In this document: positions 1 through 57,942 of the stretch, one piece after another
How positions within the stretch are numbered: position 1 is the stretch's first letter
Layout of the letters: each line of letters opens with the position of its first letter
DNA from: Oidiodendron maius Zn
Lineage: Eukaryota; Ascomycota; Leotiomycetes; Myxotrichaceae
Direction: 5' to 3'
NCBI GenBank assembly: GCA_000827325.1
Contig: KN832915.1
Location: 1-57,942 of the forward strand
DNA: 57,942 bases
Notes under the pieces: generated by a model
What the model was told of the DNA's origin: nothing
Database searches by the model: none
Seen by the model: the letters and a program-made list of their open reading frames with translations, nothing else
Translations under genes and position numbers: made by a program

Positions 1-480
1 CTACAGGCTCATACAATAGGCCTTACTCAAATCGGAGAGCCTTTTAGCTTGATTCATCCAACAATGCCTTACACTTAATGCAGTTAGTACTGATTGTGAT
101 CAAGCTCTTGGAAATGCTCTTTCAGCTATTTTCCCGGAACATGCGACATTACTATGTCTTTGGCATGCCAACTAGAATATCCAACAGTAATGTAGGCCTA
201 AATTTGATAGTAAGGATAACTATGAGGGATTCTTTCAGGAATGACTAGGCATTATTCGTCACCCGATATTTCCGAATATAGTTCTCGATTACTTCAATTT
301 TCAATGGAATATTCGGACACACCAGAGCACCAAGCGTGTGTCAAATACATCCAAAGCACCTGGCTTAAGCCAGGGAGAGTTAAATCATTAGTCCAAGCCT
401 GGGCTAATCAATATCTCCACTCCGGCACTATAGCTACTTCACGAGTAGAGACGTATTAGTTCCAGAGAATTCGTTGCTAG
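1..480 (+). pseudogene. MULE-type transposase relic
   Basis: From about position 89 the reading frame gives a short stretch with the pattern T-D-C-D-x-A-L, then F-P, then L-C-x-W-H, which is the order around the second acidic residue of the MULE (Mutator-like) transposase core. The frame then meets TAG and TAA stops near 172-190, shifts, and continues at 241-459 with the downstream part of the family (a Y-x-x-x-T-W-L segment and a T-S-R-V-E segment). The left part lies outside the window. Two stops and a frame change mean it is dead. The family call rests on motif order only, so it is moderately secure. Confidence 0.55.
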
Positions 481-903
481 TTATTTCCGGGCCCAAGACT
501 CTCAAGTAAACAGAAGCGGTTCAGGGGCATATATCATGATGCTCCATTTAAAGAGTGCATACATGAAGTACTCGATGTGTGCACGAAGGCTTGCAAAATA
601 CTAGAAAACGATGCGAGAGTTGTGGCTTGGATTAACGAACCAGTTCTGGTTTGCAGGAGCTGAGGATAATATCGCGTCCTGATAAAAGAACGTGTAATGT
701 GATGGAGCTATTCGTACGGTGCGTACGGAGAGCTGAGGAGCCGGGGATCGTTTCACACATTCTCAGGGGGTTACTGTATTTAGCCGTCTATCTTATAGAA
801 TATAGTCTGGCCTATTGCGCGAAACGAGTCAAGTGCGACATTACTGTATACCTACGGGACAATGTCTTATCATCAACGACAGAGAGTTATGGTTCAAAGG
901 CCG
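481..903. other. no gene seen
   Basis: I see no conserved protein in any frame here. It may be further transposon debris continuing the MULE relic, but nothing in it is recognisable. Confidence 0.4.
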
Positions 904-1860
904 TTATCTTTCCACCTTCACTAGGCTATAATTCATAGTATTGGCTAGGACGCTATAAGGTAAGGCCTCCGTCTGGCCATGGTTAATAGGCAGGAAATAG
1001 GGTTGTGAATAAGCACATACCAATTTCAATAAGCTTTCCAGTCGCATAGTTTGCCCGCACACAGAAGAGATATGCTTCGGCGATATCCACCGGGGTCGCC
1101 ACAAAGCCGACTGGAAGAGCCTTCGCAGTTTCTTCAAACTCCTCCTTCTGCTGGTCGGCGCTCTTCCCAAGTTTATCCCATAATTCGGTTTGTACCAGAC
1201 CTGGCACAACAGTATTCACACGGATCCTCTTTTCTGCCAATTCAGTTGCTAATCCTTTAGTCAGAGAAAGAACTCCGCCATTAAGGCCACCGCCAACGGT
1301 AGCACCCCTCCCAGGCTTTATGGCTGCCATGCCTGAAGTCAAGGTGAGTGATCCCCCATTCCGTATTATGTCATGTTTAAGAACTGCTATAAATATTAAT
1401 CAGTCCCATTCCCCCATGAGTATGATGAATATAGGATTACCTTTTCCTATGACGACAGCTCCCCAAAATTTAACGCCGAACAGGTGTTTTGCATTATCGA
1501 GATCTAGACTTTCTAAAGGGCCACGGATGATTTTGTCCACACTCGAGAAGATGATATGGTCGACGGGTGACAGTGATCGTAGAAGTTCCGTGAAAGCTCT
1601 CTCGTCCCGTACATCTCCGACCGCCCCTGCTGAATTCGCGCCTAGACGCTTGACAGCTTGGTCGACGCGCTCTGCAGACGAAGAGACAACTGTGACCTTT
1701 GCACCTACATCGATCAATGCAGCCGCCGCACCATAGCCAATCCTGTGGCGGTCATTTAGTTTCCTAGGTAGAGAGGGGTGACTGGGAGTGTAGCTGACCC
1801 AGATGTTCCCCCCACGACGATTACGTTTGCGCCCACCAACTTCTCAGAAAATCGAGTCAT
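904..1860 (-). CDS. short-chain dehydrogenase/reductase, atypical active site
   Basis: NAD(P)-dependent SDR-fold oxidoreductase; substrate unknown. The model is four exons: 1799-1860, 1441-1742, 1021-1386 and a short last exon near 904-952. Joining exons 1 and 2 rebuilds the nucleotide-binding motif GGTSGIGYG near residue 18. An acidic D-V-R-D follows the second beta strand, and the segment IRVNTVVPGLVQTE near the end matches the SDR core. The usual catalytic Tyr-x-x-x-Lys is absent: the expected place reads ATVGGGLNGG. A known fungal SDR subgroup shares this loss, so it need not be dead. The C-terminus is unclear, because the usual D-G-G ending is not found after the third intron. It lies head to head with the qutC-like gene, 361 bp away. 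Confidence 0.7.
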
Positions 1861-2221
1861 ACTGGATACCTATAATCGACCTTGACGTCCAATCTTGTAT
1901 GTTTATGTGGTATGTTGCCCTACAATTCCTCTCTCTGGTTCTTTCTACAGGTTGGTTCAACCCTGACGATGAAGCTGATTTGACCGGGTAAGTTCTTCGC
2001 TAGTGCCAGAAGGCGCTCTAGATCTTATCCGATCAATTAGCGAGAATCACGTGCTCGCCCAGTTCCCCTTCTGACAGACTCTGTCCATGGCCTGTATGTA
2101 GGGATTTCCTTTTCTCGTCCAGGTGTCAATAATCTATGCTCAGTGTTTTTTTTTCGCCTCCGGATGCAGGTAGCGATAATAAAATAAGCCACATAAGAAA
2201 ATATCTCGTTCCGATCTCACT
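1861..2221. promoter_or_regulatory. divergent intergenic region, SDR / qutC-like gene
   Basis: This 361-bp gap separates the two divergently read genes and should hold both promoters. A T-rich tract lies near 2145-2155, close upstream of the qutC-like start. I found no good match to the QutA operator consensus. Confidence 0.4.
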
Positions 2222-3235
2222 ATGAGCTACAAACTCGCGATTGCGTCTCATTCGCTTGGTCGAGCTGCGGTCCACGATCTTGCAAACAAACTCGACCAAG
2301 CCGTAAAATACGGATATGAGGGCGTTGAGATATTTTTCGAGGATCTGGAGCTGATCGCAAAATCTTATCTTGGTGGCTTTACTCCCGAAAACCAGTTGCG
2401 TGCTGCTTCATGCATTAAAGAACTCTGCGAAAGTAGGAGTCTGACCATTATCGCCCTACAGCCTTTCCTATTCTATGAAGGTCTTCTTAATGATGATCAG
2501 CACCAGCTGAAGATCGAAAAATTAAAACTGTGGTTCAAACTCGTGAAGGTCTTGAACACGGATATCATTCAGATCCCATCTAATTTCTCGCTCGACGAAC
2601 CGTTTTCTGGCGACAAAGGCAAAATTGTTAAAGACCTAGTGGAGGTAGCAGAGCTTGGTTTGAAAGAAACCCCTGTTGTCAGATTCGGATATGAGGGTAT
2701 GGCCTGGTCCCCCTACGTATCCTCATGGGAAGAGGTTTGGGAGATGGTCGAGCTTGTTGACAGGCCCAACTTTGGCTGCGTTTTGGACACGTTCCATATC
2801 GCTGCCAAAGTTTGGGCAGATCCCACTTCACCAACTGGGAAGAGAAATACAGCTGACGAGGATTTGAAGACGTCCCTGGAGAATATGAAGAAGACTATTG
2901 ACATTTCGAAAATCTATTACATTCAGATCGCAGACGCCGAGTTCATGGATCCTCCAATAGGTGATTCACATCCTTGGGTTGCGGCGCCAAACCATCCCCC
3001 AAAAATGACATGGTCAAGAAACGGTCGACTATTTGCATTTGAGGACGGAGGGTACCTGCCTGTGCTCGATATTACAAAGGCTTTCCTCCATGATCTCGGT
3101 TACGAAGGATGGGTCAGCTTGGAGTTGTTCTCGAGATCAATGGCCGAGTATGGGGAGAGAGTGCCAGAGGAGCACGCAAAGCGAGGTCGGGTATCTTGGG
3201 AGAAGCTGGTAATAGCTCTGAGTCAAAAAGAATAG
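2222..3235 (+). CDS. qutC: 3-dehydroshikimate dehydratase, QutC/QA-4 type
   Basis: Converts 3-dehydroshikimate to protocatechuate, the step that links quinate/shikimate breakdown to the beta-ketoadipate pathway; cytosolic. The 337-residue single-exon protein starts with the family N-terminus (LAIASHSLGRA, then KYGYEGVEIFFEDL) and has a sugar-isomerase-like TIM barrel. Likely metal ligands are the Glu in GYEGMAW (about residue 158), Asp and His in LDTFHIAAKVWADP, Gln in YYIQIADAE and Glu in GWVSLELFSR near the end. NHPPKMTWSRNGRLF and GGYLPVLD are also characteristic of the fungal dehydratases. No stop or frameshift is seen. It sits with qutE, qutR and qutA homologues, which supports the function. 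Confidence 0.88.
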   Translation: MSYKLAIASHSLGRAAVHDLANKLDQAVKYGYEGVEIFFEDLELIAKSYLGGFTPENQLRAASCIKELCESRSLTIIALQPFLFYEGLLNDDQHQLKIEKLKLWFKLVKVLNTDIIQIPSNFSLDEPFSGDKGKIVKDLVEVAELGLKETPVVRFGYEGMAWSPYVSSWEEVWEMVELVDRPNFGCVLDTFHIAAKVWADPTSPTGKRNTADEDLKTSLENMKKTIDISKIYYIQIADAEFMDPPIGDSHPWVAAPNHPPKMTWSRNGRLFAFEDGGYLPVLDITKAFLHDLGYEGWVSLELFSRSMAEYGERVPEEHAKRGRVSWEKLVIALSQKE

Positions 3236-3693
3236 CGTCTTGTATGTAGTAGATAATATTTGTCTCCGAACATAGAGAAATACGTTGTGATCCTTGTCGA
3301 TTATACCCACTGCATTGTCTCAAAAGCTCTCATTGTCGTTCAGTCACATCAGCTTTTAAGTTACTGTACTCTAGGTTATCAACATACTGGGTAAGACAGC
3401 TAGAAAATGGACCGATGATGAAAGCTCGGGGGAGTTCTCTCTTTGGAAATTGTCTGGGAAAGTTCTAACAGATTAACGCTCCCCCAGGGTTAGACTAAGT
3501 ATGAGAATTGCACACTGTTGTTAGGACAGGACAAAAGAGTGGAGGTTGCAGTGCAATCCGACGACCCGGCGAATACATTCCCACTGGCTGTGCTTTCATT
3601 AAATAGCGAGAGCGCCCAGGTAGAATAACTTTTCGCCCACCTTATTGTACCAGCTGCCCTTCTCCTGCTTTTCTTTCCGATATTAAATTCGCC
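3236..3693. other. intergenic, no gene seen
   Basis: This is the terminator of the qutC-like gene and the promoter of the Gfo/Idh relic. A CT-rich run at 3655-3675 just before the ATG at 3694 is typical of fungal promoters. Nothing else is recognised. Confidence 0.4.
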
Positions 3694-4765
3694 ATGACTT
3701 TCATTACTGAAAACACGAGAGTCAAGATCGCCGTGATTGGGGTCGGCCTCATCGGCCCTAGACATTGCAGAACTGTCGCAAAATCACCTGATGCCCAACT
3801 TATCGCCATTATTGATCCGATGCCACAGGGTGCGAAGCTTGCAGAAGAGCTTGAAACTGCACATTATACGTCTATTAGGGATGTTCTCTCCTCTCCACAC
3901 ATACCTGACGGTGCTATTGTCTGTACACCAAACCATACACACGTTGCTCTTGCGATTGAGCTTACAAATGGGGACGTGCACGTTCTGCTCAGATCTCGAA
4001 AGTGGCCAGATATTACTACAACACGGTCAAAAAAACGACCTCCAGATTTTGGTTGGCCATCACCGTCGCTTTAATTCCTATATGGCCGTCGTCAAAGAAG
4101 CTCTCGAATTAAAGACTCTGGGGCAAATAATTGCAGTTAATGGTCTCTGGACACTTTTTAAACCACCGGAATACTACGAGGCTCCTACAGAATGGAGGAA
4201 GACAAAGGCCGGGGGTGTTGTTTCGATGAATCTCATATACGAGGTCGATCTCCTTCAGTATATGTTCGGTCGCATCATCCGTATCCATGCAGAGAGAACT
4301 ACCTCTACACGGAATCATGAAGCAGAAGAAGGTGCAGCCTTGACATTTCGATTTGAATCTGGGGTGGTCGGCAGTTTCCTCATTGCTGATAACCTTCCAT
4401 CTCCACATAACTTTGAGTCTGGGACTGGCGAGAATCCCCTTATTCCTACAACAGGAGAGAACTTCTATGCCATTTTCGGTACCGCCGCATCTTTGAGCGT
4501 TCCTAGCATGACCCGGTGGTCATATGATGGAGTGGACAAGACTTGGAATGTGCCACTAGTACAGAACAGATTGGATGTTCCTGACGGCGTGCCTTTCGAA
4601 ATCCAGCTCGCACATTTCATACAAGTTTGCAGAGGAGAAGAGACACCCAAATGTACTATTGGCGATGGAAGCTTCTTCTTGGTCGAATACCCCCAATGGC
4701 TTATATACAACGATCGACGAGACCAGGGCATCGTCGTCATATCTGTGACAGCCTGGCTACTATAA
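3694..4765 (+). pseudogene. Gfo/Idh/MocA-family dehydrogenase, broken
   Basis: NAD(P)-dependent sugar or polyol dehydrogenase family. The N-terminal frame (3694-3990) has the Rossmann motif GVGLIGPRH near residue 18 and a T-P-N-H-T-H motif near residue 90. After VHVLL the frame changes by one, and the protein resumes as SDLESGQILLQ with NDLQILVGHHRRFN in the second frame. The stretch lost at the junction is where the family has Glu-Lys-Pro, whose Lys is catalytic. The rest (to about 4670) is well conserved, including GGVVSMNLIYEVDLLQYMFG. After C-T-I-G-D-G near 4665 the expected C-terminus also degrades. No intron repairs the junction. I read it as a recent pseudogene within the quinate cluster; its substrate is unknown. 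Confidence 0.75.
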
Positions 4766-5020
4766 GCTTCACGAAGGGAGGCAGTGGCCAGTTAAGGTGC
4801 TGTATTGACGAAGACAATTAAACTAAGGAGAGAAAAGCTCTCTAGGCAAACGCTCAACTGTATAAATACTGCTCGGCCCGGATTAAGCCTAGTGCCGAGG
4901 GGACGTAGCGAATCGCTGGCGGCCGCTCCGGCCTGCTAGTCCTAATCCGTCACCAATCCTCCTCAACCACCACGTCCGGATCCTGGCCGCTGCCAGCCCG
5001 GCAGAACCACACCGCCCTAG
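4766..5020. other. GC-rich spacer
   Basis: The stretch 4870-5035 is clearly richer in G and C than its surroundings, and a TAG at 5018-5020 closes the permease relic's frame upstream. It may be unrelated DNA joined to the permease fragment by deletion. Confidence 0.35.
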
Positions 5021-5440
5021 CCTGGCTGGGCCGTCACAATATCCACTCTTCGCGGACTTCCGTCGAACTATGTTTATTGTAGGGAGGAGATCGCACAAAT
5101 CGACCAGGCCATCGAATTTCAAGCAGCTTCCATTGGCACGGGTTTCTGGGCTCCATTAAGAGAAGTGAAAAAGAACAAGAAAATTCAATGGCGACTCTTT
5201 TTAGGCAGTTTCCTATCCCATCTGCAGAACGGCTCTGGCATCAAAGCCATCAACTACTATAGCCCTCAAGTCTTCGCAAGTATTGGTATAACTGGCAAAT
5301 CGACGTTACTTCTGACAACTGGTATTTTTGGAGTCATTAAGACAGTGATAACTTTTATCTGGAGTCTTGTCATGATTGATCAGCTTGGGCGACGAAATCT
5401 CCTTATTTGGGGTACGCTAGGAGGGAGATGCGGCCAATAA
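5021..5440 (+). pseudogene. qutD: quinate permease fragment, QutD/QA-Y type
   Basis: About 140 codons of an MFS sugar-porter of the quinate permease group. The fragment begins with the end of the central cytoplasmic loop (LRGLPSNYVY, EEIAQID, GTGFWAPLREV) and covers TM7 and TM8: FLGSFLSHLQNGSGIKAINYYSP, whose core QNGSGIKAINYYSP is diagnostic, then TTGIFGVIKTVITFIW and the D-x-L-G-R-R loop. It stops at TAA just after LIWGTLGG. The six N-terminal helices and the last four are missing, so it cannot transport. The position beside qutC, qutE, qutR and qutA homologues fits a former qutD gene. Confidence 0.8.
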
Positions 5441-6197
5441 TTTGGATGGTAAGGTTGAGCTCCACTCTCATCATGAGCTTGTCGCCTAGTCCTTGGTATC
5501 CTGCCATAAGTAGCCAAGTATAGTGTTAGAGAGAAGTATCATTCTGTTGACAGTGCTTCATTTATGGTATTTGCGTTAACATATTTGCTAAGGCATAAGC
5601 AATGGAGCTTAATGAAATAATAACGAGGTTTCATTCCACAATATGTAACATGCAGTTCTTTGTTGTATCATAGCATATGAAGTGGAGATAAAGGACCAAG
5701 CAGTACGACGGAGAACCTCCATCTGTACACTATGGATCAGGGTACGAATTCTACTTCATTTTCCGTTTTAGCTGGACGGGTATAATGATCCTAACATTGG
5801 CAATGAACTCCGAATGTGATATACACTGTCTGTAGCAGGATGTTTCCCACATATATATGGATACTTATTTAAGATCCAACTAAACACTGGGTCTTACTGC
5901 ATTTGATTGAGAGAGTCTTTTAAATTAACACCAAAACCCTGGGACTGGAAATGCCTAGCCGAGCTGGCTCATATAGCACTGTATTGGACCAAGAGACAGA
6001 TCAGTATAGTAATTGAATAACTGCCGTCTTTACCGGAGAAACATGAACCTGATATTCTGGATTGACGTCCTTTCTCTTTTAATCTATCATACCTGATCAC
6101 AACATCACGCGATACCAACGATTTAGTATTGTGCACTTGGGGCAATTATCTTGTGATATTAAGCAATAAATAATATCCAGTGCAGTCTTAAGTATTC
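5441..6197. other. no gene seen, AT-rich
   Basis: AT-rich DNA with stops in all frames. I looked for the missing permease helices and did not find them. Confidence 0.4.
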
Positions 6198-6993
6198 TTA
6201 AATCTCGACATTCCTGCCCTCTACCCAGTCTTTGCATTGCATGTACAAGATGTCATGCTTCTCACCACACGGGCTAGAGCCCTCACGGCGATGTCCAGGC
6301 TTGTCCAACATGATCTTTACGTTCATCGTCTCCTCCTGACAGAAAGCTAGGTACCTGTACCCGACCGGAAATTGGTTCAACTTGTTGTCATCAATGTGCG
6401 GGATCTTTCGTGGGTCGACCGGGATAAGCTTGTCCTTCTCGTACCAGTGGCGCACAAATCTGGCAAGCCATTTTCCAGGCTCGCCAGACCTGGAAGCGGG
6501 TTCCTTTTGAAAGAAGAAGCAGAAGCGGCAGTCGCTTTCTGCATCAACATCACAACCGTCGATGTTAAATCTCTGCGTGATCGTCGCCTTCATTTTGGTC
6601 ACGGCGCGGGTACCCTCTGGGTTGATATCAGTAGTGGAGCCGTGTATTCTGTGCATAATGAAGGCTCCTTTGTCCATGCCTGCTTTTGAGACCTCGACAA
6701 AGTCTTTGTGATGAGTTCGACCCGTCCAGGTGGTGTAAATGTAGGCATCCGGGTGGAATATAGAGAGGAGATTTTCCCATTCGCATGCATCTCTGCAAAA
6801 CCCAACTTTAGCCAGTGCAGCAATAAATTAACGGACATGAGCATGGGAGGACCGATATTGCATACCGGTAGCAGGGCCATCCTTCTGCAAGCTCTCGAAG
6901 TTTGTACCTCTCAAAGGCGAGGTTATCTGGCCCATTGTTGCGGAATGCCTTCTCGGGCCACGAACCTGCGGGGAGGCTGTGTAAATCTGGCAT
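6198..6993 (-). CDS. SnoaL-like fold protein
   Basis: Conserved fungal protein of the SnoaL/NTF2-like superfamily (small cone-shaped barrel; members are cyclases, dehydratases and isomerases). Two exons, 6866-6993 and 6198-6792, with a 73-nt intron give 240 residues starting [10 protein letters not shown]. Splicing rebuilds [20 protein letters not shown], the usual helix and first strand, followed by [12 protein letters not shown] and [13 protein letters not shown] second conserved block is [19 protein letters not shown], then [10 protein letters not shown]. The two His pairs are candidates for acid-base catalysis. It lies inside the quinate cluster, on the same strand as qutE and qutR, but no role in quinate use is established. 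Confidence 0.7.
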
Positions 6994-7539
6994 ATTGCAA
7001 GAGCAGCTCTGAACACGGGGTGAATTGATGGGTGATGACAGACAGAACCTGTACGTTATTTCTAGGTCCCTCAAAGAAGTAATGGAAGAAAGGGGTTGAA
7101 ACGGGAGAATTAGATAGGTCCATTAAAACCTTCTGCACGGATCTCAGGCAATAAATAGATACATTCGTATCTAGCTGCCCATTCCTTTGTTGCTTTGAGA
7201 AAAGCGGTTCCGCCGCCACGGCACATATGTTCGGCAGCATTGGGTGAGTCAATGAGGTATGATGGATTCGGGGGCAAGTGACTAAAGATCAGATTTGCCC
7301 GAGTTGGTTTAATAATTATCCGAGCACAGTTGGCTCCACAGGTCAAGGCAGGCCTCGGAAATAAATTCACCCTGCTTGGAATTGTTCATACCCGTGCCGT
7401 TTTAGGGACAAATGAGGCACCCAGTTTGCAAACATCCTATCCCCGCCGTACACAGAGCATATTATAGCAGAACCTTTAATTGATATGAAAATCTACATGT
7501 GAAGAAACTCGGGAGGAATTGTTGGGACGGGACCTCCCC
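6994..7539. other. intergenic, no gene seen
   Basis: Gap between the SnoaL-like gene and the end of the qutE-like gene. Open frames here lack conserved motifs, and I treat them as chance. Confidence 0.4.
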
Positions 7540-7992
7540 CTACTTCGCCTTTGGCCCCATATGCTTAGCCGCATACATCAGTGCCGCCTCATATCCAAAG
7601 AGCCCCATTCCATATATGACACAATTTGCTTTGTCACTCAAATAACTGTGGTGCCGAAATGATTCCCGGGCATGGACATTGGCGATATGCAACTCAATGA
7701 AAGGTATGGAGACGCCATTGAAAGCATCTCGGAGGCCAACGGAAGTGTGCGTCAGTGCGGCAGGATTGATGATGATGACTTCGATCTTCTCTTTCTGCGC
7801 GAGGTGAATGCGGTCGATGATTGCGCCTTCATGGTTAGATTGAAAGAGCGAGACGGATACTTCAAGGGAGCCTGCGAGCGTTTTGACGTTGTTCTCAAGG
7901 TCGACTAATGTGTCGTAACCATATATCGCCGGCTCGCGAGTCCCCAGCAGGTTGAGGTTCGGCCCATTGATGAGTAACACGCTTTTGGCCAT
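7540..7992 (-). CDS. qutE: catabolic 3-dehydroquinase, type II (QutE/QA-2)
   Basis: Dehydrates 3-dehydroquinate to 3-dehydroshikimate in the quinate pathway; type II enzymes are cytosolic dodecamers. The 150-residue intronless protein has the full family signature: [18 protein letters not shown] near the start, with the catalytic Arg and Tyr, then N-H-E-G-A-I-I-D, then [16 protein letters not shown], the His in H-T-S acting as proton donor, and [19 protein letters not shown] near residue 105. Length is exactly that of the fungal family. It appears fully functional. Its product feeds the dehydratase at 2222-3235, so two consecutive steps of the pathway are intact here. Confidence 0.95.
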
Positions 7993-8509
7993 GCTAAATG
8001 TGCTGCGATTGCTCGTAGTATGCTGTATGCTCTGGTCATTGTCAGTGCTGGAATTCTCAGATTTACTTTAAGCTTCCAAACATACACTGTGGACTCTTGT
8101 CCGGACTGAGCACTTTTTTCACTTCAAGAGGCCAGATTGCAAGTATAATGTATAGATTGTAATGAACTGTGAGCATTTACAATGTCATTTATACCTATAG
8201 TAGTTCGCAATGTCGTTGGGCACATAGATACACGGTCCCGGAATCAACTCCCACCTGTGTTCAGGATCTCGGGAAAGAATTTAGCCTGGATCCTTGAGAC
8301 AATTTCCCATTGCGCTTTTGGAACGTAGAGTTTATCCTTGATTTGAAAGTTTGGTATAATAATTTGAAGGTCATAAATTTGTGTTTGGATGCCCTTGAAA
8401 TAGTCTGAAAATCGTGGAGAGCATAAATAGTAATGAATTGAACTATAAAGCCATTCCGAGTGAACGCATGTGCCCTATTGACTACAGATATCTTCCAATC
8501 CGCCAAGTC
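7993..8509. other. qutE-like promoter side, no gene seen
   Basis: This carries the promoter of the qutE-like gene and the end of the Dabb gene. I found no convincing QutA operator in it. Confidence 0.4.
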
Positions 8510-8908
8510 CTACGCTGTGCTGTCTGACACGACGTCTTTGAAAAAGACTACCACTGGCGGAGGAGAGATCCTCGGAGCCACCAGCTTCTTGACCCTCACA
8601 TGGAATTGACACTCGTTATCAAAGAATTGCATGTCTTCAAGACTGTCAAAGGTGGTCTGAAGCACGACTGAGTAGTCTTGGTTTCGTGCATCCTCCAGAG
8701 ATCGACCTGCCTTGACGCTCAATATATAGGGCTTTCCATCCTGTCAGCTTGTTAGCTTATCGATCAGCAAATTTCGCCGATGCCTGAACCTTCAATGTAC
8801 CTTCAGTGCACACTGTTTAAGTTTCTTGAATTCCTCTAGGACCACTTCCTGATCCTCTACCCTCGGAATCCTGAAAATCGACACTCTGCTGATTCCATGT
8901 GTAGCCAT
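8510..8908 (-). CDS. Dabb (stress-responsive A/B barrel) domain protein
   Basis: Small protein of the dimeric alpha/beta-barrel superfamily. Two exons, 8801-8908 and 8510-8740, split by a 60-nt intron, give 112 residues beginning MATHGISRVSIFRI. The pattern beta (VSIFRIP), helix (VVLEEFKKLKQCAL), beta (PYILSVKAGRSLED), then DYSVVLQTTFDSLEDMQFF and a final His near HVRVKKL is that of Dabb proteins. Some members are polyketide cyclases (olivetolic acid cyclase) and many have no known activity. It is the second small barrel protein within the quinate cluster, just downstream of the repressor gene and on the same strand. Confidence 0.7.
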
Positions 8909-9050
8909 CTTCAATTTAAAGGAATCCGCAAATTGCCTGCCTAAATACTAATATCTGCCTTTGAGAATTGAAGAGACGTTGAGACTATGCTGGTAAAGGA
9001 ACAGCGTGCTCCAAGAAATAGCTGTGGCTGAAATGCGAACGTGAAGGCAT

Positions 9051-11720
9051 TCAGGACCCCTTTATACTTGTCGGTCGGTCGTAACCGCACTCGTGTGGGG
9101 CCCGGCTAAATGTTATCGGGCACTTCGAACAGCCCTCACTTGTCTGATAACTGTGTTCTACCTCAATCCTCATTTGCCGACGAGGTGCTTTCCGGCCAGT
9201 CAGCCATTCAAATTGTGCAATACCCTGTTCAGGCAAGATCTCAAGACCATCCACAATAACCCAGCGCTGTCCCGTTTGTTTACGTAGATTCCGAACTGCC
9301 CGTAGAAATGGCGTGTTTAAGGGCCAGTATGCCATCTAGAAGGTAAAATAAACACAGGGGTCTCGTACTAGGCCTATGTTGCAAAGTTCACTTACCTCTA
9401 TGACCAACCCTCCAGAAGGGCTCGAGAGCCAATGTAAAGGAATTCCAACATCTCGAAACCCATATGCAGGGATACAAGATACGATAATTGTGGCAGGATT
9501 TAGATTGGTAGGCCATGGATCCTCTATACAGCCAAGAACGTTCACCTCCTGGGTCTTCCTCCCTTCCCTCGTTAGCCATGATCTGAAATGATTCGCCACG
9601 TTCTCGGCATTCTCGAGTGTTCTGTTGTAAAGCAGGACTTGGCGGCAGCCCAATTGCAAGAGTGCATATATAGCCGCACGGGCCATGCCTCCAGCACCAA
9701 TCACCAATCCAGTAGTTTTGGAAGGTTGGATGACATTCCTAGGAGCCAGGTTGCGCGTTATACAAGTTAATAAGCCGGCCCAATCTGTATTGTCCCCATA
9801 AAACCCGATGACGGGCCCCGCTCGGCCGCGATGGGCTATCTGGCTGCGAAGAGGGAGTTCTTCACCATCTTTGGACGCTCGGAGAGGTATCAGCGTGTTG
9901 ATGGCCCCAATATTCTGGGCGTGAACACTCGTCGCAGCGACCTTCTCCAGAAAGGATACTTTAAACGGCCAGCTAATAATAGCGCCTCCGAAGTGAGTAT
10001 CTTGTGAGACCTTCCAGATATCCGATATTGATGTCGTGACATACTTTCGATTATCATGTCTTAACCCACAGATTCGGTACGCAGCATTGTACATCGCTGG
10101 GGCGAGACTCTGGGAAACACCAGCACCAAAAACATAGAAATGGAGAGGGTCAAAAACTTTCCTATCGAACAATTCATCCATGATATCCTTTGCGGTGATA
10201 TGGTGATTTAACCCGGTACTTTCAGCAGACCAGAGATGGTTGACTGGTGTCAAGGTAGTATTTGATAACACTGATTCCTTTCCCAGCTCTCCAATATTAT
10301 AGGCTATTAGTACAGGCCTTGGACTAGGCAGTGACTGTATTCGTCTTTTGAACTCTCGCAAGTCGTCGTTGTCGCCAGCAGAGAGAGCAGACTGGGTAAG
10401 TTGTACAACATCACAGCCAAGTTGCGCCGCCTTCTTATATTTGGCCAGGCGATCGTGTCCAAGCCAGGCTCGTCCATCTGGTGCCATCTGAAAAGAGTAA
10501 CCTATGATCCTTGTGCGGCCTTTAGCGCTAATGATATGTCGCAGCTGCTCCACTTCATCATCAATGTCAATGACCAGAAATTCGACCCCTGAACGAAGTC
10601 CTTGAAGCATCAGACTATACCGAATCGAGTCTCGGTCTGTCTTTGTGGCATGACTCCATATATTTGCAAGCGCATCTTGGTCCACTTGATATATGATTGG
10701 AACGCCTACATTTCTCCTGATAGACGCTATGTGGTGGCGAGTTTGAGACAGGGCATCCTTGGAAAAAGCATCAATTTTGAGAATAACTGCATCTTCGCAC
10801 GACTCAAGACTCCCTACATCAAACTTGGGACTCGAGATCTCAGAGAGGCAAAGAGTTACTGCAAATGTGTACAGCCGCTCTTCAATTGGAACGTAAGACA
10901 GTGCAAAAGGTGTTGCAAGGTTGGCACTAGGAGGTGGCAGGCCCAATATGTGACGGACAAAGGAGCAAAAGTCTTCTTTGGCAGCTTTCAACTTGAAAGG
11001 GTAGTTGGGTGAACGCCTGTCAGGGTATCCCCCCTCGCCGTATATCTCGCAATTATCATCATAGAGATTATAATATTCAAAGTTTGAACAGATTTCATGT
11101 GTAGGATCGCCGCGTGCCATGAGTTGGGCTTCAGTGTCACCTAGTCGCAAGAGGGTTCTAATGTGATCCATGTTTCGAACAACATGGATTACGGGATTGG
11201 TTCCGCAAAGCTCTCTAAGATATGCTTGCACTTCAGCCGCTAGGCTTCCTAGTCCACATTCTATAACACACCTCCTTCGATTCCTGTCGAGCATGGCTTT
11301 TATCACTTCAATATTCTTCTTGTGAAATGCCTGGCTTCCTGTTTCATGCAAATATTGGGCCCTCGTCGTTCCCGTCATCTCTTCGAAATATTGGTCCTCC
11401 GTAACAAAGCGCCACTGCAGTTCTGCCGACGCAATGAATCCCAATGAGCGCTTCCCACTTCCACGGAGGCCGATAAGGATGATGGACGCATCGGCTGCAA
11501 ACAACCGGCTAGCAGGCACATCGGGAAGAGGAAGGCAGGATCGAGGTTCGTCATGGGTCGGGAAAATATCGATGCCAGGAGAGTCATCGCCGATGCTCCT
11601 TTTCAGATGCGATGATAGTGGCTGGGATCTCCCATCGATGATAGGACCAGATGATAGTAGAGCCATTGTTGCGTGGATTGGGTCGCGTCTGACAGCAAAT
11701 CTGCTGGCGACTTCCACCAC
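9051..11720 (-). CDS. qutR: quinate pathway repressor, QutR/QA-1S type
   Basis: Represses quinate genes by binding and inactivating the activator QutA; evolved from the last three domains of the AROM pentafunctional enzyme. Two exons (9396-11720, 9051-9335) with a 59-nt intron give 869 residues. Domain order is shikimate-kinase-like (P-loop-like GLRGSGKRS near residue 86), a degenerate type I dehydroquinase-like region, and a shikimate-dehydrogenase-like region with GAGVSQSLAPAMYN, ISWPFKVSF, GDNTDWAG, GAGGMARAAIYALLQLG and the terminal AYWPLNTP...LPEQGIAQFEWLTGR block. The P-loop has Arg where kinases have Thr or Ser, in keeping with a regulatory rather than catalytic role. It is divergent from qutA over 401 bp, as qa-1S and qa-1F are in Neurospora. 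Unlike its partner it has no stop. Confidence 0.9.
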
Positions 11721-12121
11721 GAATGCTGCCCGTAAATGCTAGCCCCAGCCCAGCTTGGACGGAAGGGCAGAAAGACTGCCTTAGGGGACCTGTGTGAACG
11801 AGCTGCAAGGTATTCTAGAGGTTGTTGAGATGTTGAAGGAAAGAAGAGTAGGACGTCGGCGATGCTGCGGCAAAGATCAAAGCCGAGGATCTTGAGTCCC
11901 TTACCTAAGCTTTCGAGGCCAATCGTGACGACGCATAGCCACATCACCACCACTACCAAATCACTTCAATTGCTAGTCTTCATGTGAGGCCTGTGGGTTA
12001 TTATTTATTCAATCCTATTACTCGAATCCAGCCGATGCCATGACGGTGGCGAGGCGGCACTTCGCTCGTTTTCCCCATTTCCTCTCTTCTGTCGCCGCAG
12101 CTGGACCTTTCCCCCACCAAA
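11721..12121. promoter_or_regulatory. shared qutR-qutA divergent promoter
   Basis: These 401 bp separate the two divergently read regulator genes. A CT-rich tract (12070-12115) precedes the qutA start, as in many fungal promoters. A candidate activator site is listed separately. Confidence 0.6.
11995..12010 (+). promoter_or_regulatory. possible degenerate QutA/QA-1F operator
   Basis: GGGTTATTATTTATTC agrees with 13 of 16 positions of the published activator consensus GGRTAARYRYTTATCC as I recall it. It lies 112 bp before the qutA start. The match is imperfect and AT-rich, so chance is quite possible. Confidence 0.3.
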
Positions 12122-14695
12122 ATGCAGTCCAACACCCGAAAACGAAAGCGCCAGGCAGGCTCGCAGTCTACTATGAGAGTGTCACGAGCGTGCCAAAGAT
12201 GCCGTCTTCGAAAATACAAATGCGATGGTGCTAATCCATGCTCTGCCTGCTCTTCTGCCGACCACCTGTGCCAATATGACCCCAGGTTTAGGAAAAGAGG
12301 ACTGGTTGAAGGCTACGTTCGCGGTCTCGAAAGGCTGCTCGGTCTAGCTGTGTCAAATGATCCCAATTTTGAAGAACTAGTCATTTCAATCCTGAAAAAC
12401 AGAGATGATAGCAGCGTTCCAATCAAGTCTCCGGCACACGGTTGGGCAATTGGCCGTGATAAGGGGACATTGCTTGGGTCGTGGAAGGACAGCGAGGTAG
12501 CAAAGGACGTAGAAGCTCTTATACCCGCTCTCGAGGCTCTGGATGCAGCCCCGTGGGCGATAGTGAGGCCAGACATAGACAGCAATGCGGCAACGGGTGT
12601 GGACGGGCCTCCTAGTGAGGACGTTGGCCCTGCGCAAGATCCAATCAATGTAGGAGACGACCAGACTCCGGATGCCCCTCAAGTTTTGTTCCCGGCTGCA
12701 TTCGAATCAGACATCACACCACAAACTATGGTGCACAGTCCCATCATGAGAGCAGAAACCCACTGGGTCGCGAATGCTCCATAGATGCAGTCGTCAGAGC
12801 GTCGGTCTTCCTTCGCAGCAACTCCAACGAGCCAACAGCCACAGCAGCCGGGGTTGCCTGATGACCTACAGCAAAACATTCTCCACGAGCCTTCATATCC
12901 TCGTTTCCATGTACCTCCAAAGCTTCCAAAACGAACTGGGAAGCTTCTTCAGGAGTACTTTTGCTCCACTCATTGCTGGTTACCAATCATCGGAAAACAT
13001 GATGTGCTCAGGCTTTCATATCAATATGATGCAAGATCCAATATCCCAAGGGTATCCCCATATCCAGGTGAATTCGCAGCTCTTTGGGCTCTCCTCGCAT
13101 ATCAGTCTTCTTACGAGCCGGAGAATTCACATGGGGCGCGTGGTGGAGCTACAGATCGCCGGGAACCCGCCAATACCTTATATATACATGCAAGGGCCTT
13201 CATACCTTCAGAGGACATGGAGTTCGAACTCGGCCACGTCCAAGCGCTCTTGCTTTTGGCACTATATAATGCTCGATTTGGCCAGTGGAGTGCTGCCTGG
13301 TTACTCTGTGGCCAAGCCGTACGGGTGGCCAGCGACTTAGGACTGGACAAGTTGTGCTCGCCAACGCATGCCGCAAGGCTGGGCCAACAAAACGTCGGGC
13401 ACGTTAGAAGGACGTTTGTGTTCCTCAGGTGCTTTATACTGGAGACCTTTCTCGCTGCGCGCTTGGGAAGGGCCCCACATCTCAGAGGAGAAGTTCTCCA
13501 ATCTGTCGATCTCGTAGAAGAGGACCTGCCAGAAGAATGGGAACTGTGGCAATCTCCTAATGTACGTAGTGATCAGGATATTTCTCTTAACCCCTCGTTT
13601 CTGATAAGCACTTTCAATCACCTTGTGGGGGTTATGAAGGTGTTGAATGACGTCGTGTGCGACCAATCGGATCCTCATGAATGGAAAACCCGATCCGACG
13701 AATACCATTCCCGGTTGTCGAGTGTTTTAGACAAATGTCGAGAAACATATTTGCCGAATTGGACGCAGCATCCCATGCCTCACCAAAGCATCTTGCAGCT
13801 AATGTACGTAACCACCGCAAGGCAAATAAGAACTCGATTATTACAGCTTCAGCCGCAGTCAACACCGAATGCTAGAACACCAGGTCTGGAGGATCTAACC
13901 CTACAATTTCGAAGTTGTTATGAGGCTTTCCAAACTGGCCAGTTTCCTCCAGTGGTTGAATATTTTATGTATTCTGCCTTCCATGAAGTATGTGCGACGC
14001 ACATAATTTCCGGCCTAGGCCCATCATCTGAATGCCAATTGTTAAGGAAAGCTTTGTACGATATTGCACTTCTTGGAACCGGCCAAGCATGTCGGGAATT
14101 AGAAACGGAGATGCACCCAGATGGGCAGTTTGCCTCACGCCACCATATCACGCAACCGACTTTAGGCCACGGCCCATGGGGTTTTACTGGTCAGCCTATA
14201 ACATGTAGCTATAGCGAGAACGCTCTTGAATTTGGCGACGATATGGCGGATGTCGCCCGTACACTCCTCGATCTTCCCACCACCATATCAAAGCACGCAA
14301 GCTCACCAAATCCTGCGGAAGCCCAACAGAACTATCCGGATATAGCAAGCTCAAACCCACCGATTCAACCACTGCCGGATATTCTCGCTGCAGCTGAAAC
14401 CCTACAATCATCTCAGGGCCCAGAATTTGAAAGGGACCTTCAACCCTCTCTACCTAATAACACTTTGAATCCTCCTATTCCTACATGTGAAGATATTGAT
14501 GCTATATTTATTGGGCTGGCTCATTTGGATACAACTGAATGGTAAGCACTATCTGGCAATCTCCTACTTTGGTATATGGTGATTTAATATGATTATAGGT
14601 CTATCGGCTGGAGTGTTGGGCTTCGGGATCTGGGATTTACAAATGATACCAACTTTCGAGCCTTTTGTAACGATCAAGACAGAATGGGTGGTTAA
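12122..14695 (+). CDS. qutA: quinate pathway activator, QutA/QA-1F type, with in-frame TAG
   Basis: Zn2Cys6 transcription activator of the quinate genes. Two exons, 12122-14541 and 14599-14695, with a 57-nt intron; the total of about 838 codons matches the family length (about 820). The zinc cluster CQRCRLRKYKCDGANPC lies near residue 22, followed by a linker (VRGLERLLGLAVSNDPNFEELV). Further on are the fungal regulator region (STHCWLPIIGKHDVLRLSYQYD, GHVQALLLLALYNARFGQWSAAWLLCGQAVRVASDLGL) and a C-terminal block ending GWSVGLRDLGFTNDTNFRAFC that is typical of QutA. One TAG at 12782-12784 (codon 221) interrupts an otherwise open frame. Splicing it out would need a poor GTGCAC donor at 12731. 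The stop would leave only the DNA-binding domain, so the gene is probably newly inactivated unless TAG is read through. Confidence 0.85.
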
Positions 14696-15240
14696 TCGGC
14701 CTTAGAGACGCATCAGCCGGAGTCTTTACCCAGTTAAACTTTCTATCCACTAGACCATTGATTGCATCACCACGGACTGGGACGATCATGGGCTATGATA
14801 CATTCCCTAGCCTTCTGAGTTATAACGAGATTCATCATAGATGCTTATTGCCTAACAGATTGTTGGAATTCCGGCCTTTTTCCTAATCCTGTGATGGAAG
14901 CAAATTTGAGATTCCCGTGCTAGCTCATCTTGCGACTTTGTCTTGACTGCCGCGTAAGATTAACCCTTCTCTTACGTCCGACATTGCCACCTCCTCTGTC
15001 CAGAATAGCTAGGTATAGTCCTATTTCGGATAGTCGGAAGTAATCCACTGCCTGCTCGGATAGGGCCCGAAGGTTGGGGCAGGGATACACTCGCACTACT
15101 AGGCGTCGACTATTACAAATATTGATTACCCTGTGTAACTGCATCTAGACGCCCGTAAGTACTCTCCCTCTACACGCCCGAATCAACTGAAGCAAATTCT
15201 GCGCTTAAAAATGTATTACTTCGACCAATTAGAAGCATCG
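14696..15240. other. intergenic, no gene seen
   Basis: Region downstream of qutA. No conserved frame is recognised. The right end may include further decayed parts of the regulator relic that starts near 15240. Confidence 0.4.
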
Positions 15241-16040
15241 GATTTTTTCCTTCGCCATTGCCACTCATCATTACGATAGATATTGTCGATGGGGTGTCTT
15301 CCTTGTGGCGAATCCACCTTCGTGGGGGACGCGACTGGCTAACATCTATCGGTTACACCTGACACCACGTGGAAGACAACATTTTATATCAGATGTTCCG
15401 GTGTCTGGAGCTTGTAGGCCAGTCTCATGACCAGCTCATAGGATCTTATAGGCAGCTTCTGGAGGAGGAAAGTTTTGGGAAAGTCGCTACCTCTGCTTAT
15501 GACGGTCAAAGTAATCAGGTCTACCTGGAGAAACTATTTGGGATTACGAAGCCAATATTTGATGCAATTTCGACTATAAATCGTCTTACAGCAGAAAGCT
15601 ATGTTTCGACTGAGTGCTCTAGACAGAAATCCTCTTGCCGAACCCATGTACAGTTCGTTTTCCAAGCCCGACCGATGCATTGCAACGTTTTACTCTTCAT
15701 CATTCGTGCGCACTTTACTTTGCCTGTGTCATATATCACAAGCGCTCCCTTTAGCATTGCTCTCTCTCAGAAGTCAGTTTTGTCATGGAGCAGGGGCTTT
15801 ATCATCTTGAAGCAATCGCTGCGTTCGAATCCACTGCAAATCTGAACGTTGCTGGTCTTTTGTGGCCAGTGTACGTAATCTCAGCTGAAGCAGAGGAAAA
15901 ATCAAGGTACCGCGGCCACCGAACAGATCAAGAATGTTATCTTGGAAATGTGGCGACGGAACGATCTCTCAGCTCATCCTAGTAATATCTGTCGCCATGA
16001 AGTCATGGAGGATTTAGGTGTTGACCTTCTTCTCATCTAA
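15241..16040 (+). pseudogene. Zn2Cys6 regulator relic (C-terminal half), paralogue of 44704-46664
   Basis: The frames align segment by segment with the C-terminal half of the intact regulator at 44704-46664. Matching pairs are SLWRIHLRGGRDWLTSIG with SEWRIHVGAGREWLRSMG, NILYQMF with VVLYQLF, YLEKLFGITKPIFD with YLQRLFGVTKPILD, and EQGLYHLEAI with an identical stretch, then NVAGLLWPVYVISAEA. The end, DLGVDLLLI, matches ALGIDLLLV. A TGA at 15360-15362 and at least two frame changes (near 15600 and 15900) break it. The zinc cluster and N-terminal half are not found. It is a dead duplicate; the source family is Fungal_trans_2-type regulators. Confidence 0.8.
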
Positions 16041-16252
16041 AGGCGCTTGCAGATGCAGAATTTTCAGTGGAAACGTCGTTCTGCCGACGAAGGCTATGTA
16101 GATAAATTCATATTTCATTGTATTTCAATTGTGTTGATAGCTCGTCAGAGGTTAGGCGTTCAAAGATGGCTTTGCGGAATACAAGGAGGAAGGAAGTCCT
16201 TAGGCCAATGCTACAAACATTCGTACAAACCACAGGCAATACTTCCATCTAC

Positions 16253-17125
16253 TCAATCATCAAGACCGAGAAAACCAGAAATATCCTTATAATCATTCTG
16301 CCACAGACCGGGAGAGGCCCTGGGATATTGGGAGCGGAAACCTAGCATGGCCTGCGCGCGTTTCGACATCTGTCTGACGAGTTTCAGATCAACGAGGAAG
16401 GGGTAAGCTTCCTCAGGCGTGAGAAAGCTGGGCGTAAATGTGAACGCAGCACCGCGCCGACGCTGATCTGATTTGTTCTCTCCGCCGCCATGGCATATCT
16501 TGCCGCTGATGAAGAGTGCATCGCCCTTGTTCATCACCGCGGGAATGGTCATTTCATGCGTTCCACGGTCAGTAAAATCCGGCCATAGGTGGCTACCAGG
16601 GATGACCCGCGTGGCGCCGTTCTCCTCGGTGAAATCGGTGAGGGCAATCAGGAAGTTGATGGCAGCTTCTGGCCCAGAAGGCCCCATGGCGACCCACGGG
16701 TATTGGTTTTCCAGATCACGGTGCAGCGGTTGCACTTTGTTGCCCGGACCGATCTCGATGATCTGGGTCGTTTGCATCCAGTAATCACCAGAATCTGCTC
16801 GGATCATCTTGTCGGCGATCTGGTGCACGCGGGCATCGTCTAGCACCTCCTCTCGGAATGTCTTGCTAAGCGAGACAACGTTGGTGAGGCGCTTGGTCTG
16901 CACGCCGTGGAAGCTGGCGATCCATTCGTCGCCCTGCACTGAGCCGGGTTCCATCTTCTGCATGGCAGGCTCGATCTCGCTGTTGAATCGGTCGACTTGG
17001 TCCTGGGTGAGAAATTCTCGAAGGATCACGCCTCCGTCTTCCCGCACAATCTGCACAATCTCTTCCGCGGTAGCGTCTCTGGGGACACTCCGGAGTGTTG
17101 TGGTTTCGATGCGGGTGGGAGCCAT
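16253..17125 (-). CDS. PhyH-type Fe(II)/2-oxoglutarate dioxygenase
   Basis: Non-haem iron oxygenase of the phytanoyl-CoA dioxygenase family. Fungal relatives act on secondary metabolites (for example verruculogen synthase FtmOx1 and the meroterpenoid enzyme AusE); the substrate here is unknown. The 290-residue single-exon protein starts MAPTRIETTTLRSVP, and the iron ligands are visible: H-R-D in VQPLHRDLENQYPW (about residue 136) and the distal His in ISGKICHGGGENKSD. The 2-oxoglutarate-binding Arg is likely in QRRRGAAFTF. The segment LTDFTEENGATRVIPGSHLW is highly typical of the group. No mutation is seen. It is flanked by a regulator relic and a repeat and has no other biosynthetic neighbours, so it may be the last survivor of a metabolite cluster. 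Confidence 0.85.
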   Translation of the reverse strand: MAPTRIETTTLRSVPRDATAEEIVQIVREDGGVILREFLTQDQVDRFNSEIEPAMQKMEPGSVQGDEWIASFHGVQTKRLTNVVSLSKTFREEVLDDARVHQIADKMIRADSGDYWMQTTQIIEIGPGNKVQPLHRDLENQYPWVAMGPSGPEAAINFLIALTDFTEENGATRVIPGSHLWPDFTDRGTHEMTIPAVMNKGDALFISGKICHGGGENKSDQRRRGAAFTFTPSFLTPEEAYPFLVDLKLVRQMSKRAQAMLGFRSQYPRASPGLWQNDYKDISGFLGLDD

Positions 17126-17689
17126 TATTGATGATTCGGTGACGTGATTTTCGTGGTGGTAAGACCCGGAGTGGTTTTAATAGTTTCTGGATGAGAAAGG
17201 TAACGAGGCAGAATAGAAGTTATATACTGGGCTCTTGCTGAAAGAAATTCCCATCAACATTATCACGCAGGATATAACGTCCTACAGAGGGGGTGTTCGC
17301 GAGTTAGGCAATTGACAGCGAGACACCTCCTGGGGCTGCTTCTCTTCGGGTCGATGCGGCCTCGTCAGCGTCGTGCGGGGGTGAGACCTAATCGTGAGCT
17401 TCTCGGCTGTTCCAACAGCAACGTCCCCGATAATTTTCCATGCGGGTACGAAGTATTGCATTTGGATCTCTAATCCTACTAGGATATCATCGTAAACTGA
17501 TATGGCATAGATAGCCAGATCCCGGTCGATACAATGGAGCAAGTGTCACTTCTTTTATATATTGTGGAATATTCCCTTGACCACATGCGACACCGGCCCC
17601 ATTTCCATGTTCGATGCGCAACCGTAAGTTAAAGCAGCCTGATTATGTCCGCAGGTATAAAAAAATTAAATGAGCGAACAGCCCTGACC
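17126..17689. other. dioxygenase promoter region, no gene seen
   Basis: Upstream region of the dioxygenase gene. Only short frames without known motifs are present. Confidence 0.4.
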
Positions 17690-18460
17690 TAAGGATGGGA
17701 CATGCTGGACTACTGTGGGCCCAGCGCCACTGTTTTGTGCCAGCATGAGCATGCTCGGTGTGACCTGCCCATGCCATAGCCAGGATGTGTAATCAACTCG
17801 GCTCGATTGCCGCGATAATGAGACAGACCAGAGATGGGAGAAAGCCGGCTGCGAGATAGGGCGTACTAGCCCAGGCTACGAAATATCTCATGAGTCGAGA
17901 TCCTTCTTGGATCTTTTCCCGTAATATACCCCGAGTGGTTAAACCGGGAAAGTCCTGATGAGGCGGCTTCAATGCCGGCAGATGTGTTCAAACTTCACGC
18001 AATGATGAATAATAGGTCACTGAGACGTATTGTCGATCCGCTTGTGTAACTTGATAACATATCTGAGATACTTCCGTGGGCTTTCGTACCGGATAGCCTT
18101 AGTCCAGTGATACGTGTTATGAGCAACCATCATTATCCCAGTCGCAGAGAAATAGACTCGCCCTGACATTCCCGCCTCCTCGAGAGCTGCCCTCCTGGGT
18201 CCTTTCACCACAACATGGAGCAGCATCCTGCAACCGACGAAGGAAGAAAGTAGAAAACGGAGACACCATTTCCGCTCTATCATGCACGGAATTCTCTCTA
18301 AGGACTTGGGCGATTGACGCAGAGGCATGATGCGTTCCAGGACTCGTTTCGCTGAGAGGAGATCACTATGAAGGCTTTGTGGTCAGAGACTGAGCTGGCA
18401 TTGACGTCCCAAAGACCGTGGTGCCACTGTAGCTTGGACAAACATTGGGCCGTTCGAAGG
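17690..18460. repeat. rearranged dispersed repeat, copy 1
   Basis: Three blocks are shared with 38090-38830. Block C (17690-17812, with TGACCTGCCCATGCCATAG) matches the other copy in inverted orientation. Block B (17813-17965, with GCTACGAAATATCTC) matches in direct orientation. Block A (18018 to about 18400) matches inverted, including the shared stretch GGCGAGTCTATTTCT read on the minus strand. Taken as a whole, the unit is inverted relative to copy 2 but with block B flipped inside it. Identity by eye is about 65-80 percent. A short coding-like segment (R-V-Y-F-x-x-T-G-I-M) in block A is shared by both copies; its family is unknown. Confidence 0.65.
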
Positions 18461-20629
18461 AAGGCCCGGGTGGAATGCCGGGATGTCACATTGGAATAAA
18501 TATCCCATAAGTCCTTATCTCTAGGTTCGGAAACATTATTTTACAATGACAGCCCTACTACACTTGAGAATGCAATTCATTGTTTACTTTTACCATTCAC
18601 TCATCCCCAAGTCGAATTCCAATTATCGTCTGTGTTCTAAACCCAAATGAAGTCTACCTGGACATTGCACAAGCATATTTATTAAGAACCAAGATACTTT
18701 TGGATGTTATATCCTCGTCTTTAAACCCTAGACTTGCAAACTGCGAACGCCTGTGCCAAAGCTCCACTGCCATTCGATGTAAATCAAGTGCGCCTCAACC
18801 TATGGGAACCTACCTCGAACTCTAGGCTCGATTTCGATAACAGGATATACGACGAACATTATCTATCACATTTAACATTTGACACTACACAAGTTCCCAT
18901 CGCTAGTGTCATGAATAGCTCCGCTTTGTCTCTTCATCAATCTCTACGATCACAGTTGAAAGAGCAATGGCAGAAGGCCTTGTTTGCGATTGAGAGAGCA
19001 CCATTACTTCACATATATGGTGATGCAAAGTCGAACAATTGCGCAACGAGGAATTTCCAGCAAAGTGAGAGCAGGCTTTATGTGCCCATCCATGAATGTT
19101 TTAGAACATGTCTTGTGGAAATCATTGTGTAGCAACATATCGTTGGATGCAAGATAGCCGACGATGCCAAGGGTTGTCGCGTTACTGGAGCAGCCAGCGA
19201 TAATAATATGCTACTTAGCGTCAGTAATAAGTTGGAGTAGAGACTGCGAGACTGACGTCGGAGAGTTGGTTAGGAGAGGTCCGGGAAGTAGACCCCAAAA
19301 AATCTATTGCCCCAGCCGACCTTTCTCCTAGACCACTTCACTCCTTCCACGTCCTTCTCACTCATCAAACGTAGCATGAGGACGCGAAGACCTCATGTCG
19401 GCGGAAGTGAGATCATCTTTTCTAGGAAAATGGGTTGGGTCTTGAAGCAATTAGAGAATGTTTGTATCTGTATTAGCTGCATACCTTTTTAACCACTCTG
19501 ACGGTGGATCTGCTATTGCAGGCAACCAGGCTCGATGTGCCAAAATCGAGGAACGGCTCGTAGAAGTCCCACGAGTTGCAAGTAAAATGTGAAACGCCAT
19601 AACTCCTGCGGTCCAGAATCATTGCTGGACCTTGCAAAGGGGCCGAGGATGATCCAGGAGAAGGACTATGCCCTGTAACACGAAACGGCTCCTCCACTTC
19701 CGCCACTTCATGGCCTTGCTCTTGCTCTTGTTCTTGCCCCGACTCGTGCTCCGGTTCTGGTTCGTACGTCGTCCTCGTGCCCGTGCTGCATCTCTCGCTG
19801 CTGCCTCTCTTCTTCTTGCGGCATCCCTTCCTGCTGCATCACTAAAGGCCTGGGTCGTGCTGCTTCTAGTTCATCTTTCATTTTAGCAAAAATGCAGGTG
19901 TCCGGAAATAGGGTAATGTATCCAGTAGAGGATAACTGTCATCGAACTAACGGATATCCTAAGGAGATGGCTGCAAGACATGTCCTGCAGGAGCAATAGA
20001 GAAGGTAGGGAATAATCAGCCGATAGATAAACGACCGAAGCCTAGAGAGCGCAGATGAGCAAATTTTGAAAATGCGGAAATCGGATCGACCCCCTGTAAC
20101 ATTGCGTCTGCTCCAATATGGCAGAAGTGGAACCATAGAATCAAATGGCGGCCATCAGGACTACGAGGGTGCTGATGCTCACCATGTTTGCAGCTTAGAC
20201 GGCCAATTTATCAAGCCAGCCGTTTCCCGAGGAGGACCGTAGTTACTGTTATGGCGCCATCTCTGAAGTACAGGAGAGGCTATCCTGCTGGATGGGCATT
20301 TGATCCGAAGAGGGGTTAAGAAATATATATAACGGACTAGATAACAAGGATGGGAATCTTGCTGCAGCAAGACTAGACGTATATAACAGCAGTAGCAAGC
20401 TTCTGGCTAGTCTCTTCTTTGTCTGTCAAATATGGACTTTTATATTGAAACTTGCTTACTAAACCACTTAACCTATCTTTTATTATAATGTAGGATTGAG
20501 TATGTACCATAATATCCAGTCTATGGATGTAAAAGCGGATTAGAACATGTCTTTATATCTAGTTTAAAGAATATCCCTATACGAAGTAGAAGAACAATGA
20601 ATATAATGGTGTACGATTGAGAATGACTA
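18461..20629. other. 2.2 kb without a recognised gene
   Basis: No conserved protein is seen. A compositionally biased stretch at 19690-19860 reads on the minus strand as Glu/Gln-rich (repeats of Glu-Gln). Modest open frames at 18734-19132 (plus) and 19473-19706 (minus) have no motif I know. They could belong to a decayed or lineage-specific gene. Confidence 0.35.
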
Positions 20630-21925
20630 CTACTGAAGAATGAACCGAAATCCATTGATCAAGTTCTCTAAGAACTGGCTAGTTTGTGATAGCTGTGGAA
20701 ATATCCAAAAGTAATGCGGCAGTCCATCATAGTAGTCCAGCTTGTTACGAACACTATACATATTATCAAAATTTGCAAAGGCATTTTCAGTCTGATGTCT
20801 TACCCATGAGAGTCTAGTTCGTATTTCAAGAGATAAGCGTCATCACGCAAAGGATCTTTTCCACAAGAAACCAGATATGTTGGAGGAAACTCCTTCATCC
20901 GGGAGTTGAGGAGCACAGAGAAGCACTCGTCATGTGGATTGGCGCCGTACGCTTCTGTTGGATACACTTAAGTCCTCTCGATCCGAACGGCTGCAGTATC
21001 TAGCCTACCTTGAAAAATTTCCATGCTCCGCTTATTGATTATCGGTGTATCAATGGATTCCGAGTATGACTTATAGTTGGCCTTATATTTCGTAGGAACA
21101 GCATCAGGATGCACCGTAAAGGGTACTAATGCTGCAACTCCGGCAATGATGTTTTTGTCAAGAAGCCTCAAGGTAACTGCAAGAGCCAGGTTTCCACCGG
21201 CAGAGCCACCAGCTGCTATCATCTTCGATCTGTCACCACCGAAAGAGTTGGCGCTTTCGTACGCCTTTTGAGTAATGTAAGTATGGTTATGGCGACGAAG
21301 AATGATCCCGCATACCCAAAGGAGCGCGTCAACTGCATCATTCAATGCAATTGGCGCTTTATACTCTGGACCAAGGCGGTAATTAGCCGACACCACGATG
21401 ATTGGTAGCTTTTGTGCTATGTGGAGGCAGGTGGCTACAGACGGATTAGTCTACAGGATCAAGAACATCAAGCCTGTGCTAACCATGCTCCCCTTCAAGA
21501 TCGCCTGAACTCCATCCTCCACTGTGATAACTGATGGCTAGTGAGAACTTTTGTTTCCACTGCACCACCTCACTTACTATATACACATAGGGAGTAGTCC
21601 CTGAGAGACTCCCAGGGGCGTATAGATCCGTACTCTATTTCCATTCGAAAGTTCACGGTCATCTAGAATAAATCAGCAATTAAATTAGGAACGTTGAACT
21701 AAATATCTCGACCTATCTTTAGAGACGACGGGGATTTTGGGTACAAGGGCTTCAAGGCGACAATAATTTGGCTAGAGGCAGCCCTTATCGTCTCAACATC
21801 TTTCTCTAAGATTGGCCGTGAACCAAGCGTCTCTTCCAGCTATGCGGAATATTAGCATGATATCGTTTACACGGGGAAAGCGCCTGCCATACGCGTAGCC
21901 ACTCTGGGTGTAAATCAGTAGTCAT
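20630..21925 (-). CDS. alpha/beta-hydrolase esterase, hormone-sensitive-lipase type
   Basis: Carboxylester or lactone hydrolase. It is hidden by seven introns; the eight exons are 21893-21925, 21713-21839, 21662-21578, 21530-21484, 21434-21316, 21264-21009, 20954-20804 and 20753-20630, and all phases agree to give 313 residues. The start MTTDLHPEWLRLEETLG is formed across intron 1. The oxyanion-hole motif reads YYHSGGWSSGD (HSGG instead of HGGG). The nucleophile elbow is AAGGSAGGNLALAV, with Ser about residue 172. The acid lies in CGKDPLRDDAYLL, and the last His in YDGLPHYFW. All catalytic parts are present. It is divergent from the alcohol dehydrogenase gene and fits the hydrolysis step after a Baeyer-Villiger oxidation. 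Confidence 0.85.
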
Positions 21926-23297
21926 ATCTACGCTGATATTTGAATCCTAACAGGATCACAACAGTCGAGGGCTTCTATGTTTACTACTGTTCACTAAGAA
22001 GAGCAGAGATTTTTGCAGCAATTGAGGAAGATAATATTAGGATTCTGAACAATGAAAACAAGTAAAATACTGTTCGTGGAGATTTAACCCGCTATTGTTA
22101 TTAGGGAAGGCATTTAAGGCTGTTCATGCGAGGGTCTCACTTCTCCTCAAGGGCTCTCGCGCATAAGTCCATGATAAAGATCCTTCTGTGCCGATACAGA
22201 AGTAAGGTTGTCGCTATCAGTTGCCAAACAAGAAGTCAGGATCCCAAGGTGAAACAGACTTAGCAAAGCTTTACTTCCAACTCAGGCGTAGCTGCTCAAC
22301 CCCGCATTATGAACCTTTAATTGCATGCAAAATATGCCAGATCCTGAGCCAATCAGCCATTAAATTGCAAATACGAAGATACAAAACGTCGATAGTAAGG
22401 ACGAAGTCTTGCATGTCAAATACATGGGTGGGAACGTACATACGCTGTTCTCATTAATGAAATTGCTCTGTCCTATGGGGTAGTATAGCTTAATAATACA
22501 ATATATTGATACAGATGTTTCCCGTATTCTAGCTAGCTACAATTGGCAGGTCCTCACACCACATATTGCTTCTAGCAATCCCGCCAAGACATTTAGTGGC
22601 TCGTCTCGCCGTCACTTGCCAGATCGCCACTTAGCGAGAGCTTGTGCGCTTTCCGAGCTTGTTGAGAATAATTGTATGGTCTTGGAGAGCATTAATTTCA
22701 AGGAGTTATCACCTTCTACGTTTCCGTGAGCCTTGGCTTCAGATAACTCACTGATAGCATCTTCAGTGTGACTGCGCCAGTATGTGAAATATTGATATCT
22801 GGTAACATAGCACCCCGTCGCAAGTTCGGGAGGTGCGAATATTTTTCCTTGAGGTTAGGACATTAGTAGTTCGCACCTCTCTCGCGAACTGGACTATGTG
22901 ACTGCATTGCTTTACGAGCCGGAATCGGGACACCGGAAGCGGGCCAAAGGAACTTTCAACGATAAACTCGCTATCAGTTTCCTGGCAAGAATAATAACAG
23001 CCCCCGCAATCAGGCTGCCTCCTAATTCCACCACTCTAACTTATACCATCTTTCCACAGAACCCCGCATCTTACTCGCGAGGTCAAATGATGTGCCATAA
23101 GCTCTACTCCGTTTTCCTCACGGAGCGGGCCGTAAAATTGGTTACCCCACAGGGACAGTTTTGATGCTAGTATGGGGTGGTATATATATGAGATTTTCAT
23201 CAAGAAATCATACAACTGATTGTCCAGAGCCATAACCACAACAACAGATATTCCTACCTTCAGATCGCCAAGGATATAAGAATTTTTTCAATTAATC
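21926..23297. promoter_or_regulatory. divergent region, esterase / alcohol dehydrogenase
   Basis: A 1.37-kb gap between two divergently read genes that should hold both promoters. It contains one clear inverted repeat at 22823-22890. A TATATATA stretch lies at 23181-23190, about 110 bp before the dehydrogenase start. No other gene is seen. Confidence 0.45.
22823..22890. repeat. inverted repeat in the dehydrogenase upstream region
   Basis: The left arm AGTTCGGGAGGTGCGAA (22823-22839) and the right arm TTCGCACCTCTCTCGCGAACT (22870-22890) are reverse complements apart from a 4-base insertion. The spacer is about 30 bp. It could be a dimer-binding regulatory site or the end of a small element. 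Confidence 0.6.
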
Positions 23298-24660
23298 ATG
23301 GCGAATACGGTGTGCAATGAGGCGAAGACCCTTCCGATATCGCACAGAGCTGCCGTGTATGACTGTCCGGGTTCTATAAGTACCAAAATTATTGAGCTGA
23401 AAACACCTGAACCAGGTGTTGGAGAGGTTTTAATTCGGCTGTAAAGACGCCTTCCTGTCACTCTCACCTGCTCTAATAACCTGCAAGTAAAGACTCGCTA
23501 AAACGTATAGGACGCATTCTGGCGTGTGCCATTCCGACCTTGGTGTCATGACCCAGTCCTGGGATGTATTACCACATCCAACACCCAAAGGTAGACCTTT
23601 TTCATGGACCATTGACATATCTACTAAAACTCTTTCTTTATGTAGGTCAGGTCGGAGGCCACGAAGGTGTCGGGGAAGTGGTAAAGATAGGCCCTGGCGT
23701 ACCAGAGGGACGTGTCAAGATCGGAAGCCGAGTTGGCGTAAAGTGGGTAGCAAAGGTCTGCAATAACTGCGGTAAGAGTCAAACCTAAGGTTCCCTGCCG
23801 ATCTTCCTTTCCATTATACTGATACTTCTATTTTCAGCTGCTTGTTTAGAACAAGCCGACGGCGTGTGTTTTGGTCGTTCCATCTCTGGCTACTTCACTC
23901 CTGGAACTTTTCAGCAGTATGTTGCAGGGCCGGCAGACTATGTGACTCCGATTCCAGATGGCCTTTCCTCTGCAGATGCTGCTCCGATGCTTTGTGCCGG
24001 TGTGACCATGTACGCTGCATTGCAGAAAAGCAACGCCATTGGAGGAGACTGGGTAGCCATATCTGGAGCCGGTGGTGGCCTTGGCCACATAGGTGTGCAG
24101 ATTGCTGCTAGGGGTTTAGGGCTCCGGGTCATCGGAATTGATCATGGCAGCAAAGAAGAGCTTGTTAAGGAATCAGGGGCTGAATTATTTTTAGACATTA
24201 CAAAATTTGATCCCTCTTCGATGGTCAGGGAAGTTCAAGCATCGACAGATGGTCTTGGATGTCATGCTGTTATTGTCTGTACTGCCAGCAATAAGGCTTA
24301 CGAACAATCCCTAGAGTTGTTGAGATTTGGGGGAACTGTTGTCTGCGTTGGAGTTCCTGAGGGAGTATCCATCCCAATTGCAAGCGCTAAACCAGCTCAT
24401 TTGATTTCCTCACAGTTGAACATAGTGGCCGTCTCTGTAGGAAACAGGAAAGATGCGAAGGCCGTGTTGGACATGGCTGCTAGAGGAATCGTGAAGACAA
24501 AATACACTGTAGAAAGTCTAGACAACCTAACTGATGTGAGTACATACCCATTCCTATGGCATAATGCCAATATATCGCGTCTGCCCTCTGATACTCTACC
24601 CAGGTCTTCGAACGCATGAGCAAAGGGCAGCTGCAAGGAAGAGTTGTGATAAATTTATAG
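23298..24660 (+). CDS. zinc-dependent alcohol dehydrogenase, ADH1 type
   Basis: Medium-chain NAD-dependent alcohol dehydrogenase, cytosolic. Five exons (23298-23440, 23511-23590, 23646-23771, 23838-24535, 24604-24660) give 367 residues, about the yeast ADH1 length plus a short N-terminal extension. Catalytic zinc ligands are Cys in HSGVCHSDL, His in GGHEGVGEV and Cys in MLCAGVT. Structural-zinc Cys residues follow WVAKV as CNNCAAC with one more in DGVCFG. The cofactor fold has ISGAGGGLGHIGVQ, where yeast ADH has GAAGGLG, and VIGIDHG. The C-terminus MSKGQLQGRVVINL is family-typical. No break is seen. In context it would oxidise the alcohol freed by the neighbouring esterase and pass the aldehyde to the enzyme at 26246-28056. 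Confidence 0.93.
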
Positions 24661-26245
24661 TCGTTATTTTGCTCATTCAATCCTCACCACACTTAAATTA
24701 AACACCTATATACCCATAACAAATTCAAGAGAAATTAAAGTACTTGATTCAATTAGGAAAATGGAATGCTTTGGCAAGCATATATCGATACACGAGCAGT
24801 TATAGTATTTTCTATCCTGCTCAACGGTGCAAGAAAGATAATGTAGAGAGGCACTAGGATCTGTCTCCCAAAAATGCCAGAGACACGGTGATGTCACTTC
24901 TACAATAATGCGATAGTCGTTAGTAGGCGATAACACGGCCTTGAAAACAAACAAGGAAAGTTATGGACAGTACGGAGCTTCAAGCCAAGAGGGAGGAGTA
25001 AGTTAATGATACGAGCACATGAGCGACAGTAAGAGTTTATGGCACACACTTATGGTAGTTTTGACAAAGAAACTATAATTTTGTACGATGAGTTAATCAT
25101 ATGGTCCCGAGATCATAAGCACCTGAAAATTCAGCATCTTACAAAACATGTCTCCTTCAACAGACATAACGGCGAGATGCCGAGGAGTGCATTTAATTCT
25201 ATGCATGGAACATACATACAATTTTTAGCAGACATAAATGAATAAATATAGAACACTTATCCAATGCTCGTTTGGAGCTTCAGCCGGGAGCGTTCAACGT
25301 GGAGTGTGTTTCGGCCTCAAGTATGACAGCTTTTCCCGGCTACTGCATGGCTTGCTCTGCACTGTTCGAAGCCAATTTACATCATGTTCATCAGTTCCTA
25401 GATCTCGGGATCTGAGCGCCAGACTGGGAATGCTAGTGCACCTCGCTATTAACTGCCTTCGACATGCTATGAAGATGGGCATGTGTATGGTTTTCGGTAA
25501 TCGAGAAAATTCTTAATGAATTTCATTCCGGGAAGATGGATGGAGATTCTGGTGCGAGACGGTTGTAGAGATGATATCTGGTGGAATAAGTTGATAACTC
25601 GCTGCATAGTGAATAAAAGTCTTTCTAGCCTGGCCAATTCCAGCTTTCCTTCAACCTCGCCGTCGGTTTCCCTCTGGATGTGGGAGTACAGCGCAGGCCG
25701 TATTTATCGGGCGGAGAAATTAACTTCTCGCTATTTCATTCCATGCCTTGCTACCCCCCTCCCCCCCTCTCTCCCAGTTCTCCCGTCCCTGTTGAAAGGT
25801 CCATATAGTTATGCCTATCGCCAATGAAGAGTGACTAGATAGCAAGGATCCTGCTCCACGCTTAATTCGGGCAAATATCAGCATCAATTTCCAATCTATC
25901 TCTAAGCGTCGTCTTGACACTGCCGAAGAGATAATGTATTAAGGACGGCCATCTCCTGATGCTGTAAGAATGTACTTCTTCTCCAGCTCTATAAGAAAAA
26001 TAGGCAAAGTGCACTCATGTTAGAATAAAGGTCTCGGACAAGAGAAAGCGAGGCAACCCGAGTTCGAGTTCTAAATCCGGCGGAAAGTAGAAGATCAGTC
26101 ACTCGGGACTTTGCACACCGAGCATTTTACTACGGTAACTTCCTCCACCGAGAAGTGTCATTGACGTCACTACTATACAGCATACATCAAATTCGGAAAG
26201 TCAAGGAGTTATCTAAATGACAGTAATATTTGGGCTTGTCTATCT
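24661..26245. other. intergenic between convergent genes, no gene seen
   Basis: A 1.6-kb gap between the 3' ends of the alcohol and aldehyde dehydrogenase genes. It contains a C/T-only run near 25755-25790 and several short frames without motifs. It is long for a convergent gap, so a lost gene is possible. Confidence 0.4.
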
Positions 26246-28056
26246 TCAGTCTAAATTGACGTGCACTGATTTTATATTGCAATAAGCACTTAATCCTGCT
26301 TTGCCAAGTTCCCTGCCGATGCCTGACTGCTTGACTCCACCAAAAGGAATACTAGCCATATTATGTTAGTACCTAACACAGCAAGTGAAAGTCGGTGCTT
26401 TCAGCTCACCGGAAGTCAGAGTCGTTGCTCGAGTTGATCCAGACCATTCCAGCTTCAATATTTCGTGCTACTCGGTGAGCCCGCTTGATGTCCCGCGTAA
26501 AAATCTAGGCAATATTAGTGACAACTGTCCTCAAAACTTGGTGACACAAATCATACGGCACTACCAAGTCCATAAAGAGAATCATTAGCCCTTGTCACTG
26601 CTTCATCTTCGGTCTTGAAAGAAGATATTACTACGAGAGGTCCGAAGACTTCTTCGCGATATATTTTCATATTGTCTTTCACGTTGGTAAAGACTGCTGG
26701 TGTGATGAAGTAACCTTTGCCGTTAGCACCGTTGTGCCTCTCTCCTCCTAGGGATAACGTTGCGCCCTCGGATTTTCCACTTTCGATGTAACTCAGAATG
26801 CGCTCGTGCTGGGCTTTGCTAACCTGGGGACCTTGAAATGTAGCGTCTGAAAATGGATCTCCAACTGTAGAAACTTTAACCACTTGGGCTTTAAAAGCTT
26901 CCACAAACCTGTCATAAACGCCCTCTTGGACCAATATTCGGCTCGTCGCGGTGCAGACTTGCCCTTGATTAAACATGATACCGGTATGAGCCCAGGCGAC
27001 GGCTGCTTCAAGCTGTGCATCATCAAACACCAGAAGTGGACTCTTCCCACCCGTTTCGAGTGTTATGTTTTTGAGGTTGCTGGCTGCTAATTTCATGATA
27101 TGTCGTCCTGTTTCCGTGGACCCAGTAAATGCAACCTTATCGATATAAGGGTGTGACGCTATAGCAGAGCCCGTAGTCCTGCCAAATCCGTTGAGGATAT
27201 TGACGGTTCCTGGAGGGAATCCCGCTTCTTTAATAAGAGATGCCAGAAAGAGAGCAGAGAGTGGCGTTTGTTCTGCTGGTTTCAATACTACGGTATTGCC
27301 ACAAGCAAGTGCAGGCCCGAGCTTCCAAGCCGCCATGGCCTATTGAACATCAGTATTGCCTGGAGGTAAATGGGACAAGACTGTTCACTAATGGAAAATT
27401 CCAACTAAGACGATATCAGTTCACACTCTCAGAACCGCGGGCAAATCTTACGGTATAATCTGCCCACAAACCCCAATAGGCTCCAAGATTGTGTAGTTAA
27501 ATTTGGATTGTGATGTCTCGATGACGTCTCCCTGGATCTTGTCTGCCCAGCCGCCGTAGTATTTAAACGTATTGGCCGCCATTGGTATGTCTACAGCAAG
27601 TGCATGCTGATATGGTTTTCCTGCGTGACTGTAAGATTATGGGGAAAAAAATGAATACATAAGTAGCTCTTGACTGTACCATTGTCCCAGGTCTCAATAG
27701 TTGCCAGAATATTGGCGTTGACTTCTATCAGTGACCCTAATTTTGAAAGGAGGTCTCCTCTATCAGTCGATGACAGATTTTTCCACGCTGGGTCGTTAAA
27801 AGCTTTGCGAGCTGCTTTAACGGCGATATCCACATCATCGACACCTGCAGCAAAAAACTCGGTGATTTCAGTCTCATGGCTAACTCAGCTATTAACATAA
27901 CACGTCAGACACACGGCGGAGAGCTCACGTTGGATCTATAGTTGATATCTTCTGCCCTGAGCTGGACTTGACGAACTCATTATTGATGAAAAGACCAGTC
28001 GGTTGATTGTAGGTGACCCCATTTGGAGCTGTCAGTTGGATGATCATGTCTGGCAT
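26246..28056 (-). CDS. aldehyde dehydrogenase (NAD(P)+), seven exons
   Basis: Oxidises aldehydes to carboxylic acids. Exons are 27929-28056, 27680-27879, 27452-27620, 27389-27404, 26557-27339, 26410-26504 and 26246-26351, giving 498 residues, the family length. The fourth exon is only 16 nt. Together with the flanks it rebuilds the conserved [20 protein letters not shown]. Other landmarks are [21 protein letters not shown] with the general-base Glu, [10 protein letters not shown] with the catalytic Cys, [10 protein letters not shown] and [15 protein letters not shown] near the end. Thr replaces the more usual Leu in E-x-G-G. It shares an 829-bp divergent promoter with the monooxygenase gene and is convergent with the alcohol dehydrogenase, suggesting one pathway. 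Confidence 0.93.
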
Positions 28057-28885
28057 CTTGAGCGGAGAAGAGTGGAGAACACTTAGTTGTTTGACGACAA
28101 CGTTACGTCTGATGGCGGATCTAACACAGAGATGTATTTGTTCGTAACTGTGGAAAATAGTAGATATTGGGGGTCTTCTGTATGTAAGCAAGGTGAACTA
28201 TCAGCGCTATCAGACGGCGTTGAGAACTATTAAGTAATTGGAGTGAATCCCCGCACTGGCGCAATGCAGATGAAGGCTTTCCTAAGCTAAGCAGAATGTA
28301 TTAACAATGAGAAGGGCAATGATGGGTAATCTTACGTTATATCTCCTCATAAGAGTGCACGGACGCCTACCACTAACTGATTCCATCAAATTGACGAAGG
28401 GGTAGGGAGGTGTAATCTTTACCCGCAAAAGCCCGAGGGACGCTACTACTGGATATCTAAGGTAATGCACGGTACGTTGAACTCACTGGTGCAATTAGCA
28501 CTCAGAGTACGCAGGCTCGCTATCACCTGCCCGATGTCACACGATGGGGAATGCCTACAGTACCCCGCGAAAACAATCCTGGGCCGAGCCATATCCCCGC
28601 AGCGCTAGACCACGAGGACAGCTGGATATATTTTGCATCTCTCTGTGACTTTCCCCGTAGAATTAAATTATATATATATTGTCACGAGTCTCTCCACTTG
28701 ACCCAGCCTTGGAAAACTTTAGTGCTGTGCCTTTCTAGCTGAGTGGCGTGCTTGGAGTCCTGCTCTTAAATCATCAGACAAGCCCTTGACTATTCAGACC
28801 TAATTACAGAAATGACGACTTGACAGTTTTTTTCCTCTGTATTCTTCAGAATCCAGACACTTCGTTGCAAGTCGTTATAACAATC
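28057..28885. promoter_or_regulatory. shared promoter, aldehyde dehydrogenase / monooxygenase
   Basis: Divergent intergenic region of 829 bp. A TATATATATA run lies at 28669-28678. I see no long open frame with conserved motifs. Shared control of the two genes is an inference from layout. Confidence 0.5.
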
Positions 28886-30676
28886 ATGGCTCCTCAATTA
28901 AGCACGCCAGTGGGAAATAGGGACTATAGTAGCGCCACCGTTCTGATTATCGGCTCTGGAATCTCGGGTATGCTTGGCACGGCCTGATTCTATGGTTGCC
29001 TATTTCCTGCTAACATTACTGAAGGCATGTGTACCGCTATTGACCTAATACGCCGTCACGATTGCCATAATTTTATCATCGTCGAGAAGGGCAGCCATGT
29101 CGGGGGCACATGGGCTGATAATAGGTACCCTGGCTGCCGCTGTGATGGTATGCGTTTCACTGCCTGCTTTCTGGGCTATCAGTCTAATTCAAGAGCAGTA
29201 TGGAGTCATCTGTACTCTTATTCTTTCGAGCCATCTGATTGGACACGAGAGTTTGCCGACCAGGAGGAAATCTATTCCTACCTCCTTAAAGTCGCTGAGA
29301 AATGGGGGCTTTTCAAATATATCCGTTTCAATACGACGGTCCTGGAAGCTCGTTGGAACGCAAAATACGAGAAATGGGAAACCCAGGTCAAGGTCGAAGG
29401 GGTTAAAGACGCTGAATCGGGTGAGGGGTATACCATCTCTTCACAATTCCTTGTATCGGCTGTTGGTCAGCTTAATGCACCCAAGTACCCGGAAATCCCT
29501 GGACTGGGCTCGTTCAAAGGCAAGCTGATACACTCGGCGCGATGGGATTGGAATTACAAGCTGGAAGGCAAACGTATCGCAGTCATAGGCAACGGAGCTA
29601 CTGCTGCTCAGATCATTCCGGAGGTCGCCAAAGTAGCAAAGAGCGTTACCGTGTTCCAACGGACACCAAACTGGGTGGTACCTCGCGATGATGCTCCAAT
29701 CCCTGGATGGAGGCGACATGCGTACAGAAATATTCCATTAGTGCGAAAGAGATACCGCGCAGAGCTTATGGATATTAGAGAGACCAATCTTTTCAATGCG
29801 ATCGTTACCAACGATGTTACCAACAAGGAGGGCCTGAGAGCCTTGAGTGCGGACCTAATGAAAACGCAGCTGCTGAACAAACCAGATATGATACCGAAAC
29901 TAACTCCAAGCTATCCACCTGGCTGCAAGAGAGTAATCATATCTGATGATCTCTTCCTTGCATACGACAAGCCATATGTCATCTTGGAAACTGATAAGAT
30001 CGAACGCATTACCGAGAAGGGTATCAAGACTGAAAACAGCGAGCATGTCGTGGATATGATTATCTGCGCCACGGGCTTTCGAACGGTTGAGTTTATGTAT
30101 CCCATTAGAGTGTATGGCTTAGGTGGACGATCAATCGAAGACATCTGGCGTAAAGGGGCTCGGGCCTACCTTGGTGTAACTGTGGAGTCGCTCCCCAACT
30201 TCGGGATCTTGTACGGGCCTAATACGAACCTTGGACACAATTCCATCATTCTTATGATCGAGGCGCAATCACGCTACATTACAGAGCTCATCAGCAAAGT
30301 CGGTGAGGCGAGAAATGAGAAACAGACCTTGGTTATAACTCCGTCGCCCGAAGCTACCTTTAAGTTCAACAGTGAGCTCCAGCAGGTTCTTTCGACAAGC
30401 ACCTTCGCTCATCCTGATTGCAGTAGCTGGTATAAAACCAGAGATGGACTTATTACGAACAATTGGGGCGGCACAGTTATTCAGTATCAGAAGCTTCTCT
30501 CTAAAATTACATGGCTAGACTACGCAATCACGGGCTCTTACGCCTCAGAGCTCCAGAGGTCCTCCAGCAGTCACATAGGAAGAGTACGAGAGGAAACAAT
30601 GCTAGGGAGGATTAGTTTGGGTACATTATCATTATCTGCTCTGGGAATAGCTTTTGTACTCTTGCAAATGAGTTAA
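28886..30676 (+). CDS. Baeyer-Villiger-type flavin monooxygenase
   Basis: FAD- and NADPH-dependent enzyme inserting oxygen beside a ketone to give an ester or lactone. Three exons, 28886-28967, 29025-29147 and 29199-30676, give 560 residues. The second intron is 51 nt and in frame; removing it restores YPGCRCDVWSHLYSYSFEPS. The FAD motif GSGISG is split by intron 1. The Baeyer-Villiger fingerprint F-x-G-x-x-x-H-x-x-x-W is met by FKGKLIHSARW (about residue 164), followed by the NADPH motif GNGATAAQ and then CATGFRT. The C-terminus ends in a hydrophobic helix (GTLSLSALGIAFVLLQMS), so membrane anchoring is likely. It is intact. N-hydroxylation cannot be excluded by sequence alone, but the fingerprint favours Baeyer-Villiger chemistry. 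Confidence 0.88.
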
Positions 30677-31598
30677 AGGGTATCTTAGAATCGTTGTTAG
30701 ATGGCAATAAACCGTAGTGTTTAGCCCTCTTTTCTTGTATGTCAATACCAGTCTCGAGTTGGGAAGAGTGTTATTCATATAGTATCAGAGAAAATTTAGT
30801 CCTACCTTTGACCCACCTAGAAGCATTACTTGCCGTAAAGAGTCCAATTACTATCATTGACCACCTGACTAGTTGTTCTTCAAATGGTATTATTTTCTTC
30901 TTAGATCATCCCGGTTTTTGCGGGTATTGTTTGCATTTGTTTGATTGGGCTTTCATTGTGACTTGGTGGACTTCGGCACGGAAATAATGTTTTGATGTAT
31001 GAGCCGGTTCTTCTCTGGCTTTGAGATGAGAACAATCTCAGAATGCCTCACAAGGAGCTTTTCTACTATGGTCAGCGAGGCGGCCAGATCAAACCATTGC
31101 AGCCGTCATTATCATGTGACCAATGATCCATGGTAGGGGATGGGCGGAGTGGAAGGAGATATAAAAAAATATTGCAGGATTAGAGTCTATATTACTAAAT
31201 ATTAATGTCTACGAACCATGGCTGTTGCATATGCAAGCTCTTCGACTTCGACTCCAGTACTGGATGCGAAGGGGTCTACCGGCATCGTTCGCTTGCCACA
31301 CGTTTGTTCAGGAGGAAGGGCATAGCGAGCGGCATGCCAAACTAGGCTAGTTGAAGCTTAATTCATTTCATGACCTACCACATGTCCGAGCCCACCCGTT
31401 CCACAAAGGTAGCTCAAGAATGTTGAGTCAATGGTAAATCATTCTTCGAGTTTAGTTGATGTAAGTCATGTGTTTGACTGGGATTTATTTCATTGCCGGC
31501 GTAGTTTCTTGTGCTTTCATGGCAACAAGCTTTTATATTTTCACCTTCCGTCCGTCTTTAAAGATAGAGGCATTCTACGCCATAGGTAGAGCAAGTCT
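30677..31598. other. intergenic, no gene seen
   Basis: Gap between the monooxygenase and the regulator gene. It holds a motif-free open frame at 30739-30987 and promoter sequence for the regulator. Confidence 0.4.
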
Positions 31599-33201
31599 AT
31601 GCGCAACACTTTTGGCACAAGTCATTACCAGCAGTTAAATATGGATAATGACGAATTCAATCTGTTCTCAATCTCCTACAATGCTGTCACGGGTAACTCG
31701 GCATCCCCTGTATCAGACCATCATCCAGAGGTCGTACCAAGGTTCAAGTCGAGTCGACGAAGAAGAGCAAGATCTTCAAGAGCGTGTACTACTTGTAGAG
31801 CGAGAAAAGTCAGATGTGATGTTGCAGTGGCTGGTGCGCCATGTGTAAATTGCAGACATCATGAGATTGAATGTATCTTGCCGTTGTTGAGGAGGAAAGG
31901 GTATGAACATAGGCCTCAACTGATGACTTATGAAGCTGCTTACAGTTATTCAAATAGGTTAATTCGTGTGATGGCAGTTTCTGATAAGTCTAGCGGTCCA
32001 ACTGCAAAGGCTGAAAACTATGGTTCCGCACGTCTCTATGATAGAATGCCATGTACTCAGCCACGGTCCGAAGTACAGTCTGTTTCCATCCTTCAGGGTT
32101 TGGGGCCGCATGGAATGCCTATATATGACTATCCACTGGCAGAAATTCTACCTGCAAGTGGCACAAATCAACTGGAGGAATACGTATTACCAACACCTAC
32201 GACTTCGTCATGGCCCAAACCTTTGGTTCAAATACGATCGCCACTTGCCTCTGCTCTTATAGCAAGATCCTCATCCTCAAAAGATGTTCCTGTTCCAATC
32301 CTCCCATGCATATTTGCGCCTTTCGCACATCATCTGACCACGCCAGATCTCGCATATCTGCATCAACATGATGCACTTACTTTACCGAATGAGAGTGTGC
32401 AGATCGAGCTTCTCAAAGCATATGTCGAATTCGTTCATAGCAGTATGCCTTTGCTTGATTTGGAACACTTTTTGTCAGCCGTGAAATACGGCTCCGAAGG
32501 ACTTGGTGGCCAGAATGAGAAGAGAAATGGGTGGGAGACTGCAGAAACGGCAGAGATTAGCTTCCTACTGTTCCAGGCCGTGATGTTCTCAGCTGTGGGG
32601 TTTGTTAGCATGAGAGTGCTACAGAAAGCAGGGCATAGCAGCCGAGAAAGTGCTAAAAGGGCATTCTTCAACAGAGTTAGGGTCTGTTCACGTATATTAC
32701 TTCCATATTCAATGCACCACTAATAACTGTTCTGGGTAGTACCTCTACGATTTCGATGTATGCACCGATCGCCTATCGATAATTCAATCCCTCCTCCTCA
32801 TGACTCTCTGGCCTGCCAATATGTCTAGTAAAGGGGATAAAGATGCTTGGCACTGGCTCGGTCTCGCAATTTCCCACTCCTACAGCCTGGGCTTAAACCG
32901 CAAGATTCCTTGCACAACTGATGACCTTCGCATAAGGCGACTCAAGCGCAGAGTATGGTGGGCCACATTTGTTCGTGATCGAACTCTTGCACTGAGTGAT
33001 AGCGGTACATTTAAGAGAGTAATCAGGATCAAGAGAGAGGATTGTGATGTTGAGATGCTGAGCATGGATGATTTTGATCTGAACGCGAACGAGGAAGTGG
33101 ACGCAGGGAAGGAGGCTACTCAAGCGATGAAGAATGCCGCGTTATGTGTGGAGAGGGCTCTCTTATGCTGGTGCAGTAACGATGGGCTTCTCGAACAGTA
33201 A
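31599..33201 (+). CDS. Zn2Cys6 regulator, CTF1-like, C-terminally truncated
   Basis: Transcription factor related to cutinase transcription factor 1 and its fatty-acid and lipid-responsive relatives. Two exons (31599-32681, 32740-33201) with a 58-nt intron give 514 residues. The zinc cluster starts ACTTCRARKVRCDVAVAGAP near residue 62. The middle-homology region has FVHSSMPLLDLEHF, KRAFFNRVRYLYDFDVCTDR and SLLLMTLW, then WHWLGLAISHSYSLGLNRK and RVWWATFVRDR. It stops at TAA within the segment LCVERALLCWC...LLEQ, where family members continue for about 350 more residues. No downstream exon was found. It is therefore a truncated, possibly non-functional regulator next to the ketone-pathway genes. 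Confidence 0.8.
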
Positions 33202-33967
33202 TGAATTAAATGCTACTGATAGCTAAATCCGATCTCCTCAAATATACCATGTAATGCGCTCTGCATCAATCATTCACCATCAGGAGTGTCGCACTACCAA
33301 GTTTGACAAGCATAAAAATAGCAATTTCGTACTATAACTTCTCTAGGATGGGTCACGGCTTTGTGAATAGATCTATAGTGGTTTGTGTGCGCCGTAGGTA
33401 TTATAGAAGACCGTAGCTACCTAGCCTTTATAGAGAACAATAGACATCCTCCTAGCTCTAGGCTCGAAATAATGGCCAGGGGGCTGAGAAGGAAACGTCA
33501 CAGCTATCATACGTATATAATGAATCTCTGAACCCCCTGAAATGTTCCAGAGCGCCACAGGAATCATACTCTGGCCACGCATCTAAAATGCCCACGGCAC
33601 GCCACCAAAGGGTCGGAATGATGCTTCCGTGGACTTTTGAGCCATATCCTAGGTAACTTACCTCTAGGACGTAGAAAAGCAACAAGACGAACGGTTTAGC
33701 ACACTTAAGTCCAGATTATACTGTACTAGGATAGATTATTGCCTCCCCGCTCTCGCTTAGCCTATTGCGGTCATGTAATGGCTGTTATCATCCTCGCCGT
33801 CACCTTCCGCTCTTTTATGAACCCCACCCCTATCCACCATAAAAGGCAACACCGAGGAGCTATTAAATACCACATGGATTGCGCCATTTTTTCTTCATAA
33901 GTCCATTTAGTCTGTGTTTTCCGCCGTACAACTTGGTCATATTCAGGCATTTATTTCCCACATCAAT
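33202..33967. other. intergenic, no gene seen
   Basis: I searched here for the missing C-terminal part of the regulator and found none. The right end is the promoter of the aminotransferase gene. Confidence 0.4.
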
Positions 33968-35595
33968 ATGGCCTCGCCCAAGAACACACCGCCTCTCTCT
34001 TGCCGGGTCAAAGAGCTATTTGAAAAAGAGATGAAGTATACTTCCGGAGGCTTCATCCCAATCCCGGCCTTTTTCACCTCGGGTGTGGGCTCTATCTTAA
34101 CAGTAAGGGCGTTGGCGCATCGGTTCAGGCAGGGCTGATGAGAAAGAATACGCAAAGTGCTGATGCTTAGTTCAGGATGTGGATGGAAACAAAAAGATCG
34201 ATTTTCTTTCTATGTTCAGTGCCGCAAACTTGGGCCAACAGCACCCAAAACTTACTCAGGCTATGCACGAGGCTTACGAAAACTGTATGCCATCATCCAA
34301 TCTTTGCATATATGACTAGTTTGCTTACCATCAATTCTCTTCAGCAACGATGCTGAGCTTAGCCTGTCGCGGTCCCATATGGGTCGATTTTGCGGAATCA
34401 ATATGCAATCGATTTGGGTACGAAAAGGTCACCGCTATGGTTTCTGGTGCAGAGGCTGCTGATACAGCCTGCAAAGTTGCTCGCAAGTGGGGTACAAAGT
34501 TCAAAAAAATCTCGCCGGATGAGATCCTCGTTCTAGGTGTATCTGAAAATTACCATGGCTTGACCTCTGGAACGTGGCCACTGATGACTCCTAGCAAATC
34601 TCGAGATGGTAAGTCCCAGAAATGCTTGGTTCTCGGCAGGGCATTGGTGTAACGATCACATGAAAGTAACACTCTTTAGCATATGCTCTCCGAGACAAGG
34701 TGTTGACGAATGTAAATCCGTCCACGGGAACTTTACTGCGATATGGTCACATCGAAGACATGGAAGAATGTTTGAAAGAACTTGGTCATCGTGTTGCAGG
34801 CGTTATCATGGAGTGTATCCACGGCCATCTTGAGTATGTTTGGAGCTTTTCAACCTCAGCCATTATCGGCCCAAATAAGCTGACAGTATTACCGGTAGGA
34901 AATTTGAGGATGAAATTGCATACGCAACGGCTGTCCGCCAATTGTGCAAAAAATACAATGTGCTATTTATATCTGACGAAGTTAGAATGGGGTCGGCGAA
35001 GACGGGGAAGTTTCTTTGCTCAGACTGGCTTGGCCCAGAGAACAAGCCCGACATCATTGCTCTAGGCAAATCTATCAGCGGTGGCGCATATCCTGCGTCA
35101 TATATCCTCGGTAGCAATGAAACGGTCGGTCAGGTAGAACCATACGAGAGTGCGTCAACTTTTGCACCAACGGCTGTTGGCCTAGCTGCCGTCAATGCCG
35201 CACTAAAGATCTACGACGAGGAGAAATTGGCGGATCGCAGCGCCGAAATGCAACGCATTTGGGAGGCTGAAACTTCCAAATGGAATCATCCCTTCGTCCA
35301 GTTCATCACAGCGCGTGGATCAGACTTCAATATCACTCTGAAGCGAGATTATCATAACAAACGTGTTGACGCGTCCAGGTTGGCAATGTTGATCCTGCAT
35401 AAGGGGGTATTTCTTTATCCGATGGACAATCGTCTGCGAATGAGTGTTGCAATGACAATAACGGATGAAATTTTCCTAAGGGGTATTGCGATTATCAAGG
35501 AGGGCCTGGATGAAATTGAGCAGTACGATGTCATTGCCGGCGCCCAGGATGAGAATTCGAAGACCGCCACACCCTGGGCCACTGTGAATGAGTAA
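33968..35595 (+). CDS. class III aminotransferase, ornithine-aminotransferase-like
   Basis: Pyridoxal-phosphate enzyme moving an omega- or alpha-amino group. Five exons (33968-34102, 34176-34284, 34345-34608, 34680-34833, 34899-35595) are phase-consistent and give 452 residues. Landmarks are DVDGNKKIDFLSMFSAANLG, then VSGAEAADTACKVARKWG (cofactor phosphate site), ENYHGLTSGTW, and ISDEVRMGSAKTGKF with the Asp that contacts the pyridine nitrogen. ALGKSISGGAYPASYILG follows with the Schiff-base Lys. Well-known ornithine aminotransferases have E-P-I-Q-G-E where this reads ECIHGHLE, and DEVQTG where this reads DEVRMG, so the substrate may differ. A RidA protein gene is convergent downstream, a common functional partner of such enzymes. 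Confidence 0.88.
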
Positions 35596-36140
35596 CCGAA
35601 AGAGTTTCTTATGTGTGAGATAATTTAGCTGCTTTACGTATGTGCTCTGCACTTCCTAAAATGTGTCACTATCACGGTCACTAGTCGACAGAAAAAGAGC
35701 ACAGCCATGTTCAAAGCATTCTCTGAAGTGTGGCCTAGGAAATTGACAGTAGTATCTCCGGCCCAAAATCAAAATCAATAAAACTAAACATCTACTACTC
35801 CCCTAGCACATTCTGAGGATGTGTATGTGTAGCCTTATACCCCTACGAGACACGTGAAATCCCTTGAGTTGTCTACTACGCTTACCACAGGTGAGCCAGG
35901 CCATCGTGTTTGAACAGAATAAACTGCCTCGTTGAATGTAAAGAATGGGTCATTCCAGATTTCTATCTCTAGGTCAAGAATTTTATATAAAGCGCGGTAT
36001 GTGGAGGAGGGAAATATTGCGGTAGAAAATTCCTACGAGTATGTGAAATGCGTCGGTACAGAGACGCGTTGATCCATATGTCGCTATACTGAGGTTCGTT
36101 ATAACGTAGATACATAATAACTAGACTCAAAGAGCGGCCT
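35596..36140. other. intergenic between convergent genes
   Basis: 3' regions of the aminotransferase and RidA genes. Nothing else is seen. Confidence 0.4.
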
Positions 36141-36581
36141 TTACTCCAACAGCACAGCTTCAGCCACAATCTCGATTCTAGCTCCACCATAAAGCGACCC
36201 AACACCCACTCCCGCCCAAGCAGGTCTATTCTCCCCAAAAAACTTCTCCACTGCAGCACTCAGTGCTTCCATTGCGTCATCCTCTAGCGAAGTGTGATAA
36301 GTGGTCAATTTGTATACCGACTGAAGGCCACCCTTCACTCCTGCGGCCGCGAGTGACGCTTCTACGCTATTGAAGGCGTTCATCACCTCCTCTGTCAGGT
36401 CGGTGGGCAGATTCATGCTGGAGTCGTAGCCTGTAATACCCGACGTCACGACAGTGCGCGCATTCGGGGGAAGTACGATAGCGCTCGAAATATGGAGCAA
36501 AGAGCTGAGCTTTTCGCCGAGGCCTGGCACATTGTAAGCCTTGATGCCTGCTGCGTTTAATGGAGTCTTGTATTCTGCCAT
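36141..36581 (-). CDS. RidA/YjgF/YER057c-family protein
   Basis: Family members deaminate reactive enamine and imine intermediates made by pyridoxal-phosphate enzymes; some have other roles. The intronless 146-residue protein starts MAEYKTPLNAAGIKAYN. It has RTVVTSGITGYD, a block ending in VEASLAAAGVK, VYKLTTYHTS and NRPAWAGVGVGSLYGGARIEIVAEAVLLE in order, the usual architecture of the trimeric fold. In canonical RidA the substrate-anchoring Arg sits near R-x-x-V; here the end reads ARIEIVAEA, with that Arg probably present. It is convergent with the aminotransferase and divergent from the SDR gene at 37048. Confidence 0.88.
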   Translation of the reverse strand: MAEYKTPLNAAGIKAYNVPGLGEKLSSLLHISSAIVLPPNARTVVTSGITGYDSSMNLPTDLTEEVMNAFNSVEASLAAAGVKGGLQSVYKLTTYHTSLEDDAMEALSAAVEKFFGENRPAWAGVGVGSLYGGARIEIVAEAVLLE

Positions 36582-37047
36582 GTTGATTGCTGTGTTGGAG
36601 TGTCTCCCAAAGCCGATGTTAGACGAGGAGCGAAAGATGCAAGTCAGTTAATAGAAATGGACGGAGGGCATTGTTCGCATTTAAGATACTTGCCTCTGCG
36701 CAATCCGCCTGATTCAATGGGATATTGATCGATTCCGGCTCGGGTAGCCATAGATTCTCCGGTCATAAGGCGAGTCCCATCATTTGCCACGGCACGCTAG
36801 TTGTCGTTCAGTGGGCATCCAGCCTACAAGTGCAATGGGCGGCAACTGACAACGAGCCCACTCGCCACCGTATGTGGACTCCCCAGCGAAAGCGGACTGG
36901 CTAGTGAGCTGCTATATCATAACCTTGGCAGGCTTTGCAAGGTGATGCATAAATACCACACCACCACTGGAGTCCCCATTCCTCTCGATACCGTCCATAA
37001 TACAGCACACGGAGGCAAAGCTAGCACGATTAAATCCCACCCGTACC
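36582..37047. promoter_or_regulatory. divergent promoter, RidA / SDR
   Basis: 466 bp between two divergently read genes. A TATA-like element (CATAAATACC) lies at 36948-36957, about 90 bp before the SDR start. Confidence 0.45.
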
Positions 37048-37821
37048 ATGGCAGTCGCTCATAAATCACTCCAGGGCAAAAATGCTATTGTCACTGGTGG
37101 CTCGCGCGGTATCGGTGCGGGCGTGGCCCTTGAGCTTGGCAGGCGTGGGGCGAATGTCTTAATCACCTACAACAAGGCTGGAGCCCAAGCCTCGGAGATC
37201 ATCAGCCAGCTGAAGTCGCTCGGCGTTGATGCGATAGGTGTCCAGGCTGGTGGCAGCGACCGAGACTCGCCACGGCGGATTATAACCAAACTGGTCGAGC
37301 GCTGGAGCAAGGTCGACATCATCATCAACAATGCCGGTGCAGGCGACGATGCTCTTCTAGAAGACCTGACCCACGAGCTTTGGGACAAGATCCTTGATTG
37401 CAACCTTCGATTCCCGACCTTCCTCGTCAAGGAAGCGATACCACATCTTGGGGCCGCCCCGCGCATCGTCAACATCTCCAGTGTAATTGCCCGGATGGGT
37501 GGCGCCTACACAAGTGCCTACTGTGCGACGAAGGCCGCGCTAGAGGGCGTTACGAAAGTATGGGCTCAGGAATTAGGTCAGAAATACAACGCTACAGTCA
37601 ATTGCGTTAATCCGGGACCGGTGAAGACGGACATGTGGCTTAGAGACACCGAGCAGGCCGTCTTAGATGAGTGGGACACCAAGATGAAGGAGATCCCGGC
37701 AGGAGCGAGGATCGCGGAGGTTGACGACATTGCACAGATTGTAGCTTTCTTGTCAGAAGAGGCTAGCCGCTGGTCTACCGGCAGTACCGTCAATGCCAAT
37801 GGCGGGCTCTGTTTTGTTTAA
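37048..37821 (+). CDS. classical short-chain dehydrogenase/reductase
   Basis: NAD(P)-dependent 3-oxoacyl-reductase-like enzyme of 257 residues, no introns. It has TGGSRGIG (residues 16-23), NNAG near 90, NISSVIARMGG with the active-site Ser, YCATK (catalytic Tyr and Lys) near 156, NCVNPGPVKTDMW and a C-terminal STVNANGG. The residues after the first fold (TYNKAG) suggest NADP use. The GC content of the gene is visibly higher than that of nearby DNA. Substrate unknown; it could serve either the nitrogen module or the ketone pathway as a secondary-alcohol dehydrogenase. Confidence 0.9.
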   Translation: MAVAHKSLQGKNAIVTGGSRGIGAGVALELGRRGANVLITYNKAGAQASEIISQLKSLGVDAIGVQAGGSDRDSPRRIITKLVERWSKVDIIINNAGAGDDALLEDLTHELWDKILDCNLRFPTFLVKEAIPHLGAAPRIVNISSVIARMGGAYTSAYCATKAALEGVTKVWAQELGQKYNATVNCVNPGPVKTDMWLRDTEQAVLDEWDTKMKEIPAGARIAEVDDIAQIVAFLSEEASRWSTGSTVNANGGLCFV

Positions 37822-38089
37822 TGGTCCTCTCACCCGCTCGCTGTTAGTCCACTCATGTGGCCGTGAGGAGCCAGAACCATGACTGATCTCCTAGTTATCT
37901 TGTGATCCCTTAGTTAGAAATATCTACTAGAAGAATCGGACCGGGTCTTGAGACCAAAACAGCACCTTGAATATTGCAAGCAGAACTTCTCCGCCCTTAA
38001 TATGGTCGACCTATCCATCTGAGGCGCCGTTCGCGGCAGTCAAGTGTAAGTGGCTAGTGACCTGCGGCGTCGTCAGGGGTATATTCGTC
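37822..38089. other. SDR 3' region
   Basis: No gene or motif is recognised. It leads directly into repeat copy 2. Confidence 0.35.
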
Positions 38090-38830
38090 TTTATACGTAT
38101 TAGAAAGCGCGTCAATGATGCTGTCTATGCCGCCTTGCACCAGTCACCATTCTTCAAACCATGGTTATTTCCACTCAAACCCATGGAGACAATCCCGTGC
38201 ATAGTTCAGCAAAATAATTTCTCCGTGTTCTCCCTGCCTATTTCGTCGGTCGTAGGGCATAGCTCCACCTTGTGGTGAAAGTTGCCAAAACAGCGTCTTC
38301 AGAGCATGCGGTAAAGCCAAGGCGAGTCTATTTCTACCCGACCGGGATAATGAGGTGCGCCGAGAACACATTCAACCTCTTGCCGCTGGACCAAGGCTAT
38401 CTAGTACGATATCCTACGAAGATTCCCCGAGGGATGTCACGAAAATATACAGTACAAGTGGATCAACAATAAGTCTTACTGCAGTTGTCTCTTATCAATT
38501 ACCGTGTGAACACGCCTGCCGACATGAATATCGCCCCTTCAGAACTCCTATTGCCGCAATGGTGAGACAAAGTAGAGATAGGAGAAAGCCGAATGAGAGA
38601 TGGCGCATTTTAGCTCTGGCTACGAAATATCTCAAGAGTCGAGATGATTTTTAGATCTTTCCCCACAAGACAGCGCGAGTGGCTGAACCGGGGAATGAAG
38701 AAAGCCGAGTTGATTACGCAGCCTAGCTATGGTATGGGCAGGTCACAGCGAGCATACTCATAACTTGGTAGGAAATAATGGTGGTGTGCCCCACAGCATA
38801 ACAGTCCAACCTGTCCGTAACTGAGCTTAC
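38090..38830. repeat. rearranged dispersed repeat, copy 2
   Basis: Carries blocks A (about 38110-38482), B (38545-38705) and C (38706-38830) in that order. Blocks A and C are the reverse complement of those in 17690-18460, while block B is in the same orientation as there. The B/C junction contains GCCGAGTTGATTAC, and the reverse complement of this stands at the C/B junction of the first copy. A coding-like frame in block A at 38272-38472 shares R-V-Y-F-x-x-T-G-I-M with copy 1. The element type is not recognised. Confidence 0.65.
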
Positions 38831-39541
38831 CGCACTGTCCTCTCGGAGCAGGGGTGGGGTCGAATGCAAAGAGATAAGGTATATTGTAATCTGGTCACCA
38901 TGGTACATACCTCATTCAGGAATGTTCATAATTCCCTATTCGTGAATAGCTATATTCGTATTGGAGGTATCCACTAGCGAACGGGGTGTAGCCTTCGAAC
39001 ATGGCTCCCTTCGTGATTGGACGACATCAGATATTTGAAGCCTATTTCACCGTACACGCTGATCCACCCCTTCCCCGAATCCCCTTATCTTCACTATTGC
39101 CATGCTGCCGCACGAGACAGAGGAGCCCAAGACCGCGAGATTCTTTATCATATCTCGTGTGTGCTACCACCCCACACCAACTTCTCTCTAAATTCGACAT
39201 TTACAGTCTTAGTATTATTAAGATTATATCTCTTGTCGTATAACTGCCACCGAACCGGCCACGACTGTTATTCTACCAAGTAGACCATGGCGACAAGAAG
39301 ATCTCAGATAATCCTAAGCAGGCAAATCGCCATTGACCATAGAAATACTTACTAACATTCTTCTTGCGTGAAAAGCGTTACATGTAGTAGATTAGGCAAA
39401 AACAAAATCTCTACTTCGGAATTGTCCATAGTTGTCATGTCACAGATAAAGTCAGGAGTCTAGCGGACGGGACTATAATGGGTTTTGCTAGCAAGCGTCC
39501 AATGCAATAATATCATCAGATGGGCAACAATGTCTGCTAAA
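38831..39541. other. intergenic, no gene seen
   Basis: Gap between the repeat and the 3' end of the NmrA-like gene. No conserved frame is recognised. Confidence 0.4.
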
Positions 39542-40459
39542 CTATAACGCCACAGATGTCGTGCCTCTCTCGCAATCCGCATCATCCAGGAATTCTTCAA
39601 TCGTTCGGAACTTCAATCCATCAAAGTATTTGGCCCTTTGCTTGTCTAATTTTTCTTGCGGCAGTAAACCAGCTCCCGATATAGACCACATCTCATATTG
39701 GGCCGAAGTCACCTTATCATAAGATTCCGCATCATCTATCTGTCTCTGGACCATCTCTTTTGGTCGATAGCTGACAAGAGGGTTTCCTCCGCGTTTTATA
39801 ATAATATCTTTCACCTTGTTCCATGTGGCCGTCTCGCCACAGACGTAGATAATCGGTTCCCACTCGTCGTAGCTCATGAGACGTACGATAGCCCTCGCTG
39901 CATCTCGCGCAGATGTGAACCCAATAGGCTCCTCACCCGTGCCTGGTATCTTAAATGTGTTCTCGCTCAAGTTGATGGGATGGTATTCTCCGATGTCCTT
40001 TATGTACCGGAGATTCGATGGGACAAGGTAGTCGGTCAGCCAGCCGAGGTTGAATAGCGTCCACATAACCTCGTTCTGCTCCCTCAGAGCCTTGCGCACC
40101 GGTTCGTGATTGGCAAAGTAGAACGATGGCTGGTCTGGGAACTCGTCTGTATTCCCTGCATATTCCGAAGGAATATATTTCTTGCATCTAGGCGATTGCC
40201 GGCACGCTTCTAGAAGTGCGAGATGGACTGTGGCGCTACGCATTGAGTAGTCAAGGATTGCAGAAACCAACCCTTCACAGTCGCTCAGCTCTTTAATCAA
40301 TGAGGGTACTGAATAATCGGTGAGACGGAGACTGATGCCTTTACGTTCGAACCACGGGGCCGCGCGACGGGAGAGGACGACGACTTCGTGCGAGGCATTC
40401 AGGAGCTCTTCGGCGAGATAGCGTGCTAAGTCGCCAGCGCCAGCGATTGCGATTCTCAT
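39542..40459 (-). CDS. NmrA-like / isoflavone-reductase-like NAD(P)-binding protein
   Basis: Atypical short-chain family member; relatives are redox sensors (NmrA) or reductases. The intronless 305-residue protein begins MRIAIAGAGDLARYLAEELL, an N-terminal Rossmann fold with G-x-G-x-x-A, followed by VVVLSRR. IPSEYAGN (about residue 95) is the motif preceding the family's variable active-site region; no YxxxK is apparent. The segments GFTSARDAARAIVRLM and TFKIPGTGEEPIGF are also typical. The C-terminus TIEEFLDD occurs in fungal isoflavone-reductase-like proteins. It is divergent from the permease gene. Function is not determined by sequence. Confidence 0.8.
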   Translation of the reverse strand: MRIAIAGAGDLARYLAEELLNASHEVVVLSRRAAPWFERKGISLRLTDYSVPSLIKELSDCEGLVSAILDYSMRSATVHLALLEACRQSPRCKKYIPSEYAGNTDEFPDQPSFYFANHEPVRKALREQNEVMWTLFNLGWLTDYLVPSNLRYIKDIGEYHPINLSENTFKIPGTGEEPIGFTSARDAARAIVRLMSYDEWEPIIYVCGETATWNKVKDIIIKRGGNPLVSYRPKEMVQRQIDDAESYDKVTSAQYEMWSISGAGLLPQEKLDKQRAKYFDGLKFRTIEEFLDDADCERGTTSVAL

Positions 40460-41589
40460 AACGGATGGGCGTGAAAGAGAGTTGAAATGGGGCGATCTGC
40501 TCCTATCGGCACGAGGTAAGGGACGTAGAAGTTCAAAATGCGGCTGGGAAAAATCCTATATATTTATCGCGGTAGAATCTCGCTCTTGTCATCGTCTGCA
40601 AAATCCTACTGAACAGAGTGTTATTATTGTTATTGGTCCCCCTTCTGCCGCCTACCCCGCTATCATCTCGGAAGATACCGTACATACTGCGCATAGCTAG
40701 CCCGACAAACCTATGCTCTTTCAATAACGAGTTGAACAGGGCAGTGGGGGTTTGTGTCAAATGTGGTCAAAAACATACAGGCCTTCCGGGCGGGCAGTGA
40801 GTGAAGAGGCGACGCAATCAAGTGGAAGGCGACAGAGAGGAGATGCGAGGAGGATATCCGAGGTGCTGAGTCCGTGCTTGAAGAAAGGGCCATAAGTAGA
40901 AGAGATAATGCAGAGAAGTCGAAGGGTCCTCTCCACAGGGTATCTTTGCTAGTGTGGGTTTGAACACAAGCCTTCTTCGCGCTTATAGTCTAGTGCATGG
41001 AACGGATCATTAATTATTGCTGGTTGATTGGACTCTCAACAATATGAGGAGCAGCCATGTCATGAATCATATTCTCCAGTGACCGCCTACGTAATCGTAA
41101 TAATGCATCGACCTCTCCCGAAGATGGGCTACGGTAATGTAGTGGTAAGATGAGGTAGGGTATAGTGCGGATCGCTGAGGTAATTAATTACTGTAATTCA
41201 TCGCAATTTCCGCCACTACTTTTTATCTTTCCCGCCGGCCGTAGAAAGTGGGAAGAACTAGTCAGCCTTTTCAGTTAGCTCCTGCAACGATAACTAGGCT
41301 CGCTGTGACCTGCTCTTTATCACTGATATGTCAATGCTGTCCTTATCTAATCGAGCATACAATCCTACGCTACTCGCCATGGGGTTCTAAGCCGCAGCTA
41401 CAGAAGTCTAGATTATCGGGAAAGATATTCGAGAGGTGCGTCCCGTACAGGATGCGGGGTATCTAAGTCCCTGCGATGCTAAGCTGAAATAGGGGTTCCA
41501 TTATCCTAAGCCAACTTCTCCTATCTGTGCTGAAGGCACCATAAAGCACTTAACATCTCTTTCGAATTGTATCGTACCTCAAAAGTGCT
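40460..41589. promoter_or_regulatory. divergent region, NmrA-like / permease
   Basis: 1.13 kb between divergently read genes. A short TTATTATTGTTATTGG tract is at 40620-40635. Frames at 40600-40900 show no known motif. Confidence 0.4.
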
Positions 41590-43235
41590 ATGGACGATCA
41601 AAGCGTGCTCCCTAAATCAATGATGGACGACACAATCCTGAAAAGGTCGACTTCCACGTCCGCTCCCACCACCGACAAGATCACGCCAGGCGAAGTTATT
41701 CCTGTCACAGACTCGAACTTCGCCCAGAGGTTTAACCTCCTCAGCACCCTTGGCATTTCCTTCTCCATTACAGCGACGCCCCTGGGAATTGGAACATATC
41801 TATCCGTCGTCATCGGCGTCGGCGGCAGCCCAGTATATTTTTATGGTTACCTTGTGGCCGTTGGCCTCAATCTCCTCGTTTGCATCTCATTGGCTGAGAT
41901 CGCTGCTGTCCATCCCCATGCATCTGGTAAGCTCGATGCTTCTGACGGTTTTGCAGCTGGAAGTTGTATGAGACCTTCACTAACCTCGTCTTAGGTCAGA
42001 TCTGGTGGACAGCTGTCCTGGCGCCGAAGAGGTACGCACGAGGTCTCAGCTACATCACCGGATGGCTGACTGGTGCGGCATGGTTTTTCTGGCTAGCTGC
42101 AGCATCCCTGATCACATCGCAGTTGATTTGGGCCTTGGTTTGCGTGTGCCATAACCTTTTTGTCGTTCAGCCATGGCACTATTATGTCCTTTACGTTGCG
42201 GCAACCCTTGTTGCGCTACTCTTCAATATCCCCTTGGTCAAAGTCTATCCGTATCTTCTGAAAGGTGTAGCCATATATATCAATGCTGGGGCTTTCTTCG
42301 TTCTTGTTGCACTTTTGGTCCAGGCACACCCAAAACAGTCCGCTAAATTCGTCTTCGCCGATTTTGTCAACCTCACGGGTTGGAGCTCGAACGGCATAGT
42401 GTTTATGCTCGGCCTGCTTCCTGGTTCCGTGGCCGTGAATGGCTTTGACTCTGCGGCCCACATGGCCGAGGAAATGGACAACCCGAGAAAGCAGGTTCCC
42501 CAAGTCATGGTCGGTTCCGCCGTCCTTAGCGCCATGACAGGTGTTCCCATGATTCTCGTCTACATGTTTTGCAATGTTGCCCCTGATAATCTCCTCACGC
42601 CGATCGGTGGCCAACCAGTGGCACAGTTGATGCTAGACGCCCTCCATTCTCTTCCTCTCACAATAATTGGTATCCTTATCTTTATCATCACATTAGTTGC
42701 TGCCACAACCTCGATAATGACAACATTCAGTCGTGTCTGGTGGTCATTCGCACGAGAAGGGGGGGTTCCCTTCTCCATGTGGCTGAGCCAGACTGATACG
42801 AGATGGAAGCTCCCAGTCAACGCGATCCTCTTCAGCTTTGTCGCGACGTTACTCATTGGCTTAATTGAGATTGGGTCGTCCACCGCTATTAACGCCATCC
42901 TTGGGACCAGCGTCCTCTGCATATTTGCCTCGTATTCCATTCCCATCTTCTGCCTGGTCATTGATCGTAGACGGGCGCTGGCGGGCAAGCGATATTTTTC
43001 ACTTGGCAGAGCAGGAATGACCATCAATGTGGTCGCCCTACTCTGGATGGTCTACGACTTTGTCTGGTTGTGCTTCCCCCTGTACCTGCCCATTAATTCG
43101 ACCACCATGAACTACTCCGTCGCCGTGTTTGCAGGCGTTATGCTGGTCACCGCCATCAACTGGTTCTGCTATTCGAAGGATGTTTACGTGGTCCCCAAGG
43201 CCATGGTGTTCAATGTGATGGATCCTATCGTGTAG
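41590..43235 (+). CDS. APC-family amino acid/GABA/choline-type permease
   Basis: Plasma-membrane proton symporter of the amino acid/choline transporter family. Two exons (41590-41926, 41995-43235) with a 68-nt intron give 525 residues and about 12 hydrophobic helices. The first helix region reads FNLLSTLGISFSITATPLGIG and the second ends in SLAEIAAVHPHASG. The sequence GFDSAAHMAEEMDNPRKQVP (about residue 273) is the signature between helices 6 and 7. TTFSRVWWSFAREGGVP follows, as in Uga4 and Hnm1-like proteins. The family carries GABA, choline, ethanolamine or polyamines; which one cannot be told. It lies by the aminotransferase and RidA genes, so uptake of an amine substrate is a fair guess. 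Confidence 0.9.
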
Positions 43236-43441
43236 GATGGGACTCCTACGGGGTTGCATCTTGGAGGGAAGGGAGCTATCTTCCGAAATGGACCGGATGC
43301 GAAGTGAGCAAGGTAGCCTAATATTGTAAACCAAAATGAACCTATTGTCATATCATAAGACTATAGCATATCATCCCCAAGAAATCTATCCTCAGCCGGA
43401 AAAGCATGTTGCTTATATAGGTCCTGCAAATTTGCCATTTG

Positions 43442-43870
43442 TTATTTGATCTTCCCAGTAATCAGACCATTACGGATATTCTCATTCCGCCCCATTTGCT
43501 GTACATGGATCTCATCTGGTCCATCAACAATGCGAAGTGTTCTGGTATGCCCCCACATCGTAGCGAGTGGAGTGTCTTGGCTAGGACCAGTAGTCCCGAA
43601 AGCCTGTATAGCGCAATCGAGGACAGTGATGGTTGTAGTTGAGACCACGATCTTTGCCTCTGCAATTTCTTTTAGGGCCAGTTTAGAGCTAAGTTCGTCC
43701 ATCGTGATGGCGGCGTTGAGGACTATTCGTTCAATCTTGACCCCAGGGTATTTGCTTCCACGAGAATAACGGAATGTCGCATGTAAGGACTACTAGATGT
43801 GTCGGTTTGGCCCATCACGAGATATATTTCGCGTCTAGGGTCTACCACTGCTACTTCACCATTTCTTGTC
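43442..43870 (-). pseudogene. acyl-CoA dehydrogenase relic (ACAD11-like)
   Basis: The conserved C-terminus of acyl-CoA dehydrogenases is intact at 43442-43702 (VLDCAIQAFGTTGPSQDTPL, then MWGHTRTLRIVDGPDEIHVQQ). Upstream, in two other frames, the middle of the enzyme survives as DPRREIYLVMGQTDT and HSVILVEANTLG. The part joining these (about 100 residues around helices G to I) is missing, and a stop and frame shifts separate the pieces. It is therefore an internally deleted pseudogene. A former beta-oxidation step next to the CTF1-like regulator is of interest. Confidence 0.75.
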
Positions 43871-44703
43871 TGTCTTGGTATGGATACGGCACCATTACAG
43901 AGGTCAGTCTGTGAATATGGCAGCGGCTCGTTTCAAGAAACCTGACAATAACTCGGGGTCGCTATCACCTTCCATCCGACGACCGGGTGGCTTATACTCT
44001 TACGTGAGATGTGCCTTGGGACAGTCAATATGTATTGGTTGGAGAAAATGCGGTGCTGCTTAAGCCACTTAATAACGGTAACACTAGGGTTGGTACAGAG
44101 TTGATACAGTTTGGTATTAAAGCAATGCTGGTGATATGTTAACAGAAAAGAAGTTAAGTACCTATCGAGGCTTGGTTAATATAACTCGTTGAAATATCTA
44201 GATAGAAGCCTGTCCTCCTGTGCGGCATCTCGTCTATTCTTACGTTATAAACATAGTCCATACTTCCTCGATTGGCAATCCCCATCTCTCTTTAGCTCTA
44301 TATGCTTTCTAATTCCCAGACTTCAGGTCAATGGGGATTTAGACAGAGATGTGAGATTTTCGATGGCAAGCAAAGCTCTATAATATCATCAGTATTCGAG
44401 CGCTAAGAGATAGACCCCTTTGGAGCTACCTTAAAACATGACTTCGTCCTGGGTATCATCAACTTTGCTATTATAACTAAAGGAATAGCCAGCAATAAAA
44501 TAACAATATGTCCCGGTTGGCGTTTGAAGCCTAGAGAGATGGTCCCAAAAGGGCAATCGAAAGTGCCGGAAAGAAACATCATTAAATTCCGGTATGTAAG
44601 GCGGCAAATGATCCTTCTCGGTGTGATAGCCCTCAGCACAGATTCAGAACTCTTTCCCAACTTTTGACATTTTAATATAAAGACTATTCTCTCCGTGGTC
44701 TAT
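43871..44703. other. no clear gene; possible transporter debris
   Basis: Only one feature is suggestive: on the minus strand at 44403-44660 a hydrophobic segment GHIVILLLAIPLVIIAKLMI followed by P-R-T-K, like the last helix of an MFS efflux pump. This is too weak for a call. Confidence 0.3.
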
Positions 44704-46664
44704 TTAAACAAGGAGAAGATCAATTCCTAGGGCCTCAGGGATGTCAATACTCGTGACTCTTGATTCGAGGTCCTCGCTATACCCGTGGTCGCGGCGATGC
44801 CAGACTTCAATGACTATAGTCTTAATATTTGCCGCGCCACCGATACCTTGCTGCAATCGTCGTGCAAACAACCGAAGCGATCTCTGCCGAAGATCATGAC
44901 TATCAGCCTCACATGCGATCACATATACCGGCCAAGACAATCCGGCAACGTTCATCTCCGCTTCTAGGATATTGATGGCTTCTAGATGATAAAGACCCTG
45001 TTCAACGAGATGTTGCAAGTTCTTTGATGCGCGCCTGAGAATCTGTCGCTCGTAGTATATATTGCACGCCATGTAGAAAGCGCATGCATGTTGTCGCGCC
45101 AACCTCTCCGAGACTTCCGTTGGGCATGAGAAGTGGAGTGCGATGGGGTTGATTAATAACATCCTCTGTGCAAGTGCACGAAGCTCGGCTGGTGTACCGG
45201 GACACGCCAGTGTACTTCGCCAGTTAATCTCAAGAATTATATCGAGAATGGGCTTCGTGACGCCGAATAGACGCTGGAGATAATTAGTACCATCTTGGTG
45301 AGCCACTGAGGATGCAACTGATCTAGATGTACGTATGCCTTCCGAATCATCTAGTGGCTCCAATTCCAGTTCCCGATATTTGTCGGCTCTCCGCTGGTGA
45401 GTATTTCCCAGAGCCTCGAGTAATTGGAAAAGCTGATACAGCACGACCTCATCTTCCGTCCTAATCCATGCATGGCCCATAGATCTAAGCCATTCTCTGC
45501 CGGCCCCTACGTGTATGCGCCATTCTGAGAACTGGCCACTGATTGCTTCGGTAGCACTCAAGATAATGATTGTTGCTAGGAACGCAGTCTTGTGGCCAGA
45601 GAGGTCCCCAGAAATGCTGCATCGGAGGTGCCGTAAACTTATTTCCTGGTGTCTCATAGCCGTTAGGTGTGCCTCACTCGTATGGTGGATCTGGGCTAAG
45701 TTGAAGGATGTCAAGGCGTAGATGCTGTGTAAAAGTGCAGTATTGAAGCCAATATGTCCGGACGGTGCGGCCGCGGCCATTGCAAGAGGGATGACAATTT
45801 TCTGATATGGGTTGTCTGGATGACCTGTGGAGATCATTATCCCGCTAGCGGATGTCACCCAGTAGTGAAAGAGTCGTCGTTCCTCTGCTGTGGAGGAGAC
45901 AAGAAATGGCCGAAGGAGAGGCAGCAATTGCTGCTGTATGTGGGCGTGATCCTCATGGGTGGCGTAGTTCAACTCCTTAGGGGTGCTGGCTAGAACTTCA
46001 TCAATCTCGATTTCGTCACACAGATTCTGAAACACAGGGTCCCATAGTTAGCAAAATGACATCATTTCGAGCGCAGGCCATATAGGGAGGAAGTACGGAG
46101 TCTCTTCCTTCGCAAGTCCCGTAAACAGTCAGGTTGCTGTCAATATCGCATCCTGAAGCTGGATGCTACACCATCATGATAACGTTAGTCACCCGTAAAA
46201 ACGTCGACTCGAACAGAAAAGTCAAATACCTGTGCGAATTCGTCATATGCGATAGGAGAAGATGTATTGCTATCGTCATTGTATGAAGTCTCGTTTTTAT
46301 CAGAGGAAGCAGACGATGGCAATCTGAAAGCGAAGAAAGGTCCAGCTTGGCATCCAGGGCAATCAATCTCGCCAGAGTCTAGGCTATCGATAGCCGAGTC
46401 TAGTTCTTTATCGCTGAAGGTCGGATGCCGCCTGTCAGATTCTAAAAAGAGTAATCGGCCTTTGGCTGGGTTTGGGGTAGATAGGTCCTCCTGATCCCAC
46501 GAGAGTCTGACGCCATATCCTTCACAGGCCCGTTTACTCTTTAGACATCTATTGCATGCTGGCCGTGTAGTGTCGCACTTGACACCACGTGCCCGGCATG
46601 TCCAGCATCCGCTGTAGGTCTTCGTCCTCTTGATACTAGCTCGTAATCTAGTTTTGCTGGGCAT
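44704..46664 (-). CDS. Zn2Cys6 transcription factor, Fungal_trans_2 type
   Basis: Nuclear regulator. Two exons (46230-46664, 44704-46026) joined by a 203-nt intron in phase 0 give 585 residues. The zinc cluster is at residues 20-48: CWTCRARGVKCD, then RPACNRCLKSKRACEGYG. The body contains RRLFHYWVTSASGIMISTG and NPYQKIVIPLAMA. Later come SEWRIHVGAGREWL and a C-terminal VEQGLYHLEA...GLSWPVYVIACEA block, all as in ARCA-like regulators. The intron is longer than others here and its far part could include a small extra exon, so the 145-150 residue region is less sure. Its partial duplicate is the pseudogene at 15241-16040. Targets unknown. Confidence 0.83.
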
Positions 46665-47137
46665 GGTGGTCTCATAGGACGACCAGATTGACCCACGTTT
46701 ATGCAGCGACGAAATTCAGGAGCGAAACCGTGAAGACGGCGTCGATGCTGAGTTGGGGTATCAGAAGAAATCTATAGGCCTAGGGGTTTCGGCAAAGTTG
46801 ACCGGAAGTTGACAGAAAGTTGACAGCATGGCCGAGGCCAGACGGACGAGGAGTTGAAGGAGTACGAAAGTGTAGGTTGGGTGGCCAATGTTCTAGAGCA
46901 AGTGACAGCGAGTCCCAGCCGCTCTAACGGCGGTCTCGTGATGATCATGACTGTCCATTGCGCGAGCTAATCCTAAATGGGCCGCTAATACAGAACATGT
47001 CACATGACTCTCTTCCTGTCTAGCCACTAATCTCGTCTAAGCCTATCTTACTAGGGTGGCCTGCAGCCCGCTTCAGACCCCCCCGCTGCATGCCAGTATA
47101 GAAAGCTTGCTTCTAACTTAACTTAACGTAGTTGATA
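46665..47137. other. regulator promoter, no gene seen
   Basis: Upstream of the regulator start. Two near-identical short units, GTTGACCGGAAGTTGACAGAAAGTTGACAG, stand at 46797-46826 in tandem form; they could be binding sites. Nothing else is recognised. Confidence 0.4.
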
Positions 47138-47208
47138 AGTAAGCGGATCATATCAGTAACGTAGTCCACCAGTAAGCCGGTCACACCAGTAAGCCGGTCA
47201 GGTTCCCC
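47138..47208. repeat. four degenerate 16-17 bp tandem units
   Basis: Units start at 47138, 47155, 47171 and 47188 and share AGTAAGC(C)GG(A/T)CA. They lie about 75 bp beyond the end of the pogo-like transposase relic, so they are probably the subterminal repeats of that transposon. Confidence 0.55.
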
Positions 47209-47281
47209 ACTATCACCATATATATTAATTAATTAAAATTCAACCACTTAAAACACTAACTAACTAATTGAACCAGTTGAT

Positions 47282-48752
47282 TTATTGACGCTTTGGGCAC
47301 GTACAAGCAGTATGTTCTAATGATCTACATACACTATATGTCCGTGGTGCACGTATTAATACAGACGGTGTAGGTGGTTTAACTACCTGAATTCTAGCTT
47401 CTTCATGAATTATAGAATGATTTAGACCCCCTAGAACCTCTTGAGCAGTCAAAGTCCCTCCTTTACCGACAAATACTGTCTTCTTTGCCCTCTTCTTCTA
47501 TACCTTTGCATTTACAGCCCGTAATTGCCTATTCTTGGCTACAAGGATTGTTGCGTTATACATAGCCATTTGGCAGCCCTTAATTAGCTAGTTCACTGCC
47601 TGAACGGTTGGAATAGGAGGACTCTGTGCATTATAGCGAATTAGCCCCTGAATAACCTTAGTTTGAAGCTCTAGTTTAGCAACATTATGTAGTGTTTCGG
47701 GGTTCTAGAGACGTGGGACTTGAGTCGATACTCGAGAAGGTGATAGTGTCTACATTTAGACATATAATTCTAACAAGACTTGATCTGGGTCAAAGGGAAC
47801 TATCCTAGTAGCTTTAAAACCACTCTGAATTGTAGCCGATTGATATACAGCCGGGCGAATCTCTTGATATAAGGTTAGAAAGTCATCCTTGTCAATGTGG
47901 TTAATTCTGATGCGCATTTGTGCTTTAACAACCTGTCTGTAGAGTCGTTTTAGGACTGCAAAATAGCTTACGTCTAGAGGCTATAGAATATGCGAGGAGT
48001 GGGGAGGCATGCAAAGCACAATGATTAAGTTCTCTTTGGCGTATTGGTCAAATTTAGCTATAACATGACTTCCATGTCTGTCAAGAATTAAAAGCCGATA
48101 TTTTCTAACTGTACGACCCTAAGTATGTAGATTAAAGACCTTCTGGAGCCAGGTAAGGCCTAATTCATTAGTCGTCTAGCCATTACCACTAACTCCAATA
48201 CGCCAAGGGACAGACTCATACTAGCTTAGCTAGTACATGACGCCTTTAAGGATAATCATGGGAGGCAAGACCCAGCTAGTCTAGTTGATTGACTTAATCG
48301 CTATAACCAATTCACGATTTCTAGACTAAAGTAACACTATACGATCCCTCTTAGTAGACGTAACCACTTTTGCTGTAGAAATCACGCCTATTTGGAATCC
48401 CGTCTTATCAAAATTATAAATATCCTCCTTTAGAATCCTATATTTTGCTACTATATTCTATACTAGCCAATACTAGACTCGAATAACCTCGGGATCCTTG
48501 TATTTTGTATGCTTATAATCATACTTTTGACTATATCGGGATTTGATTTTAGGGTATCAAGTTATAAAGCAGTAGACCCAGTTTTTGCCTAATATAGTCT
48601 ACTCAATCGACGCGTTCTGGACGCGTTCTCTAAGGAGTAATTCAGCCATTTGTTGCACTAGGACTTGTATAGGAGGTATGCCACGTGTATTAAGGGATAA
48701 TATCTAGTCAATTAATGCAGTTTCTTCGGTTTGAGTGAGTTTAAGGATAGGA
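47282..48752 (-). mobile_element. pogo/Fot1-type DDE transposase relic with many TAG stops
   Basis: Read on the minus strand, one frame carries most of a Fot1/pogo transposase. From the N-terminal side it has a helix-turn-helix CENP-B-like part (LTQTEETALID, WVYCFIT), the catalytic region YNFDKTGFQIGVISTAKV, then LLILDRHGSHVIAKF with the second Asp and CMPPHSSH followed by PLDVSYFAVLKRLY with the third. The end is a Cys/His tail (CRSLEHTACTC) before the stop at 47282-47284. At least nine in-frame TAG codons stand where relatives have Gln (CAG) or Trp (TGG), the outcome of C-to-T change on either strand. The N-terminus is cut at 48753 by the gypsy element. Confidence 0.8.
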
Positions 48753-49032
48753 TGTTACGGACGAATGGTCGTCACGTGGCCAGGGCGAGACATAGAGCGC
48801 AGCTGAGACGCTGGTGCGACGCACTAGCTGCGACGACTCCTAGATCTTAGGAGTGGGACTCTGATAAAAGGAGAGTGATCCTCTCTAAGGGTTCTGTAAG
48901 AAATAGTCTGTCTTTTGAATTGATTTCTGCTTCAGGGCACGGGAGTTGTCCTGGGAGCTTATACGATATCATTGCACGTGTTGCGCCTGTGATTCCCTGC
49001 CTTTACGCCAGCCTCTGGGAGGCATCCTTACA
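48753..49032 (+). repeat. putative 5' LTR
   Basis: Bounded by TGTTAC at 48753 and TTACA at 49028-49032, with a TATA-like GATAAAAGG at 48863-48871. No second LTR copy exists in the window, so the 3' boundary is a guess. No clear tRNA primer site was identified after it. Confidence 0.4.
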
Positions 49033-49080
49033 TTCTATTTCTTCCAACCTTTCGAAGGCGGCAGTTCGTCACAGGGCGTA

Positions 49081-50283
49081 ATGAACACGCGGTCTACAAC
49101 TAGGCACCCAGACCTTAGTGAACAAATGGATCTACCAACTCAAGATAGTGGAACGGAAGTAGGCAGTGAAGCGCAGGCGCTTCAGCTGCGACTTGCTGCT
49201 CTACAAGAAGAAAATGCAATCCTTGAAGCTGAAGCTGCAGTACGGGAGACAAGGCTGCGTTTAGAGGAGGCAATAAGGGAAGAAGAGGCCCGTGGGGAGC
49301 GCTTGCGAAGCGAAGCCCAGGAGTCGTCTATAAGAAGGGGTTCTCAAGCCGCTGCTGAGACGCCAGCGGAGAGACCAATTGGAGCAGTACCGGTGCTACC
49401 ACAGCCTTATGCACTATTTCAGTCGCCATATAAACATCAGCATGCAGAAAAGCCAAAGTCTTATAAGGGGAAGAGCCTGCGTGAATACAGCGATTTCGTT
49501 GCGGCGTGTAAGAATGAATATATGACGTTCCCTGACTGGTTTTCTGTCGACAAGCATAAGATTCAATATGCTGTTAAACACTTAGATCGAAGGCCTCGTA
49601 TAGCGTGGGAGCGTGAGGATATTGAGGACCATACATGGGATACATTCCAGGAGTTTTTATTAGATCAGATCTGTGATAAGCTGAATCGCCAGATCCGCGC
49701 AGTCACTGAGCTAGAGCACGCCAAGATGAGAGATAATCAGCCTATTAGCGAATTTGCAGACTATTTGGACCTCCTACAAAGCCAGATTAAGGGCCAAACA
49801 GAACAGCAGAAATATAATACCCTCTTAGCCAAGATCCCTCCAGAGATCCAGCTTACTCTCCTGGCACGAGCCGACGACTCGCTGCCTACCACCCAGACAG
49901 CGCTTATCGGTGCGGTGGAGAGGATTCAGGGTAAAGGGATCACTCTTGAGGGTGCGCAGAGAGGGCGAAACGCAGATGTAGAGACAGAGTCCCCGACTGC
50001 AGGAAGTAAGAGAGCGGGGTCACCTCTAGAAAAGAGTCATTCAAGAAGGCGTCCGCCGTGGGCCCAAGGTGGTAGAACAGGACAAAACAAGGACCCGAAT
50101 ACCATTCCGGTTCAAGGAGGGCCACGCGCTGGCGGTTCGACAGTGCCGTGCCGCGTCTGTGGTCAGTCCGGCCACTCAATGGGCCAATGCGACAAGGTCC
50201 AGTGCTTCACCTGCAAGAAGCAGGGGCACATCTCGCCAAATTGCCCTGAGAAGCTCCAGGAAAAAGGCAAAGCTCAGGCCTAA
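49081..50283 (+). CDS. gag: retrotransposon Gag with two zinc knuckles
   Basis: Capsid and nucleocapsid protein of the gypsy element, 400 residues from the ATG at 49081. An N-terminal coiled coil (residues 30-85, Glu- and Arg-rich) is followed by the capsid domain with KSYKGKSLREYSDFVAACKN near residue 125, the typical retrotrans_gag start. A basic linker follows, then two CCHC knuckles, CRVCGQSGHSMGQC and CFTCKKQGHISPNC. Some members have one knuckle, so two is slightly unusual. The TAA stop at 50281 lies 65 bp before the pol ATG, in another frame, so Pol needs frameshifting, reinitiation or a separate start. Confidence 0.9.
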   Translation: MNTRSTTRHPDLSEQMDLPTQDSGTEVGSEAQALQLRLAALQEENAILEAEAAVRETRLRLEEAIREEEARGERLRSEAQESSIRRGSQAAAETPAERPIGAVPVLPQPYALFQSPYKHQHAEKPKSYKGKSLREYSDFVAACKNEYMTFPDWFSVDKHKIQYAVKHLDRRPRIAWEREDIEDHTWDTFQEFLLDQICDKLNRQIRAVTELEHAKMRDNQPISEFADYLDLLQSQIKGQTEQQKYNTLLAKIPPEIQLTLLARADDSLPTTQTALIGAVERIQGKGITLEGAQRGRNADVETESPTAGSKRAGSPLEKSHSRRRPPWAQGGRTGQNKDPNTIPVQGGPRAGGSTVPCRVCGQSGHSMGQCDKVQCFTCKKQGHISPNCPEKLQEKGKAQA

Positions 50284-50348
50284 TAGCCTCCGTAGACCTG
50301 GGAGCCTATCAAGGAGGGGAGTATCGCGATAAGAAAGGTCGGACGCAG

Positions 50349-52628
50349 ATGCGCCTGATAATCGACGTCTCGGTAGAGGACCAGGACGGGGAGTTGAGGA
50401 TAGAGAAAGCCCTTCTTGACAGTGGAGCCGAGGCAAATGTAGTGTCTCAAAGGCTGGTCAAAGAGTGTGGTTGGAAGGAGTCAGGAGCATCACCTCCCCT
50501 GCAAAGCATCGACCATAAGCCTATCTTTGTATATGGCTTGCATTCGATCAAGGTGGGTGCTAGTGATAGCGTGGGCCAGTCGCGGACCCAGCGTCACGAC
50601 TTCGCAGCTGTGGACCTGGAAGCGTACTCTATGGTGCTCGGATACCCATGGTTATATGATGTGGACCCGCGTATCAGCTTCCGTACCCATAGCTGGGAGT
50701 ATCGAGAGGAGCTGGCAAAGGTAGACCTGTTGACGGCAGAGGAGTTCGCTGCCGTGCTTGAAGACGTCGAGGAGAATGTGCCTCTATTTGGAGCGTATTT
50801 CCAGCCGCGTCGAACAAAAGTCTTAATCGCTACATTTAGTGAGGGGAACGAGGGGGCGCAAGCCCAGCGTATCCCAGAAGAATATACGGAGTTTTCGGAA
50901 GTGTTCAGTGAGGAGAAGGCTGCTGAGTTACCAGCAATTGACGGGCCGAGCCATGCGATTGAGCTTAAAGAAGGCGCAGCGCCGCCGTGGGGGCCTATGT
51001 ATGTGTTGGCAGAGAAGGAGATGGATGCACTGCGGGAATATTTGTCCAAAATGCTTCATAGAGGTTGGATAAGACGCTCATCTAGCCCTGCAGGTGCCCC
51101 AATCCTCTTTGTCCCTAAGAAAGATGGGGGCTTGCGTTTATGTGTCGACTATCGGGCGTTGAACGAGATCACGATCAAAAATAGGGCACCGCTCCCACTG
51201 ATCAGCGAGACTCTAGACCGCTTGAGTAAGGCGGTAATCTTTACAAAGTTGGATCTTAAGGATGCCTATCATCGGATCCGGATCCGGGCAGGCGACGAGT
51301 GGAAGACCGCTTTCCGCACGCGCTACGGCCACTTCGAATACTGTGTGATGCCATTTGGGCTCTGTAATGCCCCAGCCACGTTCCAGCAGTATATCAATGA
51401 GGCTCTAGCTGGGCTTATTGATGTGTTTTGTGTAGTATACCTTGATGATATACTCATCTTCTCTGAGAAAGCCGAGGAGCATGCGAGCCATGTGCGCCAA
51501 GTGCTCGAGCGGCTCCAGAGGTATAAATTATTTGTGAATCCAAAGAAGTGTGACTTCCATACAGACCGGGTTGAGTTCCTCGGGTTTGTCATTTCCACGA
51601 CTGGTGTGTCGATGGAGCAGAGCAGGATAAACGCCATCAAAGATTGGCCTGTCCCTATATCATTCCGGGAGATCCAAGTGTTCTTGGGCTTCGCGAACTT
51701 TTACCGGCGTTTTATACACCGCTATTCACACCATGCGGCGCCGCTTACGAGTCTCCTGCGAGGAGCAAAGGATGGCAGGAAGACAGGACCTTTTGAGTTT
51801 GGGCCAGAGGCCTTAGAAGCTTTCGAGAAGCTGAAAGAAGCATTTACCCAAGCACCTATACTCGCACACTTCGAGCCAGGGTTGCGCACAATGGTCGAAA
51901 CTGATGCATCAAGGTTTGCAATAGGCGGCGTGTTGTCCCAGTTGCATGGAGAGACGCCAGATGCACGCTGGCATCCTGTAGCGTTCTACTCCAAGAAGAT
52001 GACGCCTACCCAGCAGTCATACCATACAGGCGATCAAGAGATGCTGGCTATTATTACAGCCTTTGACGAATGGAGACACTACCTTGCATACAGCGCTTCG
52101 ACAGTGATAGTAAAGACTGATCATGATAACCTGAAGAGGTTTATGCAGAAGAAGCTAAATGGCCGACAGGTACGTTGGGCCCAGAAGCTTTCAGAATTTG
52201 ACTTTAGGATCGAGTATCGGCCAGGACGGAGTAACCCCGCCGATGGCCCTTCGAGGCGACCTGATCACAAGCCCCTCACAGATGAGGTGGCAGAGGAGCT
52301 GTTGCCGAGCATTCGTGCAAAGCTCAAGGGGGTGTTTATGACGCGCAGAGCCGTGTTCACCCACCAGAATCGCCAGGTATTCATTGCTATGAAGCCTGTA
52401 GAAAATCCCTTGGAAAATAGGACCCTCCAAGGTGGGCGACGATGCCTAGGCCGATCCAATGGTTGGCGGATCCAGACGGGGCGAGATGCTCACGGGCTGG
52501 TGGATAACCGCGGCGTAGCCCTGTCGCAGACCGGGCTTAATCCTGTCGCTGGGACTGAGATCTGCAGGTCTCTCGTTCCACGAGTATATGCGATAGTAAG
52601 CATTCCCGAAGCGGTTCCAAAACTGTAA
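50349..52628 (+). CDS. pol: retrotransposon Pol, truncated (protease, RT, RNase H)
   Basis: The aspartic protease motif ALLDSGAEANVVS is near residue 24. Reverse transcriptase follows with GWIRRSSSPAGAPILFVPKK, FTKLDLKDAYHRI, PFGLCNAPATFQ and the active site VYLDDILIFS (about residue 363). Ty3-type RNase H has ETDASRFAIGGVLSQ, TDHDNLKRFM and PADGPSRRPD. After about residue 690 the reading frame is not Pol-like and closes at 52626. The His/Cys finger and DDE integrase core that should follow are missing, so this copy cannot integrate by itself. Confidence 0.9.
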   Translation: MRLIIDVSVEDQDGELRIEKALLDSGAEANVVSQRLVKECGWKESGASPPLQSIDHKPIFVYGLHSIKVGASDSVGQSRTQRHDFAAVDLEAYSMVLGYPWLYDVDPRISFRTHSWEYREELAKVDLLTAEEFAAVLEDVEENVPLFGAYFQPRRTKVLIATFSEGNEGAQAQRIPEEYTEFSEVFSEEKAAELPAIDGPSHAIELKEGAAPPWGPMYVLAEKEMDALREYLSKMLHRGWIRRSSSPAGAPILFVPKKDGGLRLCVDYRALNEITIKNRAPLPLISETLDRLSKAVIFTKLDLKDAYHRIRIRAGDEWKTAFRTRYGHFEYCVMPFGLCNAPATFQQYINEALAGLIDVFCVVYLDDILIFSEKAEEHASHVRQVLERLQRYKLFVNPKKCDFHTDRVEFLGFVISTTGVSMEQSRINAIKDWPVPISFREIQVFLGFANFYRRFIHRYSHHAAPLTSLLRGAKDGRKTGPFEFGPEALEAFEKLKEAFTQAPILAHFEPGLRTMVETDASRFAIGGVLSQLHGETPDARWHPVAFYSKKMTPTQQSYHTGDQEMLAIITAFDEWRHYLAYSASTVIVKTDHDNLKRFMQKKLNGRQVRWAQKLSEFDFRIEYRPGRSNPADGPSRRPDHKPLTDEVAEELLPSIRAKLKGVFMTRRAVFTHQNRQVFIAMKPVENPLENRTLQGGRRCLGRSNGWRIQTGRDAHGLVDNRGVALSQTGLNPVAGTEICRSLVPRVYAIVSIPEAVPKL

Positions 52629-53258
52629 TTGACCCTTTATTATAGCCACAGCATGGCTTTTGATGCGATGCTTCCAACTCTTCCTAGTACTAAAGTGCCT
52701 GAGAATGGCTCCGTCTGGAAACTACCCTTCAAGTTTGTCGGTGGCTATGGCCTCACCACCAGAGAGATCGGAGTCGTTCTCTCGGTCCAGGGAGTCTATT
52801 CCATGATCGCTACGACGTTCATCTTCTCAATCGTCGTCCGCAAGCTCGGGGCCTTAGGTGTGTCCAGGATGACTACCCTCTCCTACCCACTTCTTTACAT
52901 TGTCACACCATATATCGCTCTATTGCCAGAACCTCTGCGGATGGCAGGGGTGCATGCCCTTGTTATCTGGAAATGCGCATTCGCAGCCATGGCGTATCCC
53001 AGCAACGCCATTCTCCTGACGAACTCAACGCCGTCACTCCTCATGCTCGGCACGATCAGTGGCGTGGCAGCATCGACTGCGAGCCTGTCAAGAGCCTTCG
53101 CACCCAGCGTCTCTGGGGTCCTCTTCTCAGCTGGCCTGCAACTGGGTTATTCGGGACTTGCTTGGTGGTGCTGTGCGCTCTTTACTATCATCGGTGCGAC
53201 CATCAGTATGAGAGTGACGGATGAGGGGGGCCGCGTGGATAGCCAGAGCAGCCAATAA
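52629..53258 (+). pseudogene. MFS transporter, C-terminal half only
   Basis: The frame from about 52650 encodes the last six helices of a fungal MFS transporter (LPFKFVGGYGLTTREIGVVL, SVQGVYSMIATTFIF, then KCAFAAMAYPSNAILLTNS and the final two helices), ending QSSQ at 53258. Family members have an N-terminal half with six more helices and the D-R-x-G-R-R loop, which is absent. The sequence before it is retrotransposon. A TATTATAG acceptor-like site at 52641-52648 marks the probable former exon start. The half protein is not expected to transport. Confidence 0.78.
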
Positions 53259-53567
53259 CTATTCTACATGAAATGGCAGGAAGGGAATTCTGCTAGCTTC
53301 GTGCCTGAGGCAACAAAGCTTCGAACTCTGTTTCACGTGATAGCGGGAGCCAACAACGAGGCGACACTGTACTTCTCGACACAACTCGCCACAATCCACC
53401 ACCCACATCCCAGGCACAGCCCTGTGGTCTGTGACAATGAACCTGGACCCTACACCTATCGCCGGCTCCTCAAACCCCTCTGCCCGCGCCACTCAAGGGG
53501 CTATTGCTACGCAGGTGAGCCTCGGTATCGTTCGCAGCATCACGAGGTCCTTCCTGGCCTATTTAGG
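53259..53567. other. spacer between MFS relic and regulator
   Basis: About 310 bp. The open frame beginning at an ATG near 53437 is not in phase with the regulator under any good splice pair, so I treat the region as promoter or leader. Confidence 0.4.
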
Positions 53568-56129
53568 ATGTCGTGGATATCCAAACCCGTCCTTTTGCAC
53601 TCCAGCGCTGATCATGACTCAAAGGCCTGCGAGACATGCCGAGCGCGGAAGCAGAAATGTGACGAACAGCGACCGAAGTGTGGCCTATGCCAGAAGAGAA
53701 AGCTTGAGTGTAGGTATAGGGAACCGCAGCCGACGAAGTAAGTACTGTTACAGCAACGGGAATGCTCAGCGCTTAATGGATTTCCGTTCATAAATTTCAT
53801 TAACCAGAACTTTAGTTGCGTAATGAGAGTTAATGAGTGCTTTCTAGGAAAGATAAGACCCTCGTTGAGATTCTGGACAGACTTGAAAGCTTAGAGGGCA
53901 AAATTGATCGAATTCACGGCTCAATGCCCGCCGGATTCGGACCACCACAACCCGCCCCTACCAGTCAACCTTCCTTCAGTACCGATGTCGATGAGCTGGC
54001 CTCGTCTTCATCTCCCCGACTGGCCCAGCAGCCAAGCCTCAGTGGCATTGGGAGAAGCCAACCATACCGTCATGCTTCTGCAGCCCACAAAATGCTAACA
54101 TGGCCTGCCATACAGCAGCTCTTGTTACAAGCTCTGCCATCAAATATTGGGGATTGGAAGATTTCAGAGCAACAAGGTCCAGCCTTTATTCTTCAGATAC
54201 CAAAGTTGGCCCTGGATGATAACCTGCAGGGCAGACCGTTTGCAGCTATGCAGTCGCAAGCAAGCAGGAGTGCGGGAGAGGCAAGGACTACATTCCCGCG
54301 CCTAACACGAGATGCAATGCTCCAATTAGCAACTGCCTATTTCGACACGTTCAATCTCATGTACCCCTTCATGGACAGGCAAAATTTCATCTCGGATACT
54401 CTTGCAAAGGTGCATACCGAAGGTTTTGGTGTCGATCCAGACTCCGTTATCGCACTTCTTGTCTTCGCGTTAGGAGAATTAGCAAAGGACGGATCTTGTG
54501 GGAATCCAATTGAGGAGTACAAGGGCCGCCCAAGCGGTGTTAGAGGCGGGACGGCATCAGACCCCCCGGGCATCGCGCTCTTTAATGAAGCAAGGAAACG
54601 TATTGGATTTGTGCTGACGGGTTACGATCTTGAAAATATTCAAATTTACTCTTTGGCCGCGTGCGTGACAGTCTCTTTAGTCTCTGATGCTACTGAACGA
54701 CTTAGTAATTGGCTGGTTTTCTTGTAGGCTTTATTACGAATGCAGTTCACGACACGTGGTAAGTTAATGTTTGATCAGGTGGATCAATTGAAACTTATAC
54801 CTCGGAAACAGGATTTCTGGAGACTGACAGTCTCGGCCTCATTAGCATGTAGGGATCTTATCACATGGTATGTACGACCTCCAGCAATATTTCAATTCCC
54901 TTCTTTGCTAATAAAACCTAGCAAGCCAATTGATTGGAAATCTGCCAGAGGAGACGTAATTAAGCGTGTATATTGGCATTGCGTAATAATGGAAACGTCT
55001 GTCATCTCCCTGCCAGTGAACCGGTGTCTCCTGACGACCGCAGAGCCCTACACCTCGAACTGGACTTACCTCCTACTGGGATCACCGATCTTGGAGATCA
55101 AGTAGGCATCCCTAGTTTCAATAATCCATTCTGCGAAGCGGATCATCGTGGGAACCAGTTCTCGCATTTTGAAGCCCACTACGCTTCTCAAGTTGCACTT
55201 CGACGACTCTGCGCCGATCTACATCAGAACATCAATGACTACTGTAAGCACTCTACCTCACCCAACTTCCCAACTTCCCACTTCCCAATTTTCTATCTCA
55301 ATTAAAAGCTTGGGCTCGCATTCTTACAACGACTCTCTAGCTACAAACAACAGTAGCGACACCCCTAGTGCGTCTAATGATGACTACGGTGGACCTGAAG
55401 TAGGTTTTCTGAAGCAACTTGCGTCACAGCTCAGTCAATGGCGCAGAATGCTTCCACAAGACCTTCAGTGGGCTGAAGATGACCCTGCCAGCTTTCCTAC
55501 CCCCCAGCAAGCTGATTCAGGTAGCTTTAATCAGCCCCTGGGCCCGAATTTATTATCGGACCGGGTGCAGTCTTGTAGGCCTCTATTCTCAACCGACCTA
55601 GACAAAGAGCCTATCCAGTACCCGTACGTCTACGCCATACAAGTTGCCTTGTTGAGAACGAGGTATTACCAAGCAAAGTACATGGTCTATCGCCCTTTTG
55701 TATACAAAGCACTACACTTCCCTGAACAGATGACTCAAGAGGATGCTGAGGGGGTTGCAGAGTGCTTACAAGTTCGTTACCATTTTCATTCCGTCTGGTG
55801 CCATTTGATATGCTACATGCTGACATTGCTTACAGTCATGTTTGATGTGGCCCATCATACTCTCCCCGCCATCTCGTCAGAAACGACTAGTCCCCTACCT
55901 ATTCTGCTGGTCACAGAACCTCCTTGGAATCCTCCTTATAATCTACATGACACAATATAATCCAATGCTGAGCGAAATCCGAGCTCGACTCTGTAGGTCA
56001 AGATTCGAAGCAGAGATTGATCAAACTGTTGAGATGATGCTCGATTGGATCAGAGATTCGAGGACCACTGATTCAATTGCCCTGTGGTGTTGGAAGATCC
56101 TGCAAGGAGTTTATCAGTTAGAATTATGA
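53568..56129 (+). CDS. Zn2Cys6 transcription factor, eight exons
   Basis: Nuclear regulator. Exons 53568-53737, 53848-54660, 54728-54758, 54812-54867, 54922-54996, 55044-55243, 55341-55771 and 55836-56129 are phase-consistent and give 689 residues. The zinc cluster CETCRARKQKCDEQRPKCGL begins near residue 25. A short coiled coil (EILDRLESLEGKIDRI) follows, then the middle-homology region YFDTFNLMYPFMDRQNF and KPIDWKSARGDVIKRVYWHC. The fifth intron is only 47 nt and its removal restores METALHLELDLPPTGI. The end, DWIRDSRTTDSIALWCWK, is complete. The start could be further upstream. Its MFS neighbour may have been its target before truncation. Confidence 0.82.
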
Positions 56130-57566
56130 ATAGCTTCTGAGGACTTAGTAAGGGGTGGAAAGACTAGCCCTAAATAGGGTTATCACGTAAATGAGAAATA
56201 GTGAAGGAAAAATATTAAAACACCTTCTAAAATCACCTCTAAAATCACTTGACTGCACTTTAGACTACCTTTTTTATAATTAGAATCCTTTGATGTAAGA
56301 TTCTATAGGTGATATATAACTACTCTAAGATATAAAATAACCTTTAATCGGTGTGCATTATCTGATTAAGCTTACCCGTGTTCGCAATCCGACCTGGAAT
56401 CATCAGATCTCAAACTAAGAGTTTGACATAACGTTAGTATTACGCCGATCTGCTGTATCTATATTTCTGACATCGCATGGAACAATCGATACTCCTGGCA
56501 GCTGTGGAATCTTCTACGCAGGAGCTGAGAAGCTGCGTCATCTAGCTTGCATATGGAATCTCACCTCTCTCACTTATCTCCCAACCTCCTCGCGTAAGGG
56601 CGCTCGTGCCCGCATTTTCTCAGCTGAAGGGGTTGATGTCTAGTACGAGCTTACCGTCTAGAACGAGGATGGCGGCGATGATGCAGACTACATCGCGCAG
56701 ATATCTGCGCACAGTGTCCACGGTAGTGGTACTGATTCGCCTGGATCCGATGCCCACTCGGACCTAGACGTTGGCCGTATGTAGCATCCCATCCCGTGTT
56801 CAACTATTGCAAGGATCGGCTCACCCCTAACCGCCTCAAGAGAACGATGCTATTCGAAAAATGATGGACCTTAAGCACTTGGAGATGATGGTTCTAGAAA
56901 TGGGAGGGTCGGCTTTCGCAAGAAATAGCTGGTCTGCGTGTCTAGCCACATAAAGCTACAAACAAACCGAGTATCAAAACCCTCACTTTCTTGATGCCCA
57001 CCATCAGGTTTTTGTAGACCCACCTCTGACTCATCGAAGCGGCCGCAATTTTTCAGGGTCAAACCGATGTCCACTTTTCAGAAGAAGAAAAAAATCACTC
57101 GTCTACACCCTCCGACCTTTGTTCGCCAAGCTACACCAGAGCATCCTTATGATTCTGGCTCTTCCGAACAAATCATTCGTCAAACGTGATGGAGGTTCTC
57201 AATTTCAGCTTCCGACTAGTAGACAAGGTTGTTAAGGTATCATCTTGATATTTAGCTAGGCACTTACTCTCAACTCAGCATGGAGCCTCGGTACTCGTCA
57301 TCTCGAAGATAACATACTTAGGACTAAGTCTAAGAAGGCCCAATAGTGGTCTAATTGTACCCGACTCTAGAATATCATGCAGCAATGACAATCAATATGT
57401 CTCCTACAGAAAGCAAGGTTTCTTGTGAAAGAAGGTATTTAATATTAGAAATGAATTGAATCACCGTATTTGCCAAATGCAAACGGAGCAGTCCAGCTTT
57501 CTAATCTATAGCAACGAAACAAATACAGTGTGTTAGAGATGGACTCTAATTCCAGGCCCCTCCAGT
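56130..57566. other. transposon-like debris, no intact gene
   Basis: At about 56610-56780 on the plus strand a frame rich in Asp and Ser (YELTV, then NEDGGDDADYIAQISAHSVH) is interrupted by TAG codons at likely Gln or Trp positions, as in the pogo relic. The family is not recognised. The remainder shows no coding signal. Confidence 0.35.
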
Positions 57567-57942
57567 CTAGAAGCAATCATCATGTTGTCGTTCTGCATGG
57601 CTATAGAAGTGCATGGCTGTACCTAAGAAGGCGTTGCACCCTTTGTAAGGACAGTCAAAGCCCTCTCCGACCGCCCGTTCCGTAAGATGCTGGTCTTGAG
57701 CGTGCCTCTTCCGACTATCACGGCGAGAATATTTGTATTCCCTCTTACCCGGGCCTACTTCCTCATCCCCCCACCTGCAAAAGGGGCAATACCACTCGGC
57801 TGTAGTATCCTTAGCGATGTCCTCGACTGGAGGGATATCTGCAAACGGATCCTCCTCATCTATGACAATATTATCAACCTTTAGACGCTTGCACGGCTCA
57901 TCGAGGTCATCTACCTCTCGCAGCCGCTTACTTGACCTTGAA
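57567..57942 (-). CDS. C-terminal end of a two-finger C2H2-type protein, DUF3435-like (partial)
   Basis: An open minus-strand frame runs from the window edge to a TAG at 57567-57569, 125 codons without a stop. After an acidic stretch (VDNIVIDEEDPFADIPPVED) come two zinc-binding arrays: CPFC with paired His in RKRHAQDQH, and CPYKGC followed by AMHFYSHAERQH. This layout resembles, from memory, the tail of fungal DUF3435/FluG-domain proteins, whose main domain is a tyrosine-recombinase fold in Starship captains. The upstream domain lies outside the window, so the assignment is tentative. Other transposon-borne finger proteins are possible. Confidence 0.5.
   Translation of the reverse strand, partial: SRSSKRLREVDDLDEPCKRLKVDNIVIDEEDPFADIPPVEDIAKDTTAEWYCPFCRWGDEEVGPGKREYKYSRRDSRKRHAQDQHLTERAVGEGFDCPYKGCNAFLGTAMHFYSHAERQHDDCF

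Follow-up and report, generated by a model that had tools for sequence, protein, structure and literature searches.

A putative ketone-to-acid gene block with a Baeyer-Villiger monooxygenase, an esterase and two dehydrogenases in the fungus Oidiodendron maius

The window analysed here, a stretch of 57,942 nucleotides of Oidiodendron maius Zn (contig KN832915.1, assembly GCA_000827325.1), carries within 10 kb an esterase, a zinc alcohol dehydrogenase (ADH), an aldehyde dehydrogenase (ALDH) and a Baeyer-Villiger monooxygenase (BVMO). The question is whether these genes act together in the conversion of a ketone, via an ester, to an acid, or only happen to be neighbours. Such a route is well described in bacteria, where the genes of the cyclohexanone pathway are named ChnB, ChnC, ChnD and ChnE, but it is hardly described as a fungal gene cluster. 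A single fungal genome may encode numerous BVMOs, with 25 reported in Aspergillus flavus, and the physiological substrates and roles of the enzymes are widely unknown according to the same source (PMC4498894).

Gene finding by codon bias proved too weak for this purpose, so spliced gene models were assembled manually with the help of open frames and splice signals. The resulting frames of esterase, ADH, ALDH and BVMO had no premature stops, and their unspliced exons matched Pfam families with 79.6 bits (Abhydrolase_3), 79.6 bits (ADH_zinc_N), 357.7 bits (Aldedh) and 70.2 bits (FMO-like). The initial annotation had read the locus as four intact genes in two divergent pairs, esterase with ADH and ALDH with BVMO, linked as in cyclohexanone and cyclopentanone degradation clusters, and the models, their domains and the two intervening gaps bear this out (Table 1). 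The adjoining gene, putatively CTF1-like according to the initial annotation, encodes a protein with Zn_clus and Fungal_trans domains, which is likely the regulator of the block. The flanks are occupied by other catabolic sets, a quinate set on the left and an amino-acid set on the right. A duplicate of the whole block elsewhere in the genome was rejected, as a DNA search with positions 20630-31598 gave six short matches of 65-74% identity.

Table 1. Positions of the block genes, their shared promoters and two neighbouring genes in the window
Feature	Positions	Strand	Description
Esterase gene	20630..21925	-	8 exons, 317 aa, Abhydrolase_3 (hormone-sensitive lipase) family; proposed ester/lactone hydrolase
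Divergent promoter esterase/ADH	21926..23297	.	CCCCGC at 22300, 23002, 23062
Zinc alcohol dehydrogenase gene	23298..24660	+	5 exons, 367 aa, yeast ADH1/AdhP type
Aldehyde dehydrogenase gene	26246..28056	-	7 exons, 498 aa, ALDH1/ALDH2 type
Divergent promoter ALDH/BVMO	28057..28885	.	CCCCGC at 28249, 28563, 28595
Type I Baeyer-Villiger monooxygenase gene	28886..30676	+	2 exons, intron 28968-29024, 577 aa
Likely Zn2Cys6 / Fungal_trans regulator	31599..33198	+	3' end without gene model
PhyH-family 2-oxoglutarate oxygenase	16253..17125	-	Single open frame; neighbour, cluster membership uncertain

The monooxygenase has both fingerprints defined for type I BVMOs in PMC4498894, [A/G]GxWxxxx[F/Y]P[G/M]xxxD as GGTWADNRYPGCRCD at residue 54 and FxGxxxHxxxW[P/D] as FKGKLIHSARWD at residue 191, and by both of them the enzyme is a true type I BVMO. 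The spliced protein also has both Rossmann motifs, GSGISG and GNGATA. An N-hydroxylating enzyme, the outcome that would have spoken against the pathway, fails as an alternative because both fingerprints are in place, and the FMO-like domain scored higher than Lys_Orn_oxgnase (33.7 bits). Cyclohexanone and phenylacetone monooxygenases were the best solved relatives; the former scored 152.7-187.1 bits, and phenylacetone, OTEMO and steroid monooxygenases fell in an equal range. Residues 557-577 form a hydrophobic tail, which has similar counterparts at the C-termini of two close paralogues. The hydrophobic stretch behind the earlier proposal of a membrane tail is there, but its mean hydropathy of 1.84 over 19 residues does not by itself prove a membrane segment, since the N-terminal nucleotide-binding stretch of the same protein reaches 1.73.

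Members of the Abhydrolase_3 (HSL) family are recognised by a GxSxG nucleophile elbow, an Asp and a His, and an HGG oxyanion motif. The esterase has all of these, as GGSAGG, DPLRDD, PHYF and a variant oxyanion motif HSGG, to which HCGG is aligned in its best solved relative, vibralactone cyclase. Both dehydrogenases of the block look like ethanol-type enzymes of general use. The ALDH, which has close counterparts in the genome at C2 (67-71% identity) and at C11 (68%), could be a general enzyme.

Related loci on contigs C9, C10 and C14 of the same genome were informative for the linkage. At C14, a BVMO with 57% identity to that of the window has an esterase and a GMC oxidoreductase as neighbours, and at C10 a BVMO with 55% identity is divergent from an ADH, now broken, whose segments have 48-75% identity to the window ADH. 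The C9 locus comprises an esterase, an ADH, an ALDH and two BVMOs and is flanked by the closest paralogue of the window regulator (142.5 bits; 68.9 at the next best locus). The C9 enzymes are only distantly related to those of the window (segment identities of about 28-46%), so this set may have been assembled independently. It also includes a frame, recognised by eye, that resembles AtuA of acyclic terpene utilisation. Neighbours of the 28 BVMO loci of the genome were enriched in esterase (5/28), ADH (12/28) and ALDH (4/28). BVMO loci with all three partners within 12 kb are expected at 0.0014 in this genome, a value from a test devised after the locus had been seen, with a uniform null, rows dropped by hand and chosen family counts; the window locus is such a case, and so is C9 when its two BVMO rows are combined. 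Two further loci were set aside. One, at C1:6.4 Mb, was considered as a third set and has ADH, BVMO and ALDH among transketolase, 6-phosphofructo-2-kinase and isocitrate/isopropylmalate dehydrogenase genes, and at the other, C5:2.21 Mb, the BVMO-like match is in pieces.

Bacterial loci with a homologous BVMO give a similar picture, and together with the paralogous loci of the genome they support the functional linkage. Among seven such loci, five had an Abhydrolase_3 protein near the BVMO, fused in two, adjacent in two and one gene away in one. All four functions were found in two of the seven, in the order ALDH-GMC-BVMO/esterase fusion at L040 and ALDH-Fe-ADH-BVMO-esterase at L041. L022 had no match to the window esterase, and at L042 the hydrolase, three genes from the BVMO, belonged to a different family. 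At L040, L041, L043, L044 and L045 the BVMO has 37-39% identity to that of the window and the esterase family is common to both; an alcohol oxidoreductase accompanies it in four of the five and an ALDH in two, but the alcohol step is assigned to GMC or iron ADH families other than the zinc ADH of the window. The BVMO frame at L044 has an internal stop and no second fingerprint. Unlike the window enzyme, the BVMOs of L041 and L045, whose natural ends are seen, have no hydrophobic C-terminus. Relatives of the window BVMO were found once in genome_contigs (L022, 33%) and, at 36.4-39.5%, in the 12 plasmid records listed of 771. Because the closest relatives among the matches listed are only this similar, there is no sign of a recent transfer from bacteria.

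The promoters have a sequence word in common. The word CCCCGC occurs six times in the two divergent promoters of the window, three times in each, versus 0.76 expected; in the BVMO promoters of C10 and C14 it occurs five times versus 0.46, and in all of these combined 11 times versus 1.22. Its reverse complement, GCGGGG, is the Mig1/CreA consensus (PMC5784589), and several such sites, as in CreA/Mig1-repressed genes, stand in both divergent promoters. The word was not enriched at C9, was missing from the region upstream of the C14 esterase and ranked only 29th among the words of the C14 BVMO promoter. A single copy was found at C20 (0.31 expected), and two lie between genes elsewhere in the window, at 40560-41550. 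By count, other CreA-type variants and the generic SYGGRG showed no excess.

Taken together, we consider it rather probable that the block is a catabolic cluster which converts a lipophilic ketone to an acid by BVMO, esterase, ADH and ALDH, with a linked regulator and CreA/Mig1 repression. We infer its reaction order, cofactors, substrate class, membrane tethering, induction and repression. The BVMO, presumably tethered to a membrane, would convert the ketone to an ester or lactone, and the esterase would release an acid and a primary alcohol, or a hydroxy acid; from a methyl ketone the acid would be acetate. Oxidation of the alcohol by ADH and ALDH would then yield a carboxylic acid destined for beta-oxidation. 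The Zn2Cys6 protein would control and probably induce the set, which the CreA/Mig1 sites in both divergent promoters may keep off on glucose. As substrates we favour 2-alkanones, with cyclic ketones possible; a linear methyl ketone suits the set at least as well as a cyclic ketone of the Chn/Cpn type.

Known systems agree with this order in function. In the chn/cpn pathways BVMO, lactone hydrolase, ADH and ALDH follow each other as proposed here, a likeness of functions, and the window set differs in being fungal, arranged in two divergent pairs and accompanied by a Zn2Cys6 regulator. For the cyclohexanone route, this order of functions appears in an engineered cascade (PMC7542165). For 2-ketones in bacteria, the order BVMO, esterase, oxidation has been proposed (PMC12753306, PMC13055320). 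In the bacterial sad cluster a BVMO (SadD) and esterases (SadA/SadB) are linked with a secondary-alcohol gene (SadC), and sub-terminal oxidation turns the ketone into acetate and a primary alcohol (PMC10045523, PMC12753306). This likeness, too, is one of function. SadC acts on the secondary alcohol before the BVMO, whereas the ADH and ALDH of the window would follow the esterase.

It is unlikely that two separate functions, ordinary alcohol use by ADH and ALDH and something else by BVMO and esterase, were brought together by chance amid the many catabolic genes of this region. The ethanol-type character of both dehydrogenases and the catabolic sets on both flanks would fit such a coincidence. 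The divergent pairs, however, cross the two functions, so that ADH and ALDH do not form a self-contained unit, and the BVMO/ADH pair at C10, the BVMO/esterase/GMC set at C14, the two bacterial loci with all four functions and the regulator paralogue at C9 all argue against it.

A biosynthetic or tailoring role, in which BVMO, esterase and dehydrogenase trim the side chain of a natural product, seems quite improbable, although it has a working fungal precedent. In the demethoxyviridin vid cluster, VidF, VidP and VidH provide BVMO, esterase and dehydrogenase in sequence (PMC5943271), and the best solved relative of the window esterase is by name a biosynthetic enzyme. The vid cluster, unlike the window set, is biosynthetic and has 19 genes with six P450s; VidP is listed as arylesterase-like, a gluconate 5-dehydrogenase-like VidH stands in place of the ADH and ALDH pair, and no ALDH step is described in the available text of PMC5943271. 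Given this precedent, the earlier remark that a well-described fungal cluster with the full set is not known is only partly right; among the open-access PMC matches listed, titles and beginnings of abstracts did not describe these four genes as a fungal set. The 40 scanned of the 116 window reading frames of at least 90 aa gave no match to a polyketide synthase, terpene synthase or P450, and the CreA-type sites point to catabolism rather than to tailoring. Detoxification of plant or microbial ketones, e.g., acetophenones, 2-tridecanone or terpenoid ketones, we regard as very unlikely. The AtuA-like frame at C9 and the many BVMOs of the genome would suit it, but ADH, ALDH and the CreA-type sites suggest that the alcohol is oxidised completely and used as carbon, and the four-gene block appears to contain no exporter.

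Beyond the catabolic cluster proposed for this locus, we tentatively suggest that filamentous fungi may carry a dedicated, glucose-repressed and regulator-linked BVMO-esterase-ADH-ALDH module for ketones, a counterpart of the bacterial sub-terminal oxidation clusters, in which a tail-anchored BVMO would bring the first step to the membrane and regulator and enzymes recur within one genome. Such linkage to partner genes and a regulator would place one fungal BVMO in a physiological setting, and it predicts an easily tested growth phenotype. The set would also supply a genetic basis for the sub-terminal oxidation of ketones, which has been reported at the chemical level for yeasts and filamentous fungi (PMC4192553).

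The assembly comprises 45.9 Mb in 58 contigs, and the window represents one entire contig (C46, 57,942 bases). Its fungal origin is evident from spliceosomal introns and from Zn2Cys6 regulators. The esterase, alcohol dehydrogenase (ADH), aldehyde dehydrogenase (ALDH) and Baeyer-Villiger monooxygenase (BVMO) genes, described as intact in the initial annotation, were borne out as such by spliced models. Esterase introns were 42-53 bases long and one ALDH exon was just 16 bases, so exact gene models need transcript data. Catalytic triad motifs were retained in the esterase. Its oxyanion motif was HSGG, where HGGG is usual; vibralactone cyclase, the best solved relative, has HCGG at this position.

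Genes of the four-gene set and of the quinate-type set in the window
Feature	Position	Strand	Remark
Esterase	21925-20630	minus	intact once spliced
ADH	23298-24660	plus	intact once spliced
ALDH	28056-26246	minus	intact once spliced
BVMO	28886-30676	plus	intact once spliced
3-Dehydroshikimate dehydratase-like	2183-3232		quinate-type set
Type II dehydroquinase	7543-8067		quinate-type set
Shikimate-kinase/dehydroquinase/shikimate-dehydrogenase fusion	9339-11738		quinate-type set

In the BVMO, each of the two published fingerprints of this enzyme class was present, together with the two Rossmann motifs. Its best solved relatives, Thermocrispum cyclohexanone monooxygenase (187.1 bits), phenylacetone monooxygenase (182.2) and OTEMO (179.7), do not point to any one substrate class. 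A hydrophobic stretch was present at the C-terminus (mean hydropathy 1.84 over 19 residues, against 1.73 for the nucleotide-binding stretch near the N-terminus), and similar ends were found on the BVMO paralogues of contigs C10 (1.86) and C14 (1.83). These three proteins formed one clade with support 100/99 in a tree of 18 proteins, in which 8 of the 15 inner branches were open and several rows partial. Among seven bacterial relatives, two were fused to a hydrolase and one (L044) was truncated for analysis at the match end; no hydrophobic end was seen by eye in the four with a visible natural end (L022, L041, L042, L045).

Linkage within the genome was assessed at 28 BVMO-like loci, grouped from 69 protein-search rows after omission of rows weaker than about E 1e-9. 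For the neighbour families, 70 of the 97 Abhydrolase_3 rows and 121 of the 134 ADH_zinc_N rows were typed, and the 81 ALDH rows yielded 45 loci; second exons of one gene and the weakest rows were removed by hand. Within 12 kb, an esterase was found at five BVMO loci (expected 1.01, P 0.003), an ADH at 12 (expected 1.72, P 3e-8) and an ALDH at four (expected 0.65, P 0.004); these tests were devised after the fact and assume a uniform null. More specific evidence of linkage comes from the loci of the closest paralogues. C14 carried an esterase, a BVMO (57% identity) and a GMC oxidoreductase divergent from it, while on C10 the BVMO (55%) was divergent from an ADH with segments of 48, 51, 66 and 75% identity. 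About 2 kb of unrelated sequence, judged by eye to be transposon-like, interrupted this ADH paralogue (L026:6850-9740). On C20 a BVMO (35-62% by segment) adjoined a Zn2Cys6 gene. C9 held an esterase, an ADH, an ALDH and two BVMOs in about 22 kb, all distant relatives of the window enzymes (about 28-46% by segment); adjoining them, at C9:1427194-1428256, was the closest paralogue of the window regulator genome-wide (142.5 bits, 68.9 for the next locus). AtuA-like, acyl-CoA dehydrogenase, CoA ligase, SDR and MFS transporter frames were also recognized by eye there (C9:1428000-1458000), and this larger set possibly serves terpenoid breakdown.

Relatives of the BVMO occurred in 771 plasmid records, all below 60% identity (tblastn). 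Six of the 12 listed plasmid matches were opened, together with L022 from bacterial genome contigs; H11 and H12 were the identical match in other B. glumae records, and H4, H5, H6 and H8 were outside the sample. Abhydrolase_3 was fused to the BVMO at L040 and L043, adjoined it at L041 and L044, and was separated from it by one short-chain-dehydrogenase-like gene at L045. At L042 an Abhydrolase_1 protein lay three genes away, and at L022 nothing matched the window esterase. L022, L040 and L041 each had a match to ALDH. The alcohol-oxidising partner was GMC at L040, L043 and L045 and an iron ADH at L041; L044, whose BVMO frame has an internal stop (residue 402 of 481), had none among the scanned frames. 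All four functions occurred together at L040 and L041. That BVMO and esterase act in sequence is well supported by their fusion into a single polypeptide. The two Burkholderia fusions were 821 and 847 aa long (L040:3872-6337, L043:6914-9457), each adjoining the GMC gene.

The window enzymes would act in the order BVMO, esterase, alcohol oxidation and aldehyde oxidation. Such steps are proposed for 2-ketones in bacteria (PMC12753306, PMC13055320); there is chemical support for the BVMO-esterase-oxidation order in yeasts (PMC4192553), and the cyclohexanone route has an identical order (PMC7542165). A cyclic ketone is a possible substrate. We favour a lipophilic 2-alkanone, as suggested by the hydrophobic C-terminus shared among the BVMOs and the primary-alcohol type ADH. 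The fungal demethoxyviridin (vid) cluster (PMC5943271) likewise links a BVMO, an esterase and a dehydrogenase, but is biosynthetic, whereas the window set is read as catabolic. Among the open-access papers listed, none was found to describe this four-gene catabolic set in a fungus, subscription papers and fungal genome databases being outside the search.

The word CCCCGC was first spotted by eye in both divergent window promoters and tested afterwards. Among the 2,090 hexamers of these promoters it ranked first, with 6 occurrences against 0.76 expected (Poisson 1.4e-4, alone not significant after correction), and none of 5,000 Markov shuffles reached 6. Two promoters not used in discovery gave 3 against 0.21 (C10 BVMO/ADH, rank 2, omitting one possibly coding site at L026:6184) and 2 as an inverted pair against 0.25 (C14 BVMO, rank 29); pooled, 5 against 0.46 (Poisson 1.1e-4, rank 3, a count reached by 3 of 5,000 shuffles). 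The window, C10 and C14 promoters combined held 11 against 1.22 (7e-8, rank 1). The word was absent upstream of the C14 esterase, occurred once at C20 (0.31 expected) and was not enriched at C9; nine other window intergenic stretches held four sites, two within 40560-41550. Other SYGGRG variants showed no excess by count. Since the complement, GCGGGG, is the Mig1/CreA consensus (PMC5784589), the simplest reading is glucose repression through putative Mig1/CreA sites, which fits a catabolic role. At C14, GTGCGA/TCGCAC words, GTGCGAGTCGCAC among them, were repeated upstream of both the esterase and the BVMO (L012:4190-4930, 6720-7440), and the window esterase/ADH promoter contained a GAGGTGCGAA/TTCGCACCTC inverted repeat (22830-22879).

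Two further gene sets were observed in the window. Positions 1-14542 held a set of quinate-utilisation type, also including a GFO/IDH/MocA oxidoreductase, a sugar transporter, a SnoaL-like protein and a Zn2Cys6 regulator; its fusion protein resembles the qa repressor. A second catabolic-looking set (34320-46715) contained a class III aminotransferase (best NCBIfam match the ornithine type, below cut-off), a RidA-like protein, an SDR, an NmrA-like protein, an amino-acid permease and a Zn2Cys6 regulator. Near the contig end, from 48919-52625 onward, lay a Ty3-type retrotransposon with capsid-like and reverse transcriptase/RNase H frames, and frames similar to these in length, the only property compared, were present near the C10 locus.
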